Source: a bacterium
Lineage (GTDB): Bacteria; Oederibacteriota; JAAXVQ01; JAUVAV01
Length of the DNA: 64,000 nucleotides
Assembly (NCBI GenBank): GCA_021108215.1
Contig: JAIORK010000001.1
Location: 62,001-126,000, forward strand
Direction of reading: 5' to 3'
Both the position numbers and the translations under genes were made by a program. A model generated the notes under the pieces. That model made no database searches. It was given only the letters and a program-made list of their open reading frames with translations, and was not told where the DNA came from. Positions 1 to 64,000 of this stretch are shown piece after piece. Positions within the stretch are counted from its first letter, which is position 1. Each line of letters begins with the position of its first letter.

Positions 1-2
1 AT

Positions 3-3000
3 ACCGGGATGAACAGCTCATCTACCGCCTATTCTTATTCGCGCCTGAACAGTAGCAAGCTGGTTTCCACTTCAGTCACAACCTATGATGCTAATGGTTT
101 TGCCGTAACAACGGTAAGCACCAAGACCACCGGACCGACTCTGTCGCGAGAGGCCACCACGACCACTGACACGGATATTTATACCGGCCAGAAAACCTAC
201 TCAGAGACCACCACTTCATTATCCGAGTCCAAGTCCTGGGCCAATGTCAAGGGGCTGGATGTGTATTCGGAGACGGAAAATTATCTCGGCCCCCACTATG
301 GGCGCAGTAGTCAGGAACAGTCCTGGTACAATGAGGATACCGGGATTAAGATCAGATCCTATTCGGAAAGCGGGCTAAACAAGACCTGGACCTATTTGGA
401 TGAAAGTGGTTTGCCACGCGGCGGCGGCGGGCAAATTTATCAGGAGAAGTACAACAAATATTCCGCCTCGGATGCCGGACAGGTAGAGTATGTTCAGGCA
501 GGAGATATACATTGGTCCGGCAATCCCTCAATGACGCGTACCAGCAATCCTATTTCTGTGAGCGATACCTATTTGGATACCAATGGATTTACCCTCTATA
601 CCTGGACCGGAAATATGTACGGTGCTGCCGGCGATGAACTGACTAAATTTATACCTACCATTAATCAGGCGAACGGCCAGAACCTTTCCTCCTGGAAATA
701 TAATTATTGGAATGGTTCCCGGTATGGAGACTCCAAAACCTACAGCACCTACAATCAAACCTATGGTATTGCAGACTACTCAAAAAATTGGAACAAGGAC
801 GGTGATGTTACTGAGACCAGTACGAACTTTAATACAAGTACCGGATTGACTTCTTCCACTTCGACCACGGGTGATGGCTATGTGGCATCAGGGTCATACG
901 ATAGTTGGGGGCGTGGTTTGAAACGGAGTGGTTCGACTTCACAGGAAAAACCGGACGGCAAGAGCACCAAATGGGAGACTTACTACAGTTCGTATGAGTA
1001 TAATAATTGGACAGGGCTGATGAAAAAAGAAGTGCGGACTGGATCGGAAAACGAAACCATCTGGTACAACAACCACGGGGTGGAAGATGCCAACTGGAGC
1101 AGCAGCAGTACCTGGGTCAGCGGTTCGCAATACCAATTCACAACGTTTGGCGGCTTTGAAACCCCCAACGGGCATCCCCAACAGGCGGTCCTTGAGCTCA
1201 GCGGTGAGGGATTCGGTACCACGATGATTATTACCAAGCATGATTTGCAGGTCTTTGATGAAGGCCAAAATGGACAGTACTATCTTCCGACCTGGGAACA
1301 GGTACAGATGATGTATGCCGATTATATTACTAATATGACCATCCACTATAACCTGGGGGTGGATAGTCCGACCAGTGCTTATGTTGAGGATGATAAAGGG
1401 ACAGAACATTGGGTCATGGATGGATACGGTTATGAAAATATTTCAGTACGGACCCGCACTAATTTTGACGGGACCACCATGACCTGGAATTATCATAAAA
1501 ATCCGGAAGATGAATATCCCCATTCTGCTGATATCACTTACACGGGTTTTATGGGTATGCATAATGGTTTTGGTACGGAAACGTATAATGAATTCGGTGT
1601 TATGACCCAGCAGGTCATGAATAATTCCGATACCTGGAATGAGACCATCACCTTTGAAAACGACGGCCAGTATTTAACCACCGCTACCGGACAGCGCGAA
1701 GATGGTCAGAACGTAACCTACAGTTTTACCGGTGTGGGTGAAGTGGCGGAGATGTCGGATGACAAAGGTATTACCGTATTTGATACAGCTGCCAACCGGC
1801 GTACGAGCACAACCGGCAGTCTGGGAACATTCACTTATACCTATAGCGGCGGATTCGTTACGGAGATTGCCGGGACGGTAAGTGTGGGCGGCTCGGTGAT
1901 TATGGATGAGTACTGGAATGTGGGCGAGTGGACCGACAGCATGGGTGTGGTGCATACTTATTCCCCCACGGAAACGAACAAAGGGTATGTGACCGCAGCC
2001 AATGAGAGTTTTACTGATGCCAACGGTACGGTTTGGACCGGAACTGTGAATTATGCAGATACCGGATTTTACTTTGAGAACGCGACACTGGAAGCGGCCA
2101 ATGCCAATGTTTACGAGAGCGGTGCGATCAATACCGTTTTAATGGACAGCTCGGCTGCCATGGATTTCCTCGAGGGTCTGATTGCTCAATACAATACCGA
2201 AATGGAGACCTACTCCTGGAGCGCCCCGGGTGAAACCGGAAATCTGTTGACACTGGGTGATTGTATATTGGCCAATTTCAGTGCGGACGATATTTCCGGT
2301 ATTGCTGATGTACTGATTAATATCAATGGAGACGGCAGTTCGATATCTATTTTTAATAACATCGAGTTTATGGAAGATGTGTTTGAAAAGAAGGATCGTT
2401 ACAAACCGACCTCATCTGCAAATCAGGTCTCCGGACAAATATCGGTGCCGAGTGATACGTATGACAGCGCAAAGGCGAATGATCCTTTTTATGCCGGTAA
2501 TTGCGGCTACACGATCACCAATGTTGAGTCCTATCAGGTTCAGACCGGGACGCAGACGGAGACGTATTATTTGGAAATTATTCCAGATGATCCGGAAACT
2601 CCGGATGTTGATGAATATGAGGAAATTGAGCACAGCTCACAGGTTTATTGGGATCATGATAACAATCCGGATACCCCGGATGAAGGGAAGTATACGGAAC
2701 ATACACGCCAGGTTCCGCAGCATGGTACGCGTTACCGGTATACGAAAACCACTTATTCCAAAGTCTATGACGGCTGGATGTGGGTTGCCACAGGGACGAC
2801 CCAGAGTCAGGCTTATGAGGATGCAATGGAACTGGATACCGGTGTGCTCACTGCCGGGCCGATCGGCCAGGAAGGGTCGGCGGTTGCCGCTGCCTCCAAT
2901 CGGCGGATTTATAGGAAATCAAGTAGTGGCGAGGCCGGTGGTGTTCTTTTAGCCGGCGGCGCTCCGGCAGCAACAGCAGCACCGGTCAGTAAGTTTGAGA

Positions 3001-4871
3001 CATCCTTAAGTACTTCCGGCAGTACCGTCCAGGCAGCCGCTGTCGCAAGCGACGCAACTGCGGTCGAGGAAGAAGAAAATCAAGCAGTGAAAACCACGCA
3101 GACCGCCGGGCAATCAACCGGGAAAACTGAAAAACCAATTGCAGTGAGTGGTGCTGAAGATAATGAGATTTCTGTCGCGGATAAACCGGCAGACGTGAAA
3201 TTTGAAGCGGATGCGGCTGCCAATTCTGAAGAAGAAGCCGACAGTGATGAAATCGAATCGTCTGACAAGGATGTTGAACCGGAGGATGATAATACCCAAA
3301 TCATGGAAGTTGTTAAAACCGGCAATGGGGTTGGGCTGGTGCTGGCCGGTGGGAAGCTTGGTCGAGGCGGTGTGCAGGCCGCTGCTGCAGTCGATGCCGA
3401 CGTGAAGACCGGCGTGGAAGGTGATCTGGTCGCTGCTTTTAAAGCTATTGATTCTATTGGCGATGTTTCCGGATTCATTCAGCGGGTGTCGTCCAAGATG
3501 AATCCCAAGGCAATTGCCGCTTCGTTGATGAAATCAACCGCAGTGAGTGGTGCCGAAGATAATGAGATTTCTGTTGCAGATAAACCGGCAGGAGTTAAAT
3601 TTGAAGCGGATGCGGCTGCCAATTCCGAAGCAGACATCGCCAGTGATGAAACCGAACCGTCTGATGTGGATGTTGAACCGGATGATGATACCCAAACCAT
3701 GGAAGTTGTTAAAACCGGTAATGGGATTGGACTGGTGCTGGCCGGGGGGCAGCTTGGTCGAGGCGGTGTGCAAGCCGCTGCAGTCGATGCCGATGTGAAG
3801 ATCGGCGCGGAAGATGATCTGGTCGCCGCTTTTAAAGCTATTGATTCTATTGACGATGTTCCTGGATTCATTCAGCTGGTGTTGTCCAAGATGAATCCCA
3901 AGGCAATTGCCGCTTCGTTGATGAAATCAACCACAGTGAATTTGATCAACGCACTGACACAGGCGTACAACCTGGTCTTCGGCGAGGGGTACCAAGATTC
4001 GTTGATCGGCAAATTTACCCAGATGGCGTCGGACAACGGAATTTTGGTAGAAGAGGTTAAAAGTGCGATTTCCGGCGGAACCGTTGTGGCCAGCGAGGCA
4101 AAACTGGCAGCCAAGATTGCCGGCGAAATGAAAGATGCAAAACAGGTCTCGACTGATGAAAAAGGTCGCGTGGTTGAATCGGTTGATTCGAAAGGAACAG
4201 AACGTATCTTTAAGTATGACAAGTCCGGAGTTACCGAAACACTCACTGCGAAAGATGGGCGTAAGAGTGTTCGGCGTTTTGACACCGAAGGTAAGCTAGT
4301 ATCAGAAAATAGAGGCGATACCGTAAGAACCTATAATTATACGATGGCTGAAGGAAAAGTTGAAAAAGTTACGATGCAAGAAAGAACTGAGTCAGCTTTG
4401 ACTACCTGTGAGTATGATAATCAGGGTCGGTTGCTCATGGTTGATCAACCACAGCAGAAGACAACGTATAGTTATGATGGGCCAGAGGATAAGAGCTATG
4501 CGGCTAAAATTTTTAGCGCCAATGGTTCTTTGTTGGAGGAAAAAACCTATGAAAATAGCCGTCTGGCAGAGCGCAAACGATCGGATGGCACAGTGAGCAG
4601 TTATTCGTATATGACCGACGGCAGTGGGGAAATTCTGGCAGTTACCGAGGAGAAGCAGGATAAGGATGGGGAGAAGTCCGTATTTAAATACGACCGGACC
4701 GGGCGTCTGGTTTCTTCACTGGACAAGGAGAGCGGGCGTTTTGAAAGAATGGAATCCGAGACTATGGGTGACCAGACCATGGAATTGAACGAGGCCATGG
4801 ATGATATGTTCGGCGATCCCCGGGTGCACAGCATGCGTTTGGGACAAGATGTGTTTTTCGGCGCTGAATAA
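3..4871 (+). CDS. Giant YD/RHS-like surface protein, 5' end outside window
   Basis: The frame is open from the window edge to the stop at 4871, and the first ATG (position 9) has no visible ribosome binding site, so the gene very likely starts upstream. The visible 1,620 residues are rich in Thr, Ser, Tyr and Gly and contain degenerate YD-type repeats throughout. The clearest are at the C-terminus (YDNQGRLLMV, YDRTGRLVSS), as in RHS/YD-repeat proteins. A middle part (roughly residues 960-1310) is Ala/Gly/Asp/Glu-rich and holds a tandem duplication of about 133 residues. I see no transmembrane segment, no classical RHS core-cleavage motif and no recognisable toxin domain. Likely secreted or cell-surface; exact function unknown. 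A terminator follows directly. Confidence 0.75.
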   Translation, partial: TGMNSSSTAYSYSRLNSSKLVSTSVTTYDANGFAVTTVSTKTTGPTLSREATTTTDTDIYTGQKTYSETTTSLSESKSWANVKGLDVYSETENYLGPHYGRSSQEQSWYNEDTGIKIRSYSESGLNKTWTYLDESGLPRGGGGQIYQEKYNKYSASDAGQVEYVQAGDIHWSGNPSMTRTSNPISVSDTYLDTNGFTLYTWTGNMYGAAGDELTKFIPTINQANGQNLSSWKYNYWNGSRYGDSKTYSTYNQTYGIADYSKNWNKDGDVTETSTNFNTSTGLTSSTSTTGDGYVASGSYDSWGRGLKRSGSTSQEKPDGKSTKWETYYSSYEYNNWTGLMKKEVRTGSENETIWYNNHGVEDANWSSSSTWVSGSQYQFTTFGGFETPNGHPQQAVLELSGEGFGTTMIITKHDLQVFDEGQNGQYYLPTWEQVQMMYADYITNMTIHYNLGVDSPTSAYVEDDKGTEHWVMDGYGYENISVRTRTNFDGTTMTWNYHKNPEDEYPHSADITYTGFMGMHNGFGTETYNEFGVMTQQVMNNSDTWNETITFENDGQYLTTATGQREDGQNVTYSFTGVGEVAEMSDDKGITVFDTAANRRTSTTGSLGTFTYTYSGGFVTEIAGTVSVGGSVIMDEYWNVGEWTDSMGVVHTYSPTETNKGYVTAANESFTDANGTVWTGTVNYADTGFYFENATLEAANANVYESGAINTVLMDSSAAMDFLEGLIAQYNTEMETYSWSAPGETGNLLTLGDCILANFSADDISGIADVLININGDGSSISIFNNIEFMEDVFEKKDRYKPTSSANQVSGQISVPSDTYDSAKANDPFYAGNCGYTITNVESYQVQTGTQTETYYLEIIPDDPETPDVDEYEEIEHSSQVYWDHDNNPDTPDEGKYTEHTRQVPQHGTRYRYTKTTYSKVYDGWMWVATGTTQSQAYEDAMELDTGVLTAGPIGQEGSAVAAASNRRIYRKSSSGEAGGVLLAGGAPAATAAPVSKFETSLSTSGSTVQAAAVASDATAVEEEENQAVKTTQTAGQSTGKTEKPIAVSGAEDNEISVADKPADVKFEADAAANSEEEADSDEIESSDKDVEPEDDNTQIMEVVKTGNGVGLVLAGGKLGRGGVQAAAAVDADVKTGVEGDLVAAFKAIDSIGDVSGFIQRVSSKMNPKAIAASLMKSTAVSGAEDNEISVADKPAGVKFEADAAANSEADIASDETEPSDVDVEPDDDTQTMEVVKTGNGIGLVLAGGQLGRGGVQAAAVDADVKIGAEDDLVAAFKAIDSIDDVPGFIQLVLSKMNPKAIAASLMKSTTVNLINALTQAYNLVFGEGYQDSLIGKFTQMASDNGILVEEVKSAISGGTVVASEAKLAAKIAGEMKDAKQVSTDEKGRVVESVDSKGTERIFKYDKSGVTETLTAKDGRKSVRRFDTEGKLVSENRGDTVRTYNYTMAEGKVEKVTMQERTESALTTCEYDNQGRLLMVDQPQQKTTYSYDGPEDKSYAAKIFSANGSLLEEKTYENSRLAERKRSDGTVSSYSYMTDGSGEILAVTEEKQDKDGEKSVFKYDRTGRLVSSLDKESGRFERMESETMGDQTMELNEAMDDMFGDPRVHSMRLGQDVFFGAE
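3141..3932 (+). repeat. Tandem in-frame duplication within the YD-like gene
   Basis: Copy 1 covers 3141-3539 (399 nt) and copy 2 covers 3540-3932 (393 nt). Both start with GTGAGTGGTG-type sequence encoding AVSGAEDNEISVADKPA and end at the codons for AIAASLMKST. The copies differ by scattered substitutions and two codons. The repeated unit contains an acidic linker and a Gly-rich stretch (GLVLAGG.LGRGGVQAA). Confidence 0.9.
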
Positions 4872-4891
4872 AGTATAAGCAGGCAAGGTTC

Positions 4892-4933
4892 AAGACCCGT
4901 TTTCAGTTTGATCTGGAAGCGGGTCTTTTTTTT
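4892..4933 (+). terminator. Rho-independent terminator after the YD-like gene
   Basis: AAGACCCG pairs with CGGGTCTT around a loop that can pair further (TTTTCAG with CTGGAAG). A run of eight T follows. It lies 21 nt after the stop at 4871 and ahead of the murA promoter. Confidence 0.85.
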
Positions 4934-4944
4934 GCAATCCTTCT

Positions 4945-4972
4945 TTTTACCCGCAAGGCATCATGCTATACT
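4945..4972 (+). promoter_or_regulatory. Putative promoter of murA (extended -10)
   Basis: ATGCTATACT gives a TGC-extended -10 box TATACT at 4967-4972. The -35 region (TTTTAC, 4945-4950) is weak. It is the only good candidate between the upstream terminator and the murA start at 5005. Confidence 0.5.
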
Positions 4973-5004
4973 GCCTGAATTGAAAAAAAGGAAAGGTTCG
5001 ATCC

Positions 5005-6267
5005 ATGGACAAAATTATTATGCAAGGCGGGAAACCGTTACAAGGAAGTGTGCAGGTTAGCGGCTCTAAAAATGCATCATTGCCCATCATGGCAGCCTGT
5101 TTGCTGGCGGAGGGGACAAGCCGGGTCAACAATATTCCTGAGGTCCAGGATATCCGGACGATGGGAAAAATGCTGGAAATTTTAGGAGCGAAGAACCGGT
5201 TGCAGGACAATTGTTTTCAACTAGATCCATCAGGATTTACATGCCGGCCGGCACCCTATGAGTTGGTCAGTACCATGCGTGCTTCCATTTATGTTTTGGC
5301 ACCCCTGGTGGCACGGTTTGGGAAAGCTCAGGTCGCTTTACCTGGCGGCTGCGCGATTGGATTGCGCCCGATTGATCAGCATTTTAAGGGGCTGGAAGCA
5401 TTGGGGGCGCGGGTGAACCTGGCGCATGGCTATATCCAGGCAGAGGCACCTAAGGGGTTAAAAGGGGCGGAAATTTATTTGGATATCGCCAGCGTCGGTG
5501 CAACGGTCACGATACTGTTGGCGGCTGTGCTGGCCAAAGGCCGGACAATTCTGGATCATGCAGCTTGTGAACCGGAAATTGTTAATCTTGCCGACATGCT
5601 CAATGCGATGGGTGCACATATTCAGGGAGCCGGCAACAGCCGGATTGTGATAGACGGGGTCAACCGGCTTGAGGCGGTTGAGTATACTGTCATTCCCGAT
5701 CGTATTGAGGCAGGAACATTGGCATTGGCCGGTGCCATGACGGGCAGCGCCATGACCATTGCCGGATATCCGATTGAACATTTGATAGCATTGGAACGCA
5801 AACTGGCTGAAGCGGGTGTGGACATCATCAAGACCGGTACCCGGCAGGTGCGTATTCAATGCCGTGAAGAAAAGATCAAGCCGGTTGATATCGTAACCCT
5901 CCCATATCCTGGATTTCCCACAGACCTTCAGGCACAGTGGATGGCTTTGATGTGTATTGCTGAAGGACGATCAGTGGTCACGGAGGCGGTATGGGAGAAT
6001 AGATTTATGCATGTGATGGAGCTTAACCGGATGGGGGCGGATATTCAGATAGAAGGTACCAATGCGTTGGTGCGGGGCGGGAAGCCGCTTTCCGGTGCTC
6101 AGGTCATGGCATCAGATCTGCGTGCTTCCGCTGCTTTGATTTTGGCTGGTTTGGTTGCTGAAGGCGAGACTGCGATCTCAAGAATTTATCATCTTGACAG
6201 AGGCTATGAGCATCTGGAAAAGAAACTTGCGGCATTGGGCGCGGATATTAAAAGGGTACACGCATGA
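5005..6267 (+). CDS. murA: UDP-N-acetylglucosamine 1-carboxyvinyltransferase MurA
   Basis: First committed step of peptidoglycan synthesis in the cytoplasm: transfer of enolpyruvate from phosphoenolpyruvate to UDP-GlcNAc. The 420-residue length is normal for the family. Hallmarks seen are SGSKNASLP near residue 20 (substrate-binding Lys22/Asn23), the loop PGGCAIGLRPID with the catalytic cysteine at about residue 116 (the fosfomycin target in the family), and YPGFPTDLQAQ containing the conserved active-site aspartate. A GGAAAGG ribosome site precedes the ATG. The stop overlaps the start of the next gene by 4 nt, so the two are probably translated from one message. Confidence 0.97.
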   Translation: MDKIIMQGGKPLQGSVQVSGSKNASLPIMAACLLAEGTSRVNNIPEVQDIRTMGKMLEILGAKNRLQDNCFQLDPSGFTCRPAPYELVSTMRASIYVLAPLVARFGKAQVALPGGCAIGLRPIDQHFKGLEALGARVNLAHGYIQAEAPKGLKGAEIYLDIASVGATVTILLAAVLAKGRTILDHAACEPEIVNLADMLNAMGAHIQGAGNSRIVIDGVNRLEAVEYTVIPDRIEAGTLALAGAMTGSAMTIAGYPIEHLIALERKLAEAGVDIIKTGTRQVRIQCREEKIKPVDIVTLPYPGFPTDLQAQWMALMCIAEGRSVVTEAVWENRFMHVMELNRMGADIQIEGTNALVRGGKPLSGAQVMASDLRASAALILAGLVAEGETAISRIYHLDRGYEHLEKKLAALGADIKRVHA

Positions 6268-6791
6268 GAAACAAGAAAACCTGGATTGTAGTCCTTGCGG
6301 TATTATTGTTGTGTGCCGTCAGTTCTTTTGCGAAAAATGCGGATGATATTCGTGTTGTATTTGATCCGGATTTACGTTCCTTGATTCGTGGTGCGATTAC
6401 ACAAAGTGAAAAAAGTGTTGATGTGGAAGTTTTTAAAATGACAGACCGCGGCGTGATTGCTGATCTGGGGAATGCAGCCGGCGAGGGTGTTGCCGTCCGC
6501 GTCATTTTATGTCCAACACAAAAAAGTAATCAAAAAGCAGCCAATAAACTTTTGGGAACCGGCGCGAAAGTTCGTTGGTATCCTGTTACTAAAAAAAATC
6601 AGATTATGCATGTCAAGATGGGGCTGTTTGACATGCAGCGGCTTATTTTCGGAAGTCCCAACTGGACCTATTGGGGTCTGACCATTCACCACGAGGGTGT
6701 TTTGGATATTTCTTTGCCGGCAGTGGTGGATGAGATGCAAGGACGGTTTGAAGTGGATTGGGAAAAATCAAAGCCTGCCAGATTGTTGTGA
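6264..6791 (+). CDS. Secreted single-domain phospholipase D-like protein
   Basis: A 175-residue protein with an N-terminal signal peptide (hydrophobic residues 7-20, then SFA-K). It has one HKD motif: H116, K118 and D123 in HVKMGLFD, followed by the conserved FGSPNWT. A single HKD motif in a small exported protein resembles the Nuc-type endonuclease branch of the PLD superfamily, which works as a dimer. Substrate (nucleic acid or phospholipid) cannot be told from sequence. Its ATG overlaps the murA stop (ATGA), an unusual partner for murA. Confidence 0.85.
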   Translation: MRNKKTWIVVLAVLLLCAVSSFAKNADDIRVVFDPDLRSLIRGAITQSEKSVDVEVFKMTDRGVIADLGNAAGEGVAVRVILCPTQKSNQKAANKLLGTGAKVRWYPVTKKNQIMHVKMGLFDMQRLIFGSPNWTYWGLTIHHEGVLDISLPAVVDEMQGRFEVDWEKSKPARLL

Positions 6792-6919
6792 AGAGGGATA
6801 TAACACAATTGGCGTTTTTTTATTGGAATGATATCTTTGATTTGAAAAATGAGTTTGAATCAGTTAAACTTAATTAGGTGGACATTCTTGTTCAAATTAA
6901 AAAAAACGGCAACTAACCG

Positions 6920-7061
6920 GTTCGTCTTAAGTGCTGATTTTTAAAGAAAAAAAACGCACCATAAGTTTCGATGGAACATCAGGGGACTGTATCGTCAAAT
7001 CCGGCTCTAGCGTATGGATACAGTATCAGTTTTTCTTTAAAAATCAGCACTTAAGACGAAC
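6920..7061 (+). repeat. Long fold-back element, group A copy 1
   Basis: Positions 6920-6951 and 7030-7061 form a perfect 32-bp inverted repeat around a 78-nt core. The arm runs from GTTCGTCTTAAGTGCTGA into TTTTTAAAGAAAAA. The core starts with AACGCA and contains ATCGTC, like copies at 34998 and 41976. A flank at 7072-7096 ending GGACAGCAGTG is shared with copy 2. It occupies most of the 412-nt gap between the PLD-like gene and mod, where I see no gene. Confidence 0.9.
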
Positions 7062-7203
7062 AGAAGACAGTGTGTTTTATAATTTGGACAGCAGTGTTAG
7101 TTGGTATTGAAAACTGTTTTTTCGCTCCTCACAATGACAATAGTGCTGTTTTTTCAGGATCACCTAGCTAGGATCAAAATAAAGAATATAGGATGACAAC
7201 ATA

Positions 7204-9069
7204 ATGAATGGCAAGTCATTGAATATTACAGAAGAAAAGCTGAATAAACTCAAAGAAATAATTCCAGAAGCATTTACTGAAAACAAGATCGACTGGGAAA
7301 AGCTGAAAGCTGCGTTGGGTGAAGATATTGAATTCAAGAATGAACGATATGTGTTGAACTGGGCAGGAAAATCCGATGCATTTAGAGTGCTGCAATCTCC
7401 CACAACCGCAACGCTTGTTCCGGTAAAAGATGAATCTGTTAATTTTGATACCACTGAAAACATATTTATTGAGGGCGAAAATCTTGAAGTGCTAAAAGTA
7501 CTGCAAAAATCCTATTTTGGCAAAATCAAGATGATCTATATTGACCCACCTTATAATACTGGCAATGACAATTTTATTTATCCGGATAAATTTTCTGAAA
7601 CCAAAGAAGAATATTTGAGCCGAATTGGCGATAAAGATGAGACCGGATTTATGACCCGTGAAGGGCTGTTCAGAAAAAACAGCAAAAACAGCGGACATTA
7701 CCATTCCAACTGGCTTTCCATGATGTATCCGAGGTTATTTTTAGCGAGAAATTTGTTGCGAGATGATGGTGTGATATTTGTTTCTATTGATGATAATGAA
7801 GTGCATAATTTAAGACTTTTAATGAATGAGGTATTTGGGGAAGAAAATTTTGTTGCAAATATTATTTGGCAAAAAAAATATGCCGTTAGTGCAGATGATC
7901 CAAGTATTGCACCAATGCATGATTATATAGTAGTTTATCAAAAATCTTCGAATTTCAAGCGAATTTTACTTCCAAGAACAGAAAAACAAATTTTAAGGTA
8001 TAAAAATATAGATAATGATCCCAGAGGATCGTGGAGTTCGGATAATTATGTTAGTAATAAGTCAATGGAAGAAAGACCTACTCTATGGTATCCAATAATG
8101 CATCCAAAAACAGGAAAAGAAGTTTGGCCTGATAAAAGTGCTGTTTGGCGGTATTCAAAAGTAAAGCATGAAGCAATTGAAAAAGAAAACAGATTATACT
8201 GGGGACCGGATTTGTCTTATGAAAAACCAAGACTTAAACGTTTTTTAAACGAAATACAAGAGGGTATAGTCCCAAGCACGTGGTGGGAATTTAAAGAGGT
8301 TGGTCACAATGATGAAGGCCAAAAGGAAACAGCAGAATTATTAGGAAAGAAAGTATTTAGTACTCCAAAACCAGTTCGTTTATTAAAAAAGATATTAAAT
8401 ATTAGTGTAGATAATGATGATATAGTTCTTGATTTTTTTGCAGGCTCTTGTTCTCTGGGGCAAGCAATATTTGAAGAAAATAATAGCAGGCCAAAGGGAA
8501 TAAAATTTATTTGTATTCAATTACCAGAGTCTTGCTCTAATGATAGTGTGGCTCATAAAACCGGATATAAAACTATTGCTGATATTGGCAAGGAGCGTAT
8601 TCGGCGGGTAATAAAAAAAATCAAGGAAGAACAGGAAGGCAAACTTAATTTAGATACTAATGCTGCTAAACAGGATTTGGGTTTTAAAGTGTTTAAATTA
8701 CAGGACTCCAATTTTAAAATTTGGCAAACAAAGATAGAAAATGAAGAAGAACTTAATAAACAACTTGAAATACACACCGACCCGGTAGATGAAAATGCTA
8801 AAACTGAAAACATTCTCTGTGAATTGCTTATAAAATCCGGCATTTCACTTACTGCTAAAATTGAACAAAAAGCCGGGGTTTATCTTGTGAATGATAATGA
8901 AATTGCTTTAATTCTTGAGAAGGTTAATAATAAAATCATGAAGAAGGTTATTGATGCAAAACCGCAAAAAGTGATTACTCTTGATCGTTTATTTAATAAC
9001 AATGACCAGTTAAAAACCAATACCGCATTGCAGATGAAAGACGCGGGTATAGAGTTTAAGGTGGTGTAG
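7204..9069 (+). CDS. Type III restriction-modification methyltransferase subunit (Mod)
   Basis: 621 residues. DNA adenine-N6 methyltransferase of the beta order: catalytic motif IV DPPYNTG at about residues 114-120, then the S-adenosylmethionine-binding motif DFFAGSCSLG at about residue 411 (commonly FAGSGT, so C-S replaces G-T here). The variable middle should hold target recognition. In type III systems Mod methylates one strand and also directs Res. AGGA precedes the ATG. The stop is 2 nt before the fic start, and the last 7 codons (IEFKVV-stop) recur in the fossil at 10444. The gene is visibly AT-richer than the flanking murA and his genes, consistent with transfer. Confidence 0.92.
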   Translation: MNGKSLNITEEKLNKLKEIIPEAFTENKIDWEKLKAALGEDIEFKNERYVLNWAGKSDAFRVLQSPTTATLVPVKDESVNFDTTENIFIEGENLEVLKVLQKSYFGKIKMIYIDPPYNTGNDNFIYPDKFSETKEEYLSRIGDKDETGFMTREGLFRKNSKNSGHYHSNWLSMMYPRLFLARNLLRDDGVIFVSIDDNEVHNLRLLMNEVFGEENFVANIIWQKKYAVSADDPSIAPMHDYIVVYQKSSNFKRILLPRTEKQILRYKNIDNDPRGSWSSDNYVSNKSMEERPTLWYPIMHPKTGKEVWPDKSAVWRYSKVKHEAIEKENRLYWGPDLSYEKPRLKRFLNEIQEGIVPSTWWEFKEVGHNDEGQKETAELLGKKVFSTPKPVRLLKKILNISVDNDDIVLDFFAGSCSLGQAIFEENNSRPKGIKFICIQLPESCSNDSVAHKTGYKTIADIGKERIRRVIKKIKEEQEGKLNLDTNAAKQDLGFKVFKLQDSNFKIWQTKIENEEELNKQLEIHTDPVDENAKTENILCELLIKSGISLTAKIEQKAGVYLVNDNEIALILEKVNNKIMKKVIDAKPQKVITLDRLFNNNDQLKTNTALQMKDAGIEFKVV

Positions 9070-9071
9070 AG

Positions 9072-10160
9072 ATGAAGCCATTTGTTCCCCATGAATTACC
9101 GATAAAAAATCTGGATTGGGCTATGTTTGTTTCTTTGATTGGTGAAGCAAACCGGGAGCTTGCCAAGTTTGATGCAGCATTAAACAGTATACCGGAACCT
9201 AATGTTTTGCTTTCTCCGTTAACTACAAATGAAGCTGTGCTTTCTTCCAGAATAGAGGGAACCCAGGCAACGCTTGAAGATGTCTATAAATTTGAAGCTG
9301 CGCCAAAAGAAAGAACAGAAAAATATGATGATATTATAGAAATTATTAATTACAGGCGAGCCATTACTGAAGCAAGTGAAAAATTGAATAGACTTCCGCT
9401 CAGTAGCCGTCTCATTCGGGAGATTCACAAAACATTACTTTCCGGCGCCAGAGGTAAAAATAAAACTCCTGGTAAATTTAGAACCGGACAGGTTTATATT
9501 GGGCAGATGGGAACAGATATCGGAAGTGCTACTTTTGTGCCGCCGGAACCGCAAACTATTTCGGAACATTTTAGCAATTTTGAGAAATATATTCATTTCA
9601 ACGAAAAAGACGTTCTTGTACAATTGGCCATTGTTCATGCCCAGTTTGAAATCATTCATCCCTTTTGGGACGGTAATGGAAGAACAGGCCGGATTATCAT
9701 GCCTCTGTTTCTCTATTATAAAAAAATAATTGGTTCGCCTAACTTTTATTTGAGTGAATATTTTGAGAAAAACCGTGACTCGTATAATTCCGGTCTGAAT
9801 AGTATTTCTGAAACCGGCAAATGGGAAAAGTGGATAACCTATTTTTTAAAGGCCATCATAGTTCAATCGGCAATTAATAGAGAAAAAGTCGAGTCAATTC
9901 TAGCCCTTTATAAGGACATGATGAATAATGTTCAAAATAGCACACATTCTCAGTACACGCACAAAGTTGTTGATTTTATATTTTCCAATCCCTGGTTTGA
10001 TACTATAAAATTCAGAGAAGAATCCAAAGTAGCGAAGTCAGCAACTTCAAGAATAATACGTATTTTATTAGAGAATAATATTCTTAAAGTAATCAGAAAA
10101 GGGATCGGAAGAAGACCGACAGTGTACGTTTTTCCTGAATTATTGAAAATTATCAGGTAA
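9072..10160 (+). CDS. Fic family protein (class II, self-inhibited type)
   Basis: 362 residues. The Fic core motif HPFWDGNGRTGR at about residues 196-207 has every catalytic residue (His, Asp-Gly-Asn-Gly-Arg) needed for AMP transfer from ATP to a protein hydroxyl. An upstream SSRIEG at about residue 58 matches the (S/T)xxxE(G/N) inhibitory helix, so activity is probably self-restrained. The C-terminal 80 residues look like a winged-helix domain (SATSRIIRILLENNILK). It sits inside the mod-res operon, 2 nt after mod, with the mod tail AAGGTGG acting as its ribosome site. Role in defence (guard or toxin) is inference; it could equally be a passenger. Confidence 0.9.
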   Translation: MKPFVPHELPIKNLDWAMFVSLIGEANRELAKFDAALNSIPEPNVLLSPLTTNEAVLSSRIEGTQATLEDVYKFEAAPKERTEKYDDIIEIINYRRAITEASEKLNRLPLSSRLIREIHKTLLSGARGKNKTPGKFRTGQVYIGQMGTDIGSATFVPPEPQTISEHFSNFEKYIHFNEKDVLVQLAIVHAQFEIIHPFWDGNGRTGRIIMPLFLYYKKIIGSPNFYLSEYFEKNRDSYNSGLNSISETGKWEKWITYFLKAIIVQSAINREKVESILALYKDMMNNVQNSTHSQYTHKVVDFIFSNPWFDTIKFREESKVAKSATSRIIRILLENNILKVIRKGIGRRPTVYVFPELLKIIR

Positions 10161-10164
10161 AAGT

Positions 10165-10260
10165 TAGCGTATCATGGATGACATGCTACGCGGTTAGCGT
10201 CCTGCGAAACGAGAAATATGGAACGCTAATTAGTTAGTGTCTCACAGATGGGACGCTAAT
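10165..10260. repeat. Three tandem small hairpins with GTTAGCGT motif
   Basis: Three consecutive fold-backs share GTTAGCGT/ACGCTAA: AGCGTATCAT with ACATGCTACGC, TTAGCGTCC with GGAACGCTAA, and TTAGTGTC with GGGACGCTAA. They follow the fic stop directly. They could be a processing or termination signal, or decayed insertion ends. Confidence 0.6.
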
Positions 10261-10274
10261 TATTTGTTAGGAGA

Positions 10275-10405
10275 TTGAGCATTCAGTTCGTTTTGTCATC
10301 CCCACACGTATTAAGCGGGGATCCAGGACTTATAAAATAAGCTTTTCTGGATTCCCGATAAGAGCATTCGGGAATGACAACCTAAAAAACAGATTAAATG
10401 CTCAA
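10275..10405. repeat. Composite palindromic repeat (GTCATCCC type)
   Basis: Outer inverted repeat TTGAGCATT (10275-10283) / AATGCTCAA (10397-10405) encloses GTCATCCCC...GCGGGGATCCAG and CTGGATTCCCG...CGGGAATGAC (10295-10378). This arrangement is typical of short dispersed palindromic units. It lies in the 280-nt gap between fic and the res/mod fossil, where no intact gene is seen. Confidence 0.7.
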
Positions 10406-10443
10406 GCTGCCAGTAAAAAATTAACGGAGCAAAGGCATAAAGT

Positions 10444-10512
10444 ATGAAACTCCACTGCGGCCCTAATCAGCAATTTCAGCATGATAGAATAATAGAGTTT
10501 AAGGTGGTATAG
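10444..10512 (+). pseudogene. Fossil: head of res fused in frame to tail of mod
   Basis: A 22-residue open frame, ATG to TAG. The first 14 codons match the res start at 11636 (MKLHxxPNQQFQHD; 3 differences in the first 42 nt). The last codons, IEFKVV-stop, match the C-terminus of Mod (9049-9069), including the following bases. The fusion is in frame. It reads as the deletion junction of two formerly tandem mod...res loci: the body of the first res and of the second mod are gone. The AAGGTGG of the mod tail now serves the next gene. Confidence 0.85.
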
Positions 10513-10514
10513 GC

Positions 10515-11639
10515 GTGAAAACGAATAGTTTAAAAAAAGCTTTTTATAATTCAATTCGCAATATACTGCTGCAAGCCAGGGAACAGATATCTTATACGGT
10601 TAATGTGGCTATGGTACGAGCCTACTGGAATATAGGAAAAAATATTATTGAAGAAGAGCAAGCAGGTAAAAGGCGCGCTGAATATGGTCAAAAATTAATC
10701 GAAGCATTGTCGAAAAAATTAAGTAAGGAATTCGGAAAAGGGTTTGATGCCAGCAATCTTATGCGGATGCGGCAGTTTTATCTTCTTTTTCCAAAAAGTG
10801 CCGCACTGCGGCACCAATCCGGTAAAATCTTGCCATTGAAAAAGTTTGGCTTAGAGATAGATAAACAGGAACAAATTATCGCCGCAGTGCGGCGGGAATT
10901 GTCATGGACTCATTATAAACTACTGCTGCGTGTGGAGAATCCCAGGGCCAGAGAGTGGTATATGAATGAATCATCCGATTGCGGATGGAGCACCAGGGCA
11001 TTGGAACGACAGATCAATTCATTTTACTATGAGCGTTTGCTGGCCAGCAAAAGTAAAGCACCTGTTCGGCGGGAAGCGGCTCAAAAGGCCGGGAAGTTCA
11101 AGCCGGAAAATATTCTTAAAGATCCTTATGTTCTGGAATTTCTTGATTTGGCGGATCGGAGTTCCTATCGTGAATCAGAACTGGAACAGGCACTAATAGA
11201 TAAATTGCAGGAATTCCTGCTTGAGTTGGGAAAGGGTTTTAGTTTTGTTGCCCGGCAAAAAAGAATATCCGCTGAGGATGAATATTACTATATTGATCTT
11301 GTTTTTTATAACTATCTTTTAAAATGTTTTGTCCTGATTGATTTAAAAACCGGCAAACTAACACATCAGGATATCGGACAAATGGATATGTATGTCAGAA
11401 TGTTTGAGGAAAAAACCAGGATCACCGGTGATAATCCGACCATCGGCATTGTGCTTTGTTCTGAAAAAAATGACGCAGTGGTAAAGTATTCAGTGCTTAG
11501 TGAAAATAAACGGCTTTTTGCTTCCAAATACAAATTGTACTTGCCTTCGGAAAAAGAATTGATTGCGGAGTTGAAACAGGAGAGAAAAGCTCTGGAATCA
11601 ACCCTGATATTTTCTCCCAAAGGCCAAAAAAGGAAATGA
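10515..11639 (+). CDS. YhcG/DUF1016 family PDDEXK nuclease
   Basis: 374 residues with the two parts of the YhcG family. An N-terminal DUF1016-type helical domain (residues 1-175; YWNIGKNIIEEEQ, LSWTHYKLLLRV, ENPRAREWYMNE) is followed by a C-terminal PD-(D/E)XK nuclease fold (residues 200-355), with YYIDLVFYN and CFVLIDLKTGKL giving the D...D-x-K constellation. Start is GTG at 10515, 2 nt after the fossil stop, with AAGGTGG as ribosome site. It overlaps res by 4 nt. YhcG proteins are usually companions of restriction systems; its biochemical part in this type III locus is unknown. Confidence 0.9.
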   Translation: MKTNSLKKAFYNSIRNILLQAREQISYTVNVAMVRAYWNIGKNIIEEEQAGKRRAEYGQKLIEALSKKLSKEFGKGFDASNLMRMRQFYLLFPKSAALRHQSGKILPLKKFGLEIDKQEQIIAAVRRELSWTHYKLLLRVENPRAREWYMNESSDCGWSTRALERQINSFYYERLLASKSKAPVRREAAQKAGKFKPENILKDPYVLEFLDLADRSSYRESELEQALIDKLQEFLLELGKGFSFVARQKRISAEDEYYYIDLVFYNYLLKCFVLIDLKTGKLTHQDIGQMDMYVRMFEEKTRITGDNPTIGIVLCSEKNDAVVKYSVLSENKRLFASKYKLYLPSEKELIAELKQERKALESTLIFSPKGQKRK

Positions 11640-14260
11640 AACTCCATTTCGACCCTAATCAGCAATTTCAGCATGATGCAATAAACGCTATTATTGACAT
11701 ATTTGAAGGTCAACCGTTAAATCAGAGTGATTTCAGTTTTTCATTGCAATATGAGGGAAATTTTCTGGAAGATGGTGCGGTTGGGAATAGACTTGAAATT
11801 AGTAATGAACAGATTCTAAATAATATTCAGGAAATACAAACGAAGAATGAGTTAAGCGCTTCTGACAAATTGGATGGCATGAATTTTTCAGTTGAAATGG
11901 AAACCGGTACCGGGAAAACCTATGTCTATCTCCGCACTATTTATGAATTGAATAAAAAGTATGGTTTTAAGAAATTTGTTATTGTCGTACCTTCAATCGC
12001 TATTCGTGAAGGTGTATTAAAAAACCTGGAAATAACTTTTGAACACTTTCAGAATCTTTACGATAAAACGCCGGTTAATTTTAAGGTATATGATTCTAAA
12101 AATGTTTCTAATTTAAGAAGTTTTGCTATTAATAATACTATTGAGATTCTTGTTATCAATATTGACTCCTTTGCCAAAGATGAAAATATCATTAATAAGC
12201 CGAATGATAAACTGACCGGTAAACGGCCGATTGAGTTTATACAGGCAATTTCTCCAATTGTAATAGTAGATGAACCGCAAAATATGGAAACGGATATAAG
12301 GAAGAAAGCAATTGAGAAATTGAATCCCCTTTGTACGCTTCGGTATTCGGCAACACATACCAACCGGTATAATATGGTATACAGTCTCGATCCTGTAAAA
12401 GCCTATGATCTGGGATTGGTTAAGCAAATAGAAGTGGATTCCATTATTACGGAAAATGATTTTAATGAAGCCTATCTATGTCTTGAAAAAGTAATTGCGA
12501 CCAAAACCCGTACATCTTCTAAAATCAAAATAGATGTGAATACAACCGATGGCGTTAAGAGAAAAACCGTTACCGCCAAGGTCGGTGATGATTTGTATGA
12601 TTTGTCCAACAAAAGAGAGATTTATAAAAATGGATACATTATCAACGGTATTGATGTTTCGGAAAACTTGATTGAGCTTTCAAACGGCGAAACCATTTTT
12701 ATGGGGGATACCTTTGGTGGGCTTTCCGATGAAATTATGAAAGTTCAAATTCGAAAAACCATTGAAGAACACTTTTTAAAAACAAGGAAACTTAAAAGCA
12801 AAGGTATAAAAGTTCTTTCGCTTTTCTTCATTGATCGTGTCGCCAATTACCGGGATTATGATTCGGACGGCAAGCCGGTAAAAGGGAAGTTTGCAAAATG
12901 GTTTGAAGAATTATACCGGGAAATATCATCCAGAACGGCATATAAAAATTTGATTCCTTTTGAAGCGGAAGATGTCCATAACGGTTATTTTTCTGCTGAT
13001 AAAAAAGGCAAATGGAAAGATACCAAAGGGACGACTCAGGCGGATGATGATACCTTTAAGCTGATAATGAAAAACAAGGAACAGCTATTGGACATTAATG
13101 AACCTTTGCAGTTTATTTTCAGCCATTCTGCTTTGCGTGAGGGCTGGGACAATCCCAATGTTTTTCAGATATGTACATTAAATGAAACGCAATCGGAACT
13201 TAAAAAAAGGCAGGAAATTGGCCGGGGACTGCGGCTTTCGGTCAATCAGGAAGGAACACGAATACAGGACATTAATATTAATAGATTAACGGTTGTGGCC
13301 AATGAATCCTATGAAGATTTTGCCAAACAATTGCAAACGGAGATAGAAGAAGATTGCGGTGTGTCTTTTAAGGGTAGAATCAAAAATAAACAGCAAAGGG
13401 CAACGGTTACGTACCGGAAAGGCTTTGGATTGGACGAACAATTCAGGGATATATGGGATAAAATAAAATATCAAACCACCTATCTGGTAGAATACGACAC
13501 ATCTGAATTTATCCGGCAAGCTGTAAAAGCTGTTCAGCAAATGCCTGCCATAAGAAAGGCAGCTATCAAAACAACAAAGACCGCGCTTGAATTTGATGAA
13601 GCCGGTATTGTTATGAAAACAAAAGCTTCTTATGCAACAGTACTTGACGGGACCTTTCTAATACCCGATATCCTTTTTTATATACAGGAAAGAACGGAAC
13701 TTACACGTTCCACGATTCTTGATATTCTCACAAAATCAGGGAGAATCGGTGATGTAATAATTAATCCGCAGTTGTTTCTGGACAATGTTGTTATTATAAT
13801 AAAAAATGTTCTTACCGAGTTGATGATTGAGGGTATTCAATACGATAAAGTCGGTTCAAAAGAATATGAAATGAGATTGTTTGAGGACTATGACATCCAC
13901 GTAAATGATCTGACATTTAAGATCACCAAGAAAGATAAAACCATTTACAGTAATTTTGTGCCGCTTGATTCCAATGTTGAATATGATTTTGCTAAAGAAT
14001 GTGAGAGCAGAGATGATATTGAGTTTTATTTTAAACTCCCCTTTTGGTTCAAGATTAAGACGCCAATAGGTAGCTATAATCCTGACTGGGCTTTGATAAA
14101 GAAGAACGAGAAGACGGTTTACTTTGTTGCTGAAACCAAATCAGCAGGCCAGGAATTAAAGACAAGTGAAAAAAGAAAAATTAAATGCGGACAGGCACAT
14201 TTCAATGAGTTTAAGGACGTTAAATATAGACAGGTTGCGACTGTGGGAGAACTGGATTGA
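11636..14260 (+). CDS. Type III restriction enzyme Res subunit (helicase-nuclease)
   Basis: 874 residues. Superfamily-2 helicase motifs: Walker A METGTGKTY near residue 90, DEPQ (DEAD-like motif II) near 212, SHSALREGWDNPNVFQ and QEIGRGLRL (motifs V and VI) near residues 500-540. The C-terminus has a nuclease signature, NPDWALI then VAETKS (PD...ExK) at about residues 815-835. With Mod it forms the ATP-dependent complex that cuts unmethylated DNA. All key residues look intact. ATGA overlap with the YhcG-type gene. AT-rich like the rest of the island. Confidence 0.93.
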   Translation: MKLHFDPNQQFQHDAINAIIDIFEGQPLNQSDFSFSLQYEGNFLEDGAVGNRLEISNEQILNNIQEIQTKNELSASDKLDGMNFSVEMETGTGKTYVYLRTIYELNKKYGFKKFVIVVPSIAIREGVLKNLEITFEHFQNLYDKTPVNFKVYDSKNVSNLRSFAINNTIEILVINIDSFAKDENIINKPNDKLTGKRPIEFIQAISPIVIVDEPQNMETDIRKKAIEKLNPLCTLRYSATHTNRYNMVYSLDPVKAYDLGLVKQIEVDSIITENDFNEAYLCLEKVIATKTRTSSKIKIDVNTTDGVKRKTVTAKVGDDLYDLSNKREIYKNGYIINGIDVSENLIELSNGETIFMGDTFGGLSDEIMKVQIRKTIEEHFLKTRKLKSKGIKVLSLFFIDRVANYRDYDSDGKPVKGKFAKWFEELYREISSRTAYKNLIPFEAEDVHNGYFSADKKGKWKDTKGTTQADDDTFKLIMKNKEQLLDINEPLQFIFSHSALREGWDNPNVFQICTLNETQSELKKRQEIGRGLRLSVNQEGTRIQDININRLTVVANESYEDFAKQLQTEIEEDCGVSFKGRIKNKQQRATVTYRKGFGLDEQFRDIWDKIKYQTTYLVEYDTSEFIRQAVKAVQQMPAIRKAAIKTTKTALEFDEAGIVMKTKASYATVLDGTFLIPDILFYIQERTELTRSTILDILTKSGRIGDVIINPQLFLDNVVIIIKNVLTELMIEGIQYDKVGSKEYEMRLFEDYDIHVNDLTFKITKKDKTIYSNFVPLDSNVEYDFAKECESRDDIEFYFKLPFWFKIKTPIGSYNPDWALIKKNEKTVYFVAETKSAGQELKTSEKRKIKCGQAHFNEFKDVKYRQVATVGELD

Positions 14261-14293
14261 AATAGAAACAAGGGATTTAAGCAGGGAAATCCA

Positions 14294-14323
14294 TTGAAAA
14301 AACGCTGTGGGCCATGCTATAGT
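14294..14323 (+). promoter_or_regulatory. Putative sigma-70-type promoter of the his operon
   Basis: TTGAAA (14294-14299), 18-nt spacer, TATAGT (14318-14323) with an upstream TGC extension. It stands 120 nt before hisD. The leader in between shows no clear attenuator. Confidence 0.65.
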
Positions 14324-14445
14324 ACACATCTTTATTCAGGGAAATCCACTTCACTTTCCGTCGCACATCAAAATGAGGATTAAACCCCTGAGATCCTAAA
14401 TGAATCGTTTGGCTGGATGAAAATAGGGAAATATGGAGTTTTTGT

Positions 14446-15780
14446 ATGCGTCAGGTAAATATTCAAACAGCTGCCGGAAAGAAAATTTGGGAGCAGTACC
14501 TTAAACGACAAACCGGTCATTCAGATCCCTTGCGAGTTCGGAGGGATGCTTTAACAAAAAGCGTTTTTAGTAAGCCGGTATCCGCCCGGGAAGCTGTAGG
14601 GCGCATGCTTACGGAGATCAGCCGTCAGGGAGACCGGGCGGTTTTGCGTTATACACGGTTGTTGGAAAAATATAAGACCACAGCAGCAGGATTGAAAATT
14701 TCTGCGGCTGAGCGTCACTCTGCAAAAAAGCAGGTTCCGCTGGTTTTGCAGCGGGCATTGCGTAAGGCGGCATCCCATATTCGCAGCTTTCATCGGGCAC
14801 AACTGGGAAGAAAACCGGCAGTTGTTTCCCGGCCCGGGGTGAGGCTCTTGGAAAGAAGGCAGCCTTTAAACCGGGTGGGTATTTATGTGCCCGGCGGCGT
14901 GGCCCCGCTGGTATCCACTGTTTTGATGAATGCCATTCCGGCTCGGGTCGCAGGGGTGAAAGACGTTATCATGGCAACACCACCGGGCCCCAAAGGAGAG
15001 ATACTGTCGGCGATTTTGTATGCAGCGGAATTGGCGGGGGTGGATGTTATTTACCGGCTTGGCGGGGCAACTGCCATCGGTGCGTTTGCATTCGGAACGC
15101 AGAGCATTACGCGTGTTGACAAAATTGTGGGGCCTGCCAATGTGTTCGGAACCGAGGCCAAGCGCCAGGTTGTGGGCACAGTTGGGATTGACAGCTTGGC
15201 CGGACCAAGCGAAATTTTAATCATTGCGGATAAGACTGCCCGGCCGGAAGCACTGGCATGGGATTTACTTGCCCAGGGGGAACATGGTTCCGGGGCAGTC
15301 GCCATACTAGTGACACCGTCTGCCAAAGTGATGGCGCTTGCAATGAAAGCAGCAAGCGGTTTGGTTAAAATGTATCCTGAGTTGACTACGGCGTTTCAAT
15401 CTGCCATCGCGGTGAAGACCGCGACACTTGATCAGGCTGTAAAATTGGCGGATGCGTATGCACCGGAACATCTTTCTTTGCAGATCGCCAAACCACACCG
15501 GCTGTTGGATAAAATTAACCGGGCCGGGGCCGTTTTTTTAGGTGTTCAGACAGCTCAGGCGATGGGAGATTATATTGCCGGTCCGAATCACGTGCTGCCG
15601 ACCAACCGGACCGCTTGTTGGTCGTCGCCCCTGTCTGTACGCGATTTTGAACATTTTACCAGTGTGGTCACATATTCTGACTCTGGAATGCAAAAGGAAG
15701 GACCGGCTGCGATCACAATTGCGGAAGCAGAAGGACTGCGCGCCCATGCCGGTTCAATCCGGGTACGAATTCAAAAGTAA
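14446..15780 (+). CDS. hisD: Histidinol dehydrogenase HisD
   Basis: Last two oxidation steps of histidine synthesis, L-histidinol to L-histidine with NAD and a bound zinc. 444 residues, slightly longer than the usual ~430. Signatures include GIYVPGGVAPLVSTVLMNAIPA, GPANVFGTEAKRQV, GPSEILIIAD, QGEHGSGA with its zinc-ligand-type Gln/His, APEHLSLQ, and GPNHVLPT near the C-terminus. GGAG is 8 nt before the ATG. First gene of a plus-strand histidine cluster. Confidence 0.97.
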   Translation: MRQVNIQTAAGKKIWEQYLKRQTGHSDPLRVRRDALTKSVFSKPVSAREAVGRMLTEISRQGDRAVLRYTRLLEKYKTTAAGLKISAAERHSAKKQVPLVLQRALRKAASHIRSFHRAQLGRKPAVVSRPGVRLLERRQPLNRVGIYVPGGVAPLVSTVLMNAIPARVAGVKDVIMATPPGPKGEILSAILYAAELAGVDVIYRLGGATAIGAFAFGTQSITRVDKIVGPANVFGTEAKRQVVGTVGIDSLAGPSEILIIADKTARPEALAWDLLAQGEHGSGAVAILVTPSAKVMALAMKAASGLVKMYPELTTAFQSAIAVKTATLDQAVKLADAYAPEHLSLQIAKPHRLLDKINRAGAVFLGVQTAQAMGDYIAGPNHVLPTNRTACWSSPLSVRDFEHFTSVVTYSDSGMQKEGPAAITIAEAEGLRAHAGSIRVRIQK

Positions 15781-15864
15781 TCAGCCGTGGCTATGAAAAA
15801 ACGGTGGAAAAAATAAAGACGTGTCGCGTTTTGCTTGTGCAGCTGGGTGATCAAAGGGGCGGTT

Positions 15865-16950
15865 ATGGAAAGCCGAATAGAAAAAATAAATGAATGGATT
15901 CGGCCGGAGGTACGCGGTTTGCAGCCGTATGTACCCGAGGCGGCCGGGCCGCAGATACGGTTGGATGCTAATGAAAGTCCGTTTGACATCCCGGAGGACA
16001 TGAAGCAAGAAATCAGCAAAATTTTTATGGAGCATTCCTGGAATCGCTATCCTGATCCGGAGTGCCGGGAGTTGAAAAAAGCGGTCGCACACTATGAAGG
16101 TGTGGCGGAAGAGAATATTGTTTTGGGAAATGGTTCCGACGAAATTATTCGCGACCTTCAGGTCTGTTTTGGCGGACAGGGTACGCGGACGGTTTTTCCC
16201 ACGCCGACTTTTGCCATGTACCGTCTCCTGACCATCTCCCTGGGCGGGACACCGGTGGGTGTCCGGTTGCGTGATGACTGGTCGCTGGACAAAGAAAATT
16301 TACTAAAAGAGATGGAAACGGAAAACAGCCGGATACTGTTTATTGCCAGTCCAAACAATCCGACCGGTAATGCGTTTGATGTGGGCATGCTGGAAGAAAT
16401 CGTGCAAGCCACGGATGGACTGGTGGTGGTGGATGAGGCTTACCGTTTATTCGGTACTCAGACCATGGTTCCCAAACTGGCGGCCTATCCCAACTTGGTG
16501 GTCCTCAATACTTATTCAAAGTCCATGTCTGCGGCCGGGATTCGGATCGGTTATTTGCTGGGACATGAGAAAATAGTAAATATTATCAATCGGGTCAGGC
16601 TGCCTTACAATTTGGATGCTTTTGCCCAGGTGGTGGCGTTAAAGACCATGGAAAATGTCGGTCTTTGGAAGGCCAATGCCAAGCTGATTGTTAGCGAGCG
16701 CGAACGCATGGCCGGAATTCTGCGACCGCTGGAGGGTGTGGTTGTTTATCCCAGCCAATCAAATTTTTTATTGATACAAGTTCCGGATGCCGAAGCAGTA
16801 AAGGATCAACTGGCCCGGAACAATATCGCAGTTCGGGGTTTTCCAAAAACAGAGGGGCTTTCCGACTGCCTTCGGGTGACCATTGGCACGGTGGAGGAAA
16901 ATAACGTGTTTTTGGATAGAATCCAAAAAGTACTGCAATCTGTGGGGTGA
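15865..16950 (+). CDS. hisC: Histidinol-phosphate aminotransferase HisC
   Basis: PLP-dependent conversion of imidazole-acetol phosphate to histidinol phosphate. About 361 residues from the ATG at 15865, which has AAAGGGG at good spacing; an in-frame TTG at 15835 is less likely. Motifs: RLDANESPFD, GNGSDEIIRDL, SPNNPTGN, DEAYRLF and NTYSKSMSAAGIRIGY with the PLP lysine. Its stop overlaps the hisB start. Confidence 0.96.
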   Translation: MESRIEKINEWIRPEVRGLQPYVPEAAGPQIRLDANESPFDIPEDMKQEISKIFMEHSWNRYPDPECRELKKAVAHYEGVAEENIVLGNGSDEIIRDLQVCFGGQGTRTVFPTPTFAMYRLLTISLGGTPVGVRLRDDWSLDKENLLKEMETENSRILFIASPNNPTGNAFDVGMLEEIVQATDGLVVVDEAYRLFGTQTMVPKLAAYPNLVVLNTYSKSMSAAGIRIGYLLGHEKIVNIINRVRLPYNLDAFAQVVALKTMENVGLWKANAKLIVSERERMAGILRPLEGVVVYPSQSNFLLIQVPDAEAVKDQLARNNIAVRGFPKTEGLSDCLRVTIGTVEENNVFLDRIQKVLQSVG

Positions 16951-17552
16951 TGACTATGGCGGTGAAAAAACGCACGGCAACAGTAAAGCGGAAAACCAAG
17001 GAAACGGATATTCAACTCTCGGTAAATTTGGATGGAAACGGTAAAAGCGGCTTGGATACCGGTGTGCCGTTTTTCGAGCACATGCTGACCCTTCTGGCCG
17101 GACACAGCCTGATGGATATCCAGATAAAAGCCAAAGGGGATCTGGAAGTGGATCAGCACCATTTGGTTGAGGACATTGGGATTGCTTTGGGTCAGGCATT
17201 GCTCCGTGCATTGGGAGATAAGCGGCAACTGGTGCGCTACGGTGCGGCATTGATTCCCATGGATGAATCACTGGTTCAGGTGACCTTGGATATTTCCGGC
17301 CGTCCGTACTTAAATTATCAATTGAAACTGCGTCAGAAAAAATTGGGGGATTTCGATACTGAGCTGGTGATCGAATTTTTTCGTGCATTGGCCAATGCAG
17401 CCGGCATTACGGTGCATATTATTCAGCAGACCGGCGGCAATACCCACCATCTGGTGGAAGCGGCCTTTAAGGGGTTGGGGCGGGCACTGCGTAAGGCAAT
17501 CGCCCGTGATGCGCGGCAAAAAGGTGTTCCCAGTACCAAGGGAAGTTTATAA
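16950..17552 (+). CDS. hisB: Imidazoleglycerol-phosphate dehydratase HisB
   Basis: Monofunctional dehydratase without the phosphatase domain of enterobacterial HisB. About 200 residues. Metal-binding motifs DTGVPFFEHMLTLLAGH, DQHHLVEDIGIALGQAL and THHLVEAAFKGLGRALR are intact. Start ATG 16950 overlaps the hisC stop; ATG 16956 is an alternative. A fold-back element follows before hisH. Confidence 0.96.
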   Translation: MTMAVKKRTATVKRKTKETDIQLSVNLDGNGKSGLDTGVPFFEHMLTLLAGHSLMDIQIKAKGDLEVDQHHLVEDIGIALGQALLRALGDKRQLVRYGAALIPMDESLVQVTLDISGRPYLNYQLKLRQKKLGDFDTELVIEFFRALANAAGITVHIIQQTGGNTHHLVEAAFKGLGRALRKAIARDARQKGVPSTKGSL

Positions 17553-17577
17553 TCAATTATTGAAAAATGAGCCGAGC

Positions 17578-17684
17578 TCGTTGGGAGGGTAAGCATTCGT
17601 GTTTTTCGGCTGCGTAACTCGCCCCCTACGGGAAGCTTAAACAGTACTCGCTTTGAAAAATACGAATGCTTACCCTCTCAACGA
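17578..17684 (+). repeat. Long fold-back element, group B copy 1
   Basis: Arms 17578-17607 and 17655-17684 (30 bp). The only two differences are G.U pairs on the plus strand. The arm CGTTGGGAGGGTAAGCATTC runs into GTGTTTTTC. The core carries AACTCGCCC and AAGCTTAAACAGT, shared with the element at 45275. It splits the his cluster between hisB and hisH. Confidence 0.88.
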
Positions 17685-17742
17685 ATAGTATATACAGTTG
17701 ACTATTGATGCAGTTGGGATGTCGGTTTTGAAAGGAAAGATG

Positions 17743-18351
17743 ATGGTAGGTATTGTTGATTATAAAATGGGGAACCTGCACTCAGTCCAAAAAGCTTGTG
17801 CAGCAGCAGGATTGAAATCGAAGTTTATTTCCAAGGCGTCTGAAATAAAAAAGGCCAAGGCGGTAATTTTGCCTGGTGTGGGCGCTTTTGGACAGGCGAT
17901 GGCGCATTTGAATCAACAGCACTTGGTCGGTGCACTCAAAGAGGCGGCGGAGTCAGGCAAACCCTTTTTAGGTATTTGTCTGGGTATGCAGCTTTTATTT
18001 GAGAGTTCCGAGGAATTTGGTAATCATGCCGGGCTGGGTATTTTTCAGGGTAAAGTCCGGCATTTCCCGAAGAAACTCAAAGTTCCGCATATGGGCTGGA
18101 ATAGTCTTATTATGAAAAAACGTGCGCTGCTGTTAAAAGGAATTAAAGAAGGCGCTTATATGTATTTTGTACATACTTACTATTGTGATCCCAAAGATAA
18201 GGACGTATTGCTGGCAACCACGGCATACGGTATTGAAGTAGCTGCAGTAGTAGGTCGAAATAATATATGTGCAACCCAATTCCATCCGGAAAAAAGCCAG
18301 GCAATTGGATTGAAGGTCTATCACAATTTGGCAAGCCTGTTGAAAGGTTAG
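17743..18351 (+). CDS. hisH: Imidazole glycerol phosphate synthase, glutaminase subunit HisH
   Basis: Class I glutamine amidotransferase supplying ammonia to HisF. About 202 residues from ATG 17743, chosen because AAAGGA is at proper spacing and the protein then begins MVGIVDYKMGN as usual. Nucleophile Cys in GICLGMQLLFE; catalytic His/Glu in QFHPEKS. Earlier in-frame TTG/GTG codons are less likely. Confidence 0.95.
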   Translation: MVGIVDYKMGNLHSVQKACAAAGLKSKFISKASEIKKAKAVILPGVGAFGQAMAHLNQQHLVGALKEAAESGKPFLGICLGMQLLFESSEEFGNHAGLGIFQGKVRHFPKKLKVPHMGWNSLIMKKRALLLKGIKEGAYMYFVHTYYCDPKDKDVLLATTAYGIEVAAVVGRNNICATQFHPEKSQAIGLKVYHNLASLLKG

Positions 18352-18360
18352 GTGCAAAGT

Positions 18361-19086
18361 ATGGTAGTTTATCCGGCAATTGATTTAAGAAAAGGTCGCT
18401 GTGTCAGATTGGTCAGAGGCGAAGTTCGTGATGAGACGGTGTATTCAAAAGAACCGGCCTCGATGGCCAAGTTGTGGCAATTGAAGGGTGCCAAGTATCT
18501 CCATGTTGTCGATTTAGACGGTGCCCTGACCGGTGTTCCGAAAAATTTGAAGCATGTTTATCAGATTGCCAAGGCAGTGAAAATACCGATCCAGTTCGGC
18601 GGAGGTGTCCGTGATTTAAGCATTATCAAGGAGCTGTTGGATCATGGTATTAAACGCGTTATTCTCGGGACAAATGCCCTGTCGATGGAGTTTCTTTCCA
18701 AAGCAATTAAAAAGTTTGGTGCCGCTAAAATTGTGGGAGGATTGGATTCGCGTGATGGAAAAGTTACCATCCGGGGTTGGAAAGATACCACCGACAAACC
18801 GGCGATTGAGTTTGCACGTGAGCTTGAAAAAGCCGGCGTAAAAAATATCATTTATACGGATGTAAAACGGGACGGTCTTTTATCCGGACCCAATTTTAAA
18901 AGTATTAAAGCGATTGCCAGTGCTGTGACGATTCCCGTGATTGCTTCGGGCGGTGTTACCAGCCTGAAAGATATCACGCACTTGAAAAATCTTGAAAAAT
19001 ATGGTGTTTCCGGCTGCATTATCGGTAAAGCTATTTATACCGGTGTTTTGGAGCTTAAGCAGGCGATTGTGGAAGCAGGGAAATAA
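18361..19086 (+). CDS. hisA: ProFAR isomerase HisA
   Basis: A (beta/alpha)8-barrel enzyme isomerising the aminoaldose intermediate of histidine synthesis. About 241 residues from ATG 18361, preceded by AGGTG; GTG 18352 is an alternative. Motifs: [13 protein letters not shown] with the catalytic Asp, [22 protein letters not shown] with the second catalytic Asp, and [11 protein letters not shown]. Two-nt gap to hisF. Confidence 0.95.
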
Positions 19087-19088
19087 GG

Positions 19089-19856
19089 ATGCTGGCAAAA
19101 AGAATTATTCCATGTTTGGATGTCAAGGATGGTCGTGTTGTCAAAGGAGTGAATTTTGTTCATTTGCGGGATGCCGGCGACCCGGTAGAGCAGGCCAAGG
19201 TGTATGACCGGGCCGGCGCCGATGAATTGGTTTTTCTGGATATTACCGCCAGTGTGGAAAGTCGCCGGACCATGATCCGGGTGGTTGAGCGTTGTGCGGA
19301 TAATATTTTTATGCCATTGACAGTAGGCGGCGGGATCAGGACTGTTCACGATATCCGCGAATTGTTGCGGGCCGGCGCTGACAAAGTTTCGATCAATACC
19401 ACAGCAGTGCAAAAACCGGAGCTATTGCAAAAAGCTGCTCAGATGTTTGGAAGTAGTTGTATTGTGCTGGCGATTGATGCGCGCCGCCGGGAAAAGGGGC
19501 GGAAGGGATGGGAGGTTTTCATCCATGGCGGTAGAACGCCAACCGGGCTCGATGCCATCCATTGGGCTAAGCAGGGTGTGGCACTTGGTGCGGGTGAAAT
19601 TTTGTTGACTTCCATGGATTGCGATGGAACTCAGAATGGATATGATATTGAATTGACACGGGAAATTTCCAAAGCAGTCACCGTGCCGGTGATTGCCAGT
19701 GGGGGTGCCGGTCAGCTCAAGCATTTGGCGGATGTGTTGGATCAGGGCTGGGCGGACGCGGTGTTGGCAGCCAGTATTTTTCATTATGGTAAATATTCCA
19801 TTGCACAGGCCAAACGGTATTTGGCGCGCCGCGGAGTCGCAGTGCGGCTGGCGTGA
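19089..19856 (+). CDS. hisF: Imidazole glycerol phosphate synthase, cyclase subunit HisF
   Basis: Barrel enzyme partner of HisH that forms imidazole glycerol phosphate and AICAR. 255 residues. Motifs [15 protein letters not shown] (catalytic Asp11), [14 protein letters not shown] (second catalytic Asp), [27 protein letters not shown] and ASGGAG are all present. A short palindrome follows its stop. Confidence 0.97.
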
Positions 19857-19864
19857 AAAAAACA

Positions 19865-19898
19865 TATGTAGGGGCAATTCATGAATTGCCCCTACATA
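19865..19898. repeat. Short perfect palindrome GTAGGGGC...GCCCCTAC
   Basis: TGTAGGGGCAATTC is followed directly by its exact complement GAATTGCCCCTACA, spanning hisF-hisI. It has the same ends as the palindromes at 40081 and 52492 but a different centre. Confidence 0.85.
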
Positions 19899-19926
19899 AT
19901 AAGAATTGAAAATCGGAGGCACGACC

Positions 19927-20310
19927 ATGGCAATTCCTCAGGAGATGAAATTTAATGATCAAGGCTTAATTGTGGCCATTGTGCAAGATGTGGTCAATAA
20001 CGAAATTTTAATGCAGGCATTTATGAATGAAGAATCGCTCCGATTGACCATCGAGACCGGCATTGCACATTATTATAGCCGTTCACGGAATAAGCTTTGG
20101 AAAAAAGGGGAATCCTCCGGTCATCTGCAGCATGTCAAGGAGATGCGGATTGACTGTGATTTGGATGCTGTGGTGATGAAAGTGGAACAGGTCGGAGGCG
20201 CGTGCCATGTGGGATTCAGGTCATGTTTTTATCGGGTGGTGGAAAAGGATGGCAGCCTGCGAGAAAGCGGCGAGAAAGTATTTGATCCCAAGCAAGCGTA
20301 TAATAAATAG
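19927..20310 (+). CDS. hisI: Phosphoribosyl-AMP cyclohydrolase HisI
   Basis: Zinc enzyme opening the adenine ring of PR-AMP. 127 residues from the ATG at 19927, with CGGAGG as ribosome site. Only the cyclohydrolase domain is present; no fused HisE pyrophosphohydrolase follows. Motifs: [41 protein letters not shown] (zinc/magnesium ligands) and [13 protein letters not shown]. Confidence 0.95.
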
Positions 20311-20336
20311 CCGGGTAGAAGATACCGTTGTACGGG

Positions 20337-20478
20337 GGATGCCCGGGCAGTCTTGTTTTTCAATGAGTACGGCACTGTCGCGACCATACCAAGTCGGCTA
20401 GCACTTGATATTTTCTGATACGCAACCACTGGCTATAACTGAGTTTGCTCATTGAAAAACAAGACTGTTCGGGTATCC
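20337..20478 (+). repeat. Long fold-back element, group C
   Basis: Arms 20337-20367 and 20448-20478 (31 bp). The three differences are all G.U on the plus strand. The arm GGATGCCCGGGCAGTCTTG enters TTTTTCAATGAG. The core (80 nt) differs from groups A and B. It lies in the 332-nt gap between hisI and trpE, which otherwise holds only a candidate promoter. Confidence 0.88.
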
Positions 20479-20509
20479 AGGCAACCGTAGCTATTTGGAA
20501 ATAGAGTGA

Positions 20510-20538
20510 TTGCTTTATGCGAAAAAAATGAATAAAAT
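20510..20538 (+). promoter_or_regulatory. Putative promoter of trpEG
   Basis: TTGCTT (20510-20515), 17-nt spacer, TAAAAT (20533-20538), about 105 nt before trpE and downstream of the fold-back element. The leader has no Trp-rich leader peptide. Confidence 0.5.
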
Positions 20539-20642
20539 AAATACTTGCCGGAAATAGCAGTGTATGGGCACGTTCATTCCGTGTTTTTTGGAAAGAGATT
20601 GATTTATATGACCTCTGCGACATACAAACAGGAGTCCTGGAA

Positions 20643-22154
20643 ATGTTTTACCCATCACTATCAGAATTTAAAAAAAGGTGCCGTCAGGGAAATCTGATTC
20701 CGGTCTATGCCGAATTGCCGGCAGATACGGAGACGCCGGTATCTGCTTTTTTAAAAATCGCAGATAAAGCCCAACGCGCTTTTTTGCTGGAAAGCATTGA
20801 AGGCGGCGAGAAAATCGGCCGCTATTCTTTTTTAGGCGCAGACCCTTCAGAGGTGCTTTCGTTGCGCGGTGGAATCCTGGAGCATTTACAGGATGGGAAA
20901 AAGCGGATTATTTCGCATGGCGGGAATCCCTTTCACGTGTTGCGGCAGTTCATGCAGCGCTATCAGATTGTTCAGACCCCGGAGCTGCCGCCTTTTCACG
21001 GGGGGGCGGTGGGTTATCTTTCTTATGATCTGGCCCGGTATTTTGAAAAACTTCCAACCCATAATCCGGATGATCTGGGATTGCCCGAAGCGCTGCTGGT
21101 ATTTACAGAAAATTTACTGGTGTTTGATCATGTCAAACATGTGATTAAAATTGTGAGTAATGTTCACGTGACCGGCAAACCGGACAAAGCCTATCAACGG
21201 GCAATGGCTTCCATTAAAAAATTAATGTTAAAGCTGCAACAGCCCCTTCCGGGCGTGAAACGGCGCAAGCACTTCGCAAAATTAAAATTGACATCCAATA
21301 TCAGCAAGAAAAAATTTCTTGAAAATGTAAAACGCTGTAAGGCATATATCAAGGCCGGGGATATTTTTCAGGTTCAAATTTCACAGCGTCTTTCCACCCC
21401 GTCTTCGGCCGCGCCGTTTGATGTTTATCGCGCCCTGCGCATGGTCAATCCTTCACCGTATATGTACTATTTGCGGTTTCCGGAGTGCGAATTGATCGGT
21501 TCTTCTCCGGAAGTGTTGGTGAAAAAAACGGGGAGCGTTGTCGCGACCCGGCCGATTGCCGGAACGATGCTCCGCGGGAAAACACCTGAAGCGGATTTTT
21601 TGCAGGAAAAAAAATTATTGGCAGATCCCAAAGAACGCGCGGAACATATTATGCTGGTGGACTTGGGGAGAAATGATGTTGGGCGTGTCTGCCGTTACAG
21701 CACGGTGCAGGTTCCCGAACTTATGGTTATTGAACGTTACTCACACGTGATGCACATCGTTTCACACGTGGAAGGAAAAATCGCGCCTGGCAAAGACCAG
21801 TTTGATGCGTTGGAAGCTGCATTTCCGGCCGGAACAGTGACCGGCGCTCCTAAAATACGTTCCATGGAGATTATTGAAGAATTGGAAACCACCCGACGGG
21901 GCCCTTATGCCGGGGCGGTCGGCTATTTTGATTATACGGGAAATTTGGATGCATGCATTACGATTCGTACAATTGTCTATAAAGACGGTTACTACCATCT
22001 TCAGGCAGCTGCCGGTATTGTAGCGGATTCCAGGCCGGAACGGGAATATCAGGAAACGTTGAATAAAATGCAGGCACTTGTACAGGCATTGGAACTGGCC
22101 AACGAAAATGGGTTTCCTCACAGGGCTGTGGGAAAGCGAGGAGCAGGTCGATGA
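20643..22154 (+). CDS. trpE: Anthranilate synthase component I TrpE
   Basis: Converts chorismate to anthranilate with ammonia delivered by TrpG. 503 residues, full length. The N-terminal [21 protein letters not shown] contains the S-type motif of the feedback tryptophan pocket. The C-terminal chorismate-binding domain has [35 protein letters not shown] and [17 protein letters not shown] precedes the ATG. It overlaps trpG by 4 nt. A para-aminobenzoate role cannot be fully excluded but the sequence reads as TrpE. Confidence 0.94.
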
Positions 22155-22726
22155 TTTTGATGATCGATAATTATGATTCCTTTACCTATAATCTTGTTCA
22201 ATATTTAGGTGAATTGGGAGGGACGGTTAAGGTGGTTCGCAATGATGAAATTGATCTTCCCGGGATTGCCCGACTCAAGCCGGAGCGAATTGTTGTCTCG
22301 CCCGGTCCTTGTACTCCCAAAGAGGCGGGGATTTCAGTCAGTGCAATCAAGACCTTTGCCGGCCGTCTCCCGATTTTAGGTGTCTGTCTGGGGCATCAGG
22401 CAATTGCAGAGGCATTTGGCGGGAAGGTTGTACGCGCCCAACGGCTGATGCATGGTAAAACCTCACAGGTAAAGCATGACGGCAAAGGTGTTTTTGCCGG
22501 TGTGAAAAATCCCTTTACCGCGACGCGATATCATTCGTTGATCGTTTCACCGGACAAATTTCCCAGGACATTACTGGTCACAGCCCGGACCGCAGAAAAA
22601 GAAATTATGGGTATCCGGCATAAAAGTTTGCCGACGGTGGGTGTGCAGTTTCATCCGGAATCCATTCTTACCGGCGCAGGAAAACAAATTTTAAAGAATT
22701 TTTTAAAAATGAAAACGCCAAAATAA
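22151..22726 (+). CDS. trpG: Anthranilate synthase component II (glutaminase) TrpG/PabA
   Basis: 191 residues. Class I amidotransferase: [15 protein letters not shown] at the N-terminus, nucleophile Cys in [16 protein letters not shown], catalytic His in VGVQFHPES. It probably serves TrpE, and in many bacteria the same subunit also serves PabB. ATGA overlap with trpE. Only the first enzyme of the tryptophan branch is present; trpD, C, F, B and A are not in the window. Confidence 0.93.
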
Positions 22727-22739
22727 AAAGGGGCGGTCC

Positions 22740-24272
22740 ATGCGTTGGATTACAGTTTTATTCATTTTATTTTTTGGGGCACTCGTGCCGGCTTGGGCGG
22801 CTGAGAAAATGTCCTTGATTGAAGAAGCATTGCATGCGGTGACGGTTTCTGAAGAAATATCTGTTGCAGCGCAATCGATAACCCCGACATCCCGGGAACG
22901 GTTTTGGATGCCTGGTCAGGTTGAGCTTGTTTCGAACACTGTTCAGGCGGTATCCGGGAATAATTTGACAGCCAGTGTTGTTTCTCAATTGCAGGTCGTT
23001 GATCCAGTCGGTCTAACCGCAGCTGCCACCGCAGAAATAATCGCCCTTGCCTGGACGAACACCGGAACAGTTTTTTCCGGATTTCTGGGTTATCGTGTTT
23101 GTAAAGCTGAGGTGGGAAAAACTCTTGAGGTGATCACCGCTTCACCGCAGCCGACCACTTCATTTGTAGATCGTACCGTGACAGCGAAGACCCACTATCT
23201 TTACCAGGTTTTTGCAGTCGATGGCAAAGGCACCACTTTTGTGGCTTCCCACAAAATCAGTGCTGTACTAAAACCCTCACAACCGCCCGGGATTCCATCG
23301 GAAATCAAAGCAGAAACGTTGGAAGAAAGGGTTCGTATTACTTGGAAAAAAACACTTAAAACATCACATGATGTGAGTGGTTATAGGGTCATGCGCGCGC
23401 TGCCGGGTGCGGAAAAAAGGGCGTTCGTTACCACGATTGTGATCAGTAAGGAAGAATTTTATGATGATACCGGGATGCCGGGGGTGGAATATCAGTATCA
23501 AGTTTTAACGGTCGATAGCAAAGGTCAGACCAGTGCCGCTTCAAAAACAGTCCTTGGCAAATCACGCCCCCGAAACCGCAATGGTTTGGTGCTTACCTCC
23601 ACAGCCTATCGTGGACTGGGGCATGATGATCTTGGATTTACCGCAGACATGCAGTTTACATACTATATTGGGACGCTTTACGGCGAGCAGGATGAGGAAC
23701 TATCTGAATTTGCACTCTATTTGGACCCGATCAGTCTTTGGCTGTTGACAGCAGATGTAAAATACACCTTTTTAACAGAAAAACAAAACAAATATTTTCC
23801 TTTGGCCGCCGCGCTGGGTGGAAAGGCTTCTTTACTGCTTTTTGCCGGACAGCAAAGTGAAGCCAGCGGCAGTTTTACCTTTTCGGAAAAAACAGAATTT
23901 GATTATGTATGGGGCGGCTATTTAAGTCTGAGCCGCAGTTTTGGCAATTGGGGTATTCATGGCGGGTATTCGCTGGGATCTTTGGGAGATCCGTTTTTCT
24001 ACCTTTCCAAATATATGCGCTATGGTGAGACGGAACGAACGCGTAACCTTTTTTATATGGGGATTGATTTTCCCGTCGCCCGCCGGATGAACGCCGCCCT
24101 GGAGATCATGTATCCGTTAAACAGTGAGTTGATTTCACAGCAGCACCCGGTGTTGATTAATCTGCATGTTGATAGGCTGTTTAATTTTGATGTGGCCTAC
24201 CTGCACTGGAATCAGGGTTGGGCTTTTTTAGGATATTTTAATATCCGTTTTACGGTTTTTCCCGGTGAGTGA
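22740..24272 (+). CDS. Exported fibronectin-III protein with C-terminal beta-barrel-like region
   Basis: 510 residues. Clear signal peptide (hydrophobic residues 4-17, PAWA cleavage). Two fibronectin type III-like modules at about residues 85-180 and 185-275 (GYRVCKAE, YLYQVFAVDGKG; GYRVMRALPG, YQYQVLTVDSKG). The last ~220 residues alternate hydrophobic and polar with many aromatic residues (FGNWGIHGGYSLGS, NLFYMGIDFPV), as in outer-membrane barrels. AAGGGG precedes the ATG, 13 nt after trpG. No known family recognised; an envelope role is inference. Confidence 0.75.
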   Translation: MRWITVLFILFFGALVPAWAAEKMSLIEEALHAVTVSEEISVAAQSITPTSRERFWMPGQVELVSNTVQAVSGNNLTASVVSQLQVVDPVGLTAAATAEIIALAWTNTGTVFSGFLGYRVCKAEVGKTLEVITASPQPTTSFVDRTVTAKTHYLYQVFAVDGKGTTFVASHKISAVLKPSQPPGIPSEIKAETLEERVRITWKKTLKTSHDVSGYRVMRALPGAEKRAFVTTIVISKEEFYDDTGMPGVEYQYQVLTVDSKGQTSAASKTVLGKSRPRNRNGLVLTSTAYRGLGHDDLGFTADMQFTYYIGTLYGEQDEELSEFALYLDPISLWLLTADVKYTFLTEKQNKYFPLAAALGGKASLLLFAGQQSEASGSFTFSEKTEFDYVWGGYLSLSRSFGNWGIHGGYSLGSLGDPFFYLSKYMRYGETERTRNLFYMGIDFPVARRMNAALEIMYPLNSELISQQHPVLINLHVDRLFNFDVAYLHWNQGWAFLGYFNIRFTVFPGE

Positions 24273-24333
24273 TACCTCCGGGATGTTCGGTTTTGACCGC
24301 CGGCGGGCACGACGGTGTCCAGGGTGCTTTTGA

Positions 24334-24363
24334 TTGACGCCATTGTTGGGCAAATGCTACAAT
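24334..24363 (+). promoter_or_regulatory. Putative promoter of suhB-type gene
   Basis: TTGACG (24334-24339), 18-nt spacer, TACAAT (24358-24363) with a TGC extension, 52 nt before the ATG at 24416. Confidence 0.65.
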
Positions 24364-24415
24364 AAATAAATATTTAATTAAGTGTGTCTTTGATAAAAAC
24401 GATGGGAATCACGAC

Positions 24416-25261
24416 ATGGCAAATGCAACCTCAATCAGTCGATTAAGAGATACATTGCAAAAAACCGTACTTCAATCAGGTCGTTTGTTGAAACGGAAGC
24501 TTTCCGACCAACGCAGCATTACCTTTAAAAGCGAGATTGATATGGTCACGGAAATGGATCAACAGGTGGAGCAACACTTTGTTAAGACAATTTCTAAAAA
24601 TTTTCCGGATCATGAAATTCTTTCTGAGGAACTTATTGAAGCGAGCGGCCAATCATTTCCTGAAAAACCGGCATCCCGGGGGCGATACCGCTGGATTATT
24701 GATCCGGTGGATGGCACAACCAATTATGCTCACCGCTTTCCTCATTTTAGTGTTTCGGCCGGGATTGAGCATCAAGGCAAGATGATCATGGGAGCGGTAT
24801 ACAACCCCATGCTCAATGAATTCTTTTATGCAGAAAAAGGCAAGGGCGCTTGGTTAAACACTAAACCTATTCGTGTTTCAAAAACTAAAATAATGCGGCA
24901 GGCACTCTTGGCAACCGGATTTCCTTATGATTTGAAGATCAGTACGCTTAATAATTTTAGGGAATTTTTTTATTTTTCTCGGCACTGCCAGGCAATTCGC
25001 CGGGCGGGTTCAGCATCACTGGATCTTTGTGATGTGGCATGTGGACGTTTTGATGGTTTTTGGGAATATAAACTCAAACCCTGGGATGTGGCTGCCGCAG
25101 CATTGATTATTCATGAAGCGGGCGGCAGGATAACCAATTTGCAGGGAAAAACTCTGACGATTTATGGTGGAACATTTTTAGCCAGTAACCGTATTTTACA
25201 CAGCGACTTGGTTCAAATGATGAGAAAAGCGGATCAGGCAACAATAACCCTGGGAAAATAA
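24416..25261 (+). CDS. Inositol-1-monophosphatase family protein (SuhB-like)
   Basis: 281 residues. Mg-dependent phosphatase with the family motifs: EELIEASG (metal-binding Glu), DPVDGTTNYAHRFPHFSVS and WDVAAAALIIHEAGG near the C-terminus. Hydrolyses inositol phosphate or a related sugar phosphate; substrate cannot be assigned. Followed by a pseudopilin and a HAMP protein in the same direction, ending at a strong terminator. Confidence 0.92.
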   Translation: MANATSISRLRDTLQKTVLQSGRLLKRKLSDQRSITFKSEIDMVTEMDQQVEQHFVKTISKNFPDHEILSEELIEASGQSFPEKPASRGRYRWIIDPVDGTTNYAHRFPHFSVSAGIEHQGKMIMGAVYNPMLNEFFYAEKGKGAWLNTKPIRVSKTKIMRQALLATGFPYDLKISTLNNFREFFYFSRHCQAIRRAGSASLDLCDVACGRFDGFWEYKLKPWDVAAAALIIHEAGGRITNLQGKTLTIYGGTFLASNRILHSDLVQMMRKADQATITLGK

Positions 25262-25305
25262 TCGCAGACTTCAGATGGCTTAAGAATTTGACAGGAGGAC
25301 CTGGC

Positions 25306-25737
25306 ATGGCAAACAGTCAAGAAAGAATGCTGAAAATACGAAGGCGGCTGATGCCCGCGATTGTATTGCTGGTTTTAATTATTATTGTGGTCATCCGGTT
25401 TTCGCAGTTATCAGAAAAAACCCGGGAAGGCACTACTGTGGGGAACTTGTATCAAATTCGGCAAGCGGTTCTTTTGTATTATCAGGACCACAATGGTATT
25501 TTTCCGCGCGAGCTCAGCCCCGGATCTCCCTATAGTCGTTATATGGAGGAATTGCCGGCAGTAGATCATTTGCATCCTCGGGGCGGTGTGCTTTCACCGG
25601 TGGGGAATGAAGTGACCTATGGCAACAGTGCGCCTGAAGGGTATGGCAGTGGGTGGTATTATAATTATGAAAGCGGACAGATTTTTATTAATTCCATCGG
25701 TCTTGATTCACGGGGAATTTCATATTCAGCCTATTAA
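25306..25737 (+). CDS. Type II secretion/type IV pilin-like pseudopilin
   Basis: 143 residues from ATG 25306, which has AGGAGG at ideal spacing. A basic N-terminus (KIRRRLMP) is followed by a hydrophobic helix (AIVLLVLIIIVVI), then TTVGNLYQIRQAVLLYYQDHNGIFP, a GspG-like pattern. The C-terminal part WYYNYESGQIFINS resembles GspG-type pseudopilins. The usual prepilin peptidase motif (Gly-Phe-Thr-x3-Glu) is not evident, so it may stay membrane-anchored. Confidence 0.7.
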   Translation: MANSQERMLKIRRRLMPAIVLLVLIIIVVIRFSQLSEKTREGTTVGNLYQIRQAVLLYYQDHNGIFPRELSPGSPYSRYMEELPAVDHLHPRGGVLSPVGNEVTYGNSAPEGYGSGWYYNYESGQIFINSIGLDSRGISYSAY

Positions 25738-25788
25738 AATTCGGTGAGTTTTGTTTGCCGGGGTTTCCATTGGGAGGTGACCGTTTCG

Positions 25789-26382
25789 ATGCAATGGCGG
25801 AGAAGAAATTACATCATTAATAAGGATTTTCAATTCCGGTATATTGGCAGGGTGATGTTTGGTATTGTTGTGATGGCGTTGGTGATTGCTTTTACGGTTT
25901 ATTACACGACTTGGGTAAAAATTATGGATGAATTTTATAATGTTCCGCAAATTGCCGCACAATTTGCGCCGCTGTTTGCTTCGGTAAATCAGATCATGGT
26001 TTTACTCTTGATTATTTTTATGCTGACTGCTGCGGTAATTTCGGTTTTTGTTTCTCATTCGATTGCCGGTCCCATGTATCGGTTTGAACGATCGATTGAG
26101 GCCATTCGTGCCGGTGATTTGACCTTGAATATCGGCTTGCGAAAAGGGGATGAGTTTAAGCAATTGGCGGATTTGCTCAATGAGATGGTTCAATCATTGC
26201 GCAGCAACCTTTCGACTGATCGTCAAATGATTGAAGAAATGGCCGGGTTGATCAGTAAAATTCAAAAAGGCGGTTCATCCAAGTCTAAAGTTTCTCCGAC
26301 ATTGACCAAGGACCTGTCAAAATTAAGCAAGATTTTGCAGCAATTGCAAAAGGATGTTCAGCGTTTTAAATTAAATCATTGA
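25789..26382 (+). CDS. Two-helix membrane protein with HAMP domain
   Basis: 197 residues from ATG 25789, with GGGAGGTGA upstream. Transmembrane helices at about residues 19-41 and 66-88, then a HAMP linker (SIAGPMYRFERSIEAIRAGDLTLNIGLRKGDEF) and a coiled-coil tail of ~60 residues. It has no kinase, cyclase or methyl-accepting output domain, so it may modulate another protein. Last gene before the terminator. Confidence 0.8.
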   Translation: MQWRRRNYIINKDFQFRYIGRVMFGIVVMALVIAFTVYYTTWVKIMDEFYNVPQIAAQFAPLFASVNQIMVLLLIIFMLTAAVISVFVSHSIAGPMYRFERSIEAIRAGDLTLNIGLRKGDEFKQLADLLNEMVQSLRSNLSTDRQMIEEMAGLISKIQKGGSSKSKVSPTLTKDLSKLSKILQQLQKDVQRFKLNH

Positions 26383-26393
26383 TTTGAATGAAT

Positions 26394-26431
26394 AAAAAAA
26401 TCCCTGCACCTTGTTGGTGCAGGGATTTTTT
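26394..26431. terminator. Bidirectional rho-independent terminator
   Basis: AAATCCCTGCACC - TTGTT - GGTGCAGGGATTT, flanked by A-run and T-run. It serves both the plus-strand HAMP gene and the minus-strand fibronectin gene that converge here. Confidence 0.95.
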
Positions 26432-26441
26432 GTTTTGTGAA

Positions 26442-28982
26442 TTATTCCTTCGGTGTTGTGATTTTTAAAATACGGCTCCAAGGACCGCCGCCGCCGCGAT
26501 TGATATTGCGTACCTTAACAAAATAGGTGGTTTTGGGAGTGAGATTATTGAAAATATACGGCGGCGTGCTGATCGCCTTGGGCTGGCCGGAATTTTGTCC
26601 CTGGCCATCAGTACCGATGCTGACCTCATATTGAAAATAGTATTTGTCGGAAATCCAGGTGAGGGTCAAAGCATTTTCAGAAATATCAGAGAATGCCAGA
26701 TTGGTCGGTGCGGTAATAGGCGGTGAGGGACGGGTTGTGACCAACATGGTGTCTGACCAAGGGCCTTCACCTGACGTATTAAAAGCGCGAATTTTAATAT
26801 AGTAGCTTGTATTTGGACTGAGGCCTGTCATGGCATATTTATTTTGTTTGAGTTTTTCAATACCGCGATTACCGGCGCTGACATCTGTTCCAATACTAAG
26901 CTCATAGCCGGTGACCGCCTGCATGGCTTTCCAACTAAGCATCGCAGCGATATCAGACACTTCTGAAGCAAGCAACAGGGCCGGTGCGGAATTTGGCGGT
27001 GCAATCGGGGTTTCAAACGAAACGAGGGAACTCCAAGGACCCACTCCGGAATAATTTCTTGCCCGAACCTGGACTCTGTACTTGCGGTTTGAGTCAAGCG
27101 GTTTTAAAGTCATGGAAGTCCCTTCGCGCTTTTTAAGCATCGTCCATTGACGGCGTTGGGGTGAATAACGGATTTCATAGGTGACAGGCATACTGCCGGC
27201 TACTGGTTCCCATCCCAGATAAGCTTCAAAGGGCAAGATGTTGGAGACCGTAAAATTTCGTGGTCCCTCGGCAGGGAGTGTGACGAAACGGACCGGTTCA
27301 GACCAATTGCCGGGGCCGCCTAAATTGAGCGCTCTTAGTTTTAAATAATACATACTGTTTTTTTTGAGACCGCTGATACGCGTTTTATTCTGATGGGAAG
27401 TATGGACTTTACTCTCGAGCGGATTGTCGTCAAGCGCAACGGAAACCTCGTAGGTGCTGATATCTTCCTGCGCATACCAGGTTAAATTGACATAGGTTCC
27501 GGTAATTTCAGTAATCCTGGGTTGGTTGGGTTGCAGGGGAATCGGGAAGGTGGTGAAGCTGATAATATTGGACCAGGCACCGACCTGGTTGTTGGGTAAA
27601 ATCGGGCGGATCCTCGCATAGTAAGTGGCTTCCGGAATGAGGCCGATGATTTCGGTCGGTGGTGCGGTTACCTCAATTGATTGACTGTTTCCAGCTTCGA
27701 CATCCAGACCATAAGCAAGTTCATACGCGCTGGCCTGCCGCAGCCTCGGCCAGCGTAATTTGGCACTTGCGTGCTTTACATCAAAAACCACCATTTGTTT
27801 TAATCCGCCAGGCAGGGTTTTAAAGCTGACCGGCAGAGTCCAGGAACTTGACCCGGTTGTGTTGACTGTACGAACGCGGACAGCATAGGTTCGGTTGGGG
27901 AAAAGGTTTTTTAGCGTGTAAGTGGCATTGGCGGTAATGGTTGTCCCGGTATTGGTACCCTGGCTGTCAGTACCCCATTGGATGTGGTAATAGCGGGAAA
28001 TGCGCGAGCCGGCAAGGGATTGCCAGCCAATAATTGCCTGGTTATTGGTCTGACCAAGAATCGAGACACCACGCGGCTTGGAAGGCAGGGTCAAAAAAGG
28101 AGTGCTTTTTCCCCAGGGGGTTGTCGTGCCATTGACAATTGCACGCACTTTAAAGTAATACTGAGTATTTGGAGAAAGATGAAAAGTGAAGCTGCTGTTT
28201 TCGGTAGGTACCAGACCGATATTTTGTCCAATCGGATCTGTACCATACGCAATATCATAAGTGCTTGCGTTGGCGAGTTTATGCCAGTTTAAAACAGCGG
28301 ATGAATTGTTCCCGCTGCGAACCGACAATCCACTGGGTGCCAGATCAGAAGCAAAGGGAAGTGTTGTAATTGAGATGGGTAAGCTCCAAGGTCCCTGGGT
28401 TTTGGGATTGCTGGCCCGGATTTTAATATAATAGGTGGCATTACGGTTTAAATCATGAACCATTGTGAAGTTTTTTTCTGTTGTTTTGAATCCATCCACA
28501 CTGGCATCCGTATCTGTTCCGTAAGACAGCTCATAATAAATATCAGGTAGATCACGGTAGCGATCGCTCCAGTTAAGATGCACAGATGTATCAGTAATCG
28601 TATCCGCTTCCAGATCGGTCATCATGGGAATTTGGGTTGAAAAAGACTGGATTTTGCTCCAGGCAGCAGCCCGGCCGCCAATAATAGCCCGGACTTTTAC
28701 ACGATAGATTGTATTGGGTAAAAGTCGGGTTAGATTTTTTTTCGTGTTGCTTACAAACATGGGTCTGCGGTTGGAAGCGCCTTCATCGGTGCCGAAGGAG
28801 AGTTCATACCGGGTGGCTCCCGCAATGGTTTCCCAGCGCACATGAATGGAATTTTGCGTTGGGTTGGAGACAGCCAGGTTGGGGGTGGGTGATTGCCCCG
28901 TCAGTTCTTCTGAAAATCCGCCGGACGCACTGAGAAATAGAAAAAAGACTGCAATGATGAACTGTGTGATTTTTGATGTCAT
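26442..28982 (-). CDS. Secreted protein of nine fibronectin type III modules
   Basis: 846 residues from the ATG at 28982, with GGAG upstream and followed at once by a signal peptide (MTSKITQFIIAVFFLFLSA). The open frame extends 26 codons further 5' but without ribosome site. After the signal peptide the whole protein is about nine ~90-residue fibronectin-III modules. Each has a W in strand B, YELSxGTD in strand C and YYxKxRAxN...GPWS towards the end. No catalytic or anchoring domain is visible. Likely an extracellular adhesion or scaffold protein. Confidence 0.88.
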   Translation of the reverse strand: MTSKITQFIIAVFFLFLSASGGFSEELTGQSPTPNLAVSNPTQNSIHVRWETIAGATRYELSFGTDEGASNRRPMFVSNTKKNLTRLLPNTIYRVKVRAIIGGRAAAWSKIQSFSTQIPMMTDLEADTITDTSVHLNWSDRYRDLPDIYYELSYGTDTDASVDGFKTTEKNFTMVHDLNRNATYYIKIRASNPKTQGPWSLPISITTLPFASDLAPSGLSVRSGNNSSAVLNWHKLANASTYDIAYGTDPIGQNIGLVPTENSSFTFHLSPNTQYYFKVRAIVNGTTTPWGKSTPFLTLPSKPRGVSILGQTNNQAIIGWQSLAGSRISRYYHIQWGTDSQGTNTGTTITANATYTLKNLFPNRTYAVRVRTVNTTGSSSWTLPVSFKTLPGGLKQMVVFDVKHASAKLRWPRLRQASAYELAYGLDVEAGNSQSIEVTAPPTEIIGLIPEATYYARIRPILPNNQVGAWSNIISFTTFPIPLQPNQPRITEITGTYVNLTWYAQEDISTYEVSVALDDNPLESKVHTSHQNKTRISGLKKNSMYYLKLRALNLGGPGNWSEPVRFVTLPAEGPRNFTVSNILPFEAYLGWEPVAGSMPVTYEIRYSPQRRQWTMLKKREGTSMTLKPLDSNRKYRVQVRARNYSGVGPWSSLVSFETPIAPPNSAPALLLASEVSDIAAMLSWKAMQAVTGYELSIGTDVSAGNRGIEKLKQNKYAMTGLSPNTSYYIKIRAFNTSGEGPWSDTMLVTTRPSPPITAPTNLAFSDISENALTLTWISDKYYFQYEVSIGTDGQGQNSGQPKAISTPPYIFNNLTPKTTYFVKVRNINRGGGGPWSRILKITTPKE

Positions 28983-29088
28983 TGTCGACTCCATCGTGAA
29001 ATGAGGAAAATCATATAGTGAATAGAAAGAAAAAGTGTAGTATGTGGACGATTCTACCATAGGCTTCAGCCGGGGGTCTACAAAAAGC

Positions 29089-29118
29089 TTGGGTAAGATC
29101 GATAGTGATCGTGTATAA
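29089..29118 (+). promoter_or_regulatory. Putative promoter of hflX
   Basis: Perfect -10 TATAAT (29113-29118), 18 nt after a weak -35 TTGGGT (29089-29094). Transcription would begin near 29125, almost at the ATG 29129, suggesting a leaderless or very short leader. Confidence 0.55.
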
Positions 29119-29128
29119 TCATATAAAA

Positions 29129-30439
29129 ATGCAGGCAGGCTCTGGAAAGAAGCCTGTGCAGCTGGTGGAAAGGAAGATACGCTTGGATAAAGTTTACTTA
29201 ATCAGTCTTAAATTTCAAGGTGGTGCAGATGATGGGGAAGAATCATTGCAAGAATTGGAACGCCTAACCATCACTGCGGGTGGTGATGTTGCCGGGAACA
29301 GACTTTTTTCCCGTCCCCATCCCTATGCGGCACTTTTTTTTGGGCCTGGCCAGACCAAAGAAATCAAAAAAACAATTGATGAACTTCGGGTTGATTTGGT
29401 GGTTGTTGACCACGAACTCAAACCAAGCCAGCAGCGAAATCTGGAGCAGGTTTTTGAGGTTCGGGTTATTGATCGCACTCAGCTTATTTTGGATATTTTT
29501 GCACAGCGCGCCAAGACGCATGAGGGCAAGCTTCAGGTGGAACTGGCCCAGTATTCCTATTTATTGCCGAGACTAAGCGGCAAAGGGGTGGAACTTTCCC
29601 GTCTCGGTGGAGGGATCGGAACCCGAGGTCCGGGCGAGACCAAGCTGGAACAAGATCGTCGTCAATTACGTACCCGAATTTCTGTACTTAAAAAGCAGAT
29701 TGAGACCCTTAAGCGAACACGTAAACTCCATCGCCAGGAACGGGAATCTGTTCCGTTGCCATTGGTTTCCCTGATTGGGTATACTAATGCCGGAAAATCC
29801 GCGTTGTTAAAAACATTGACCGGCGAAAATGCTTTTGTACAGGACAAGCTTTTTGCAACACTGGATCTTTCTACCCGTAAACTGATCCTGCCGCCGAGTC
29901 AGGAAATATTGCTCACCGACACAGTCGGGTTTATTCGTCGCTTGCCGCATCATTTGGTGGCGGCGTTTCGCGGAACCTTGGAAGAGGTTGTCTCCGCTGA
30001 TCTCTTACTGCATATCCTTGATTGTTCACATTTTGACTGGGAAGGGCACCTTCGAGTGGTCAACAGCGTGCTCGAAGACCTCAAGGCCCGGGATAAACCC
30101 GTTATCTTGGTTTTCAATAAAATTGATTTAGTGAGCCGTGCCATGCACCACCGTTTGCGGTACCAATTCCCCGGCTGTGTTTTAGTTTCAGCTTTGAGAA
30201 AGGACGGGATCCAGGATTTATTAGAAGCACTCAAAGTGCAACTGGCCGAGACCTGGCAAGAAATCATCCTGAGAATTCCTTATAACCAGTCCGATATTCT
30301 TTCGTTGATTAAACGCCGGGGCCGGATCATCAAAGAAATTTATGGACCCAAAATTATCACCTTGCAAGCGGAGCTGCCACCCCAAATCATTGGTCTCGTC
30401 AAGCAGTGGAAAAAGGAAATGAAACTCGCCGGGAAATAA
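29129..30439 (+). CDS. hflX: GTPase HflX
   Basis: 436 residues from ATG 29129. Ribosome-associated GTPase of the Obg-HflX superfamily, which splits stalled ribosomes. Conserved N-terminal domain (GPGQTKEIK, DHELKPSQQRNLE, DRTQLILDIFAQRAKTHEGK, QVELAQYSYLLPRL), glycine-rich GGGIGTRGPGETKLEQDRR, then the G-domain: GYTNAGKS (G1, ~217), DTVGFIRRLP (G3), NKID (G4) and a VSAL-type G5. Start is uncertain: TTG 29183 has a better ribosome site (AAAGGAAG), but the promoter position fits 29129. Confidence 0.95.
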   Translation: MQAGSGKKPVQLVERKIRLDKVYLISLKFQGGADDGEESLQELERLTITAGGDVAGNRLFSRPHPYAALFFGPGQTKEIKKTIDELRVDLVVVDHELKPSQQRNLEQVFEVRVIDRTQLILDIFAQRAKTHEGKLQVELAQYSYLLPRLSGKGVELSRLGGGIGTRGPGETKLEQDRRQLRTRISVLKKQIETLKRTRKLHRQERESVPLPLVSLIGYTNAGKSALLKTLTGENAFVQDKLFATLDLSTRKLILPPSQEILLTDTVGFIRRLPHHLVAAFRGTLEEVVSADLLLHILDCSHFDWEGHLRVVNSVLEDLKARDKPVILVFNKIDLVSRAMHHRLRYQFPGCVLVSALRKDGIQDLLEALKVQLAETWQEIILRIPYNQSDILSLIKRRGRIIKEIYGPKIITLQAELPPQIIGLVKQWKKEMKLAGK

Positions 30440-30451
30440 AATTTTTATCTA

Positions 30452-30580
30452 TCGTGCCAACGCGAACACAATGAGCAGCTTGCCCGGCGTATGCGGGGGC
30501 GAATGCCGGGTGCCGGGTGAGCCATTGCTGAAGCGAGTCAATACCGCCAAAGGTGGATATTTGTATAAAAATATCCAGCC
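30452..30580. repeat. Dispersed GCGAACAC repeat, copy 1
   Basis: ATCGTGCCAACGCGAACACA...GCAGCTTGCCCGGCG...GGCGAATGCCGGGT, shared with copies near 35238, 53328 and 61070. A nested hairpin GGATATTT/AAATATCC ends it. It fills the gap between hflX and the convergent chemoreceptor gene, where no terminator of normal type is seen. Confidence 0.8.
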
Positions 30581-30626
30581 AGTCCTGAAAAAGTTAACTG
30601 ACAGATAATTTTTTGAGGAAGCTTGA

Positions 30627-32345
30627 TCAGGTCATTTTTCGGATGGATTCCTGGAGGGAGTCGGAGGCGGTGGAGATTTCCTGAATACTGTCGGTGACCG
30701 AGACCATGGAATTGTTGAGTTCTTCCATACTGGCGGCGATTTCTTCCAGTGCGGAGGCATTATCTTCGGCGAACACGATTACTTCCCGCATGTTGCCCTG
30801 GACTTCGTCTGTTCGTTCCAATTGCGAACTGGACAGGGTGGACATGGATGCCACGCGCTGTTCCAGGTTGCTGACGGATTTTACGATGATGGCCAGTGAT
30901 TTTTCAGATTCAGTCATGGATTCCCGGCCGGATATTACATGTTTGGCACCGTCGGTCATGGACGTGACCGCAGACCGGTTCTCATGCTGGATGCGTTGCA
31001 CCAGAGAGCCGATTTGTTTGGTGGCATCCCCGGATTCTTCGGCCAGCTTTTTGATCTCGTCCGCCACCACAGCAAAGCCCCGGCCCGCATCGCCGGCCCG
31101 GGCCGCCTCGATCGCTGCGTTTAGCGCCAGCAGGTTGGTTTGCTCGGAGATCTGCGTGATCACTTCAAGCATCTGGTCAATTTCCTGAATCGTGCCGCTG
31201 AGCTCTTCTACTTGGCGGACGTTTTGATCGAAGATATTGAAAAGGAGGTTGATTTTTTCGATGGCGGACTGAATGATCCGGCTGCTATCTTCGGCGGTAG
31301 AATGCGTGAGTCGGGCCAGATTGCTGGCCTCATCCAGGGAGGTAAGGAATTTTTTCAGGGAAGCGGCTTGGTCTTGGATGGTTTTGGCCGAATTGACCGT
31401 ATGTTCCCGCTGCTGCTCGGCATTGGTGGCAACAGAGGAGATATTGCTGGTGACCTCCTGGGTTGCGGCGCTGATTTCTTCAGCCAGGGATGACAAGTGT
31501 TCAGAGATTCGCTGCAGGGTCTCGGTCAGGGATTTGGTGCGGAAGATTGCAGTTTGGATGGATTCGAGAAAATGACTCATATTATTAAATGTACTGGCCA
31601 ATAGACCGATTTCATCGCGGGTGTTGACGTTTATAGTGTGTGTTAGATCTCCGGCGCCAATTTTCTGGGCACCCGCCTGTAAAAGCTTAATCGGCCTGGT
31701 TAAAGTACGCGTAAAGAAAAATGCCGCGATAACACCAAGCACAAGAATACCTATGGAAATTATAAAAATCTGTAGTGTCGCTGTATGAATAATTTTATTT
31801 GATCTTTCCTGTGAAGCACCCAGCACCATGGCGCCGATGAGTCGGCCATTTATCAACAGCTTCCTTCTCGCCTCTATGACGTCTTTATCCTCGCGTTTCG
31901 TTTTGTTTATATAAAATGAATCTTCAACAGTTTTGGTATAAGGAACAGGTTGACTGTAATCAAATTGGGTTATTTCATTAAATATTTCAGGTTCTTCCCG
32001 GCTCACGCGGGAATAGTCGCTATCACCGATTATCCGGCCGCGGTCATCATAAATCGTAATATAGATAATATCTTCCTGTTTAAGCACGTCAGTGCAGACT
32101 TCTTTTAATAAAGGATAATCCCATGACACTAACATCTCCTTGCAATTGGTCGCCAGATTTGAAGATAAGGTTTTTAACCGGATGATATTTTCAGTGTGAA
32201 TGATTTTTTGGATGTTGAAGGAAAATGACAGCGTCAAGGCAAGAATGGCTGCCACGAGCAGGGCAACGGTTACAATCAAGTATTTATTAAGAATACTTAA
32301 ACCCAGAACCTTAGTTTTCGAAAAAATTGTTTTTTCCCCCATCAT
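30627..32345 (-). CDS. Methyl-accepting chemotaxis protein
   Basis: 572 residues. Transmembrane helix at about residues 18-45, periplasmic ligand domain of ~145 residues (dCache/sCache-like size; ITIYDDRGRIIGDSDYS), second helix at ~190-212, HAMP (RPIKLLQAGAQKIGAGDLTHTINV), then a long coiled coil. The conserved hairpin tip is QTNLLALNAAIEAARAGDAGRGFAVVADEI. No C-terminal CheR-binding pentapeptide. The second Met (32342) has slightly better spacing to GGAG. Downstream of a PhnD-like binding protein gene on the same strand, so it may sense the bound ligand. Confidence 0.95.
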   Translation of the reverse strand: MMGEKTIFSKTKVLGLSILNKYLIVTVALLVAAILALTLSFSFNIQKIIHTENIIRLKTLSSNLATNCKEMLVSWDYPLLKEVCTDVLKQEDIIYITIYDDRGRIIGDSDYSRVSREEPEIFNEITQFDYSQPVPYTKTVEDSFYINKTKREDKDVIEARRKLLINGRLIGAMVLGASQERSNKIIHTATLQIFIISIGILVLGVIAAFFFTRTLTRPIKLLQAGAQKIGAGDLTHTINVNTRDEIGLLASTFNNMSHFLESIQTAIFRTKSLTETLQRISEHLSSLAEEISAATQEVTSNISSVATNAEQQREHTVNSAKTIQDQAASLKKFLTSLDEASNLARLTHSTAEDSSRIIQSAIEKINLLFNIFDQNVRQVEELSGTIQEIDQMLEVITQISEQTNLLALNAAIEAARAGDAGRGFAVVADEIKKLAEESGDATKQIGSLVQRIQHENRSAVTSMTDGAKHVISGRESMTESEKSLAIIVKSVSNLEQRVASMSTLSSSQLERTDEVQGNMREVIVFAEDNASALEEIAASMEELNNSMVSVTDSIQEISTASDSLQESIRKMT

Positions 32346-32388
32346 AGACTCCGTTATGAAAGTGAATCAACATGAGATTAACCCGCCG

Positions 32389-32447
32389 ACAAGGAGCTGC
32401 ACTAGGTGAATCCGGCTTCGGCCAAAAGTTTGCGGAGCTCCTTTTAG
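32389..32447. other. Inverted repeat between phnD-like and chemoreceptor genes
   Basis: AAGGAGCTGCA and TGCGGAGCTCCTTTT can pair across about 35 nt. On the minus strand it lies just upstream of the chemoreceptor start and downstream of the binding-protein gene, so it could partly separate their expression. It lacks a U-run on the minus strand. Confidence 0.45.
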
Positions 32448-32498
32448 TTGATTATAGTTATCCTGAAACCAAAGCATTCCTTAATCAGACAGTATAAT

Positions 32499-33395
32499 TT
32501 ATTTATCAAACTTTTTTTTCCAGTAATCCAGGTCATAAAATTTTTCACCGTGAATCGAATCACACGCTTTTTTTACCGTATTATAATCCGCTAATTCTAT
32601 AGATACCCATTTTTCGTATTTTTTATTCACCAATTGGATATCAGCAAGATTTTTTTTATGCATGTTAAGGAGTGCCTGTTTGACTTTTTTTAATTCTTTT
32701 TTAGGAATTGTTTTGGTATTGACGCAAAGCGGGAACTCCGGTACGGCAGGATGCCGCCAGAGACTTCGCAACTGTTCTTTTTCTTCATTGTATTGATTGA
32801 AAGTGGCTTCATTTATGAAACAAGCGGCAAACTGTCCAATAATAACCGCTTGCGCAGCTTTATCATGCCTGCCGAGATGTTCAAATTGAAAATATTTAAA
32901 TTTGTCAATTCCCTGGTCTTTCAGCCAGCCGGTCGGCATGAGATTGCCGGAAGTGGAAGAAGGACTGGTCCCGCATACTTTTTTTCCTTTTAAATCTTTA
33001 AGTGATTGGTAGGGAGATTCAACTTTAACCGCGAGATGGCCGTAATAAGTCGGGGAACCGGATTTTTGAGCGCAGGCAAAGGGAAGCACCGGGCCGCTGC
33101 CGGCAGCTTGTACGCAGGTAACGGGCGCAAGAAATGCAAAATCAATTTCACCGGCCACAATATCTTTCACCACGGCAGTGTATCCGCCGGTAACCCCGGT
33201 GGTGGGATACAGTTTTAAACGTATATCCAGGCCGGTTTCCGCGCGAAGAACTTTTTCTATTCCCTTGAATCTTTCCATCATCTCCGTGGGTTTTCTAAGT
33301 GGCAAAATACCGAGATAATATGTTTTTGCCCAGATTTCTCCCGCTTGCGCCAAGCTAAAACAGATCAACATAATTCCTAATAATTTTTTTGTCAT
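32499..33395 (-). CDS. PhnD-like periplasmic phosphate/phosphonate-binding protein
   Basis: 298 residues with signal peptide (LLGIMLICFSLAQA). Fold and motifs of the PhnD/PtxB-type ABC binding family: LGILPLRKPTEMMERF, GYTAVVKDIVAGEIDFAFLAPVT, YYGHLAVKVESPYQSLKDLKGKKVCGTSPSSTSGNLMP. No permease or ATPase gene adjoins it. Together with the chemoreceptor and the OprP-like porin this points to sensing of phosphate-like anions; the ligand is not proven. AAGGAG precedes the ATG. Confidence 0.85.
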   Translation of the reverse strand: MTKKLLGIMLICFSLAQAGEIWAKTYYLGILPLRKPTEMMERFKGIEKVLRAETGLDIRLKLYPTTGVTGGYTAVVKDIVAGEIDFAFLAPVTCVQAAGSGPVLPFACAQKSGSPTYYGHLAVKVESPYQSLKDLKGKKVCGTSPSSTSGNLMPTGWLKDQGIDKFKYFQFEHLGRHDKAAQAVIIGQFAACFINEATFNQYNEEKEQLRSLWRHPAVPEFPLCVNTKTIPKKELKKVKQALLNMHKKNLADIQLVNKKYEKWVSIELADYNTVKKACDSIHGEKFYDLDYWKKKFDK

Positions 33396-33469
33396 TTTTT
33401 TCTCCTTTTTAATAGTTTAGCAACCTAAAAAAAACATTGGTATTTATGAGTGAAAAGTATTACTTTATA

Positions 33470-33498
33470 ATAATGCATCACAGGGATTCTTGCGTCAA
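33470..33498 (-). promoter_or_regulatory. Putative promoter of the PhnD-like gene
   Basis: On the minus strand: TTGACG (33498-33493), 17-nt spacer, CATTAT (33475-33470), followed by an AT-rich stretch and AAGGAG before the ATG at 33395. Confidence 0.6.
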
Positions 33499-33816
33499 GC
33501 GAATAAGTAAAACTATTTCCGGAGCGCGCTGATTTGGACTTTGTTTTTTTAAGAAGGGGTGTATGAAAGGGTGACATCAAGACACGGACCGGAAAAAAGA
33601 AGTCTTGATACTTTTATGTGCGGTGTTGTAATATTTAATAATTAAAAGTGGAGCAAACTAAGATTAATACAAACATGTCGATGCGATAAAGGCGTAGCAG
33701 CCAAAATCAGTCGTATGGGTGTGAATAGGGGGTGAGCATTTTTTAGAGAAAATTATTTTTAATTATATCGAGATAAGAAAACAGTAAAAAAATAATTCAA
33801 AACAGGAGGATGCTTA
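33499..33816. other. Divergent intergenic leader of the porin gene
   Basis: AT-rich region with no open frame. The part 33650-33745 has GC-bearing segments (GAGCAAAC, GATGCGATAAAGGCGTAGCAGCC, GGGGGTGAGC) that look like a structured leader, but I could not match them to a known riboswitch. AGGAGG stands before the porin ATG. Confidence 0.35.
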
Positions 33817-34890
33817 ATGTCGGATTTGCTGAAACGGTTTGTGGTTTGTTTGGGCGCACTATGTATGTTATCCCTGGGAGCGGCGGCAATGGCGGAAGAA
33901 ACAGTGCTTCAGACGGTTCAGCCGGTGACAACGGAAACCGCGCCTAAGGTTGCGCCAAAAATTCCTGCGCCGGTTGCTATTACTGATTTGAAGGTGCATG
34001 GTTTTATCCAGGCTTACTATGCGTGGTATGAAAAAATGAATCCGGACAGCTATTTTGAAATCAAACGCGCCCGGATGACATTGGAAGGGGTAATTGCCCG
34101 GGCGGTTAAAAGCAAAATTCAAGTTGACATGGCTTCGGCGACGAATGTTTTGTTGGATGCATATATTAGTTACAAACCTTTTTCGTATCTGAATTTAAAA
34201 ATGGGTCAAGTTAAAATACCCTTTAGTGAGGAACAAATAGGTTCTTCCGCCAAACTGGCTGTTTTTCATCGCTCTGAAGCGACCAGCAAACTTTCCTATA
34301 ACTATGATCTGGGACTCATGGCCGATGGCAAGCTCTTGGGAAATAAAATTTATTATGGCGCGGGTGTGTTTAATGGCACTGGCCGTAACCAAGCGGATAA
34401 CAATGATAACAAAGATGTTGTGGGCCGCGTGGTTTTGACACCCATGGCAGGGAGCGGTTCTTTTTTGGACGGTCTTTCTCTGGGGGGGGCTGTTCAAGTT
34501 GGCCGCCAACCGCAGGCAGGGACGGATGAAGGTGAACGCACCCGCTACGGTGGACTGTTGAAGTACGCATACGCCGGCTTTACATTACAGGGTGAATATA
34601 TCTATCAAGAAAAAGAACAAGTTGACGCGAGCAAAAATTTTGCTTCAGGCTGGTATGGGCTGGCTACTTATTGTGTTGTTCCGGAGTTGGATGTTGCAGT
34701 GAAATTTGAGATGTACGATCCTGATCAAGCTGTTGAATTGGATGGGAGTCAGGTCGGGAGTATTGGCTTGAATTATTTCTTTAATAAGATGAAGGTTCAA
34801 GCAACGTACCGTTTGAAAAAGAGTGAAACCGACATTAATCCCATTAAAGAATTTTATTTAATGACGCAAATTAAATACGGGAAAAAATAA
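33817..34890 (+). CDS. OprP/OprO-type (phosphate-selective) porin
   Basis: 357 residues. Signal peptide to about residue 26 (LGAAAMA-EE), a Pro/Thr/Val-rich linker, then a beta-barrel starting KVHGFIQAYYAWYEK and FEIKRARMTLEG. LKMGQVKIPFSEEQIGSS and the RSEA...YDLGLMADG pattern are typical of the Porin_O_P family. In the family the channel favours phosphate or pyrophosphate; the arginine ladder cannot be judged from sequence alone. Divergent from the PhnD-like gene, which supports an anion-uptake theme. Excellent ribosome site AGGAGG. Confidence 0.88.
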   Translation: MSDLLKRFVVCLGALCMLSLGAAAMAEETVLQTVQPVTTETAPKVAPKIPAPVAITDLKVHGFIQAYYAWYEKMNPDSYFEIKRARMTLEGVIARAVKSKIQVDMASATNVLLDAYISYKPFSYLNLKMGQVKIPFSEEQIGSSAKLAVFHRSEATSKLSYNYDLGLMADGKLLGNKIYYGAGVFNGTGRNQADNNDNKDVVGRVVLTPMAGSGSFLDGLSLGGAVQVGRQPQAGTDEGERTRYGGLLKYAYAGFTLQGEYIYQEKEQVDASKNFASGWYGLATYCVVPELDVAVKFEMYDPDQAVELDGSQVGSIGLNYFFNKMKVQATYRLKKSETDINPIKEFYLMTQIKYGKK

Positions 34891-34997
34891 AGGTTCTGAT
34901 TTTGGTTTTTTTAAGTCGCGTTTTTTGGATTGGGGACACCTTACTTAATTGTTAACAATCATTTTTGTCCAAAGTAAGTATTACAGTATGTGATAAA

Positions 34998-35134
34998 GCC
35001 GGTTAGAATGTTTGTTTTTAAAGAAAAAAACGCATTAGCAATAAAAGAGTATGGCTATAGTGAGCCATGTCGTCGAGGCTTGCTTGAGCGTTGACAGCGT
35101 CGGTTTTTCTTTAAAAATAAGCATTCTAACCGGC
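34998..35134 (+). repeat. Long fold-back element, group A copy 2
   Basis: Arms 34998-35028 and 35104-35134 (31 bp). Two differences, both G.U on the plus strand. The arm CCGGTTAGAATGTTTG enters TTTTTAAAGAAAAA. The core AACGCATTAGCAATA...TCGTCGAGGCTTGCTTG...GTTGACAG closely matches copy 3. Right flank ending GGACAGCAGTG (to 35171) matches copy 1. Confidence 0.9.
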
Positions 35135-35237
35135 CTGGTAACAGGGTGTTTTGTGAATTAGGACAGCAGTGATTAACAATGTATATTAACTTGAGTAAGG
35201 TGTTCCCGGAAGAAAAAAAGACCGATGGTCATAAGAT

Positions 35238-35330
35238 TATCGTGCCGGCGCGAACACAATGGGCAGCTTGCCCCGCGTATGCGGGGGCGAATGCCGGGTG
35301 CCGGGCAAGCCTGTGGATTTTTATCACCTT
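35238..35330. repeat. Dispersed GCGAACAC repeat, copy 2
   Basis: ATCGTGCCGGCGCGAACACA...GGCAGCTTGCCCCGCG...GGCGAATGCCGGGTGCC, close to the copy at 30452. It lies with the fold-back element in the 650-nt gap between the porin and the Gfo/Idh gene; a short open frame crossing it has no coding character. Confidence 0.82.
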
Positions 35331-35480
35331 GCAAGTCAAACTCCCGCCTGAAATTATATCATTCTATTTCCTGCAAAAAAACTCCGAAAACGGGACAAAA
35401 ATGGTAAGATGAGTTTTAATTTAAGTGGAAAAGGGTAAGCCTATTCGAAGAAAGGGTCATGCCGCTTTCAACTATTCGTC

Positions 35481-35509
35481 TTGACAGGTGAAAGGCATGT
35501 CCGCATAAT
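35481..35509 (+). promoter_or_regulatory. Promoter of the lipid A/core operon
   Basis: Consensus -35 TTGACA (35481-35486), 17-nt spacer, CATAAT (35504-35509). The best promoter in the window, 34 nt before the Gfo/Idh start at 35543 and serving lpxB, waaA, lpxK and probably the following genes. Confidence 0.8.
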
Positions 35510-35542
35510 CGGTGTTTTAATTGAAGGAGCCAATGACTTATT

Positions 35543-36517
35543 ATGTCTGAAAATGAAGCCAAAACATTGAAAGCCGCAGTGATCGGTGTGGGCAGCCTGG
35601 GTCAGCATCATGCCCGGGTTTATACCCAAATTTCCGGAATTGAACTGGTGGGGGTTGCGGATAGTAGTCAAAAACGGGCCCAAGAAATCGCGAAAAAATG
35701 CCATTGCCAGGCGTTTGTGGATTATCATGACCTGATTCAGGCAGTTGATCTGGTCTCGGTGGTTGTGCCCACCGCAGTCCATTATGCAGTGGCCAAAGAT
35801 TTTTTAGCAAAAGGTGTTTCCGTGCTTTTAGAAAAACCCATGACGCGGACAGTGGAAGAGGCGGATGAGCTGATTGCTTTGGCCAAAGTCAACCAGGCGA
35901 CGCTTCAAATTGGGCATATCGAACGCTTTAATCAGGCAATCCAGGAACTCAAGAAGGTACTGGATTCTCCAAAGTTTATCGAGGTCCATCGTTTGGGTCC
36001 TTATTCGCAACGCAATACTGATATCGGGGTGACCCTTGATTTGATGATCCATGATCTGGATATTATTCTTGATCTGGTCGGTGCACCTGTGGAACAGGTG
36101 GAAGCCACGGGTGTGCGGATTCTCTCTGAGCACGAAGATATTGCCAATGCACGGATTACCATGAAAAACGGCTGTGTGGCCAATGTCAATGCCTCGCGGG
36201 TGACGATGGATGCGCAGCGTAAAATCAGAATTTTTTCACCCAGCAGTTATATAAGTATTGATTACCAAAAACAGGAACTTTCTATTTACCAATTGAAAAA
36301 GGGACGGAAAATTGATGAAAATAATCTTATGAAGATGATTGATCGTAAGCGAATTGTGTTCGGGAAAAAGGAACCGTTGATGATTGAATTAACCGCGTTT
36401 GTAGACGCGATCCGCAACCGGACCGAGCCGGAAGTGACCGGCCTGGCAGGGCGTGAGGCTTTGGCCGTGGCAATTGAGATCAGCAAGCAAATAAAAAAAC
36501 AGGATTATTCTGCGTAA
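35543..36517 (+). CDS. Gfo/Idh/MocA family NAD-dependent oxidoreductase
   Basis: 324 residues. Rossmann motif AAVIGVGSLGQHHARVY at residues 10-26, the EKPMT motif (LLEKPMTRT) near residue 96 and the second-domain DLMIHDLDIILDLV near 170. These sugar-nucleotide dehydrogenases act on UDP- or nucleotide sugars. Its place right before lpxB suggests envelope sugar chemistry; GnnA-type UDP-GlcNAc oxidation is one option, but no GnnB transaminase adjoins. GGAG is 13 nt from the ATG; a five-codon frame at 35533 overlaps the start. Confidence 0.88.
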   Translation: MSENEAKTLKAAVIGVGSLGQHHARVYTQISGIELVGVADSSQKRAQEIAKKCHCQAFVDYHDLIQAVDLVSVVVPTAVHYAVAKDFLAKGVSVLLEKPMTRTVEEADELIALAKVNQATLQIGHIERFNQAIQELKKVLDSPKFIEVHRLGPYSQRNTDIGVTLDLMIHDLDIILDLVGAPVEQVEATGVRILSEHEDIANARITMKNGCVANVNASRVTMDAQRKIRIFSPSSYISIDYQKQELSIYQLKKGRKIDENNLMKMIDRKRIVFGKKEPLMIELTAFVDAIRNRTEPEVTGLAGREALAVAIEISKQIKKQDYSA

Positions 36518-36520
36518 ATA

Positions 36521-37651
36521 ATGAAAAAAATAATGTTTGTGGCCGGAGAAGCGTCGGGCGACCAGCACGCGGCTGAGGTCTATAAAAAGATAAAGCAACA
36601 ACGTCCCGAAATAGAGGCGTTTGGGATGGGCGGCGCCATGCTGGAGGCCGCCGGGGTACGGATTGAGGTTGACCTGGTCTCGCATGCCGTGATCGGGATT
36701 GTGGAAGCATTGGCCAAGATTAGTGAGTTTTTTAAAATCCTCACCTTGGCAAAAAGGCTTTTAGAAAAAGAACGCCCGGATGCGGTGGTCCTGACGGATT
36801 TTCCTGATCTTAATTTTCGGATTGCGGCGTACGCAAAGTCATTGGGTATTCCTGTGATCTATTTTGTCAGCCCTCAAATTTGGGCTTGGCGTAAAGGACG
36901 CATCCATACCATTAAAAAAATTGTGGACCACATGATTGTGGTTTTTTCTTTTGAAGAACCGCTCTATCGCAAGGCCGGTATTCCGGTAACCTTCGTAGGG
37001 CATCCTTTGCTTGAACAGGTGAAACCGGAAGTGCCGGTCGCGCAAAGACGGCAAGCGCTTTTGGGAGAGGCCCGGGGACCTTTGGTTGCATTGCTGCCGG
37101 GAAGCCGCAGACAGGAAATTGAGTTTTTATTGCCGACCATGGCCGGGATTGCAAAAAGGCTTCGGGAAAAACATCCGCAAATACAGTTTGTTGTTCCGGT
37201 AGCGCGAACCGTTTCTGCGGAGCGCATTGCAGCGATTCTGGACAAGGTTGGGTTGGCGGCACAGCTGATTCGTGAGCAACCGTATAGCGCTCGCGCTGCG
37301 GCTGATCTGGCGATTGTCTCGTCCGGCACAGCCACGTTGGAAACCGCGATTTTGGGAACACCCATGATTGTCGGGTACCGTATGAAACGGATCAGCTACT
37401 GGCTGGCTCGGATTTTTGTGAAATTGAAATTTTTTGGATTGGCCAATTTGGTGGCAGATGAAAAAATCGCGCCTGAGTTTTTACAGGATGCATTTTCGCC
37501 TGAAAAAGTTTTCCCAATCGCCGAGGCCTTGCTGCAGGATCAGGCGATGATTGAGAAACAGAAACAAGGCTGGGCGCGGGTTCGCAATCGCCTGGGCGGG
37601 ATCGGCGCAGCCGCCAGGACCGCTGAGGTCATTTTAAAAATAATCGGGTAG
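36521..37651 (+). CDS. lpxB: Lipid-A-disaccharide synthase LpxB
   Basis: 376 residues. Glycosyltransferase family 19 joining UDP-diacylglucosamine and lipid X at the inner membrane. N-terminal VAGEASGDQHAAEVYK, GFGMGGAML-like motif, LTDFPDLNFRIAAYAKSLGIPVIYFVSPQIWAWRKGR, GHPLLE, LLPGSRRQEIEFLLP and VSSGTATLETAILGTPMIVGY are all diagnostic. Three nt after the oxidoreductase stop; waaA follows after 4 nt. Confidence 0.97.
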   Translation: MKKIMFVAGEASGDQHAAEVYKKIKQQRPEIEAFGMGGAMLEAAGVRIEVDLVSHAVIGIVEALAKISEFFKILTLAKRLLEKERPDAVVLTDFPDLNFRIAAYAKSLGIPVIYFVSPQIWAWRKGRIHTIKKIVDHMIVVFSFEEPLYRKAGIPVTFVGHPLLEQVKPEVPVAQRRQALLGEARGPLVALLPGSRRQEIEFLLPTMAGIAKRLREKHPQIQFVVPVARTVSAERIAAILDKVGLAAQLIREQPYSARAAADLAIVSSGTATLETAILGTPMIVGYRMKRISYWLARIFVKLKFFGLANLVADEKIAPEFLQDAFSPEKVFPIAEALLQDQAMIEKQKQGWARVRNRLGGIGAAARTAEVILKIIG

Positions 37652-37655
37652 GGAC

Positions 37656-39038
37656 ATGCGTTTTTTATACAATTTTATTCTTCAATTGATTACATTGTTG
37701 TTGTCACCGTTTTTCTTGATAGGTCTGCTTTTTTCCGGAAAGCTGCGTCTTCATCTGGGTCAGCGCCTGGGATTTCATTCACGCAAGATGCGGAAACAAT
37801 TTCAGGAAATGCCAAGACCGCGCGTTTGGCTGCATGCGGCCAGTGTGGGTGAATTGTCCGCCATAACACCGATAGTCCAGGCATTAAAGGAACGCAATCC
37901 AGACATGGCAATTGTGGTCTCAACCAATACGGCTACGGGGTATGCTTTGGCGATGCAAAAAATGACATTTGCATCTGCCTGCATTATTATGCCGCTTGAT
38001 TATCCCGGTGTGGTCAAACGTGTTTTTAAAATGGTGGAGCCCAATTTGCTGGTGATTGCCGAGACCGAGTTGTGGCCCAATGTGATTCGTCTGGCGAAAA
38101 AAAACGGCTGTCAGATGGCACTCATCAATGGACGCTTGTCGGAGAAAAGTTTTCAGCGGTATCGAAAAATCCGCAGCATGGTCAAGCAGATGCTTGCCGG
38201 CTTTGATCTGATTGCGGTCCAATCCAAAGCAGATGGTGAGCGTTTCAAAGCGCTGGGGGCGAATCCGCAACGGCTCAAGATGATTGGGAATGTTAAATTT
38301 GATGTTTCCAGCGGTTCGGGAATTCCCAAGCTGAAAGAGGACCTCCGGCTGGCTCCGGGTCGGCCGGTATGGGTCGCGGGATCAACCCGGCCGGGTGAAG
38401 AAGAGATGGTGCTGGAAGCGTTTGCCAAGGTACAGGAAAAAGTCCCCAACGCGGTTTTGATTCTGGCATTGCGGCATCTGGAACGGTTGCGGGATATTGA
38501 ACGATTGCTCACACAAAAACGAATTGCATTTACACACCGCTCCCGGGTCGGCAAAGAGCTGATTGATTTTCCGGTGATTCTATTGGATACCATGGGTGAA
38601 TTGGCGGAAACTTATGGTTTGGGTACCGTGGCATTTGTAGGCGGGAGCTTACAGCCTTTTGGCGGACATAACCCGCTTGAACCGGCAGGTCTCGGCGTCC
38701 CGGTTCTGATTGGACCGCACACCGAGCATTTTGCCCAAGTTACACAAATGCTTCTGCAAAGCGGCGGGGCCAAAGTGGTAACCACAAGTGAGGAACTGGC
38801 GCAAGCGGTGAGCACGCTGCTGCTTGCGCCTGAGCAAGCCGGGCACATGGGGGAGCAGGCTAAAAAAGTGGTCGCAGCCTGTCAGGGAACTGCCAATGAG
38901 ACGGTAGAGCTGCTGCAAAAATTAATGCTGATCAAGCGCTGGGCCGGAGAGGTCCGCAAATGGCGTCAGGAATCCCTTCAAAATCAAGGTTACACAACAC
39001 CCAAAGAAATTTTGTCCAATGATTGGACGGAGTGGTAA
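37656..39038 (+). CDS. waaA: 3-deoxy-D-manno-octulosonic acid transferase WaaA/KdtA
   Basis: 460 residues. Membrane-anchored GT30 enzyme adding Kdo to lipid A precursor. N-terminal hydrophobic anchor (ITLLLSPFFLIGLLF), WLHAASVGELSAI with the catalytic Glu, VSTNTATGYALA, PLDYPGVV, ETELWPNVIRLAKK, AGSTRPGEEEMVLEAF and VGGSLQPFGGHNPLEPAGLGVPVLIGPH. Mono- or bifunctional transfer cannot be told. Slightly longer than E. coli WaaA. Confidence 0.97.
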   Translation: MRFLYNFILQLITLLLSPFFLIGLLFSGKLRLHLGQRLGFHSRKMRKQFQEMPRPRVWLHAASVGELSAITPIVQALKERNPDMAIVVSTNTATGYALAMQKMTFASACIIMPLDYPGVVKRVFKMVEPNLLVIAETELWPNVIRLAKKNGCQMALINGRLSEKSFQRYRKIRSMVKQMLAGFDLIAVQSKADGERFKALGANPQRLKMIGNVKFDVSSGSGIPKLKEDLRLAPGRPVWVAGSTRPGEEEMVLEAFAKVQEKVPNAVLILALRHLERLRDIERLLTQKRIAFTHRSRVGKELIDFPVILLDTMGELAETYGLGTVAFVGGSLQPFGGHNPLEPAGLGVPVLIGPHTEHFAQVTQMLLQSGGAKVVTTSEELAQAVSTLLLAPEQAGHMGEQAKKVVAACQGTANETVELLQKLMLIKRWAGEVRKWRQESLQNQGYTTPKEILSNDWTEW

Positions 39039-39040
39039 TC

Positions 39041-40084
39041 ATGCAAATTATTTTACTGCTATTGAGCCGGTTGTACGGTTTGGGCGTACGCATGAATCGT
39101 CTGCGGATGCAGCGCAAGCCGCGTCATCGGTTCGCAGTGCCGGTGATTTCGGTGGGCAACATTACAGTCGGCGGAACCGGCAAGACCGAGGCAGTGGCAT
39201 TGATCTGCGGGATACTGCGCAGCTTGGGATTGCAACCAGGTATCTTAAGCCGGGGATATGGCCGTAAAAGCCGTCAATCGGTTTTGGTGGTTTCCCGGGG
39301 AAAGGGTCTGGAAACCAGTGTGCAAGACGCGGGTGATGAACCGGCACTTTTGGCGAAGCGGTTGTATGATGTCCCGGTTATTGTCGGCAAGGACCGGACC
39401 GCAACCGGAAAAATAGCGACAAATGAACTGGGGTGCAATGTTCTTGTCTTAGATGACGGATTTCAACGGCGGGATCAGGTGTATCGCGATTTGGACATCG
39501 TTTTAATTGATGCAGGTGATCCTTTTGGGGAAGAGGAGTTGTTGCCGGCCGGTCGTTTGCGTGAACCGCTGACAAGTTTGAAAGAAGCGGATGTCATGAT
39601 AATTACCCGGGCGGATCAGTATCCTTTGAAGGTGATTTATAAAAAACTGGAAAAAATTGTTCCTCAAAAATTGTTGTTCACCGCGTGTCATACAGCCAAG
39701 CAGTTGGTTTCAGTAAACGATCATACGCGGCAGTCCTTGGATTATTTGAATGAACGCAAAACACTGGCAGTTTCAGGAATTGCCCGGCCGCTCAGTTTTG
39801 AAAAGAGCTTGGAAAAAGCCGGTGCCCGGATTAGCGCATGTTTGCGGTTTCAAGATCATCATTGGTTTACCCGGCAAGACCGGGAACGTATTGCCGGGCA
39901 GGCCCGGTCTTTGGGTGCCATGGTGGTCACAACCTCCAAAGATGCGGTTCGGATGCCGGTGGATGAAGTGTTCAAGGATGTGTCGGTTTGGGCGCTGGAA
40001 ATAGAGATGGAAATTCTTTCGCCACAAAAGGGATTGGAAAAATTATTGGAAACAGTTGTGGCAGAAAAAAAAAAGAACCTGTAG
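39041..40084 (+). CDS. lpxK: Tetraacyldisaccharide 4'-kinase LpxK
   Basis: About 347 residues from ATG 39041, 2 nt after the waaA stop and preceded by GGAGTGG; a TTG at 39023 inside waaA is less likely. Phosphorylates the lipid A disaccharide at the 4' position. Walker A-like GNITVGGTGKTEAV, LSRGYGRKS, DAGDEPALLAKR, DDGFQRRD, DAGDPFGEEELLPAGRLREPLTSLKEADV and FQDHHWF with the family's Asp-His pair are intact. Confidence 0.96.
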   Translation: MQIILLLLSRLYGLGVRMNRLRMQRKPRHRFAVPVISVGNITVGGTGKTEAVALICGILRSLGLQPGILSRGYGRKSRQSVLVVSRGKGLETSVQDAGDEPALLAKRLYDVPVIVGKDRTATGKIATNELGCNVLVLDDGFQRRDQVYRDLDIVLIDAGDPFGEEELLPAGRLREPLTSLKEADVMIITRADQYPLKVIYKKLEKIVPQKLLFTACHTAKQLVSVNDHTRQSLDYLNERKTLAVSGIARPLSFEKSLEKAGARISACLRFQDHHWFTRQDRERIAGQARSLGAMVVTTSKDAVRMPVDEVFKDVSVWALEIEMEILSPQKGLEKLLETVVAEKKKNL

Positions 40085-40108
40085 GAGCGACCGGCCGGTC
40101 GCCCCTAC
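40081..40108. repeat. Short palindrome GTAGGAGCGACCGG/CCGGTCGCCCCTAC
   Basis: 28-nt palindrome with one mismatch, overlapping the last codon and stop of lpxK. It has the same sequence as the one at 52492 except for one base. Confidence 0.88.
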
Positions 40109-40137
40109 AGGTGATTATTTAGGAAAGAAGAATTTTA

Positions 40138-41169
40138 ATGGGACGCATACTCATAGTACGTTTAAGCTCCATGGGTGATATTATTCTCACCCAACCGGCG
40201 ATCGCGGCGGCACACCGGGCCGGTCATGGAGTGGATTTGGCGGTGCATCCGGACTATGTTGCTTTGGGGAAAATGCTGCCCGGGGTTGACCGGGTATTGT
40301 GTTCAAAAGTGGAATTTGCCGCAGCGTATGATTGGGTATTTGATTTACACGGCACGCTGCGTGCAAGGCGCCTTTTGCGGGAGGTTAAGACCAAACAGCT
40401 CATCCGGTATCGCAAACGGGCAGTGGGGCGCCGGCTTTTGGTTCGGCCCCAGGGCAGATCGGTTTTCTGGAACCGGTTTAGCGGACTAAAAAAAGATGAA
40501 CAGGTTTTAAAATGGTATGGGGAAGCATTGGGCCGGGCAGGGATTACTGTGCCGGAAAAGCAGCCTACCTTGCAGATTTCCGAGTGGGCTCACGCAGCTG
40601 CTTTGCAGACGCTGCAAAAGTACGGGATAAAAAAAGCGGACAGGATTGCGCTGTTTGTACCCGGAGCTAAATGGCGCGCCAAGCGATGGCCCCTGGAGTA
40701 TTTTATTGAAACAGCCAAACAGTTGCAAAAGACGCATAATCTTATCCCGGTTTTTACCGGCAGTATGCAGGAGCGGGAACTGTGCGGGCAAGCAGTTCAA
40801 GCGATTGACAACCGGGTGGTCTCGCTCGCAGGATTGACCAATATCCCGGCCATGGCGGCGGTGTGCAGCCGGGCGGATATCATGATTACCAATGACTCAG
40901 GCCCCATGCATTTGGGGCTGGCAGCCGGTACCTCGGTGGTAGCGCTCTTTGGTCCGACCGTGAGTGCCTTTGGGTTTGCGCCGCAGTTACATCCGCGTGC
41001 CGTTGTTTTGGAAAAAGAGCTGGCCTGTAGGCCCTGTACACTGCATGGTGGCGAGGTCTGCCCTTTAAAACATCATGCATGTCTGCGCGGGATTCAGGTG
41101 GATACGGTTTGTGAAAAAGTCGCAGAAATTTTAGAATTGAATCCCAGAAAAAGAAAAAAGGACGATTGA
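40138..41169 (+). CDS. Glycosyltransferase family 9 (heptosyltransferase-type)
   Basis: 343 residues. N-terminal ILIVRLSSMGDIILTQPAI, middle LFVPGAKWRAKRWPLEYF (nucleotide-sugar binding side), TNDSGPMHLGLAAGTSVVALFGPT, and the Cys cluster CRPCTLHGGEVCPLKHHACL seen in WaaC/WaaF-type enzymes. Probably adds heptose or a related sugar to the Kdo-lipid A core. AGGAAAG precedes the ATG; 4-nt overlap zone with the next gene. Confidence 0.92.
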   Translation: MGRILIVRLSSMGDIILTQPAIAAAHRAGHGVDLAVHPDYVALGKMLPGVDRVLCSKVEFAAAYDWVFDLHGTLRARRLLREVKTKQLIRYRKRAVGRRLLVRPQGRSVFWNRFSGLKKDEQVLKWYGEALGRAGITVPEKQPTLQISEWAHAAALQTLQKYGIKKADRIALFVPGAKWRAKRWPLEYFIETAKQLQKTHNLIPVFTGSMQERELCGQAVQAIDNRVVSLAGLTNIPAMAAVCSRADIMITNDSGPMHLGLAAGTSVVALFGPTVSAFGFAPQLHPRAVVLEKELACRPCTLHGGEVCPLKHHACLRGIQVDTVCEKVAEILELNPRKRKKDD

Positions 41170-41171
41170 GC

Positions 41172-41921
41172 ATGGGCACATCCATCACAGCCGTTATCAT
41201 TGCCAAAAACTCGGCGGCAACCATTCACCAATGTATTGCTGCGCTGCGTTTTTGCGATCAGATTCTGGTGGGTGAAAATAATTCAACGGACAATACCCTG
41301 GAACTGGCGCGAAAAGCCGGGGCCAAGGTGCGTTCGGTTGCCTGGGAGGGCTACGGCAAAACCAAGAACCGGTTGATTGATGAAATTGATTCGGGCTGGA
41401 TTTTATCGATTGACGCCGACGAAGTGGTGACGCCTGAATTGGCCGGGGAGATCCGTCAAATTGCCGAACAAGCAGATGTCCAGGATGCCTATTTCATTGG
41501 ACGCAGAAATTATTTTCTCGGGAAAGTGATTGCCCATTGCGGTTGGCAGCCTGATTGGCAGCTCCGGTTTTTTCGGGCCAAGAGCGCACGGTTTGAGGAA
41601 AAGCATGTGCATGAGGCGCTGGTCACGGAAAAAGGAAAAGGCTATTTTAAGCAGCCGTTGGATCATTATTCTTACGCAACGATTGAAGATTATTTTAAAC
41701 GATTGAATCACTATACAAATTTGGCGGCCCAAGACCGCTTTGAACGCGGGAAACGGGTTTTCGGCTTGCGGATGGTTTTTGATCCGCCCTGGACGTTTGT
41801 GAAAATGTATTTTATTAAGCAAGGCTGGCGGGATGGCTTTGCCGGGCTTGTCCTATGCGTGTTTTCAGCGTTAAATACGCTGGTCAAACATGCCAAGCAC
41901 TGGGAACTGGCGCGAAAATAG
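41172..41921 (+). CDS. Glycosyltransferase family 2 (WaaE/KdtX-like core transferase)
   Basis: 249 residues from ATG 41172. GT-A fold: ITAVIIAKNSAATIHQCI at the N-terminus, NNSTDNTLELARK, WILSIDADEVVTPELAGEI (DxD-type metal site) and the WQPDWQLRFFRAKSARFEEKHVHE region typical of the WaaE/LgtF branch that glucosylates the inner core. The C-terminus has an amphipathic/hydrophobic tail for membrane contact. Closely follows the GT9 gene. Confidence 0.9.
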   Translation: MGTSITAVIIAKNSAATIHQCIAALRFCDQILVGENNSTDNTLELARKAGAKVRSVAWEGYGKTKNRLIDEIDSGWILSIDADEVVTPELAGEIRQIAEQADVQDAYFIGRRNYFLGKVIAHCGWQPDWQLRFFRAKSARFEEKHVHEALVTEKGKGYFKQPLDHYSYATIEDYFKRLNHYTNLAAQDRFERGKRVFGLRMVFDPPWTFVKMYFIKQGWRDGFAGLVLCVFSALNTLVKHAKHWELARK

Positions 41922-41975
41922 AAAATGTGTTTTCTGACATTTTTATCAAAATCAAGTAATCCAGTAGATGATAGC

Positions 41976-42121
41976 GCCGGTCGTCGGAGTGCTTGTTTTT
42001 AAAGAAAAAGAACGCATCAGCAATATAGGTGTCGTTCAAGTGGGTCGGATCGTCGAAGTTTGCTTGGTTGTGTGTTGACAGTATTGGTTTTTCTTTAAAA
42101 ACAGGCATTCCGACGACCGGC
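41976..42121 (+). repeat. Long fold-back element, group A copy 3
   Basis: Arms 41976-42009 and 42088-42121 (34 bp). Two differences, both G.U on the plus strand. The arm GCCGGTCGTCGGAGTGCTTG enters TTTTTAAAGAAAAA. The core (AACGCATCAGCAATA...TCGTCGAAGTTTGCTTGG...GTTGACAG) is the best match to copy 2. It fills the gap between two core glycosyltransferase genes. Confidence 0.92.
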
Positions 42122-42192
42122 TTTGCAACAGGATATTTTGTAAATTAAAAGGGATCATTGCTGAAAAAGCAGCATGTTTCAATGAGGTGACG

Positions 42193-42585
42193 ATGGAAAC
42201 TTATTTAGAGACACAACCAATAAAAAAAGCCGTGCCGATTGTATTTGTTAATTATCATGGGACCATCGGCGGCGGACAGAACCATTTATTGACCATTTTA
42301 GATGGGTTGGACCGGCAACGATTTTTGCCGCATGTGGTTTGCTGCCAGGACGGTCAGTTTGCCAAAGAGCTTCGCCGGCGCGGCATTCCGTTGGAAATTA
42401 TTCCTTTTTGGAAAGGTAAGCTTCGCTACTTGCATAAAAATTTGCCTGCACTCTGGCAATTTTACCAGTATGTGAAAAAGGTGTCCGCTCGTCTGGTGCA
42501 TGTGAGCGGGCTCCAGGAAGCAAAGCTGGCCGCCTATGGATGCAAGTGGGCCCGTGTGCCCATGGTTTGGCTGGTGGCGCCATGA
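42193..42585 (+). pseudogene. Glycosyltransferase family 4, N-terminal half (frameshifted)
   Basis: 130 residues from ATG 42193 (GAGGTGA upstream). VFVNYHGTIGGGQNHLLTILDGL and FAKELRRRGIPLEIIPF are the N-terminal Rossmann half of a GT-B transferase. The frame stops after VPMVWLVAP at a TGA overlapping the ATG of the second half. One extra base (for example C in GCGCCATG) would join both halves. Natural inactivation, an assembly error or an ATGA-coupled two-chain enzyme are all possible. Confidence 0.75.
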
Positions 42586-43355
42586 AAAAAAGACGCAAAG
42601 GTTATGTTGGCCGGGCCATGCAGGCTTTGGCCGGGAAAACTCATACCTTTATTTGTATTTCCGATTATGTTGAGCAGCTGGTAACCGGGTATGGTATTCC
42701 AGCGGCGAAGTGCCGTCTGATTCATTGTTCCACCAATACAGCGGTGAAAAAAGAATTTCCTTCCTCTTTGCGGGAAGAATTGGCGATTGACTACGATGCT
42801 CCGGTGGTGGGTACCACCGGTATTTGGCGGCCCAACAAAGGATTTCCTTATTATATTGCAGCTGCTGAGATTATTAATCGGTGGAATCCCATGGTACGGT
42901 TTTTACTGGGGGGCAAAGCCTATCCAACCGATGCATCCTTTGCAACGCTGCTTTGGATGCGCGGGAGCATTCTTAGGACATCCGGTGTCATGAAATATAC
43001 CGGGTTTTTAGAGGATATTGGGAAATTTATGTCTGCGCTGGATGTTTTTGTGCTTCCAAGCGAGTGTGAACCATTTGGTTTGGTTCTCATTGAAGCCATG
43101 GCGCGCGGTATTCCGGTGGTGGCTACACAAGCAGGCGGGGTTCCGGATATTGTCACCCATGGCGAGACCGGTCTTTTGGTGCCGCCCCGTGACCCGGAAG
43201 CATTGGCCGAGGCGATTAATGATCTTGTATGCCATCCTACCAAGCGGATGCAGATGGGCGAGACGGCAAGGGCACAGGTGAAAGAAAAATTCAGCCGCGA
43301 GACCATGATTAAAAAATATCAAGAATTTTATACAGAGGTTGTACAAGAACAATGA
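42582..43355 (+). pseudogene. Glycosyltransferase family 4, C-terminal half (frameshifted)
   Basis: 257 residues if begun at ATG 42582. Contains the end of the N-domain (FICISDYVEQLVTGYGIP) and the full GT4 C-domain: VVGTTGIWRPNKGFPYYI, YTGFLEDIGKFMSALDVFVLPSECEPFGLVLIEAMARGIPVVA with the E-x7-E catalytic pair, and ETGLLVPPRDPEALAEAI. All catalytic C-domain residues are intact, so restoring the frame should give a normal ~385-residue enzyme. ATGA overlap with the next gene. Confidence 0.75.
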
Positions 43356-44152
43356 TGAAAATTTCTGCGGTCGTACACACGTATAATGAAGAGCACAACA
43401 TAAAGGATTGTCTGGCAACCCTGACATTTGCTGATGAGATCGTTGTGGTGGACAACGAAAGTTCCGATCAGACCGTGGAACTTGCCAAAGCTTGTGGTGC
43501 GCGGATCGCGACGTATGCCGGACACCATGGTTATCCCGAACCGGCGCGGGTTTTTGGATTGACACAGTTAAATCATGACTGGGTGTTTATTCTGGATGCG
43601 GACGAACGGGTTACTCCGGAACTTCGTGCTGAATTGCTTGCAGTTAAGGACGCGGCTCAGGCCCAAGACGGGTATTGGGTCCCGATTAAAAATTTTCATT
43701 TTGGGCGCTGGCTTCAGCACGGCGGTCTTTATCCGGATTATCATATGCGTTTTTTTAAAAGGGAAAAAGGCGGTTATCCGGAAGTGGGGCTGCACCGCGG
43801 GATTGAGGTCTCAGGCGAAACCGGATACCTGCAAGAAAATATTCTGCATTTTTCGTATCGCGACATTTATCATTATTTTGAAAAATTCAATACCTACACA
43901 ACAGTTGAGGCCGAGCGCATACTTACACTCAAACGGCGGCCTACCGGGTATTCGCTTTTAATGAAACCGCTGCATCGGTTTACGAAATCCTATCTTTTCA
44001 AGGGTGGTTTCAAAGATGGATTGGAAGGTTTTTTATTTCATCTTTTTTCTGCTGCATATATTTTCACGAGCGAGGTAAAGGCTTGGGACACCTATCGCAG
44101 ACAAAACGAACATTTGCCGGTTTTTTCAACTATGTTCAAAAGGAAAGCATAA
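43352..44152 (+). CDS. Glycosyltransferase family 2 (WaaE-like)
   Basis: 266 residues. ISAVVHTYNEEHNIKDCLATL, VVDNESSDQTVELAK, WVFILDADERVTPELRAEL (DxD) and DYHMRFFKREKGGYPEVGLHRGIE follow the same pattern as the gene at 41172; both belong to the WaaE/LgtF-like branch but are divergent. The C-terminal hydrophobic stretch LFHLFSAAYIF is membrane-associated. Overlaps the GT4 gene by 4 nt and precedes the WaaF-like gene by 3 nt. Confidence 0.9.
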   Translation: MMKISAVVHTYNEEHNIKDCLATLTFADEIVVVDNESSDQTVELAKACGARIATYAGHHGYPEPARVFGLTQLNHDWVFILDADERVTPELRAELLAVKDAAQAQDGYWVPIKNFHFGRWLQHGGLYPDYHMRFFKREKGGYPEVGLHRGIEVSGETGYLQENILHFSYRDIYHYFEKFNTYTTVEAERILTLKRRPTGYSLLMKPLHRFTKSYLFKGGFKDGLEGFLFHLFSAAYIFTSEVKAWDTYRRQNEHLPVFSTMFKRKA

Positions 44153-44155
44153 ATC

Positions 44156-45202
44156 ATGTCCAAACAGACCCAGGGGCCCAAGAAAATTTTGCTGCGCAGT
44201 CCCAATTGGGTGGGGGACGCTGTCATGGGCACACCGGTGGTGGTTGCCTTGAAAAAAACATTTCCCCATGCAGCCATTCATGTGCTGGCCCGTTCGTGGG
44301 TGGCACCGCTTTGGGAAAATCATCCGGCCATTGACTGCGTGATCGGGTTGGACCGGAAATTGGGATGGGTCCGGTGGATCCAATTGATAATGCAATTGCG
44401 CAAGGAAAAGTATGATCTTACCATTTTGCTGACCAATGCGTTTTCAGCTGCCTGGCTTGCCTTTTGGAGCGGCATTCCCAAGCGTGTCGGCTATCGTACG
44501 GACAATCGTGGCTGGCTGCTCACTCAGGGCGCGGTCTGGAACAAGAGTCTGGAGCAGATTGCGCGGCCGAAAATTTATCTGACCCTCGCCCGGCTGGCCG
44601 GCGCAGACGTGGACCTGTGCGAACACTGGGATTTTGTGGTCAAACTTACTTCTGAAGAAATTGGCGCAGCACGCTCTTTGGTGGGTCCGCATGCCGGGCA
44701 GCGACTGGTGGGGATTGCCCCGGGATCAGTGGCAAAAAGCCGGCGGTGGCCGGTCAAACGCTACGCTCAAATTGTCGATCGTTTGACAGCATCGGGATTT
44801 AAAGTCGTGCTGGTGGGCAGTCCGGTGGATGCGGAGGCGGCCAGGCAGGTTGCGCGCCAGGCAAAAAACAAACCGTTGATTACTGCGGGTCAAACCGGAT
44901 TGCGTACCGGTTTGGCAGTCATAAAACAATTGGCACTGCTGATTAGCAATGATTCGGGGGCCATGCACATGGCCTATGCGCAAGATGTCCCTGTCCTGGT
45001 ATTGCAAGGCGCTGCTGATCCGGCAGTGACCGGTCCTTTTGGAAAACACAGTGCGTATCTACGTGATCATTCTCTGGCATGTGCACCCTGTGTGCGCAAT
45101 GAATGCAAATTCAGCGAGCTCAAGTGTATGCAGCATATTTCTGTGGAGCAAGTCTGGGAAAAAATCCGGGAAATGTTAAAAATCAAGAGTAGAAAGAAAT
45201 AA
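44156..45202 (+). CDS. waaF: Lipopolysaccharide heptosyltransferase II (WaaF-like, GT9)
   Basis: 348 residues. Best match to WaaF pattern: ILLRSPNWVGDAVMGTPVV, GYRTDNRGWLLT, GIAPGSVAKSRRWPVKRYA, LISNDSGAMHMAYAQDVPVL and the Cys cluster CAPCVRNECKFSELKCMQ. Transfers heptose to the inner core. The other GT9 modules in the window lack the NWVGDA motif. Confidence 0.9.
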   Translation: MSKQTQGPKKILLRSPNWVGDAVMGTPVVVALKKTFPHAAIHVLARSWVAPLWENHPAIDCVIGLDRKLGWVRWIQLIMQLRKEKYDLTILLTNAFSAAWLAFWSGIPKRVGYRTDNRGWLLTQGAVWNKSLEQIARPKIYLTLARLAGADVDLCEHWDFVVKLTSEEIGAARSLVGPHAGQRLVGIAPGSVAKSRRWPVKRYAQIVDRLTASGFKVVLVGSPVDAEAARQVARQAKNKPLITAGQTGLRTGLAVIKQLALLISNDSGAMHMAYAQDVPVLVLQGAADPAVTGPFGKHSAYLRDHSLACAPCVRNECKFSELKCMQHISVEQVWEKIREMLKIKSRKK

Positions 45203-45274
45203 TGAATGTGATTGTACGTGATCAAAGAAAAATACTAGTATTATATTAGTGAAAAAATCAAGTATGCGGTTTTT

Positions 45275-45372
45275 GACCATAGAACATATCATTTTTCTTG
45301 GATGCGGAACTCGCCCTCCTTCGGAGAAGCTTAAACAGTCCTATCCTTCGAAAAATGATATGTTTTATGGTC
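45275..45372 (+). repeat. Long fold-back element, group B copy 2
   Basis: Arms 45275-45297 and 45350-45372 (23 bp); one difference, G.U on the plus strand. The arm GACCATAGAACATATCA enters TTTTTC. The core carries GCGGAACTCGCCC, an inner CTCC-TTC-GGAG hairpin and AAGCTTAAACAGT, matching copy 1 at 17578 although the arms share nothing. It lies in the 265-nt gap after waaF. Confidence 0.9.
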
Positions 45373-45467
45373 TTGTCACAGTGTTTTCGAATTCATTGAT
45401 GTGATACAAAAAATAACTGCATTAGGATGATTTTGCAGCCGTGTAATTTTTTTGACAGGAGTGGCGT

Positions 45468-46430
45468 ATGATGAAAAGTAATCATATGGTGGTGATCAAA
45501 GTTCGCGCACTGGGAGATACGCTGCTGGCAACCCCGGCCTTGCGCGCGCTGCGCCATGCCAATCCGGAAGCCATGATAACCGTGGTTGTTTCATCCTCCG
45601 GCGCAGAGGTGTTGGCAGGTAATCCGCATGTAGACCGGGTATTGGTTTATGACAAAAAGGACCTGCTGACATCCCTGGGTTTTATGGCCCAACTGCGTCG
45701 TTCACGCTATGATCTGGCGATCACTTTGCACGCTTCTTTTAGGACCGCGCTCTTAGCCCGGGCTACAGGCGCAAAAAAACGGGTTGTCCACAATCACAGC
45801 GGTCCCGACCATTTTACTACCATTCCCATCACAGCAAAAAAAGAATCCAAGTCAGCCATTGAACGTGATCTTGATGTTGTCCGCGCAATGGGGATACCCG
45901 ATACTGGAAGCACACTGGAGTTTGTTCTGGAAAAAGCAGACCGGCTTTGCGTGGATGGTTTTTTTAGGCAGAATAATTTGGCAGCTGACAAGTCCTTTTG
46001 GGTGCTGGCACCAGGGGCGGGCAAGGCGCGCAAGCGCTGGACAGCGGGGCAAGCAGTTGCATTTTTGGATGGCATGGAAAAAAAACGGTACGGTCCCTGG
46101 ATTTTACTTTCAGGACCCCAGGAAGAAGCGCTTACCCGGGAAATCAGTCTGTACGCTAAATCCAGGCCGTTGGTTTTTCAGCAAGAATTAAAAGAAGCCG
46201 GTGTTTTAATGCAGATGAGCCGCGGGGTGGTTACCTGTGATTCCGGACCCAAACATATCGCCGTGGCAGTGGGTGCCAAAACAGTGACACTTTGGACGGA
46301 TGAACCTGAAGCGGAATGGCACCCCTATGATCTTGCCCGGCACACGCTGGTGCGGTCGGTTACCGGCCGGGTGGAGGATATCCCGGCGAAGCAGGTCATG
46401 CAGGCGTTTATGAACCATTTTGGGAAATGA
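45468..46430 (+). CDS. Glycosyltransferase family 9
   Basis: 320 residues. VVIKVRALGDTLLATPALRALRH at the N-terminus, WVLAPGAGKARKRWTAGQAVAFL in the middle and VTCDSGPKHIAVAVGAKTVTLWT near the C-terminus. It lacks the Cys-rich tail of the other GT9 proteins. AGGAG precedes the double ATG. Probable envelope sugar transfer; acceptor unknown. Confidence 0.88.
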   Translation: MMKSNHMVVIKVRALGDTLLATPALRALRHANPEAMITVVVSSSGAEVLAGNPHVDRVLVYDKKDLLTSLGFMAQLRRSRYDLAITLHASFRTALLARATGAKKRVVHNHSGPDHFTTIPITAKKESKSAIERDLDVVRAMGIPDTGSTLEFVLEKADRLCVDGFFRQNNLAADKSFWVLAPGAGKARKRWTAGQAVAFLDGMEKKRYGPWILLSGPQEEALTREISLYAKSRPLVFQQELKEAGVLMQMSRGVVTCDSGPKHIAVAVGAKTVTLWTDEPEAEWHPYDLARHTLVRSVTGRVEDIPAKQVMQAFMNHFGK

Positions 46431-46464
46431 GGGTGTGGAAGCCACAATCATCAGGAGGTCGTGA

Positions 46465-47370
46465 ATGTCTATGAAATGGACGGCAGTGCTGGTTGTTCTT
46501 ATAATAATGGTTATTACGGTAAAGGCAAAGGTTTCAGCCAGCACACATGGCGGGGTGGAATTTATCGGAAAGCATTGTGAGGTGCGCAAAGCCATTACCA
46601 TCGGCCATTCCAGGGACGGCGGGGATGAGTGGGAAAGTCTCAAACAACAGGAGGCGGAAGCCAAACCCGTGATTGAGGCATTGGGTAAATGGTTGGATGC
46701 GTATTTGGTTGAATTGAAATCAACTGGATCAACCCATCCTTGGGCACGGGGAATTTTGACAGCGTATAAGGGTCCCGATAAACCTACCGGAGAGGAATGT
46801 TTGCTTAATTTGAGTATCGTGGGCTATGACAGCACCTATGTAATATTTTATGTCCGGGAAGATGCCTGGTTACCCGTGGAGGAAATGTTTTTGTCCCTGT
46901 TCAAACAAAGGATTTGGAAGCAGACGCCGGAAGAAAAAGCCGGGCGTATAAAACAGGGTAAATTGCATTTGGGGGATTTTGAAAAAGGTACCAGTTTTCA
47001 AGCGGTCGATTATTTGAAGCCTGACGAAGAGCAGGACTTCGATGTTGTTTATTATGATTTTGACCGTTTGTCGGTCTGTCAATATGACAAAGCCGGTGTT
47101 GAAAAGCTTCGACGCACGACGCGGGATAAGGATGCAACCAAGCGCCGTGATGCCCTGGCGGTTTTGGGCTGCGGCGGCTATTGTGCTGATCCGGCGTTTT
47201 TCGAATCTTTTTTAACTGCCCGGGAACCGGCAATCCAACGCGAGGCTGTGCACGCACTTTTACTTCTTCCGGATAAAAAAGGCAATGCACTGTTGAAAAA
47301 ACATTTCGAATCCATTGCCGGAATTTTCGCTGAGGATCAGCGCAAGCTGGCGGAAAAATATTTAAAATAA
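46465..47370 (+). CDS. Exported protein of unknown function with HEAT-like C-terminus
   Basis: 301 residues, not recognised. AGGAGG ribosome site. A signal peptide or anchor (AVLVVLIIMVITV) is followed by a mixed domain with conserved-looking acidic and aromatic residues (WARGILTAYKGPD, EECLLNLSIVGYDS). The last ~90 residues are two helical pairs of HEAT type (KRRDALAVLGCGGYCADP, IQREAVHALLLLPDKKG). Same direction as the UbiA-type gene 32 nt downstream. Confidence 0.65.
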   Translation: MSMKWTAVLVVLIIMVITVKAKVSASTHGGVEFIGKHCEVRKAITIGHSRDGGDEWESLKQQEAEAKPVIEALGKWLDAYLVELKSTGSTHPWARGILTAYKGPDKPTGEECLLNLSIVGYDSTYVIFYVREDAWLPVEEMFLSLFKQRIWKQTPEEKAGRIKQGKLHLGDFEKGTSFQAVDYLKPDEEQDFDVVYYDFDRLSVCQYDKAGVEKLRRTTRDKDATKRRDALAVLGCGGYCADPAFFESFLTAREPAIQREAVHALLLLPDKKGNALLKKHFESIAGIFAEDQRKLAEKYLK

Positions 47371-47402
47371 AGTAATTCGAAATTATTATCAGGAGGACTG
47401 TT

Positions 47403-48398
47403 GTGGCAAATACGATTAAAACCATTCTCGATACCTGTAATCCGCCTGCGGGAGCTCACTTAAATTGGTTTGCCAAGTGGCTGGTCATTATTCGCGCTTG
47501 TGTCTTTTCCATGACAGTATTTTCTCCATTAATCGCCATTTTACTGGCTTGGCGCACAGGCCAGACCGATTGGATTAGAGCACTTTTGGTTATACTCGGA
47601 TTGTTGCTCGCGCATGCGGCCAACAATGTGCTTAATGATCTTATGGATTACCGCAGCGGGGTGGATACACCTGATTATTATCGAGTGAAATATTCTTTTC
47701 ATCCTTTGACCTCGGGGTGGGTGACCCAGCGCCAATTGTTTGGTGCTTTTCTGCTTTTTTCTTTGCTGGATCTGGGATTGTTGCTGTATTTCATCAGTCT
47801 GCGCGGCTGGGGTGTGGCGGTTTATGCTTTGGCCGGTTTTTTCATCAGCGCGGTGTATGTGGGCGGCCGCTATTCCCTGAAGCATCTTGGTTTAGGAGAG
47901 ATCGCGGTCTTTTTTGTCTGGGGGCCTTTGATGGTGGGCGGGACCTATTTTGTGATTGCAGGATCGGTGCCCTGGAAAGTGTACCTGGCCTCGATTCCTT
48001 ACGCATTGATGGTGACCACTATTTTAATGGCCAAGCATATTGACAAGCTGGAAAAAGACCGGGAGAAGAAAATTCACACCCTGCCGGTTATTTTGGGGCA
48101 TAGCCGTGCCATGGCGGTTGTCAAAGGATTGATTGTTTTATTTTATGTGGCTGTGGTTGCCGGTGCCATTACCAACATGTTACCTTTGGCAGCCTTGCTG
48201 GTATTTTTTTCCATTCCGCGTGCCCGCTCGGTATGGCGCTTGCTCTCCCAGCCGCGGCCGACATCACCGCCGGCGAATTGGCCGATTTGGCCATTGTGGT
48301 ACGTGGGCTACTGCTTTCACCTTATACGGCTGGCCGGGGCACTTCTGTTGGGTGGTATGTTTGGACAGATACTGATAGAACGCCTATGGTTGGGATGA
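47403..48398 (+). CDS. UbiA-family membrane prenyltransferase
   Basis: 331 residues, about eight or nine transmembrane helices. The two aspartate-rich motifs are present: NVLNDLMDYRSGVDT (NDxxDxxxD, ~residue 78) and DKLEKDREKKIHT (~residue 219), which bind the Mg-diphosphate of the prenyl donor. MenA-like, UbiA-like or other lipid synthesis (for example of an undecaprenyl-linked sugar) cannot be separated by eye. Start is GTG with AGGAGG upstream. Confidence 0.88.
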   Translation: MANTIKTILDTCNPPAGAHLNWFAKWLVIIRACVFSMTVFSPLIAILLAWRTGQTDWIRALLVILGLLLAHAANNVLNDLMDYRSGVDTPDYYRVKYSFHPLTSGWVTQRQLFGAFLLFSLLDLGLLLYFISLRGWGVAVYALAGFFISAVYVGGRYSLKHLGLGEIAVFFVWGPLMVGGTYFVIAGSVPWKVYLASIPYALMVTTILMAKHIDKLEKDREKKIHTLPVILGHSRAMAVVKGLIVLFYVAVVAGAITNMLPLAALLVFFSIPRARSVWRLLSQPRPTSPPANWPIWPLWYVGYCFHLIRLAGALLLGGMFGQILIERLWLG

Positions 48399-48410
48399 GG
48401 CATCGGAAAA

Positions 48411-49886
48411 ATGAATGTAAACGCAGGGAATTTATGGAATAAAAAAATGTGGTTAGGGCTAATTTTGATTAGCGCATTTTTTGTTCGGTTTACCCATTTT
48501 GGAATTCACCGTTTTCACGAGGATGAGGCGCTTTACGCTTCCTGGGGAATACGGATATTTGAACATTATGATCTTTTGCTCAACGGAGCATCCGGTGTTG
48601 ATAAACCCCCACTGCTTTTTTATCTTCAAGCCATAGCCTATTTGTTTTTTGGCATCACAGAGAATGCCGCCCGGATACCCAACCTCATTGCCGGAGTGGT
48701 ATCTGTCAGTCTGATTTATAAAATCGGGAAGTATTATTTTAACGAAAAGACCGGATTGGTGAGTGCGTGGCTCATGGCAATTTCACCTTTGCATATTGCC
48801 TATAGCAATACTGCATTTACCGATATGACAATGGTGATGTTAGGATTGGCCGGCATTGCGGCCATGACGAGTAAACGTTTTGCCTTGGCAGGTGTGCTGG
48901 TGGGGCTTTCTCTGGCAACTAAACAATTTGGTGTTTTTTGGGTACCGTTGATTATTGTCCTGTTGATGTTGGAGATTATGCAAGACACCGCTTTGCGGGA
49001 ATGCTTCCGTGATGTGCGTTTGAAATCATTTTTAAAAGGTTTTTTTATTACGATTGGAAGCTTGTTGTTGATTACTGCGTTTTCCAATCCTTTTTGGGGA
49101 TTTATGCTGTATTTACATAAAAGCTCTTCAACCATAGAAAGTACAGTCCGGGGATTGACATTTTGGATGAGCCACTATGAAAAAATATTTGAACTGCCGC
49201 TCCTGAACATCATTGGATATGTTTCCATAGTCTGGCTTGTACTGATAAACAGTCATGCATTGTTGTTTTCTAAAAATGTGACAAAGCGACAAAAGATTAA
49301 TAGAATTGCTCAATTGATGTTTGTTGTGTTTATCGCAGGCTATCTCGTGAGTTTGTTGTTGCTTAAACCCTTCCAATATGTCCGCTATGCTGTTCTGTGG
49401 GTTCCTTTTGTTGTGTTGATTTCAGGTGCGTTTTTAGTTTATATTGAAAATTTATTGAAAAAAATAATCCATGAGAAGGGCACTGTTGTCATGGCAATCA
49501 TTTTTCTGATTGGATGTGGAATGTTAACGTTTCAATTCATTAAGAAAGACACATTGCAATACGGTGCTTTTTATAGGAGCAATGATGGCATAGAGCAAGT
49601 GGCGGCATATTTAAGGGAGATAGATACTGATGACAAGATCTTGCTTATGCGTGATTCGGGATGGTGTTATAAGTTTTATGCAAATGGAATTAGTTTTTTT
49701 CAAAAACAGGATGTCGAAAAATTGACGGACATTATTGATATTGTAGAAAAAAATTCCGGGAAGAAGATATTTATCACAAGTCATTTGGGGAACGAGCATT
49801 TCAATAATATTTTGAAAAGCAGCGGGAGATTGGAAGTGGAAGTTGTGCTGAAAAGCGAGCGCTATGAATTGTTTCTTTTACGATAA
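48411..49886 (+). CDS. GT39/ArnT-type polytopic glycosyltransferase
   Basis: 491 residues, about ten transmembrane helices. HEDEALYASWG at ~residue 35 and GASGVDKPPLLFYLQAI at ~60 are the periplasmic catalytic loop signature of the dolichyl-phosphate-mannose/ArnT-like (PMT_2) family, which takes sugars from a polyprenyl phosphate donor. The C-terminal ~120 residues form a soluble domain. Follows the UbiA-type gene by 12 nt. AT-richer than neighbouring LPS genes. Confidence 0.88.
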   Translation: MNVNAGNLWNKKMWLGLILISAFFVRFTHFGIHRFHEDEALYASWGIRIFEHYDLLLNGASGVDKPPLLFYLQAIAYLFFGITENAARIPNLIAGVVSVSLIYKIGKYYFNEKTGLVSAWLMAISPLHIAYSNTAFTDMTMVMLGLAGIAAMTSKRFALAGVLVGLSLATKQFGVFWVPLIIVLLMLEIMQDTALRECFRDVRLKSFLKGFFITIGSLLLITAFSNPFWGFMLYLHKSSSTIESTVRGLTFWMSHYEKIFELPLLNIIGYVSIVWLVLINSHALLFSKNVTKRQKINRIAQLMFVVFIAGYLVSLLLLKPFQYVRYAVLWVPFVVLISGAFLVYIENLLKKIIHEKGTVVMAIIFLIGCGMLTFQFIKKDTLQYGAFYRSNDGIEQVAAYLREIDTDDKILLMRDSGWCYKFYANGISFFQKQDVEKLTDIIDIVEKNSGKKIFITSHLGNEHFNNILKSSGRLEVEVVLKSERYELFLLR

Positions 49887-49889
49887 TTT

Positions 49890-50098
49890 GGTGTTTTTTT
49901 CAACAATGCCTTTCTTTGCACAGTTCTTTCGAGCTGATTTTTGGAAATTGCCGGGGGTTGGCGTGTCCAGGGGTCCAATCCGGTCGCGTACATGATACCT
50001 GCCAGGGTCATGGGCAGGGGAATGAAATTCTGCATTTGTTCCACGCGTAAATTGTGTTTTTGGGCAAAACGGTTGACGGCTTGCATGTCCGCGCGCGT
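49890..50098 (-). pseudogene. Displaced 3' end of the YgiQ-type radical SAM gene
   Basis: Minus-strand reading gives DMQAVNRFAQKHNLRVEQ, IPLPMTLAGIMYATGLDPWT and KNQLERTVQRKALLKK, matching the C-terminus of the gene at 51332-53095. The two DNA copies lie 1,485 nt apart in direct orientation, almost identical over the central ~120 nt and looser at the ends. No radical SAM core or start belongs to it. Confidence 0.88.
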
Positions 50099-50189
50099 AC
50101 CGCCAATTGAAAAATAAGATTGATGCATAAACAGGATGTGTGCAATAATACTATTGGATGGCAAAAATACACGAACCGAGGAACGCGGC

Positions 50190-51335
50190 ATGAGATATAT
50201 TTCCCGGATTATGGAAAAAAAAGTTAAAGCATATTGTACGCAGTTTCCGGTTGTGGCGGTCACCGGCCCGCGACAATCCGGGAAATCAACCATGCTTTTA
50301 CAGATGCTGAAAAATAAATATCAATACGTTACGTTTGATGATTATCGCATGGTGCGTTTTTTGCAGGATGATCCTGAGAAATTCATGCAACTCTATTCTA
50401 AGAAGATTATTTTTGATGAAGTACAAAAAGTTCCATTGTTGTTTAATCTTATAAAACTTGCTGTGGATAAAAACAGGACATCCTATGGAAATTTTGTTCT
50501 TACAGGATCAAGTCAGTTTGTGATGCTGAAAAAAATATCAGAAAGTCTGGCGGGAAGATTGGGATTGTTGACCTTGCTGCCGTTTCAGTATCGGGAAATA
50601 CCGGACACCATGAAAGCGAAATCCATTTATAGCGGATCTTATCCTGAATTGATTCAACAAAAATATCGTAATAAAGAAAATTGGTATGCCGGCTATTTGG
50701 AAACTTACTTAAATAAAGATGTAAGGGACATGGCGGGAATAGGTGAGCTGAGGGATTTCAGGAGATTTATTGAATTGCTGGCAGCCAATGTTTCACATGT
50801 GTTGGATTTGACACATTATGCAAATGATATTGGTGTTGCTGTTTCCACCATTAAACGTTGGGTGTTATTGCTGGAAGCGTCTTATGTGTTGTTTTTACTT
50901 CCGCCTTATTATAAAAATTACAATAAGCGAATTATTAAACGGCCCAAATTGTATTTTTATGATACAGGCTTGGCCGCGTTTCTTACGGGTATTAGTAATA
51001 AAGTATTATATGAAAAAGGACCTATGAGTGGGGCGTTATTTGAAAATTATATTGTATCTGAAGTGGCGAAAAAACAGTATCATGCGGACACAAAATATAA
51101 TTTATATTATTTGAGGACAAGCCATGGGAAAGAAATAGATTTGATTGTGGATAAAAAAAATAAAAAAGATTTGATAGAAATTAAATTTTCGTCTTCGTTT
51201 AAACCAAAGATGATTCATGTTGTTGAGGAGTTTAGGCAAGCTGAAGATAAAGGAATTCTGCTGTATAACGGCACGAATTTTCCTTATGGGGAAGAAATAA
51301 AAATTTGGAATTATCAGGAGTATTTGTCTGCTTAA
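50190..51335 (+). CDS. AAA-family ATPase with DUF4143 domain
   Basis: 381 residues from ATG 50190 with GAGG upstream. Walker A TGPRQSGKSTML near residue 26, Walker B KIIFDEVQKVP near residue 75, sensor-like FVLTGSSQF, then the C-terminal DUF4143 (nuclease-like) part: GALFENYIVSEVAKK, LYYLRTSHGKEIDLIV and DLIEIKFSS (D...ExK). These ATPases are widespread, mobile and functionally obscure. It sits between two copies of the ygiQ 3' end and is AT-rich, both signs of recent arrival. Its stop overlaps the convergent ygiQ stop. Confidence 0.92.
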   Translation: MRYISRIMEKKVKAYCTQFPVVAVTGPRQSGKSTMLLQMLKNKYQYVTFDDYRMVRFLQDDPEKFMQLYSKKIIFDEVQKVPLLFNLIKLAVDKNRTSYGNFVLTGSSQFVMLKKISESLAGRLGLLTLLPFQYREIPDTMKAKSIYSGSYPELIQQKYRNKENWYAGYLETYLNKDVRDMAGIGELRDFRRFIELLAANVSHVLDLTHYANDIGVAVSTIKRWVLLLEASYVLFLLPPYYKNYNKRIIKRPKLYFYDTGLAAFLTGISNKVLYEKGPMSGALFENYIVSEVAKKQYHADTKYNLYYLRTSHGKEIDLIVDKKNKKDLIEIKFSSSFKPKMIHVVEEFRQAEDKGILLYNGTNFPYGEEIKIWNYQEYLSA

Positions 51336-53095
51336 GATTTCTTTTTGTTGGGGCGGTTAATCGCCTGGGAAAACCTGTTTTTTTTCAATAAAACCTTTCT
51401 TTGTACATTTCTTTCGCGCTGATTTTTGGCAACCATCAGGGGTTGGCGTGTCCAGGGGTCCAATCCGGTCGCGTACATGATACCTGCCAGGGTCATGGGC
51501 AGGGGAATGAAATCCTGCATTTGTTCCACGCGTAAATTGTGTTTTTGGGCAAAACGGTTGACAGTTTGCATATCTTCGCGTGTACTGCCCGGAAAACTGG
51601 CAATGAAGTAGGCTGTGATGTATCCCGGCTGGGCATTTTTTTTGGCTGCCTGCCGGTAGTGCCGGATGAATTTTTCGCAGACCGGTGCCGGGGGTTTTCG
51701 CATCCGTTTTAACACACTTGGACTGGTATGCTCCGGCGCGATTTTCAAAGTGCCGCTGATGTGTTTGTTTTTTAGCAGATAGGCGATATACGCCGGGTCT
51801 TCATTGGCCAGGTCATAGCGGATGCCTGATGCCACAAAAGCATGTTTTACGTTGGGGATGTTTTTCACGGCTTTTAACAGTGCGGTTTGTTTTTTATGGT
51901 CAGTGGAAAGATGTTTGCAGATTTCCGGAATGAGGCAGGAAGGCCGGTTGCACGGTCCGCCGGGTCGTGTACAGATTATGCCATACATATTGGCACTCGG
52001 GCCGCCCAAGTCCGTAAAGGTGCCATGGAAACTTTTCATGGTGGTTATTTTTTTTGCTTCTGCAATAATCGCATTTTGGCTGCGTGATTGGATGAGTTTA
52101 CCCTGATGGGCGCCGAGCGCACAGAAGGTGCAACCGCCGAAACAACCGCGATGGGTGACAATGGAATTCACCACCGGTTCCAGCGCGGGGACGGGTTGTG
52201 CATAAGACGGATGGGTCTGCCGGGAAAAAGGCAGCGCATAGAGGGCATCCATTTTTTTTGTGGAAAGCAGGGCTGACGGGGGTTGGAGAATGACAAAGCG
52301 GTTGGCATGGGCCTGCACCAGACAGGGGCCGCCGGGAATAGCGTGCTCTTTTTCCAAAAGATGCATCGCATCAATCAGCTTTGATTTGTCTTTGAGAATA
52401 GCCTCATAAGCCGGCAGCTGGAGAAAACTGTTTTTCTCAGGTAATTGGGAACTCACCACAGCGGTGCCGGGAATGTTGGCGAATAATTGTGGTAGGGGCG
52501 ACCGGCCGGTCGCCCCTACGGAACCTGTTGTCCCGTCAGACAAACGTTGGGCGATCGTGATCACCTGTTGTTCGGCCATCCCGTAAACCAAGATGTCTGC
52601 TTTGGCATCGAGTAATAAAGAACGCCGAATTTTATCCTCCCAATAATCATAGTGTGCCAGGCGCCGCATACTCGCCTCAATCCCGCCCAAGACAATCGGG
52701 AGTTTGGGGAAAGCGGCTTTGAGGAGGTTGGTATAAATGAGTGATGCGCGATTCGGCCTGTATCCGTAGTCATTGCCGGGTGTATACGAATCATTGCGGC
52801 GTAATTTTTTGTTCGCAGTGTAATTGGCAACCATGGAATCCATGGCACCGGCGGTGACCCCGGCATAGAGACGCGGCCGCCCCATGGTGAGCACACTTTC
52901 CGGCTGCTTCCAGTTTGGCTGGGCAATGATGCCGGTGCGGAATCCCTGGTTGACCAGATGACGACCCAGCAAGGCCGCGCCAAAGGAGGGATGGTCCACA
53001 TAGGCATCACCGGTGACCAACAGGATATCCAGTTCCTGCCAGCCCAGGGCCTGCATCTCTTTTTTTGTCATGGGTAAAAAACAGGGCTGTTGCAT
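51332..53095 (-). CDS. YgiQ/UPF0313-type radical SAM protein
   Basis: 587 residues. Conserved N-terminal ILLVTGDAYVDHPSFG and GGIEASMRRLAHYDYW, radical SAM cluster RGCFGGCTFCALGAHQG (CxxxCxxC), FTDLGGPSANMYG, KIAPEHTSPSVLKRM and the C-terminal DFIPLPMTLAGIMYATG. Function of the family is unknown. At residues ~192-203 a GTAGGGGC palindrome is inserted in frame (TGSVGATGRSPLPQ). The promoter lies 6 nt before ATG 53095 with no ribosome site, so translation may be leaderless; Met at 53071 is an alternative. Confidence 0.93.
   Translation of the reverse strand: MQQPCFLPMTKKEMQALGWQELDILLVTGDAYVDHPSFGAALLGRHLVNQGFRTGIIAQPNWKQPESVLTMGRPRLYAGVTAGAMDSMVANYTANKKLRRNDSYTPGNDYGYRPNRASLIYTNLLKAAFPKLPIVLGGIEASMRRLAHYDYWEDKIRRSLLLDAKADILVYGMAEQQVITIAQRLSDGTTGSVGATGRSPLPQLFANIPGTAVVSSQLPEKNSFLQLPAYEAILKDKSKLIDAMHLLEKEHAIPGGPCLVQAHANRFVILQPPSALLSTKKMDALYALPFSRQTHPSYAQPVPALEPVVNSIVTHRGCFGGCTFCALGAHQGKLIQSRSQNAIIAEAKKITTMKSFHGTFTDLGGPSANMYGIICTRPGGPCNRPSCLIPEICKHLSTDHKKQTALLKAVKNIPNVKHAFVASGIRYDLANEDPAYIAYLLKNKHISGTLKIAPEHTSPSVLKRMRKPPAPVCEKFIRHYRQAAKKNAQPGYITAYFIASFPGSTREDMQTVNRFAQKHNLRVEQMQDFIPLPMTLAGIMYATGLDPWTRQPLMVAKNQRERNVQRKVLLKKNRFSQAINRPNKKKS
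52492..52519. repeat. Perfect 28-nt palindrome inside the ygiQ-type gene
   Basis: GTAGGGGCGACCGG/CCGGTCGCCCCTAC, the same unit as at 40081. It is read in frame as part of a 12-14 residue insertion in an otherwise conserved region of the protein. Confidence 0.92.
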
Positions 53096-53101
53096 GGGAG
53101 G

Positions 53102-53130
53102 ATTGTAGCACCCGGATTATAAACAGGCAA
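53102..53130 (-). promoter_or_regulatory. Putative promoter of the ygiQ-type gene
   Basis: Minus strand: TTGCCT (53130-53125), 17-nt spacer, TGC-extended TACAAT (53107-53102). Only 6 nt separate the -10 box from the ATG. Confidence 0.6.
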
Positions 53131-53157
53131 CTGTTGTGCATTAATGTTACAGGGTGT

Positions 53158-53290
53158 ATCACGAGGAATGCCTTTTTCCAGCATTGGAATAAGAAAAGGC
53201 CCGGATGATAATAGCAATGCTGCTGGGCGGACAGGGCGGGAGGCAATCAAGGCTTTTTTTCCAATGCTGGAAAAAGGCATTCCTCGTGAT
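53158..53290. repeat. Long fold-back element, group D/E copy 1
   Basis: Perfect 31-bp arms 53158-53188 and 53260-53290. The arm ATCACGAGGAATGCC enters TTTTTCCAGCATTGGA. The core has GGCGGG...GCTTTTTTT before CCAATGCTGG, partly shared with the element at 61199. It lies between divergent genes (ygiQ-type and LmeA-like). Confidence 0.9.
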
Positions 53291-53327
53291 TTTTTCAGAA
53301 CAAAAGGAAGACCCCTGTCACATCTTT

Positions 53328-53470
53328 ATCGTGCTAGCGCGAACACGATGGACAGCCTGCCCGGCGAATGCCGGGTAAGTCCATCGATGAAGCGAGTAAA
53401 AATATCGCCGAAGGCGAACATCTCCCGACAAAAATACCACGGGCGTAAGCCCGTGGATTTTTATTTTATT
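53328..53470. repeat. Dispersed GCGAACAC repeat, copy 3
   Basis: ATCGTGCTAGCGCGAACACG...GCCTGCCCGGCGAATGCCGGGT, followed by GAAGCGAGT as in copy 1, then an extra hairpin CCACGGGC-GTAA-GCCCGTGG. Non-coding; it fills most of the gap before the LmeA-like gene. Confidence 0.82.
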
Positions 53471-53706
53471 CATACGAAACGTTATATTAAGGTAAAACAG
53501 AAACTGTTTGCCAAGCAGCATTCACGGGAAATTTCCCCGGCATTTCGATTTTCGTTTGAATAAAATAAAGATGTGACAGGGTTAATTCCGGATTTTGATG
53601 CTATTTGTTTCCATGAAAAACCAATCCTTTTCCCTGTTTTTCACCAGAAGGGCATGGTATAAATGAACCGTTTAATCCAGGTAGGTCCAGGTAGGAGAGG
53701 TCGCTG

Positions 53707-54588
53707 ATGGCAAAAAGTAAGGGAATTTATATTTTTTTGTTGATGGTTTTTTTTGCTGGGCTGGCAATTTTCAGTTTTTGGCAATTGGCACACTATGCCC
53801 GGGTCATTGAGGAAACCATTGCTCATTTCCAACAATGGCCCGGCGTCACCGCTCCGGCTCCAAGTCTTGATTCCAAGGTTATGATGACACAAAATAAAAA
53901 TATAACCGGAAATGTGTTTATTGGACAACTGGCACATCGGATTGAACAAAATTTGAAAAACGGGTTAACCACCTATATAACTGATTACCAGGACTTGAGA
54001 ATTGATATGGCGCCTTTTGTGAGTGAGGAAATCAGGCAGGGGTATTTTAAAAATCTTCGGATTGCCGTGCGTCATGGAAAAATCAGGCATCCCGAATATA
54101 ATGCGTGGCTGGTACCCTTTGAATCCATTGATTGTTCCTTTCAGGAATTGGTGATGGATCTTGAGCAATTAAAACAGGAACGTATTGCACCTGCCGGGTT
54201 GGCGTCCGTGTCGGTACATGAAATTGTGCTGGATGAACAGGCGTTCAACGAAGCGCTGCACAATGCGCCGGGCAGACTGGCGTTGCTCAGTGTTTCTTTC
54301 CGGGAAAGAGGTATTCGAGTGATTTGGTCAGGCAAGCCCCGGATGGAAGCGGACATAGGCTTGCGGGTTGTGACACAGGGGGAATCTTCATCATCAGATC
54401 AATTGCTGGCTGAGGTGCATCACCTGAAGATTAACGGCCTGCCGGTTCCATCAGGAGTCGTCAGACGCTTTGCCAATAAAATTAATCCTGTGCTGCCTTT
54501 GAAAGCCTTTGAGAGTTCCATGATTCTGGGTGCAGTCCATTGCGGTCAGGGCAAACTTAGAATCGGCCTGGAAAATAGTACGCAATAA
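53707..54588 (+). CDS. Exported LmeA/DUF2993-like lipid-binding protein
   Basis: 293 residues. N-terminal membrane anchor or signal (IYIFLLMVFFAGLAIFSF), then a domain of ~230 residues. Its beta pattern (YFKNLRIAVRHGKI, VPFESIDCSFQELVMDLEQL, LLAEVHHLKINGLPVP, KINPVLPLKAF, GKLRIGLE) resembles DUF2993/LmeA proteins. It matches the C-terminal domain of the next gene step by step, so the two are paralogous domains. In actinobacteria LmeA aids lipomannan elongation; here that is analogy only. GGAGAGG precedes the ATG. Confidence 0.65.
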   Translation: MAKSKGIYIFLLMVFFAGLAIFSFWQLAHYARVIEETIAHFQQWPGVTAPAPSLDSKVMMTQNKNITGNVFIGQLAHRIEQNLKNGLTTYITDYQDLRIDMAPFVSEEIRQGYFKNLRIAVRHGKIRHPEYNAWLVPFESIDCSFQELVMDLEQLKQERIAPAGLASVSVHEIVLDEQAFNEALHNAPGRLALLSVSFRERGIRVIWSGKPRMEADIGLRVVTQGESSSSDQLLAEVHHLKINGLPVPSGVVRRFANKINPVLPLKAFESSMILGAVHCGQGKLRIGLENSTQ

Positions 54589-54608
54589 TCAATCAAAAAG
54601 GACTATCA

Positions 54609-56918
54609 ATGCCAAATCGTCAAAATGAAAAAGTCATACGTATTCCGGATGTTTTTTCCGGAGAAAAGCTGCTTTCCAGCGGATCTCTGATTGCGGCACT
54701 GGTTCTATCGCTGGTTTTGGCAAATTTTGTTTGGCTGTTTTTTGACAAACAACCCCAGGCATGGGACGAATCCATTCATTTCATGGGCGCGGTGGGGTAT
54801 TATAAAACCTTGCTGCAGGGTGGGTGGGATGTATGGTACAACCTTTTGTATCAATCTGATTTTTATCCACCGCTGATTGAAGTGTTGACCGGACTTGTTT
54901 TTCTTGTCACCAAACCTGTGCCGGATGTTGCGGCGTTTTTGAATCTTTTTTATTTGCTGGGGATTGTCTGGGTATTGGTTTTGATAGGCCGGACGCTTTA
55001 TGATGAGACCACGGGTATTTTAGCCGGGTATTTATTCAGCGCTGCGGTTATGGTCGCGATTCAGTCGAAGTATTTTATGCTGGATATTCCCATGGTTCTG
55101 CAATATTGTCTGGGATTTTATTTTTATCTTCAATCGGAAAATTTCAGAAAAAAACGCTGGTCATTGCTTTACGGTATGATGTTCGGCCTTGCCATGTTGA
55201 ACAAGTGGAGTGCACTTTTCTTTTTTGCGCCGCCGCCGCTTATCCTGGGAGTCATTTCATTGTTTCGTCAAGAAGGGGAGGGGAAAAAAATATGGCGCAA
55301 TATTCTGCTGGCATTTGGTTTGGCAGGATTGATGGCCGCGCCCTGGTATAGTGTGCATTTTATCAAGCTGGTGAAAAACACGTCCGGGTATATTCATGCC
55401 CGCGGTGTGTTGGAAAATGATCCGCCCCTGACATCGCCTTTGGCATGGATTTATTACCTGGGCAGCGTTTTTAGACAGATGTCCTGGCCCCTCGGGTTAA
55501 CCGTGGTTGGCGGGTTTGTGGTTGCCATGTTCAAAAAACGGCATCGTCTCCTTCTCGCGGTCTGGTTGGGGTCGCCGTATATTATATTGATGCTGATTAG
55601 AAATAAAGATCATCGCTATACGCTGCCCTTATTACCCATCATTTGCCTGGTTGGGATTAGCTGGATTGCGGCGCTAAAGCCGGAGACAAAAAAGAAATGG
55701 GTGCCGATTATTGCCTTGGCAGCGTTGGCACAGTTTGCGTATGTCCATATGGGGCAGCACTTGGGAGGGTTTGAGCGGCTATTGAGTGCCCGGCTTTTGG
55801 GAACGTCGCTGATTGAATCCAAAGCACCAGACAGCCGGATTTGGCCTCTGGATGCTATTCTGGCGGATGTGGCGCATGTCGGCGGCAACTTGGGCCGGCC
55901 GCCCCAATTGCGGGTGATACCCGATGCGGCCAAATTTTCCAGGGTTACCTTTGTTGTCGCACAATCCAGACAACCGCGTGGTGTGCAATTGGCATCGACA
56001 ACGGATTGGCCGGCATTTACAGATTTTGTGGTTACCAAGACGAAACACCTCGGGCTTGAGTTCAACATTGCCAAACCCAAGGCCATTACCGAAGCATTGG
56101 CAAATTCAACGACTGCAGTTGGAAAACGTTTTGAATTAATGCGTACCTATCCTTTGCCGGATGGCTCGGATGCGTTGTTGTACCGCCGCCGGGAGGTGTT
56201 TCATCATTTGTCGCAGGAACGCATCATCCTGCTTCTCAAGCATGAATTGGACCAATTGCTTTCAGCCTATTTGCGCAACTGCGAAGACCTTTCCATTCGT
56301 ATTACATCCGGGCCCGACCAATCAACCCGTATCGGTCATTTTCCGGAAATTTTGGTGGAGGCACGCAACGGTGAAGTGGGTGATTTTAAACACAAACCTT
56401 TGGGTGTGCCGTTTTCCCGTTTGAAATTAGCGTTGAAGGACTTGGTGATTGATCTGGACTGGCTGGAGCAGGGAAAGCCGGTTCCTTATTATATTGACGC
56501 AATGCGGGTGATGCATGTTCAACTGAAAGATGAGGGCCTGAACCGGGCATTTCAAAAAGCGAATGATGATCTGAAAAATCTGCGTGTTTTTTTTACCGGC
56601 AGTACGATGGCGGCACACTGGATCGGAGATATTCCGCTTTCGGTTAATCTGGCATTGGAAGTTGTACCGGATAAGGACCGGCCGGAGTCAGACAATCTGC
56701 GGTTTCGTATTGAAAAAATAAAGTGTTTGGGTATTCCCATTGCCGGCTTTTTGATACAACCCCTGGTGGCGGATTTTAATCCGCTTTTTAAATTGGCGGG
56801 ATTTCCCGGCAAGATTGTCCTGGGACAATTGCGCCTGGAAAAAGGTATTTTGCGCATGGGCATAGAGAAAAAAGAGCAGTGGCAGCGGGATGTTGTTGAG
56901 ATAAAGAAAATGCAATGA
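54609..56918 (+). CDS. Fusion: GT39/ArnT-type glycosyltransferase with LmeA-like domain
   Basis: 769 residues. Residues 1-~530 are a polytopic PMT_2/ArnT-type transferase: QAWDESIHFMGAVGYYK catalytic loop near residue 50, then FYPPLIEVLTGLVF and ~10 helices with a soluble tail. Residues ~535-769 repeat the LmeA-like domain of the preceding gene (HFPEILVEARNGEV, VPFSRLKLALKDLVIDLDWL, IKCLGIPIAGF, DFNPLFKLAGF, GILRMGIE). Such a fusion joins a polyprenyl-phosphate-dependent sugar transferase to a putative lipid-binding domain, presumably on the periplasmic side. Twenty-nt gap after the standalone copy. Confidence 0.78.
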   Translation: MPNRQNEKVIRIPDVFSGEKLLSSGSLIAALVLSLVLANFVWLFFDKQPQAWDESIHFMGAVGYYKTLLQGGWDVWYNLLYQSDFYPPLIEVLTGLVFLVTKPVPDVAAFLNLFYLLGIVWVLVLIGRTLYDETTGILAGYLFSAAVMVAIQSKYFMLDIPMVLQYCLGFYFYLQSENFRKKRWSLLYGMMFGLAMLNKWSALFFFAPPPLILGVISLFRQEGEGKKIWRNILLAFGLAGLMAAPWYSVHFIKLVKNTSGYIHARGVLENDPPLTSPLAWIYYLGSVFRQMSWPLGLTVVGGFVVAMFKKRHRLLLAVWLGSPYIILMLIRNKDHRYTLPLLPIICLVGISWIAALKPETKKKWVPIIALAALAQFAYVHMGQHLGGFERLLSARLLGTSLIESKAPDSRIWPLDAILADVAHVGGNLGRPPQLRVIPDAAKFSRVTFVVAQSRQPRGVQLASTTDWPAFTDFVVTKTKHLGLEFNIAKPKAITEALANSTTAVGKRFELMRTYPLPDGSDALLYRRREVFHHLSQERIILLLKHELDQLLSAYLRNCEDLSIRITSGPDQSTRIGHFPEILVEARNGEVGDFKHKPLGVPFSRLKLALKDLVIDLDWLEQGKPVPYYIDAMRVMHVQLKDEGLNRAFQKANDDLKNLRVFFTGSTMAAHWIGDIPLSVNLALEVVPDKDRPESDNLRFRIEKIKCLGIPIAGFLIQPLVADFNPLFKLAGFPGKIVLGQLRLEKGILRMGIEKKEQWQRDVVEIKKMQ

Positions 56919-56972
56919 AACCCGGATGAATAAAATTGAAATAAAACCCGGAATATGCTAACTTTCCTGCCT

Positions 56973-57000
56973 TTGAAAATACGAAAAAATCGGATACAAT
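56973..57000 (+). promoter_or_regulatory. Putative promoter of the deacetylase-ligase-GT9 operon
   Basis: TTGAAA (56973-56978), 16-nt spacer, TACAAT (56995-57000). The -10 box ends 8 nt before the ATG at 57009, so the message would be leaderless. Confidence 0.65.
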
Positions 57001-57008
57001 AGCGTTCC

Positions 57009-57734
57009 ATGAATCTCCCAATTTTGATGTATCACAAAATTCAGCCGCCGGAACCCAACAGTGATCTTGCTGTATCTGTGGAGGCTTTTCAGGACCAGAT
57101 GGCATGCCTTAAGCGCAGGGGGTTTGAGACGGTTTCATTGGAACAACTCAGCCGGGCATGCCGTGACGGTGCGGCACTGCCCAAGCGTCCTGTGGTGATT
57201 ACATTTGATGACGCCTATCAGAGCGTCTTTGATTATGCGCGACCGGTTTTGGAAGCACAAGGATTTACAGCAACCGTCTTTGTCGTGGCACGGGCCATCG
57301 GGAAGGACAATGTGTGGGATAAGGGGACCGAGGTTAAACGCGATGCCTGCATGGATGCGGACGCACTTAAGCACTTGGCAGCCGTTGGCTGGGAAATCGG
57401 GTCCCATGGTTTGAATCACAGCAATCTTACCCGTGTTTCAGACAAAGAAATATCTGAGGAGCTCGTAGAATCACGTTCCTTTTTGGGGACCTTGTTCAAC
57501 CGGCCGGTCACAGTATTTTGCTATCCCTTTGGCGCTTGTGATCAGCGGGTCAGGGATGCTGCGGCCACGGCAGGCTATACAACAGCCTGTGCGATTTCTC
57601 CGGGAACCGCTTCGGTGACAGCTGATTTGATGGCATTGCGGCGCGTGTATGTGAAGCCGTCCGATGCTATCTCAGATTTTAAAAGAAAAATATCAATGTG
57701 GTACCTGGTTTACCGGGCGTGGAGGAAGCGATGA
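57009..57734 (+). CDS. Polysaccharide deacetylase (NodB-type, CE4)
   Basis: 241 residues. LPILMYHKI at the N-terminus, VITFDDAYQSVFDYA (catalytic Asp-Asp), IGSHGLNHSNL (HxxxxH metal site) and VTVFCYPFGACDQRVRDAA. Removes N-acetyl groups from envelope or capsular sugars. No signal peptide, so it may act in the cytoplasm or leave by another route. No ribosome site is visible. ATGA overlap with the next gene. Confidence 0.92.
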   Translation: MNLPILMYHKIQPPEPNSDLAVSVEAFQDQMACLKRRGFETVSLEQLSRACRDGAALPKRPVVITFDDAYQSVFDYARPVLEAQGFTATVFVVARAIGKDNVWDKGTEVKRDACMDADALKHLAAVGWEIGSHGLNHSNLTRVSDKEISEELVESRSFLGTLFNRPVTVFCYPFGACDQRVRDAAATAGYTTACAISPGTASVTADLMALRRVYVKPSDAISDFKRKISMWYLVYRAWRKR

Positions 57735-60013
57735 GTCTTACCCGTAGTACAGCTGCTTTGCGTTTGCAGCGGTTTTCTTTTTGGGCGTTGTCTGTCTTTG
57801 CTGTTTTTGCAGTGGCAAGCATCGCTTTGCAGAATTTTATTTTTCTGGCTCTGGTGGCATGGATTATCGGGATGGGGCTTAAGCGGCGCTGGCAGGTTGT
57901 GCCGACACCCATGAACCTTCCCTTGCTGCTGCTGGGTATTGCCTTGGTGGCTGCCTCGATTTGGGCGGGACGGATGAACCCCAGTCTTTTCGGGTTGCGC
58001 AAGGTTGGTTTATTTGCAGTCTTTTTTCTGACCACAGCGTTGGTAACCCACCCCCTCAAAGCGGACAGGATCTTAAATGTATTTATTCTCGGTGCCACAG
58101 TATGCGCCATCGGGTCAATTGCCGGTCATCTGCTGGGTTGGGACGGCGGGCGGGCGCATTCATTTTCCGGGGATTATATGGCAGCCGGCGGCATGTATAT
58201 GCTCTCATTTATTTTAAGTCTCTCCCGGTTTTTGTATCAGGATAAAACCAAGCAATGGTTTTGGCTGGGGTGCGCCGGCATGATTGGTCTGGCCCTGTTG
58301 CTGACATATACCCGTTCATCTTGGATCGGTGCGGCAGTGGCCCTATTGATTCTCGGTGCCTTTCGGGATTGGCGCCTGCCGCTGATTATTTTAGGGGGCG
58401 TGATTGTTTTTCTGCTGGTTTTTCCTAAAAATCCAGTCTCGCAGCGGGTATTTTCGCTGACCGTGAAGCATCATTCCAGCAATTCAGAGCGGCGGATGAT
58501 GTGGGTTTCCGGATTGAAATTGGTCAAAAATCAGCCGCTGCGGGGCTATGGGGTGGATAATTTATCGCAGGTCTATGGCAAGGTCGCCAATCCTGTGGCA
58601 ATTGAACAGCGTCCGCCGCATGTCCATAACACGCTTTTGCAAATAGCCATCAACGGCGGTTTGGTGGCTGCGGGATTTTTTCTTTGGTGGATTGTTGTGG
58701 TGATTTTTTTCGGTATTCAAGGCTGGAAATTTAATCGCGTACACGCACCGCCGCGCGCAGGATCTGCGATTGGCATTACGGCGGCTTTTGTTGGATTTAC
58801 CGTCAACGGTCTGTTTGAATTTAATTTTGGGACATCCCAGGTCATTACTATTGTCTATTTTTTGATTGGGTTACTGCCGGCCTATCTGGCGGTTGATCCG
58901 GCAAATTCGGAATGGCAGCTGCCCAAACGACCCAAACTGCTTTTTTTACGTCCCCGCTTCCGGGGCGATGTGATGATGGCTTCAACCGTGCCGTATTTAA
59001 TTAAGCGTGATTTTCCGCATGCGCAAGTGGACCTGGTGACAGAACCGGCTTGTGTGGGCGCAGCCGGCGGTACAGCCGGATGGGACCATGTCATCTCATT
59101 GCCGCGGCATGATAACCTGGCTTGGTGGAAAGTCGTCCGGCGTTTGCGTGCTGAAAATTATGATGCCGCATGTGATCTTTTCGGCAATCCTCGCAGTGCC
59201 ATGCTGGTGTATGCCAGCGGTGCCAATTTAAAAATTGGGCCGCGTGTTACCGGCTGGGACTTGTTTTTTCATCTGATTACCAAAGCGAACCGTACCGGTC
59301 CGCGTCCGGCATGGGAAGCCTATTTTGACATTTTACGCAGCTTTGGTATGAAACAACTCTCGGTCAGGCCGCACTGGGAAATTAGCGCTGAGGATGACAA
59401 GTGGATTAAATCATTTTTAAAAGAACGGGGTGTGCGTCCGGGTAAAGTATTGGGGATTTTTCCCGGCGGCAGCCATCCCGCCAAGCGCTGGCCTTTGGAA
59501 AATTTTTTGGAAGTGGCCCGGCTGGCACCGAAACAATTAGGTTTGAAGGCGATGTTTGTATTCGGGCCGCTGGAGAAAGATTTGAAGCGTGGCTATATGC
59601 ATGCTGCCGGTAAAATGTTGATGAGTATTGAAGGCTTGCCCCCGGGGCGGCTGGCGGCGCTTTGGTCGCATTGTGCAGTGGTCCTTTCCAATGATGCTTT
59701 TCCAATGCATCTGGGACCGGCGGTGGGAACGCCCACGGTAGGTCTGTTTGGCCCGGGTGATCCGCAGGTATGGTTTCCTTATTCAGAGCGCAGCGGTCAC
59801 CGGGCATTGCATCATCAGCTGGATTGCTGGCCCTGCCACCTGGATAGCTGCGCGACCATGAAATGCTGGGAGGAATTAACTCCGGCAACAGTGATGGGTG
59901 TTATTAAAAATAGTTTGCCAAGGAACCGTTCGGCGAAAATGGCATTGCCTGAGAAAACCAGCCGAAAGAAAAAAGCGGTTATCAAGAAAAAGTCTAAGAA
60001 AAAAATATTATGA
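57731..60013 (+). CDS. Fusion: O-antigen ligase/polymerase (Wzy/WaaL) with GT9 transferase
   Basis: 760 residues from ATG 57731 (GGAGGAAG upstream, overlapping the previous stop). Residues 1-~400 form ~11 helices with the Wzy_C pattern: LLTYTRSSWIGAAVALLIL, the periplasmic loop RMMWVSGLKLVKNQPLRGYGVDNL and PPHVHNTLLQIAINGG with the ligase His. Residues ~415-735 are a complete GT9 domain: LLFLRPRFRGDVMMASTVPYL, LGIFPGGSHPAKRWPLENF, LSNDAFPMHLGPAVGTPTVGLFGPG, CWPCHLDSCATMKCW. A Lys-rich tail ends the protein. Ligase and heptosyltransferase are normally separate and on opposite sides of the membrane. Confidence 0.88.
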   Translation: MSLTRSTAALRLQRFSFWALSVFAVFAVASIALQNFIFLALVAWIIGMGLKRRWQVVPTPMNLPLLLLGIALVAASIWAGRMNPSLFGLRKVGLFAVFFLTTALVTHPLKADRILNVFILGATVCAIGSIAGHLLGWDGGRAHSFSGDYMAAGGMYMLSFILSLSRFLYQDKTKQWFWLGCAGMIGLALLLTYTRSSWIGAAVALLILGAFRDWRLPLIILGGVIVFLLVFPKNPVSQRVFSLTVKHHSSNSERRMMWVSGLKLVKNQPLRGYGVDNLSQVYGKVANPVAIEQRPPHVHNTLLQIAINGGLVAAGFFLWWIVVVIFFGIQGWKFNRVHAPPRAGSAIGITAAFVGFTVNGLFEFNFGTSQVITIVYFLIGLLPAYLAVDPANSEWQLPKRPKLLFLRPRFRGDVMMASTVPYLIKRDFPHAQVDLVTEPACVGAAGGTAGWDHVISLPRHDNLAWWKVVRRLRAENYDAACDLFGNPRSAMLVYASGANLKIGPRVTGWDLFFHLITKANRTGPRPAWEAYFDILRSFGMKQLSVRPHWEISAEDDKWIKSFLKERGVRPGKVLGIFPGGSHPAKRWPLENFLEVARLAPKQLGLKAMFVFGPLEKDLKRGYMHAAGKMLMSIEGLPPGRLAALWSHCAVVLSNDAFPMHLGPAVGTPTVGLFGPGDPQVWFPYSERSGHRALHHQLDCWPCHLDSCATMKCWEELTPATVMGVIKNSLPRNRSAKMALPEKTSRKKKAVIKKKSKKKIL

Positions 60014-61059
60014 AAATACCGGAGGTGTCTAAAGTACGCAGCATACTGGTTGTGAAATTGCGGGCACTCGGTGATGTTTTGACCACCTATCCGTTGTTGC
60101 GGGCACTGAAAGAATACTATCCACAGGCCCGGTTGAGTATGATGGCGGACGATAGCTATCAGGATATTCTTGAAACCAATCCGCGGATTGATGCGCTGCG
60201 CCTGCATCCGGCAAGTCAACTGCGTCAGGCCGGGCAAGGGGATGCATTGCGTCAGCAATGGCAGGCCATTCGAGCCATCCGGCAGGAAAAATATGATTTG
60301 TATATTGATCTTTATGGGAGTCTGCGCACTGCGCTGTGGGGTTATTTAGGCAAGATTCCTTATCGTATGGGATTTGATCTGCGGGGGCGGAAGTATTTTT
60401 ATAACCATACCATCCAGGCGAAATACCGTTATGTTGTGGATTTGAATTTGCAGTTTGCCCAGGCATTGGGATGGGAAAAAAAAAGTAATCAGCTTGAATT
60501 TTATACAACGCCGCAAGATGAGGTCCGGGCGCACGAGCATTTAAAGCGGCAGCATTGGAATGCCGCCAAGCCGTATATGGTTGTTTCGCCCGGTGGCGGT
60601 TGGCCGTTGAAACAATGGGGTGCCAAGCGGTTTGGCAGGGTTGCCAAGGCAATGGCAGACAAAACCGGTTGCCAGATTGTTCTGTCCGGCAGCCAGGCGG
60701 AAACATTACTTATACAGACTTGTGGCGCTGCTGCGGATATTCCTGTGATCAATGCGGTTGGCCTGCCCTTGCGGCAGGTGGCAGCCATCATTAAGGGAAG
60801 CCGTCTTTTTTTAGGGAATGATTCCGGTCCCAAATATTTTGCCGAGGCTTTCGGTGTGCCGACCCTGATCTGTTACGGACCCACCGACTATGTGAACAAC
60901 AATCCCCAACGACCGCAGAATCAAGTGGCTTGTTTTCAGACTGAGTGCCGTCCTTGTCATTCTGAAATTTGCCGTATGCCGTCGCGGGACTGTATGAATA
61001 GAATTTCAGAGGATGAGGTTGCGGCCCGGGCTTTGAAGTTGTGGGAGAAAAACGGGTAA
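60010..61059 (+). CDS. Glycosyltransferase family 9
   Basis: 349 residues. SILVVKLRALGDVLTTYPLLRAL at the N-terminus, PYMVVSPGGGWPLKQWG, FLGNDSGPKYFAEAFGVPTLICYGPT, and CFQTECRPCHSEICRMPSRDCM. Most similar by eye to the gene at 45468 at the N-terminus, but it keeps the Cys cluster. ATGA overlap with the ligase/GT9 fusion, making a single transcription unit with the deacetylase. Confidence 0.9.
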   Translation: MKIPEVSKVRSILVVKLRALGDVLTTYPLLRALKEYYPQARLSMMADDSYQDILETNPRIDALRLHPASQLRQAGQGDALRQQWQAIRAIRQEKYDLYIDLYGSLRTALWGYLGKIPYRMGFDLRGRKYFYNHTIQAKYRYVVDLNLQFAQALGWEKKSNQLEFYTTPQDEVRAHEHLKRQHWNAAKPYMVVSPGGGWPLKQWGAKRFGRVAKAMADKTGCQIVLSGSQAETLLIQTCGAAADIPVINAVGLPLRQVAAIIKGSRLFLGNDSGPKYFAEAFGVPTLICYGPTDYVNNNPQRPQNQVACFQTECRPCHSEICRMPSRDCMNRISEDEVAARALKLWEKNG

Positions 61060-61069
61060 GGGCGAAATC

Positions 61070-61180
61070 ATGTTTTCGCCCTTTGTGGGCGATTCCACTT
61101 GTCAGGCGAATGCCGGGTAAGCTTGTGGGTTTTTATCGTGCTTGTGCGAACACGCCGGGCTGCGAAGCGTTCCGCAAGAT
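61070..61180. repeat. Dispersed GCGAACAC repeat, copy 4 (degenerate)
   Basis: GGCGAATGCCGGGTAAGC and ATCGTGCTTGTGCGAACACG are present but rearranged (in reverse order) compared with the other three copies. Confidence 0.55.
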
Positions 61181-61198
61181 CCGGATAAATTTGTATGG

Positions 61199-61333
61199 AT
61201 CACTGGGGAACTATTTTTACATCTTTGGCAAAGGAAAAATCCCGAAAAATTTTCTGTTGTGCGATTAGGCGGGTAGCTTTTTTTGGGGACGAATATTTCC
61301 ATGCCAATGCTGTAAAAATAATTCCCCAGTGAT
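61199..61333. repeat. Long fold-back element, group D/E copy 2
   Basis: Arms 61199-61230 and 61302-61333 (32 nt), three mismatches that are not G.U on the plus strand. The arm ATCACTGGGGAACTA enters TTTTTACAT. AATGCTG-T-AAAAA on the right resembles the element at 53158. It lies with repeat copy 4 in the 414-nt gap before the zinc-ribbon gene, which holds nothing else recognisable. Confidence 0.8.
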
Positions 61334-61473
61334 ATGATTCCTTGGATTGAATACAAAGGTTTAAGCGTATTCCCGGTGTTTTCACCCCTACACACTTGCT
61401 TAATAATCACCAATCCGTTAAAATACTGGAATACATATTTTTAAAAACGGGACTATGAGTACGGAGGGTATTT

Positions 61474-62196
61474 ATGTGGGTTTGTGACCATTGCGGCCAG
61501 CCAATGGATGATAAAGCGAAAAAGTGTTCCATGTGCGGTGTCATCAAGCCTGAGGAGATAATCAAGAAGGCTGAGGCAGCACAGGTTTCGCAGTCATTTG
61601 ATTTTTCAGAAAAAGCAGGAGCAAAAAAACCAGAGATTCACAAAGCAGTTGACACAGTGCAAGCTGAGCCGGAGGCGCCGTCTCAGGTGGAACCTGTTAA
61701 TGAGCGTCCGATTGTTACGATTTTTCGGCGGTTGGTTGTGTCTTCAAAATTTTGGATTGTATTGGCATCTGTGGTGTTGGCGTTTATTCTGGTACCCTGG
61801 ACGATTCAGAAAATCAATCAGTTTTCGACTGCGAATGAATTCGACTATGATGCCAAAAGCGTGGAAACAACCTTGTGCAGCAAATTTGAATTAATTATTG
61901 ATGATACGCTTCCGGATAAATTGGAATGGGCCCGGGAAGTTATGCGCCTGCGTCTGCCGACCAGGTTTCCTGAAGAATTGCTGTTGGATATTAGTAAACA
62001 GGAGGCGGAAGTCAAATATGAAAATGATGAAAAGACGTCCGTGTCTTTCCGGATGCTTATTACATACCATTTTGGCGATGCCCATAAGAAAACGTATTAT
62101 TGGCAGCCGGTAACTTTTTTCTTTGAAATCCGGAATGGCGAGTGGGTCCTTATTGGCGATCGCTGGCTGCGCGAGAGTGAATTGGTTTTTGAGTAA
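61474..62196 (+). CDS. Zinc-ribbon single-pass membrane protein
   Basis: 240 residues, family not recognised. N-terminal zinc ribbon with C4, C7, C18 and C21 (WVCDHCG...KKCSMCG), a Glu/Pro/Ala-rich linker to residue ~85, one transmembrane helix at ~93-111 (FWIVLASVVLAFILVPW), then a C-terminal ~125-residue domain (LITYHF...YYWQPVTFFFEIRNGEWVLIGDRWLR) of NTF2- or lipocalin-like beta pattern. GGAGGG precedes the ATG. Confidence 0.75.
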   Translation: MWVCDHCGQPMDDKAKKCSMCGVIKPEEIIKKAEAAQVSQSFDFSEKAGAKKPEIHKAVDTVQAEPEAPSQVEPVNERPIVTIFRRLVVSSKFWIVLASVVLAFILVPWTIQKINQFSTANEFDYDAKSVETTLCSKFELIIDDTLPDKLEWAREVMRLRLPTRFPEELLLDISKQEAEVKYENDEKTSVSFRMLITYHFGDAHKKTYYWQPVTFFFEIRNGEWVLIGDRWLRESELVFE

Positions 62197-62258
62197 TAAG
62201 TCCGGTTATAGGATTCAGTACGGTTTTTTATAATGAGAACCATTCCGGTTATAAAAAC

Positions 62259-62287
62259 TTGACAGTTTTTCATTCATTTGATAGAGT
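62259..62287 (+). promoter_or_regulatory. Promoter of the ZTP riboswitch-pflB unit
   Basis: Consensus TTGACA (62259-62264), 17-nt spacer, TAGAGT (62282-62287). Predicted start at about 62294, just at the first stem of the riboswitch. Confidence 0.7.
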
Positions 62288-62292
62288 TTGCC

Positions 62293-62376
62293 TAGCTATG
62301 TAACTGGCGAAGGTGGAGCAACCATCAGGAAGCATAGCGGAAAAGCGGAATCGTGAGCCGAACGCCTGGGCTACCG
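62293..62376 (+). ncRNA. ZTP riboswitch (pfl motif)
   Basis: Stem P1 GCTATG (62295-62300) / CATAGC (62333-62338). Inside it are the conserved AACTGGCGA and a GGTGG...CCATC hairpin followed by AGGAAGC. After a linker comes the second domain GAGCCGAACGCCTGGGC (62355-62371), the pfl consensus CCGxxCGCCTGGGC. In this class binding of ZTP/ZMP (signals of low 10-formyl-tetrahydrofolate) stabilises the second domain and prevents the terminator. pflB directly downstream is the gene for which the motif was named. Confidence 0.92.
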
Positions 62377-62408
62377 CTCATTTATGAGTGGTGGTCCGGG
62401 CTTTTTTT
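62364..62408 (+). terminator. Riboswitch-controlled intrinsic terminator
   Basis: An 18-bp stem from GCCTGGGCTACCGCTCA (62364-) to TGAGTGGTGGTCCGGGC (-62401) with only G.U wobbles, followed by seven T. Its 5' strand is the CGCCTGGGC segment required for ligand binding, so the two folds exclude each other. Confidence 0.92.
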
Positions 62409-62444
62409 AGCCGTCCACTTCTCACAAAAGGAGACGTGATTTAT

Positions 62445-64000
62445 ATGGCGAAAAAAAAAGAGGCATTTCGCAAAGGGCGCTGGACAGTCAAGCTTGATCT
62501 GCAGGATTTTATCTACCGCAATTATTCACCCTATGAAAACGGACCGGAATTTTTAAAGCCGCCAACCAAGCGAACCCGGCAAGTATGGAATAAAGTCGCC
62601 AAATTGATGGATGCGGAAAAAGAAAAAGGCGGCGTTTTAGACATTGATGTCAGCGTACCGAGCGCGATTCTCAGTCATGGTCCGGGATATATTGATAAAA
62701 AAAATGAATTGATTTTTGGATTGCAAACCGACAAACCCTTACGCCGGGCGATCAAACCGGTTGGTGGTATTCGTTTGGTGGAGAAGGCATGCCAGGCACG
62801 CGGGTATACGGTTAATCCCCGGATTTCAGAAATTTATAACAAATACCGTAAATCACACAATGATGCCGTATTTTCCATTTACACCGAGGAGATGAAAAAG
62901 CTGCGCCGTCTGGGAATTATTACGGGATTACCGGATAATTATGCCCGCGGACGTATCATCGGTGATTATCGCAGAATTGCGCTTTATGGGGCAACACGTC
63001 TGATCGAGGAAAAACAAAAAGACCTGCTCAAGATTGATGATGCCATGGAGACCAAAACCATTCGGCTCCGCGAAGAAATAGCCAACCAGATTCAGGCATT
63101 GCAGGATATTATTACGCTCGGGAAACGCTACGGTTTTAATCTCGCCGGCCCCGCACAAAATGCACGGGAAGCGATCCAGTGGACCTATTTGGCTTACCTG
63201 GCGGCTGCCAAGGAGTCAGACGGTGCTGCCATGTCAATCGGGCACCTCTCTGCATTTTTTGATGTCTATATTACCCGCGACATGCAGGCGGGAAATTTGA
63301 CCGAGTCCAAAGCGCAGGAATTTATTGATGATTTCACCATTAAATTGAGAATGATCCGTCAGCTCCGTCCGCCGGAGTATGATCAGATTTTTGCCGGGGA
63401 CCCGGTCTGGGTTACGTTGGTTTTGGGCGGGATGGCAAGTGACGGCCGGACCAAGGTCACCAAAACAGATTTTCGGTTTTTGCAGAGTTTGTATAATCTC
63501 GGACCTGCACCGGAACCGAATTTGACGATTCTTTATTCTTCGCGTCTGCCTGAGCCCTGGAAGGCGTTTGCATCTGAAGTGGCGATCAAGTCCAGCGCTT
63601 TGCAGTTTGAAAATGATGATATCATGCGTCCGATTGCAGGGGATGATTACGGTATTTCCTGCTGTGTCTCTTTGCTCAAAGCCGGGAGTCAGATCCAATA
63701 CTTTGGTGCCCGCTGCAATATGGGCAAAGCACTTCTCCTGGCACTCAATGAGGGCCGGGATGAAATATACGGGGAGCAGGTGGTTCCCAATGTTCCGGCA
63801 TTGAAAGGGAAATATCTTAACTACGATGATGTACATGAAAATTTTGTTTATGTGCTTTCCTGGTTGGCAGAACAATATGTGAAGATTATGAATGTAATTC
63901 ATTACAGTCATGACCGGTATTATTATGAAAGTTCCCAGATGGCGCTGCTGGATTCTGAAGTGGACCGTCTCATGGCATTTGGTATGGCCGGACTCTCGGT
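62445..64000 (+). CDS. pflB: Pyruvate formate-lyase PflB (3' end beyond window)
   Basis: 518 residues visible, open to the edge. Glycyl radical enzyme splitting pyruvate with CoA to acetyl-CoA and formate. IDVSVPSAILSHGPGYIDK near residue 65, RGRIIGDYRRIALYG at ~165, WVTLVLGGMASDGRTKVTKT at ~325, active-site pair Cys-Cys in GDDYGISCCVSLLKAGSQ at ~405 and YFGARCNMGKALLLALNEG. The glycyl radical site lies further downstream. AGGAG 9 nt before the ATG. Controlled by the ZTP riboswitch. Confidence 0.95.
   Translation, partial: MAKKKEAFRKGRWTVKLDLQDFIYRNYSPYENGPEFLKPPTKRTRQVWNKVAKLMDAEKEKGGVLDIDVSVPSAILSHGPGYIDKKNELIFGLQTDKPLRRAIKPVGGIRLVEKACQARGYTVNPRISEIYNKYRKSHNDAVFSIYTEEMKKLRRLGIITGLPDNYARGRIIGDYRRIALYGATRLIEEKQKDLLKIDDAMETKTIRLREEIANQIQALQDIITLGKRYGFNLAGPAQNAREAIQWTYLAYLAAAKESDGAAMSIGHLSAFFDVYITRDMQAGNLTESKAQEFIDDFTIKLRMIRQLRPPEYDQIFAGDPVWVTLVLGGMASDGRTKVTKTDFRFLQSLYNLGPAPEPNLTILYSSRLPEPWKAFASEVAIKSSALQFENDDIMRPIAGDDYGISCCVSLLKAGSQIQYFGARCNMGKALLLALNEGRDEIYGEQVVPNVPALKGKYLNYDDVHENFVYVLSWLAEQYVKIMNVIHYSHDRYYYESSQMALLDSEVDRLMAFGMAGLS

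Follow-up and report, generated by a model that had tools for sequence, protein, structure and literature searches.

A GT-C glycosyltransferase with a C-terminal LmeA/DUF2993 domain in Candidatus Firestonebacteria, and its recurrence in other phyla

Why should a membrane-embedded glycosyltransferase end in a domain of a lipid-binding family? The question is posed by a bacterial DNA stretch of 64,000 nucleotides (contig JAIORK010000001.1, termed the window in what follows), in which a protein of 769 residues joins a GT-C-type transferase to an LmeA/DUF2993 domain (termed the fusion), just downstream of a gene for a stand-alone LmeA-like protein (termed the free protein). The window genome belongs to Candidatus Firestonebacteria.

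The family is best introduced through mycobacteria, where LmeA is a phospholipid-binding protein that supports the GT-C enzyme MptA and keeps this polyprenyl-phosphate-mannose-dependent mannosyltransferase at its normal level under stress (PMC7643837). The authors of that work proposed help to MptA, lipomannan traffic, or both as the function of LmeA (PMC7643837). Rv0817c is reported to be essential for growth of Mycobacterium tuberculosis, and the DUF2993 family is predicted to be composed of Chorein-N and TULIP, its listed members coming from actinobacteria, cyanobacteria and some firmicutes (PMC6791001).

The two proteins and their domains

An earlier sequence-only reading had drawn attention to the two open reading frames, and they are as it described them: 293 and 769 codons for amino acids, on the same strand. 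The gap between them is 20 bases, with AAGGA just upstream of the ATG of the longer one. Their parts are:

53707..54588, + strand: stand-alone LmeA/DUF2993-like protein, 293 aa (Pfam PF11209, hydropathy, LmeA tree)
53932..54567, + strand: LmeA domain of the free protein, aa 76-287 (PF11209, E 4e-5, 24.2 bits)
54609..56918, + strand: GT-C glycosyltransferase-LmeA fusion, 769 aa (Pfam and alignment)
54681..55748, + strand: membrane-embedded GT-C part, aa 25-380, ArnT-like (PMT/PMT_2 matches; profile match to ArnT 5EZM)
54762..54779, + strand: W52-D53-E54-S55-I56-H57, predicted catalytic motif in the first periplasmic loop (alignment conservation)
55749..56213, + strand: predicted periplasmic linker region of the transferase, aa 381-535, with conserved LPDGSxALLYRR (alignment; side deduced from KPETKKKW)
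56232..56855, + strand: fused LmeA/DUF2993 domain, aa 542-749 (PF11209, E 5e-11, 43.5 bits; AlphaFold model)

Both halves of the fusion pass curated Pfam cut-offs: PMT (PF02366) matches aa 105-253 with 38.4 bits (cut-off 22.7), PMT_2 matches aa 87-220 with 34.4 bits (cut-off 26.1), and the LmeA score exceeds its cut-off of 27.3. This upholds the earlier assignments of a GT-C-type partner and of LmeA/DUF2993 membership. The free protein falls narrowly below the LmeA cut-off. In a BLASTP alignment the fused and free stretches match over 215 residues ungapped, with 25% identity, 47% positives and E 1e-27; the previously claimed match of about 235 residues to the C-terminus of the fusion is therefore about right, the alignable part being 215. 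These two proteins are the only LmeA matches in the whole genome (Pfam), and NCBIfam has no named family for either.

The fusion is not an artefact of assembly or frame. Two independently assembled contigs labelled Candidatus Firestonebacteria carry close homologues with the same full-length architecture (46-48% identity over the whole length), and the same architecture in 12 other genomes of the phylum also counters this explanation.

The profile of the transferase family found a single solved structure, that of ArnT (5EZM, E 1.1e-8); no other match carried weight. ArnT, a member of CAZy family GT83, glycosylates lipid A. The earlier label 'GT39-type' is thus loose: the PMT match passes its cut-off, but among solved structures the search led only to this GT83 enzyme. 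D53 is kept in 32 of the 33 type-1 fusion rows that reach its column, and the adjoining Glu position is mostly E or H. Alignment of the fusions in the phylum also shows conserved WDES, YPPL, NK..RY and LPD motifs in the transferase and GDF.H in the LmeA domain. From what is known of its family, the transferase half would use a polyprenyl-phosphate sugar.

On inspection of the sequence, the positively charged N-terminus ahead of helix 1 would place the loop with this Asp outside. A conserved positive loop ahead of the last helix (KPETKKKW in the window) would likewise put the LmeA domain, and all else beyond about residue 381, on the outer side. Judged by this charge pattern, the fused LmeA domain, lying after the last transferase helix, is predicted to be on the periplasmic side. 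The free protein has one hydrophobic stretch only, an N-terminal signal anchor (aa 6-24) with positive residues ahead of it (hydropathy). The positive-inside pattern and the anchor thus agree with the periplasmic location earlier proposed for both LmeA copies.

In the AlphaFold model of the fused LmeA domain alone (pLDDT 80.5, pTM 0.77) the first helix is long, and there are also a beta meander and a further unit of helix and strand. The full-length fusion, modelled with three sequences, reached a pLDDT of 41.5, at which no conclusion on contacts between the domains can be drawn. Foldseek searches of PDB and BFVD with the domain model gave no significant match (best E 0.009, TM about 0.2). The TULIP proteins OrfX/P47, juvenile hormone binding protein (JHBP) and BPIFA1 recur, only among these insignificant matches, which is suggestive at most of a TULIP fold. 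No solved PF11209 structure came up when the PDB was searched by sequence, whether the query was the domain, the domain profile or a strong free PF11209 protein. Membership of the LmeA family makes lipid binding by the domain probable.

Spread and origins of the fusion

The sequence-only reading had suggested a search for further fusions of GT-C enzymes to DUF2993; many exist, so that the absence of any other fusion, which it had named as a ground for refutation, is not borne out. In Candidatus Firestonebacteria they are present in 13 of 45 genomes (G000, G002-G007, G016, G017, G020, G029, G035 and G039), with identities to the window fusion from 54% down to about 23%. Among 384 genomes searched with PF11209, all seven LmeA matches in frames longer than 700 aa are GT-C-type proteins, four of them outside the phylum (G079, G128, G260 and G336); the remaining matches lie in frames of 473 aa or less.

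This PF11209 search is unbiased, whereas a profile of the LmeA domain that we term A4 has fused copies among its source sequences and so yields rates that favour fusions. With that bias, A4 matched long frames in 41 of 95 genomes (about 43%) of the phylum of G128 (45 matches, four in short frames; a Pfam check covered 20 of the 41), in 18 of 77 of the phylum of G336, in 2 of 5 of that of G260 and in 3 of 7 of that of G079. LmeA domains on GT-C proteins were also found in G159, G296 and G281. In a set of 61 long frames with an LmeA domain, drawn from five phyla, Pfam at E 0.01 found PMT_2 in 59 and LmeA in 39. The phylum of G128 is probably Methylomirabilota, since three genomes of one of its families (f205) encode particulate methane monooxygenase, which points to Methylomirabilis, though G128 itself lacks the enzyme.

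Some loci have further copies. G260 carries two tandem GT-C-LmeA fusions (L060:5513-9915), one with a strongly diverged LmeA domain, and in G035 an LmeA-like gene broken by one TAG codon lies directly downstream of the fusion (L021:3564-4268). Free LmeA genes elsewhere lack a GT-C neighbour within 1.5 kb.

When 27 fused and 28 unfused GT-C parts are placed in one tree, the fused enzymes of Candidatus Firestonebacteria share a clade with those of the phyla of G128 and G336 (SH-aLRT 99). The fused enzymes of the phyla of G079 and G260 fall elsewhere, and a second fusion of G004 falls among unfused transferases. A single origin of all fused transferases is rejected by the AU test (p 5e-5, or p 3e-4 without the second fusion of G004), values to be read with the caveats of a quick tree, long branches and a group defined by the trait itself. 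The pairing of GT-C enzyme and LmeA domain therefore arose at least twice. The tree of LmeA domains has a clade of 19 fused and two free copies (96/97) and, among free LmeA proteins, a second fused group of five (97/94), a split that mirrors the transferase tree. Within the first clade, domain and transferase appear to have travelled together.

The origin of the free protein can be approached from the same tree. It groups with the free LmeA protein of G003 and the LmeA half of the second G004 fusion (98/85), and this group stands next to fused domains from the same families. The parsimonious reading is that the free window copy is a fused domain that was duplicated and then detached.

The second fusion of G004 (L061:5995-8286) lies directly upstream of that genome's main fusion. 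The nearest kin of its transferase are unfused, 38-39% identical enzymes of the window genome itself (C26; L127, 531 aa) and of G003 (L128, 549 aa). They keep the D-E motif (GLSWDEP and GVAWDER), where the second fusion has GLSIAEP. With AE in place of DE, the second fusion may be catalytically impaired, perhaps an inactive enzyme that retains its LmeA domain. Its transferase half reaches 20 bits against PMT_2 (cut-off 26.1), and a profile made from its family matches a PMT_2 protein of G457 with E 2e-33; by these profile comparisons it is a remote PMT_2 relative. In G004 the counterpart of the free window protein is thus joined to a different enzyme, so that LmeA and GT-C are linked by gene fusion for a second time within one bacterial family.

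The envelope locus and the predicted role of the LmeA domain

The physical link between LmeA domains and GT-C enzymes is established as recurrent, and its place on the periplasmic face is predicted. Natural single chains of LmeA-type domain and GT-C enzyme occur in several phyla and arose more than once. This speaks for a direct action of LmeA, and such repeated joining suggests a helper that handles lipids for these enzymes. The genes around the fusion bear on which lipid this might be:

36521..40081, + strand: lpxB, waaA (KDO transferase) and lpxK (Pfam, E 1e-95, 2e-61 and 1e-89)
40138..46427, + strand: three genes of the GT9 heptosyltransferase type and one GT2 gene, interspersed with other ORFs (Pfam)
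47403..49886, + strand: UbiA-family prenyltransferase and unfused PMT_2 GT-C enzyme, 12 bases apart (Pfam)
57009..61059, + strand: polysaccharide deacetylase, O-antigen ligase (Wzy_C)-GT9 fusion and GT9 gene (Pfam)

LpxB, WaaA and LpxK share the locus of the fusion. They identify the host as a diderm that makes lipid A, as the sequence-only reading had held, and place the fusion within an LPS-type locus. Among relatives of the same family, the DNA fetched shares only parts of this locus: in both G003 and G004 the fusion has the Wzy_C-GT9 gene on its downstream side, and in G004 the deacetylase as well. No lipid A genes were seen near the fusions of G006 and G128, whose surroundings look unrelated (ORFs inspected without a Pfam scan). 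The lipid A setting thus holds for the window, and the substrate may differ at those two loci.

Several other features of the locus were observed. The Wzy_C-GT9 protein (57698-60013, + strand, 771 aa) has Wzy_C at aa 195-329 and a GT9 heptosyltransferase domain at aa 476-713, and is matched by the same type of protein in G004 (L061:15566-17905) and G003 (L062:12836-15172). By eye, the motif of the UbiA-family gene (within 47403-49886, + strand) looks closer to MenA than to polyprenyl-phosphoribose synthase. A stretch of 211 bases in the 3′ end of a radical-SAM-like gene (51332-53095) is doubled (49894-50104 and 51379-51589, 90.5% identical); between the copies lies an AAA_14/DUF4143 ATPase gene (50136-51335), which gives the appearance of an insertion with duplication.

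We read the fusion as a GT-C enzyme of the ArnT/PMT_2 kind, working at the periplasmic face with a lipid-handling module of its own on the acceptor or product side, a reading that we hold as readily as we would doubt it. Our preference for the acceptor or product side, itself a matter of about even chances, comes from the lipid A locus, the relationship to ArnT and the mycobacterial precedent. The membrane part would take a sugar off a polyprenyl-phosphate donor and transfer it by means of the Asp of the first periplasmic loop, as its family leads one to expect. The C-terminal LmeA domain, in the periplasm by its predicted topology, would receive acyl chains in a groove of the TULIP/Chorein-like kind expected from its Pfam family, hold the lipid acceptor or product beside the active site and aid in passing it on. 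In the window genome this lipid would most likely be lipid A-core or another envelope glycolipid. The free upstream protein, as a detached copy, could act in trans for the same or a second GT-C enzyme. We infer both that acceptor rather than donor is bound and the direction of transfer. Against this reading count the lack of a significant structural match for the domain model, the loci of G006 and G128, and the free LmeA genes elsewhere without a GT-C gene nearby.

The sequence-only reading had instead proposed that the LmeA domain presents or extracts the lipid substrate, which we take to mean the donor: the domain would capture the polyprenyl-phosphate sugar and deliver it to the active site of the GT-C part. 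Such donors are indeed used by GT-C enzymes, and the fused transferases, being of several subtypes, are likelier to have a donor type in common than an acceptor. However, most PMT_2 enzymes of the same genomes, which have 3 to 49 PMT_2 genes each, are unfused, and to our knowledge the solved GT-C enzymes draw their donor from the bilayer without an LmeA-like domain. We consider a hand-over of donor unlikely; a role on the acceptor or product side agrees no less well with the lipid A locus and with what is known of LmeA and MptA in mycobacteria.

It is equally improbable, in our estimate, that the LmeA domain moves no lipid and instead keeps the transferase folded, protected from proteolysis or dimerised. 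Loss of LmeA in M. smegmatis does leave less MptA protein while the mRNA is not lowered (PMC7643837), as such a role would predict, yet unfused transferases of the same superfamily do without the domain, the family is predicted to act in lipid transfer (PMC6791001) and the mycobacterial protein binds phospholipid (PMC7643837).

Very doubtful is a generic beta-rich periplasmic extension with no special lipid role, its LmeA label a weak family match: several fused copies in distant families do score under the Pfam cut-off and no solved structure matches the domain model, but the window copy reaches 43.5 bits and is 25% identical to the free exported protein, the tree puts the fused type-2 domains amid free LmeA proteins, and the same domain was fused independently to different GT-C subtypes.

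Returning to the acceptor or product reading, it allows a wider and more tentative proposal. Across bacteria, LmeA/DUF2993 domains might serve periplasmic GT-C glycosyltransferases as dedicated lipid-handling subunits, binding the lipid acceptor or the product and linking sugar transfer with the transport of lipid, LmeA-MptA being one case and the fusions a repeated joining elsewhere; we regard this as possible, with the balance tilted against it.

Comparison with known systems

We found no description of a GT-C/LmeA fusion in the open-access literature (subscription papers and automatic database listings lie outside this scope), and the words 'fused' and 'glycosyl' are absent from the DUF2993 paper (PMC6791001). 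The fusion and its recurrence thus appear undescribed, and appear to be a widespread, repeatedly evolved combination of known parts. The novelty claimed by the sequence-only reading has to be narrowed, since LmeA support of the polyprenyl-phosphate-mannose-dependent MptA was already published for mycobacteria (PMC7643837); the association of LmeA with GT-C enzymes is therefore not wholly new. The fusion adds a single polypeptide in which the action of LmeA is testable by deleting or mutating one domain. The fusions moreover mark a class of envelope glycosyltransferases that is frequent in one large environmental phylum.

Three known systems resemble the fusion in part. ArnT (5EZM, GT83) shares the GT-C membrane part, the periplasmic Asp and the PMT-family profile, but lacks an LmeA domain. 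A GT136 enzyme is a GT-C transferase with an added periplasmic carbohydrate-binding module (PMC11127046), and so also carries an extra extracytoplasmic domain for substrate handling; its extra domain binds glycan (PMC11127046), whereas that of the fusion is from a lipid-binding family. In the LmeA/MptA pair (Rv0817c and its M. smegmatis orthologue; PF11209) a periplasmic LmeA-family domain likewise supports a polyprenyl-phosphate-dependent GT-C enzyme (PMC7643837). There the two are separate proteins, MptA is of another GT-C family and the product is lipomannan, whereas here they form one polypeptide, with a transferase of the ArnT/PMT_2 kind, in a diderm that makes lipid A.
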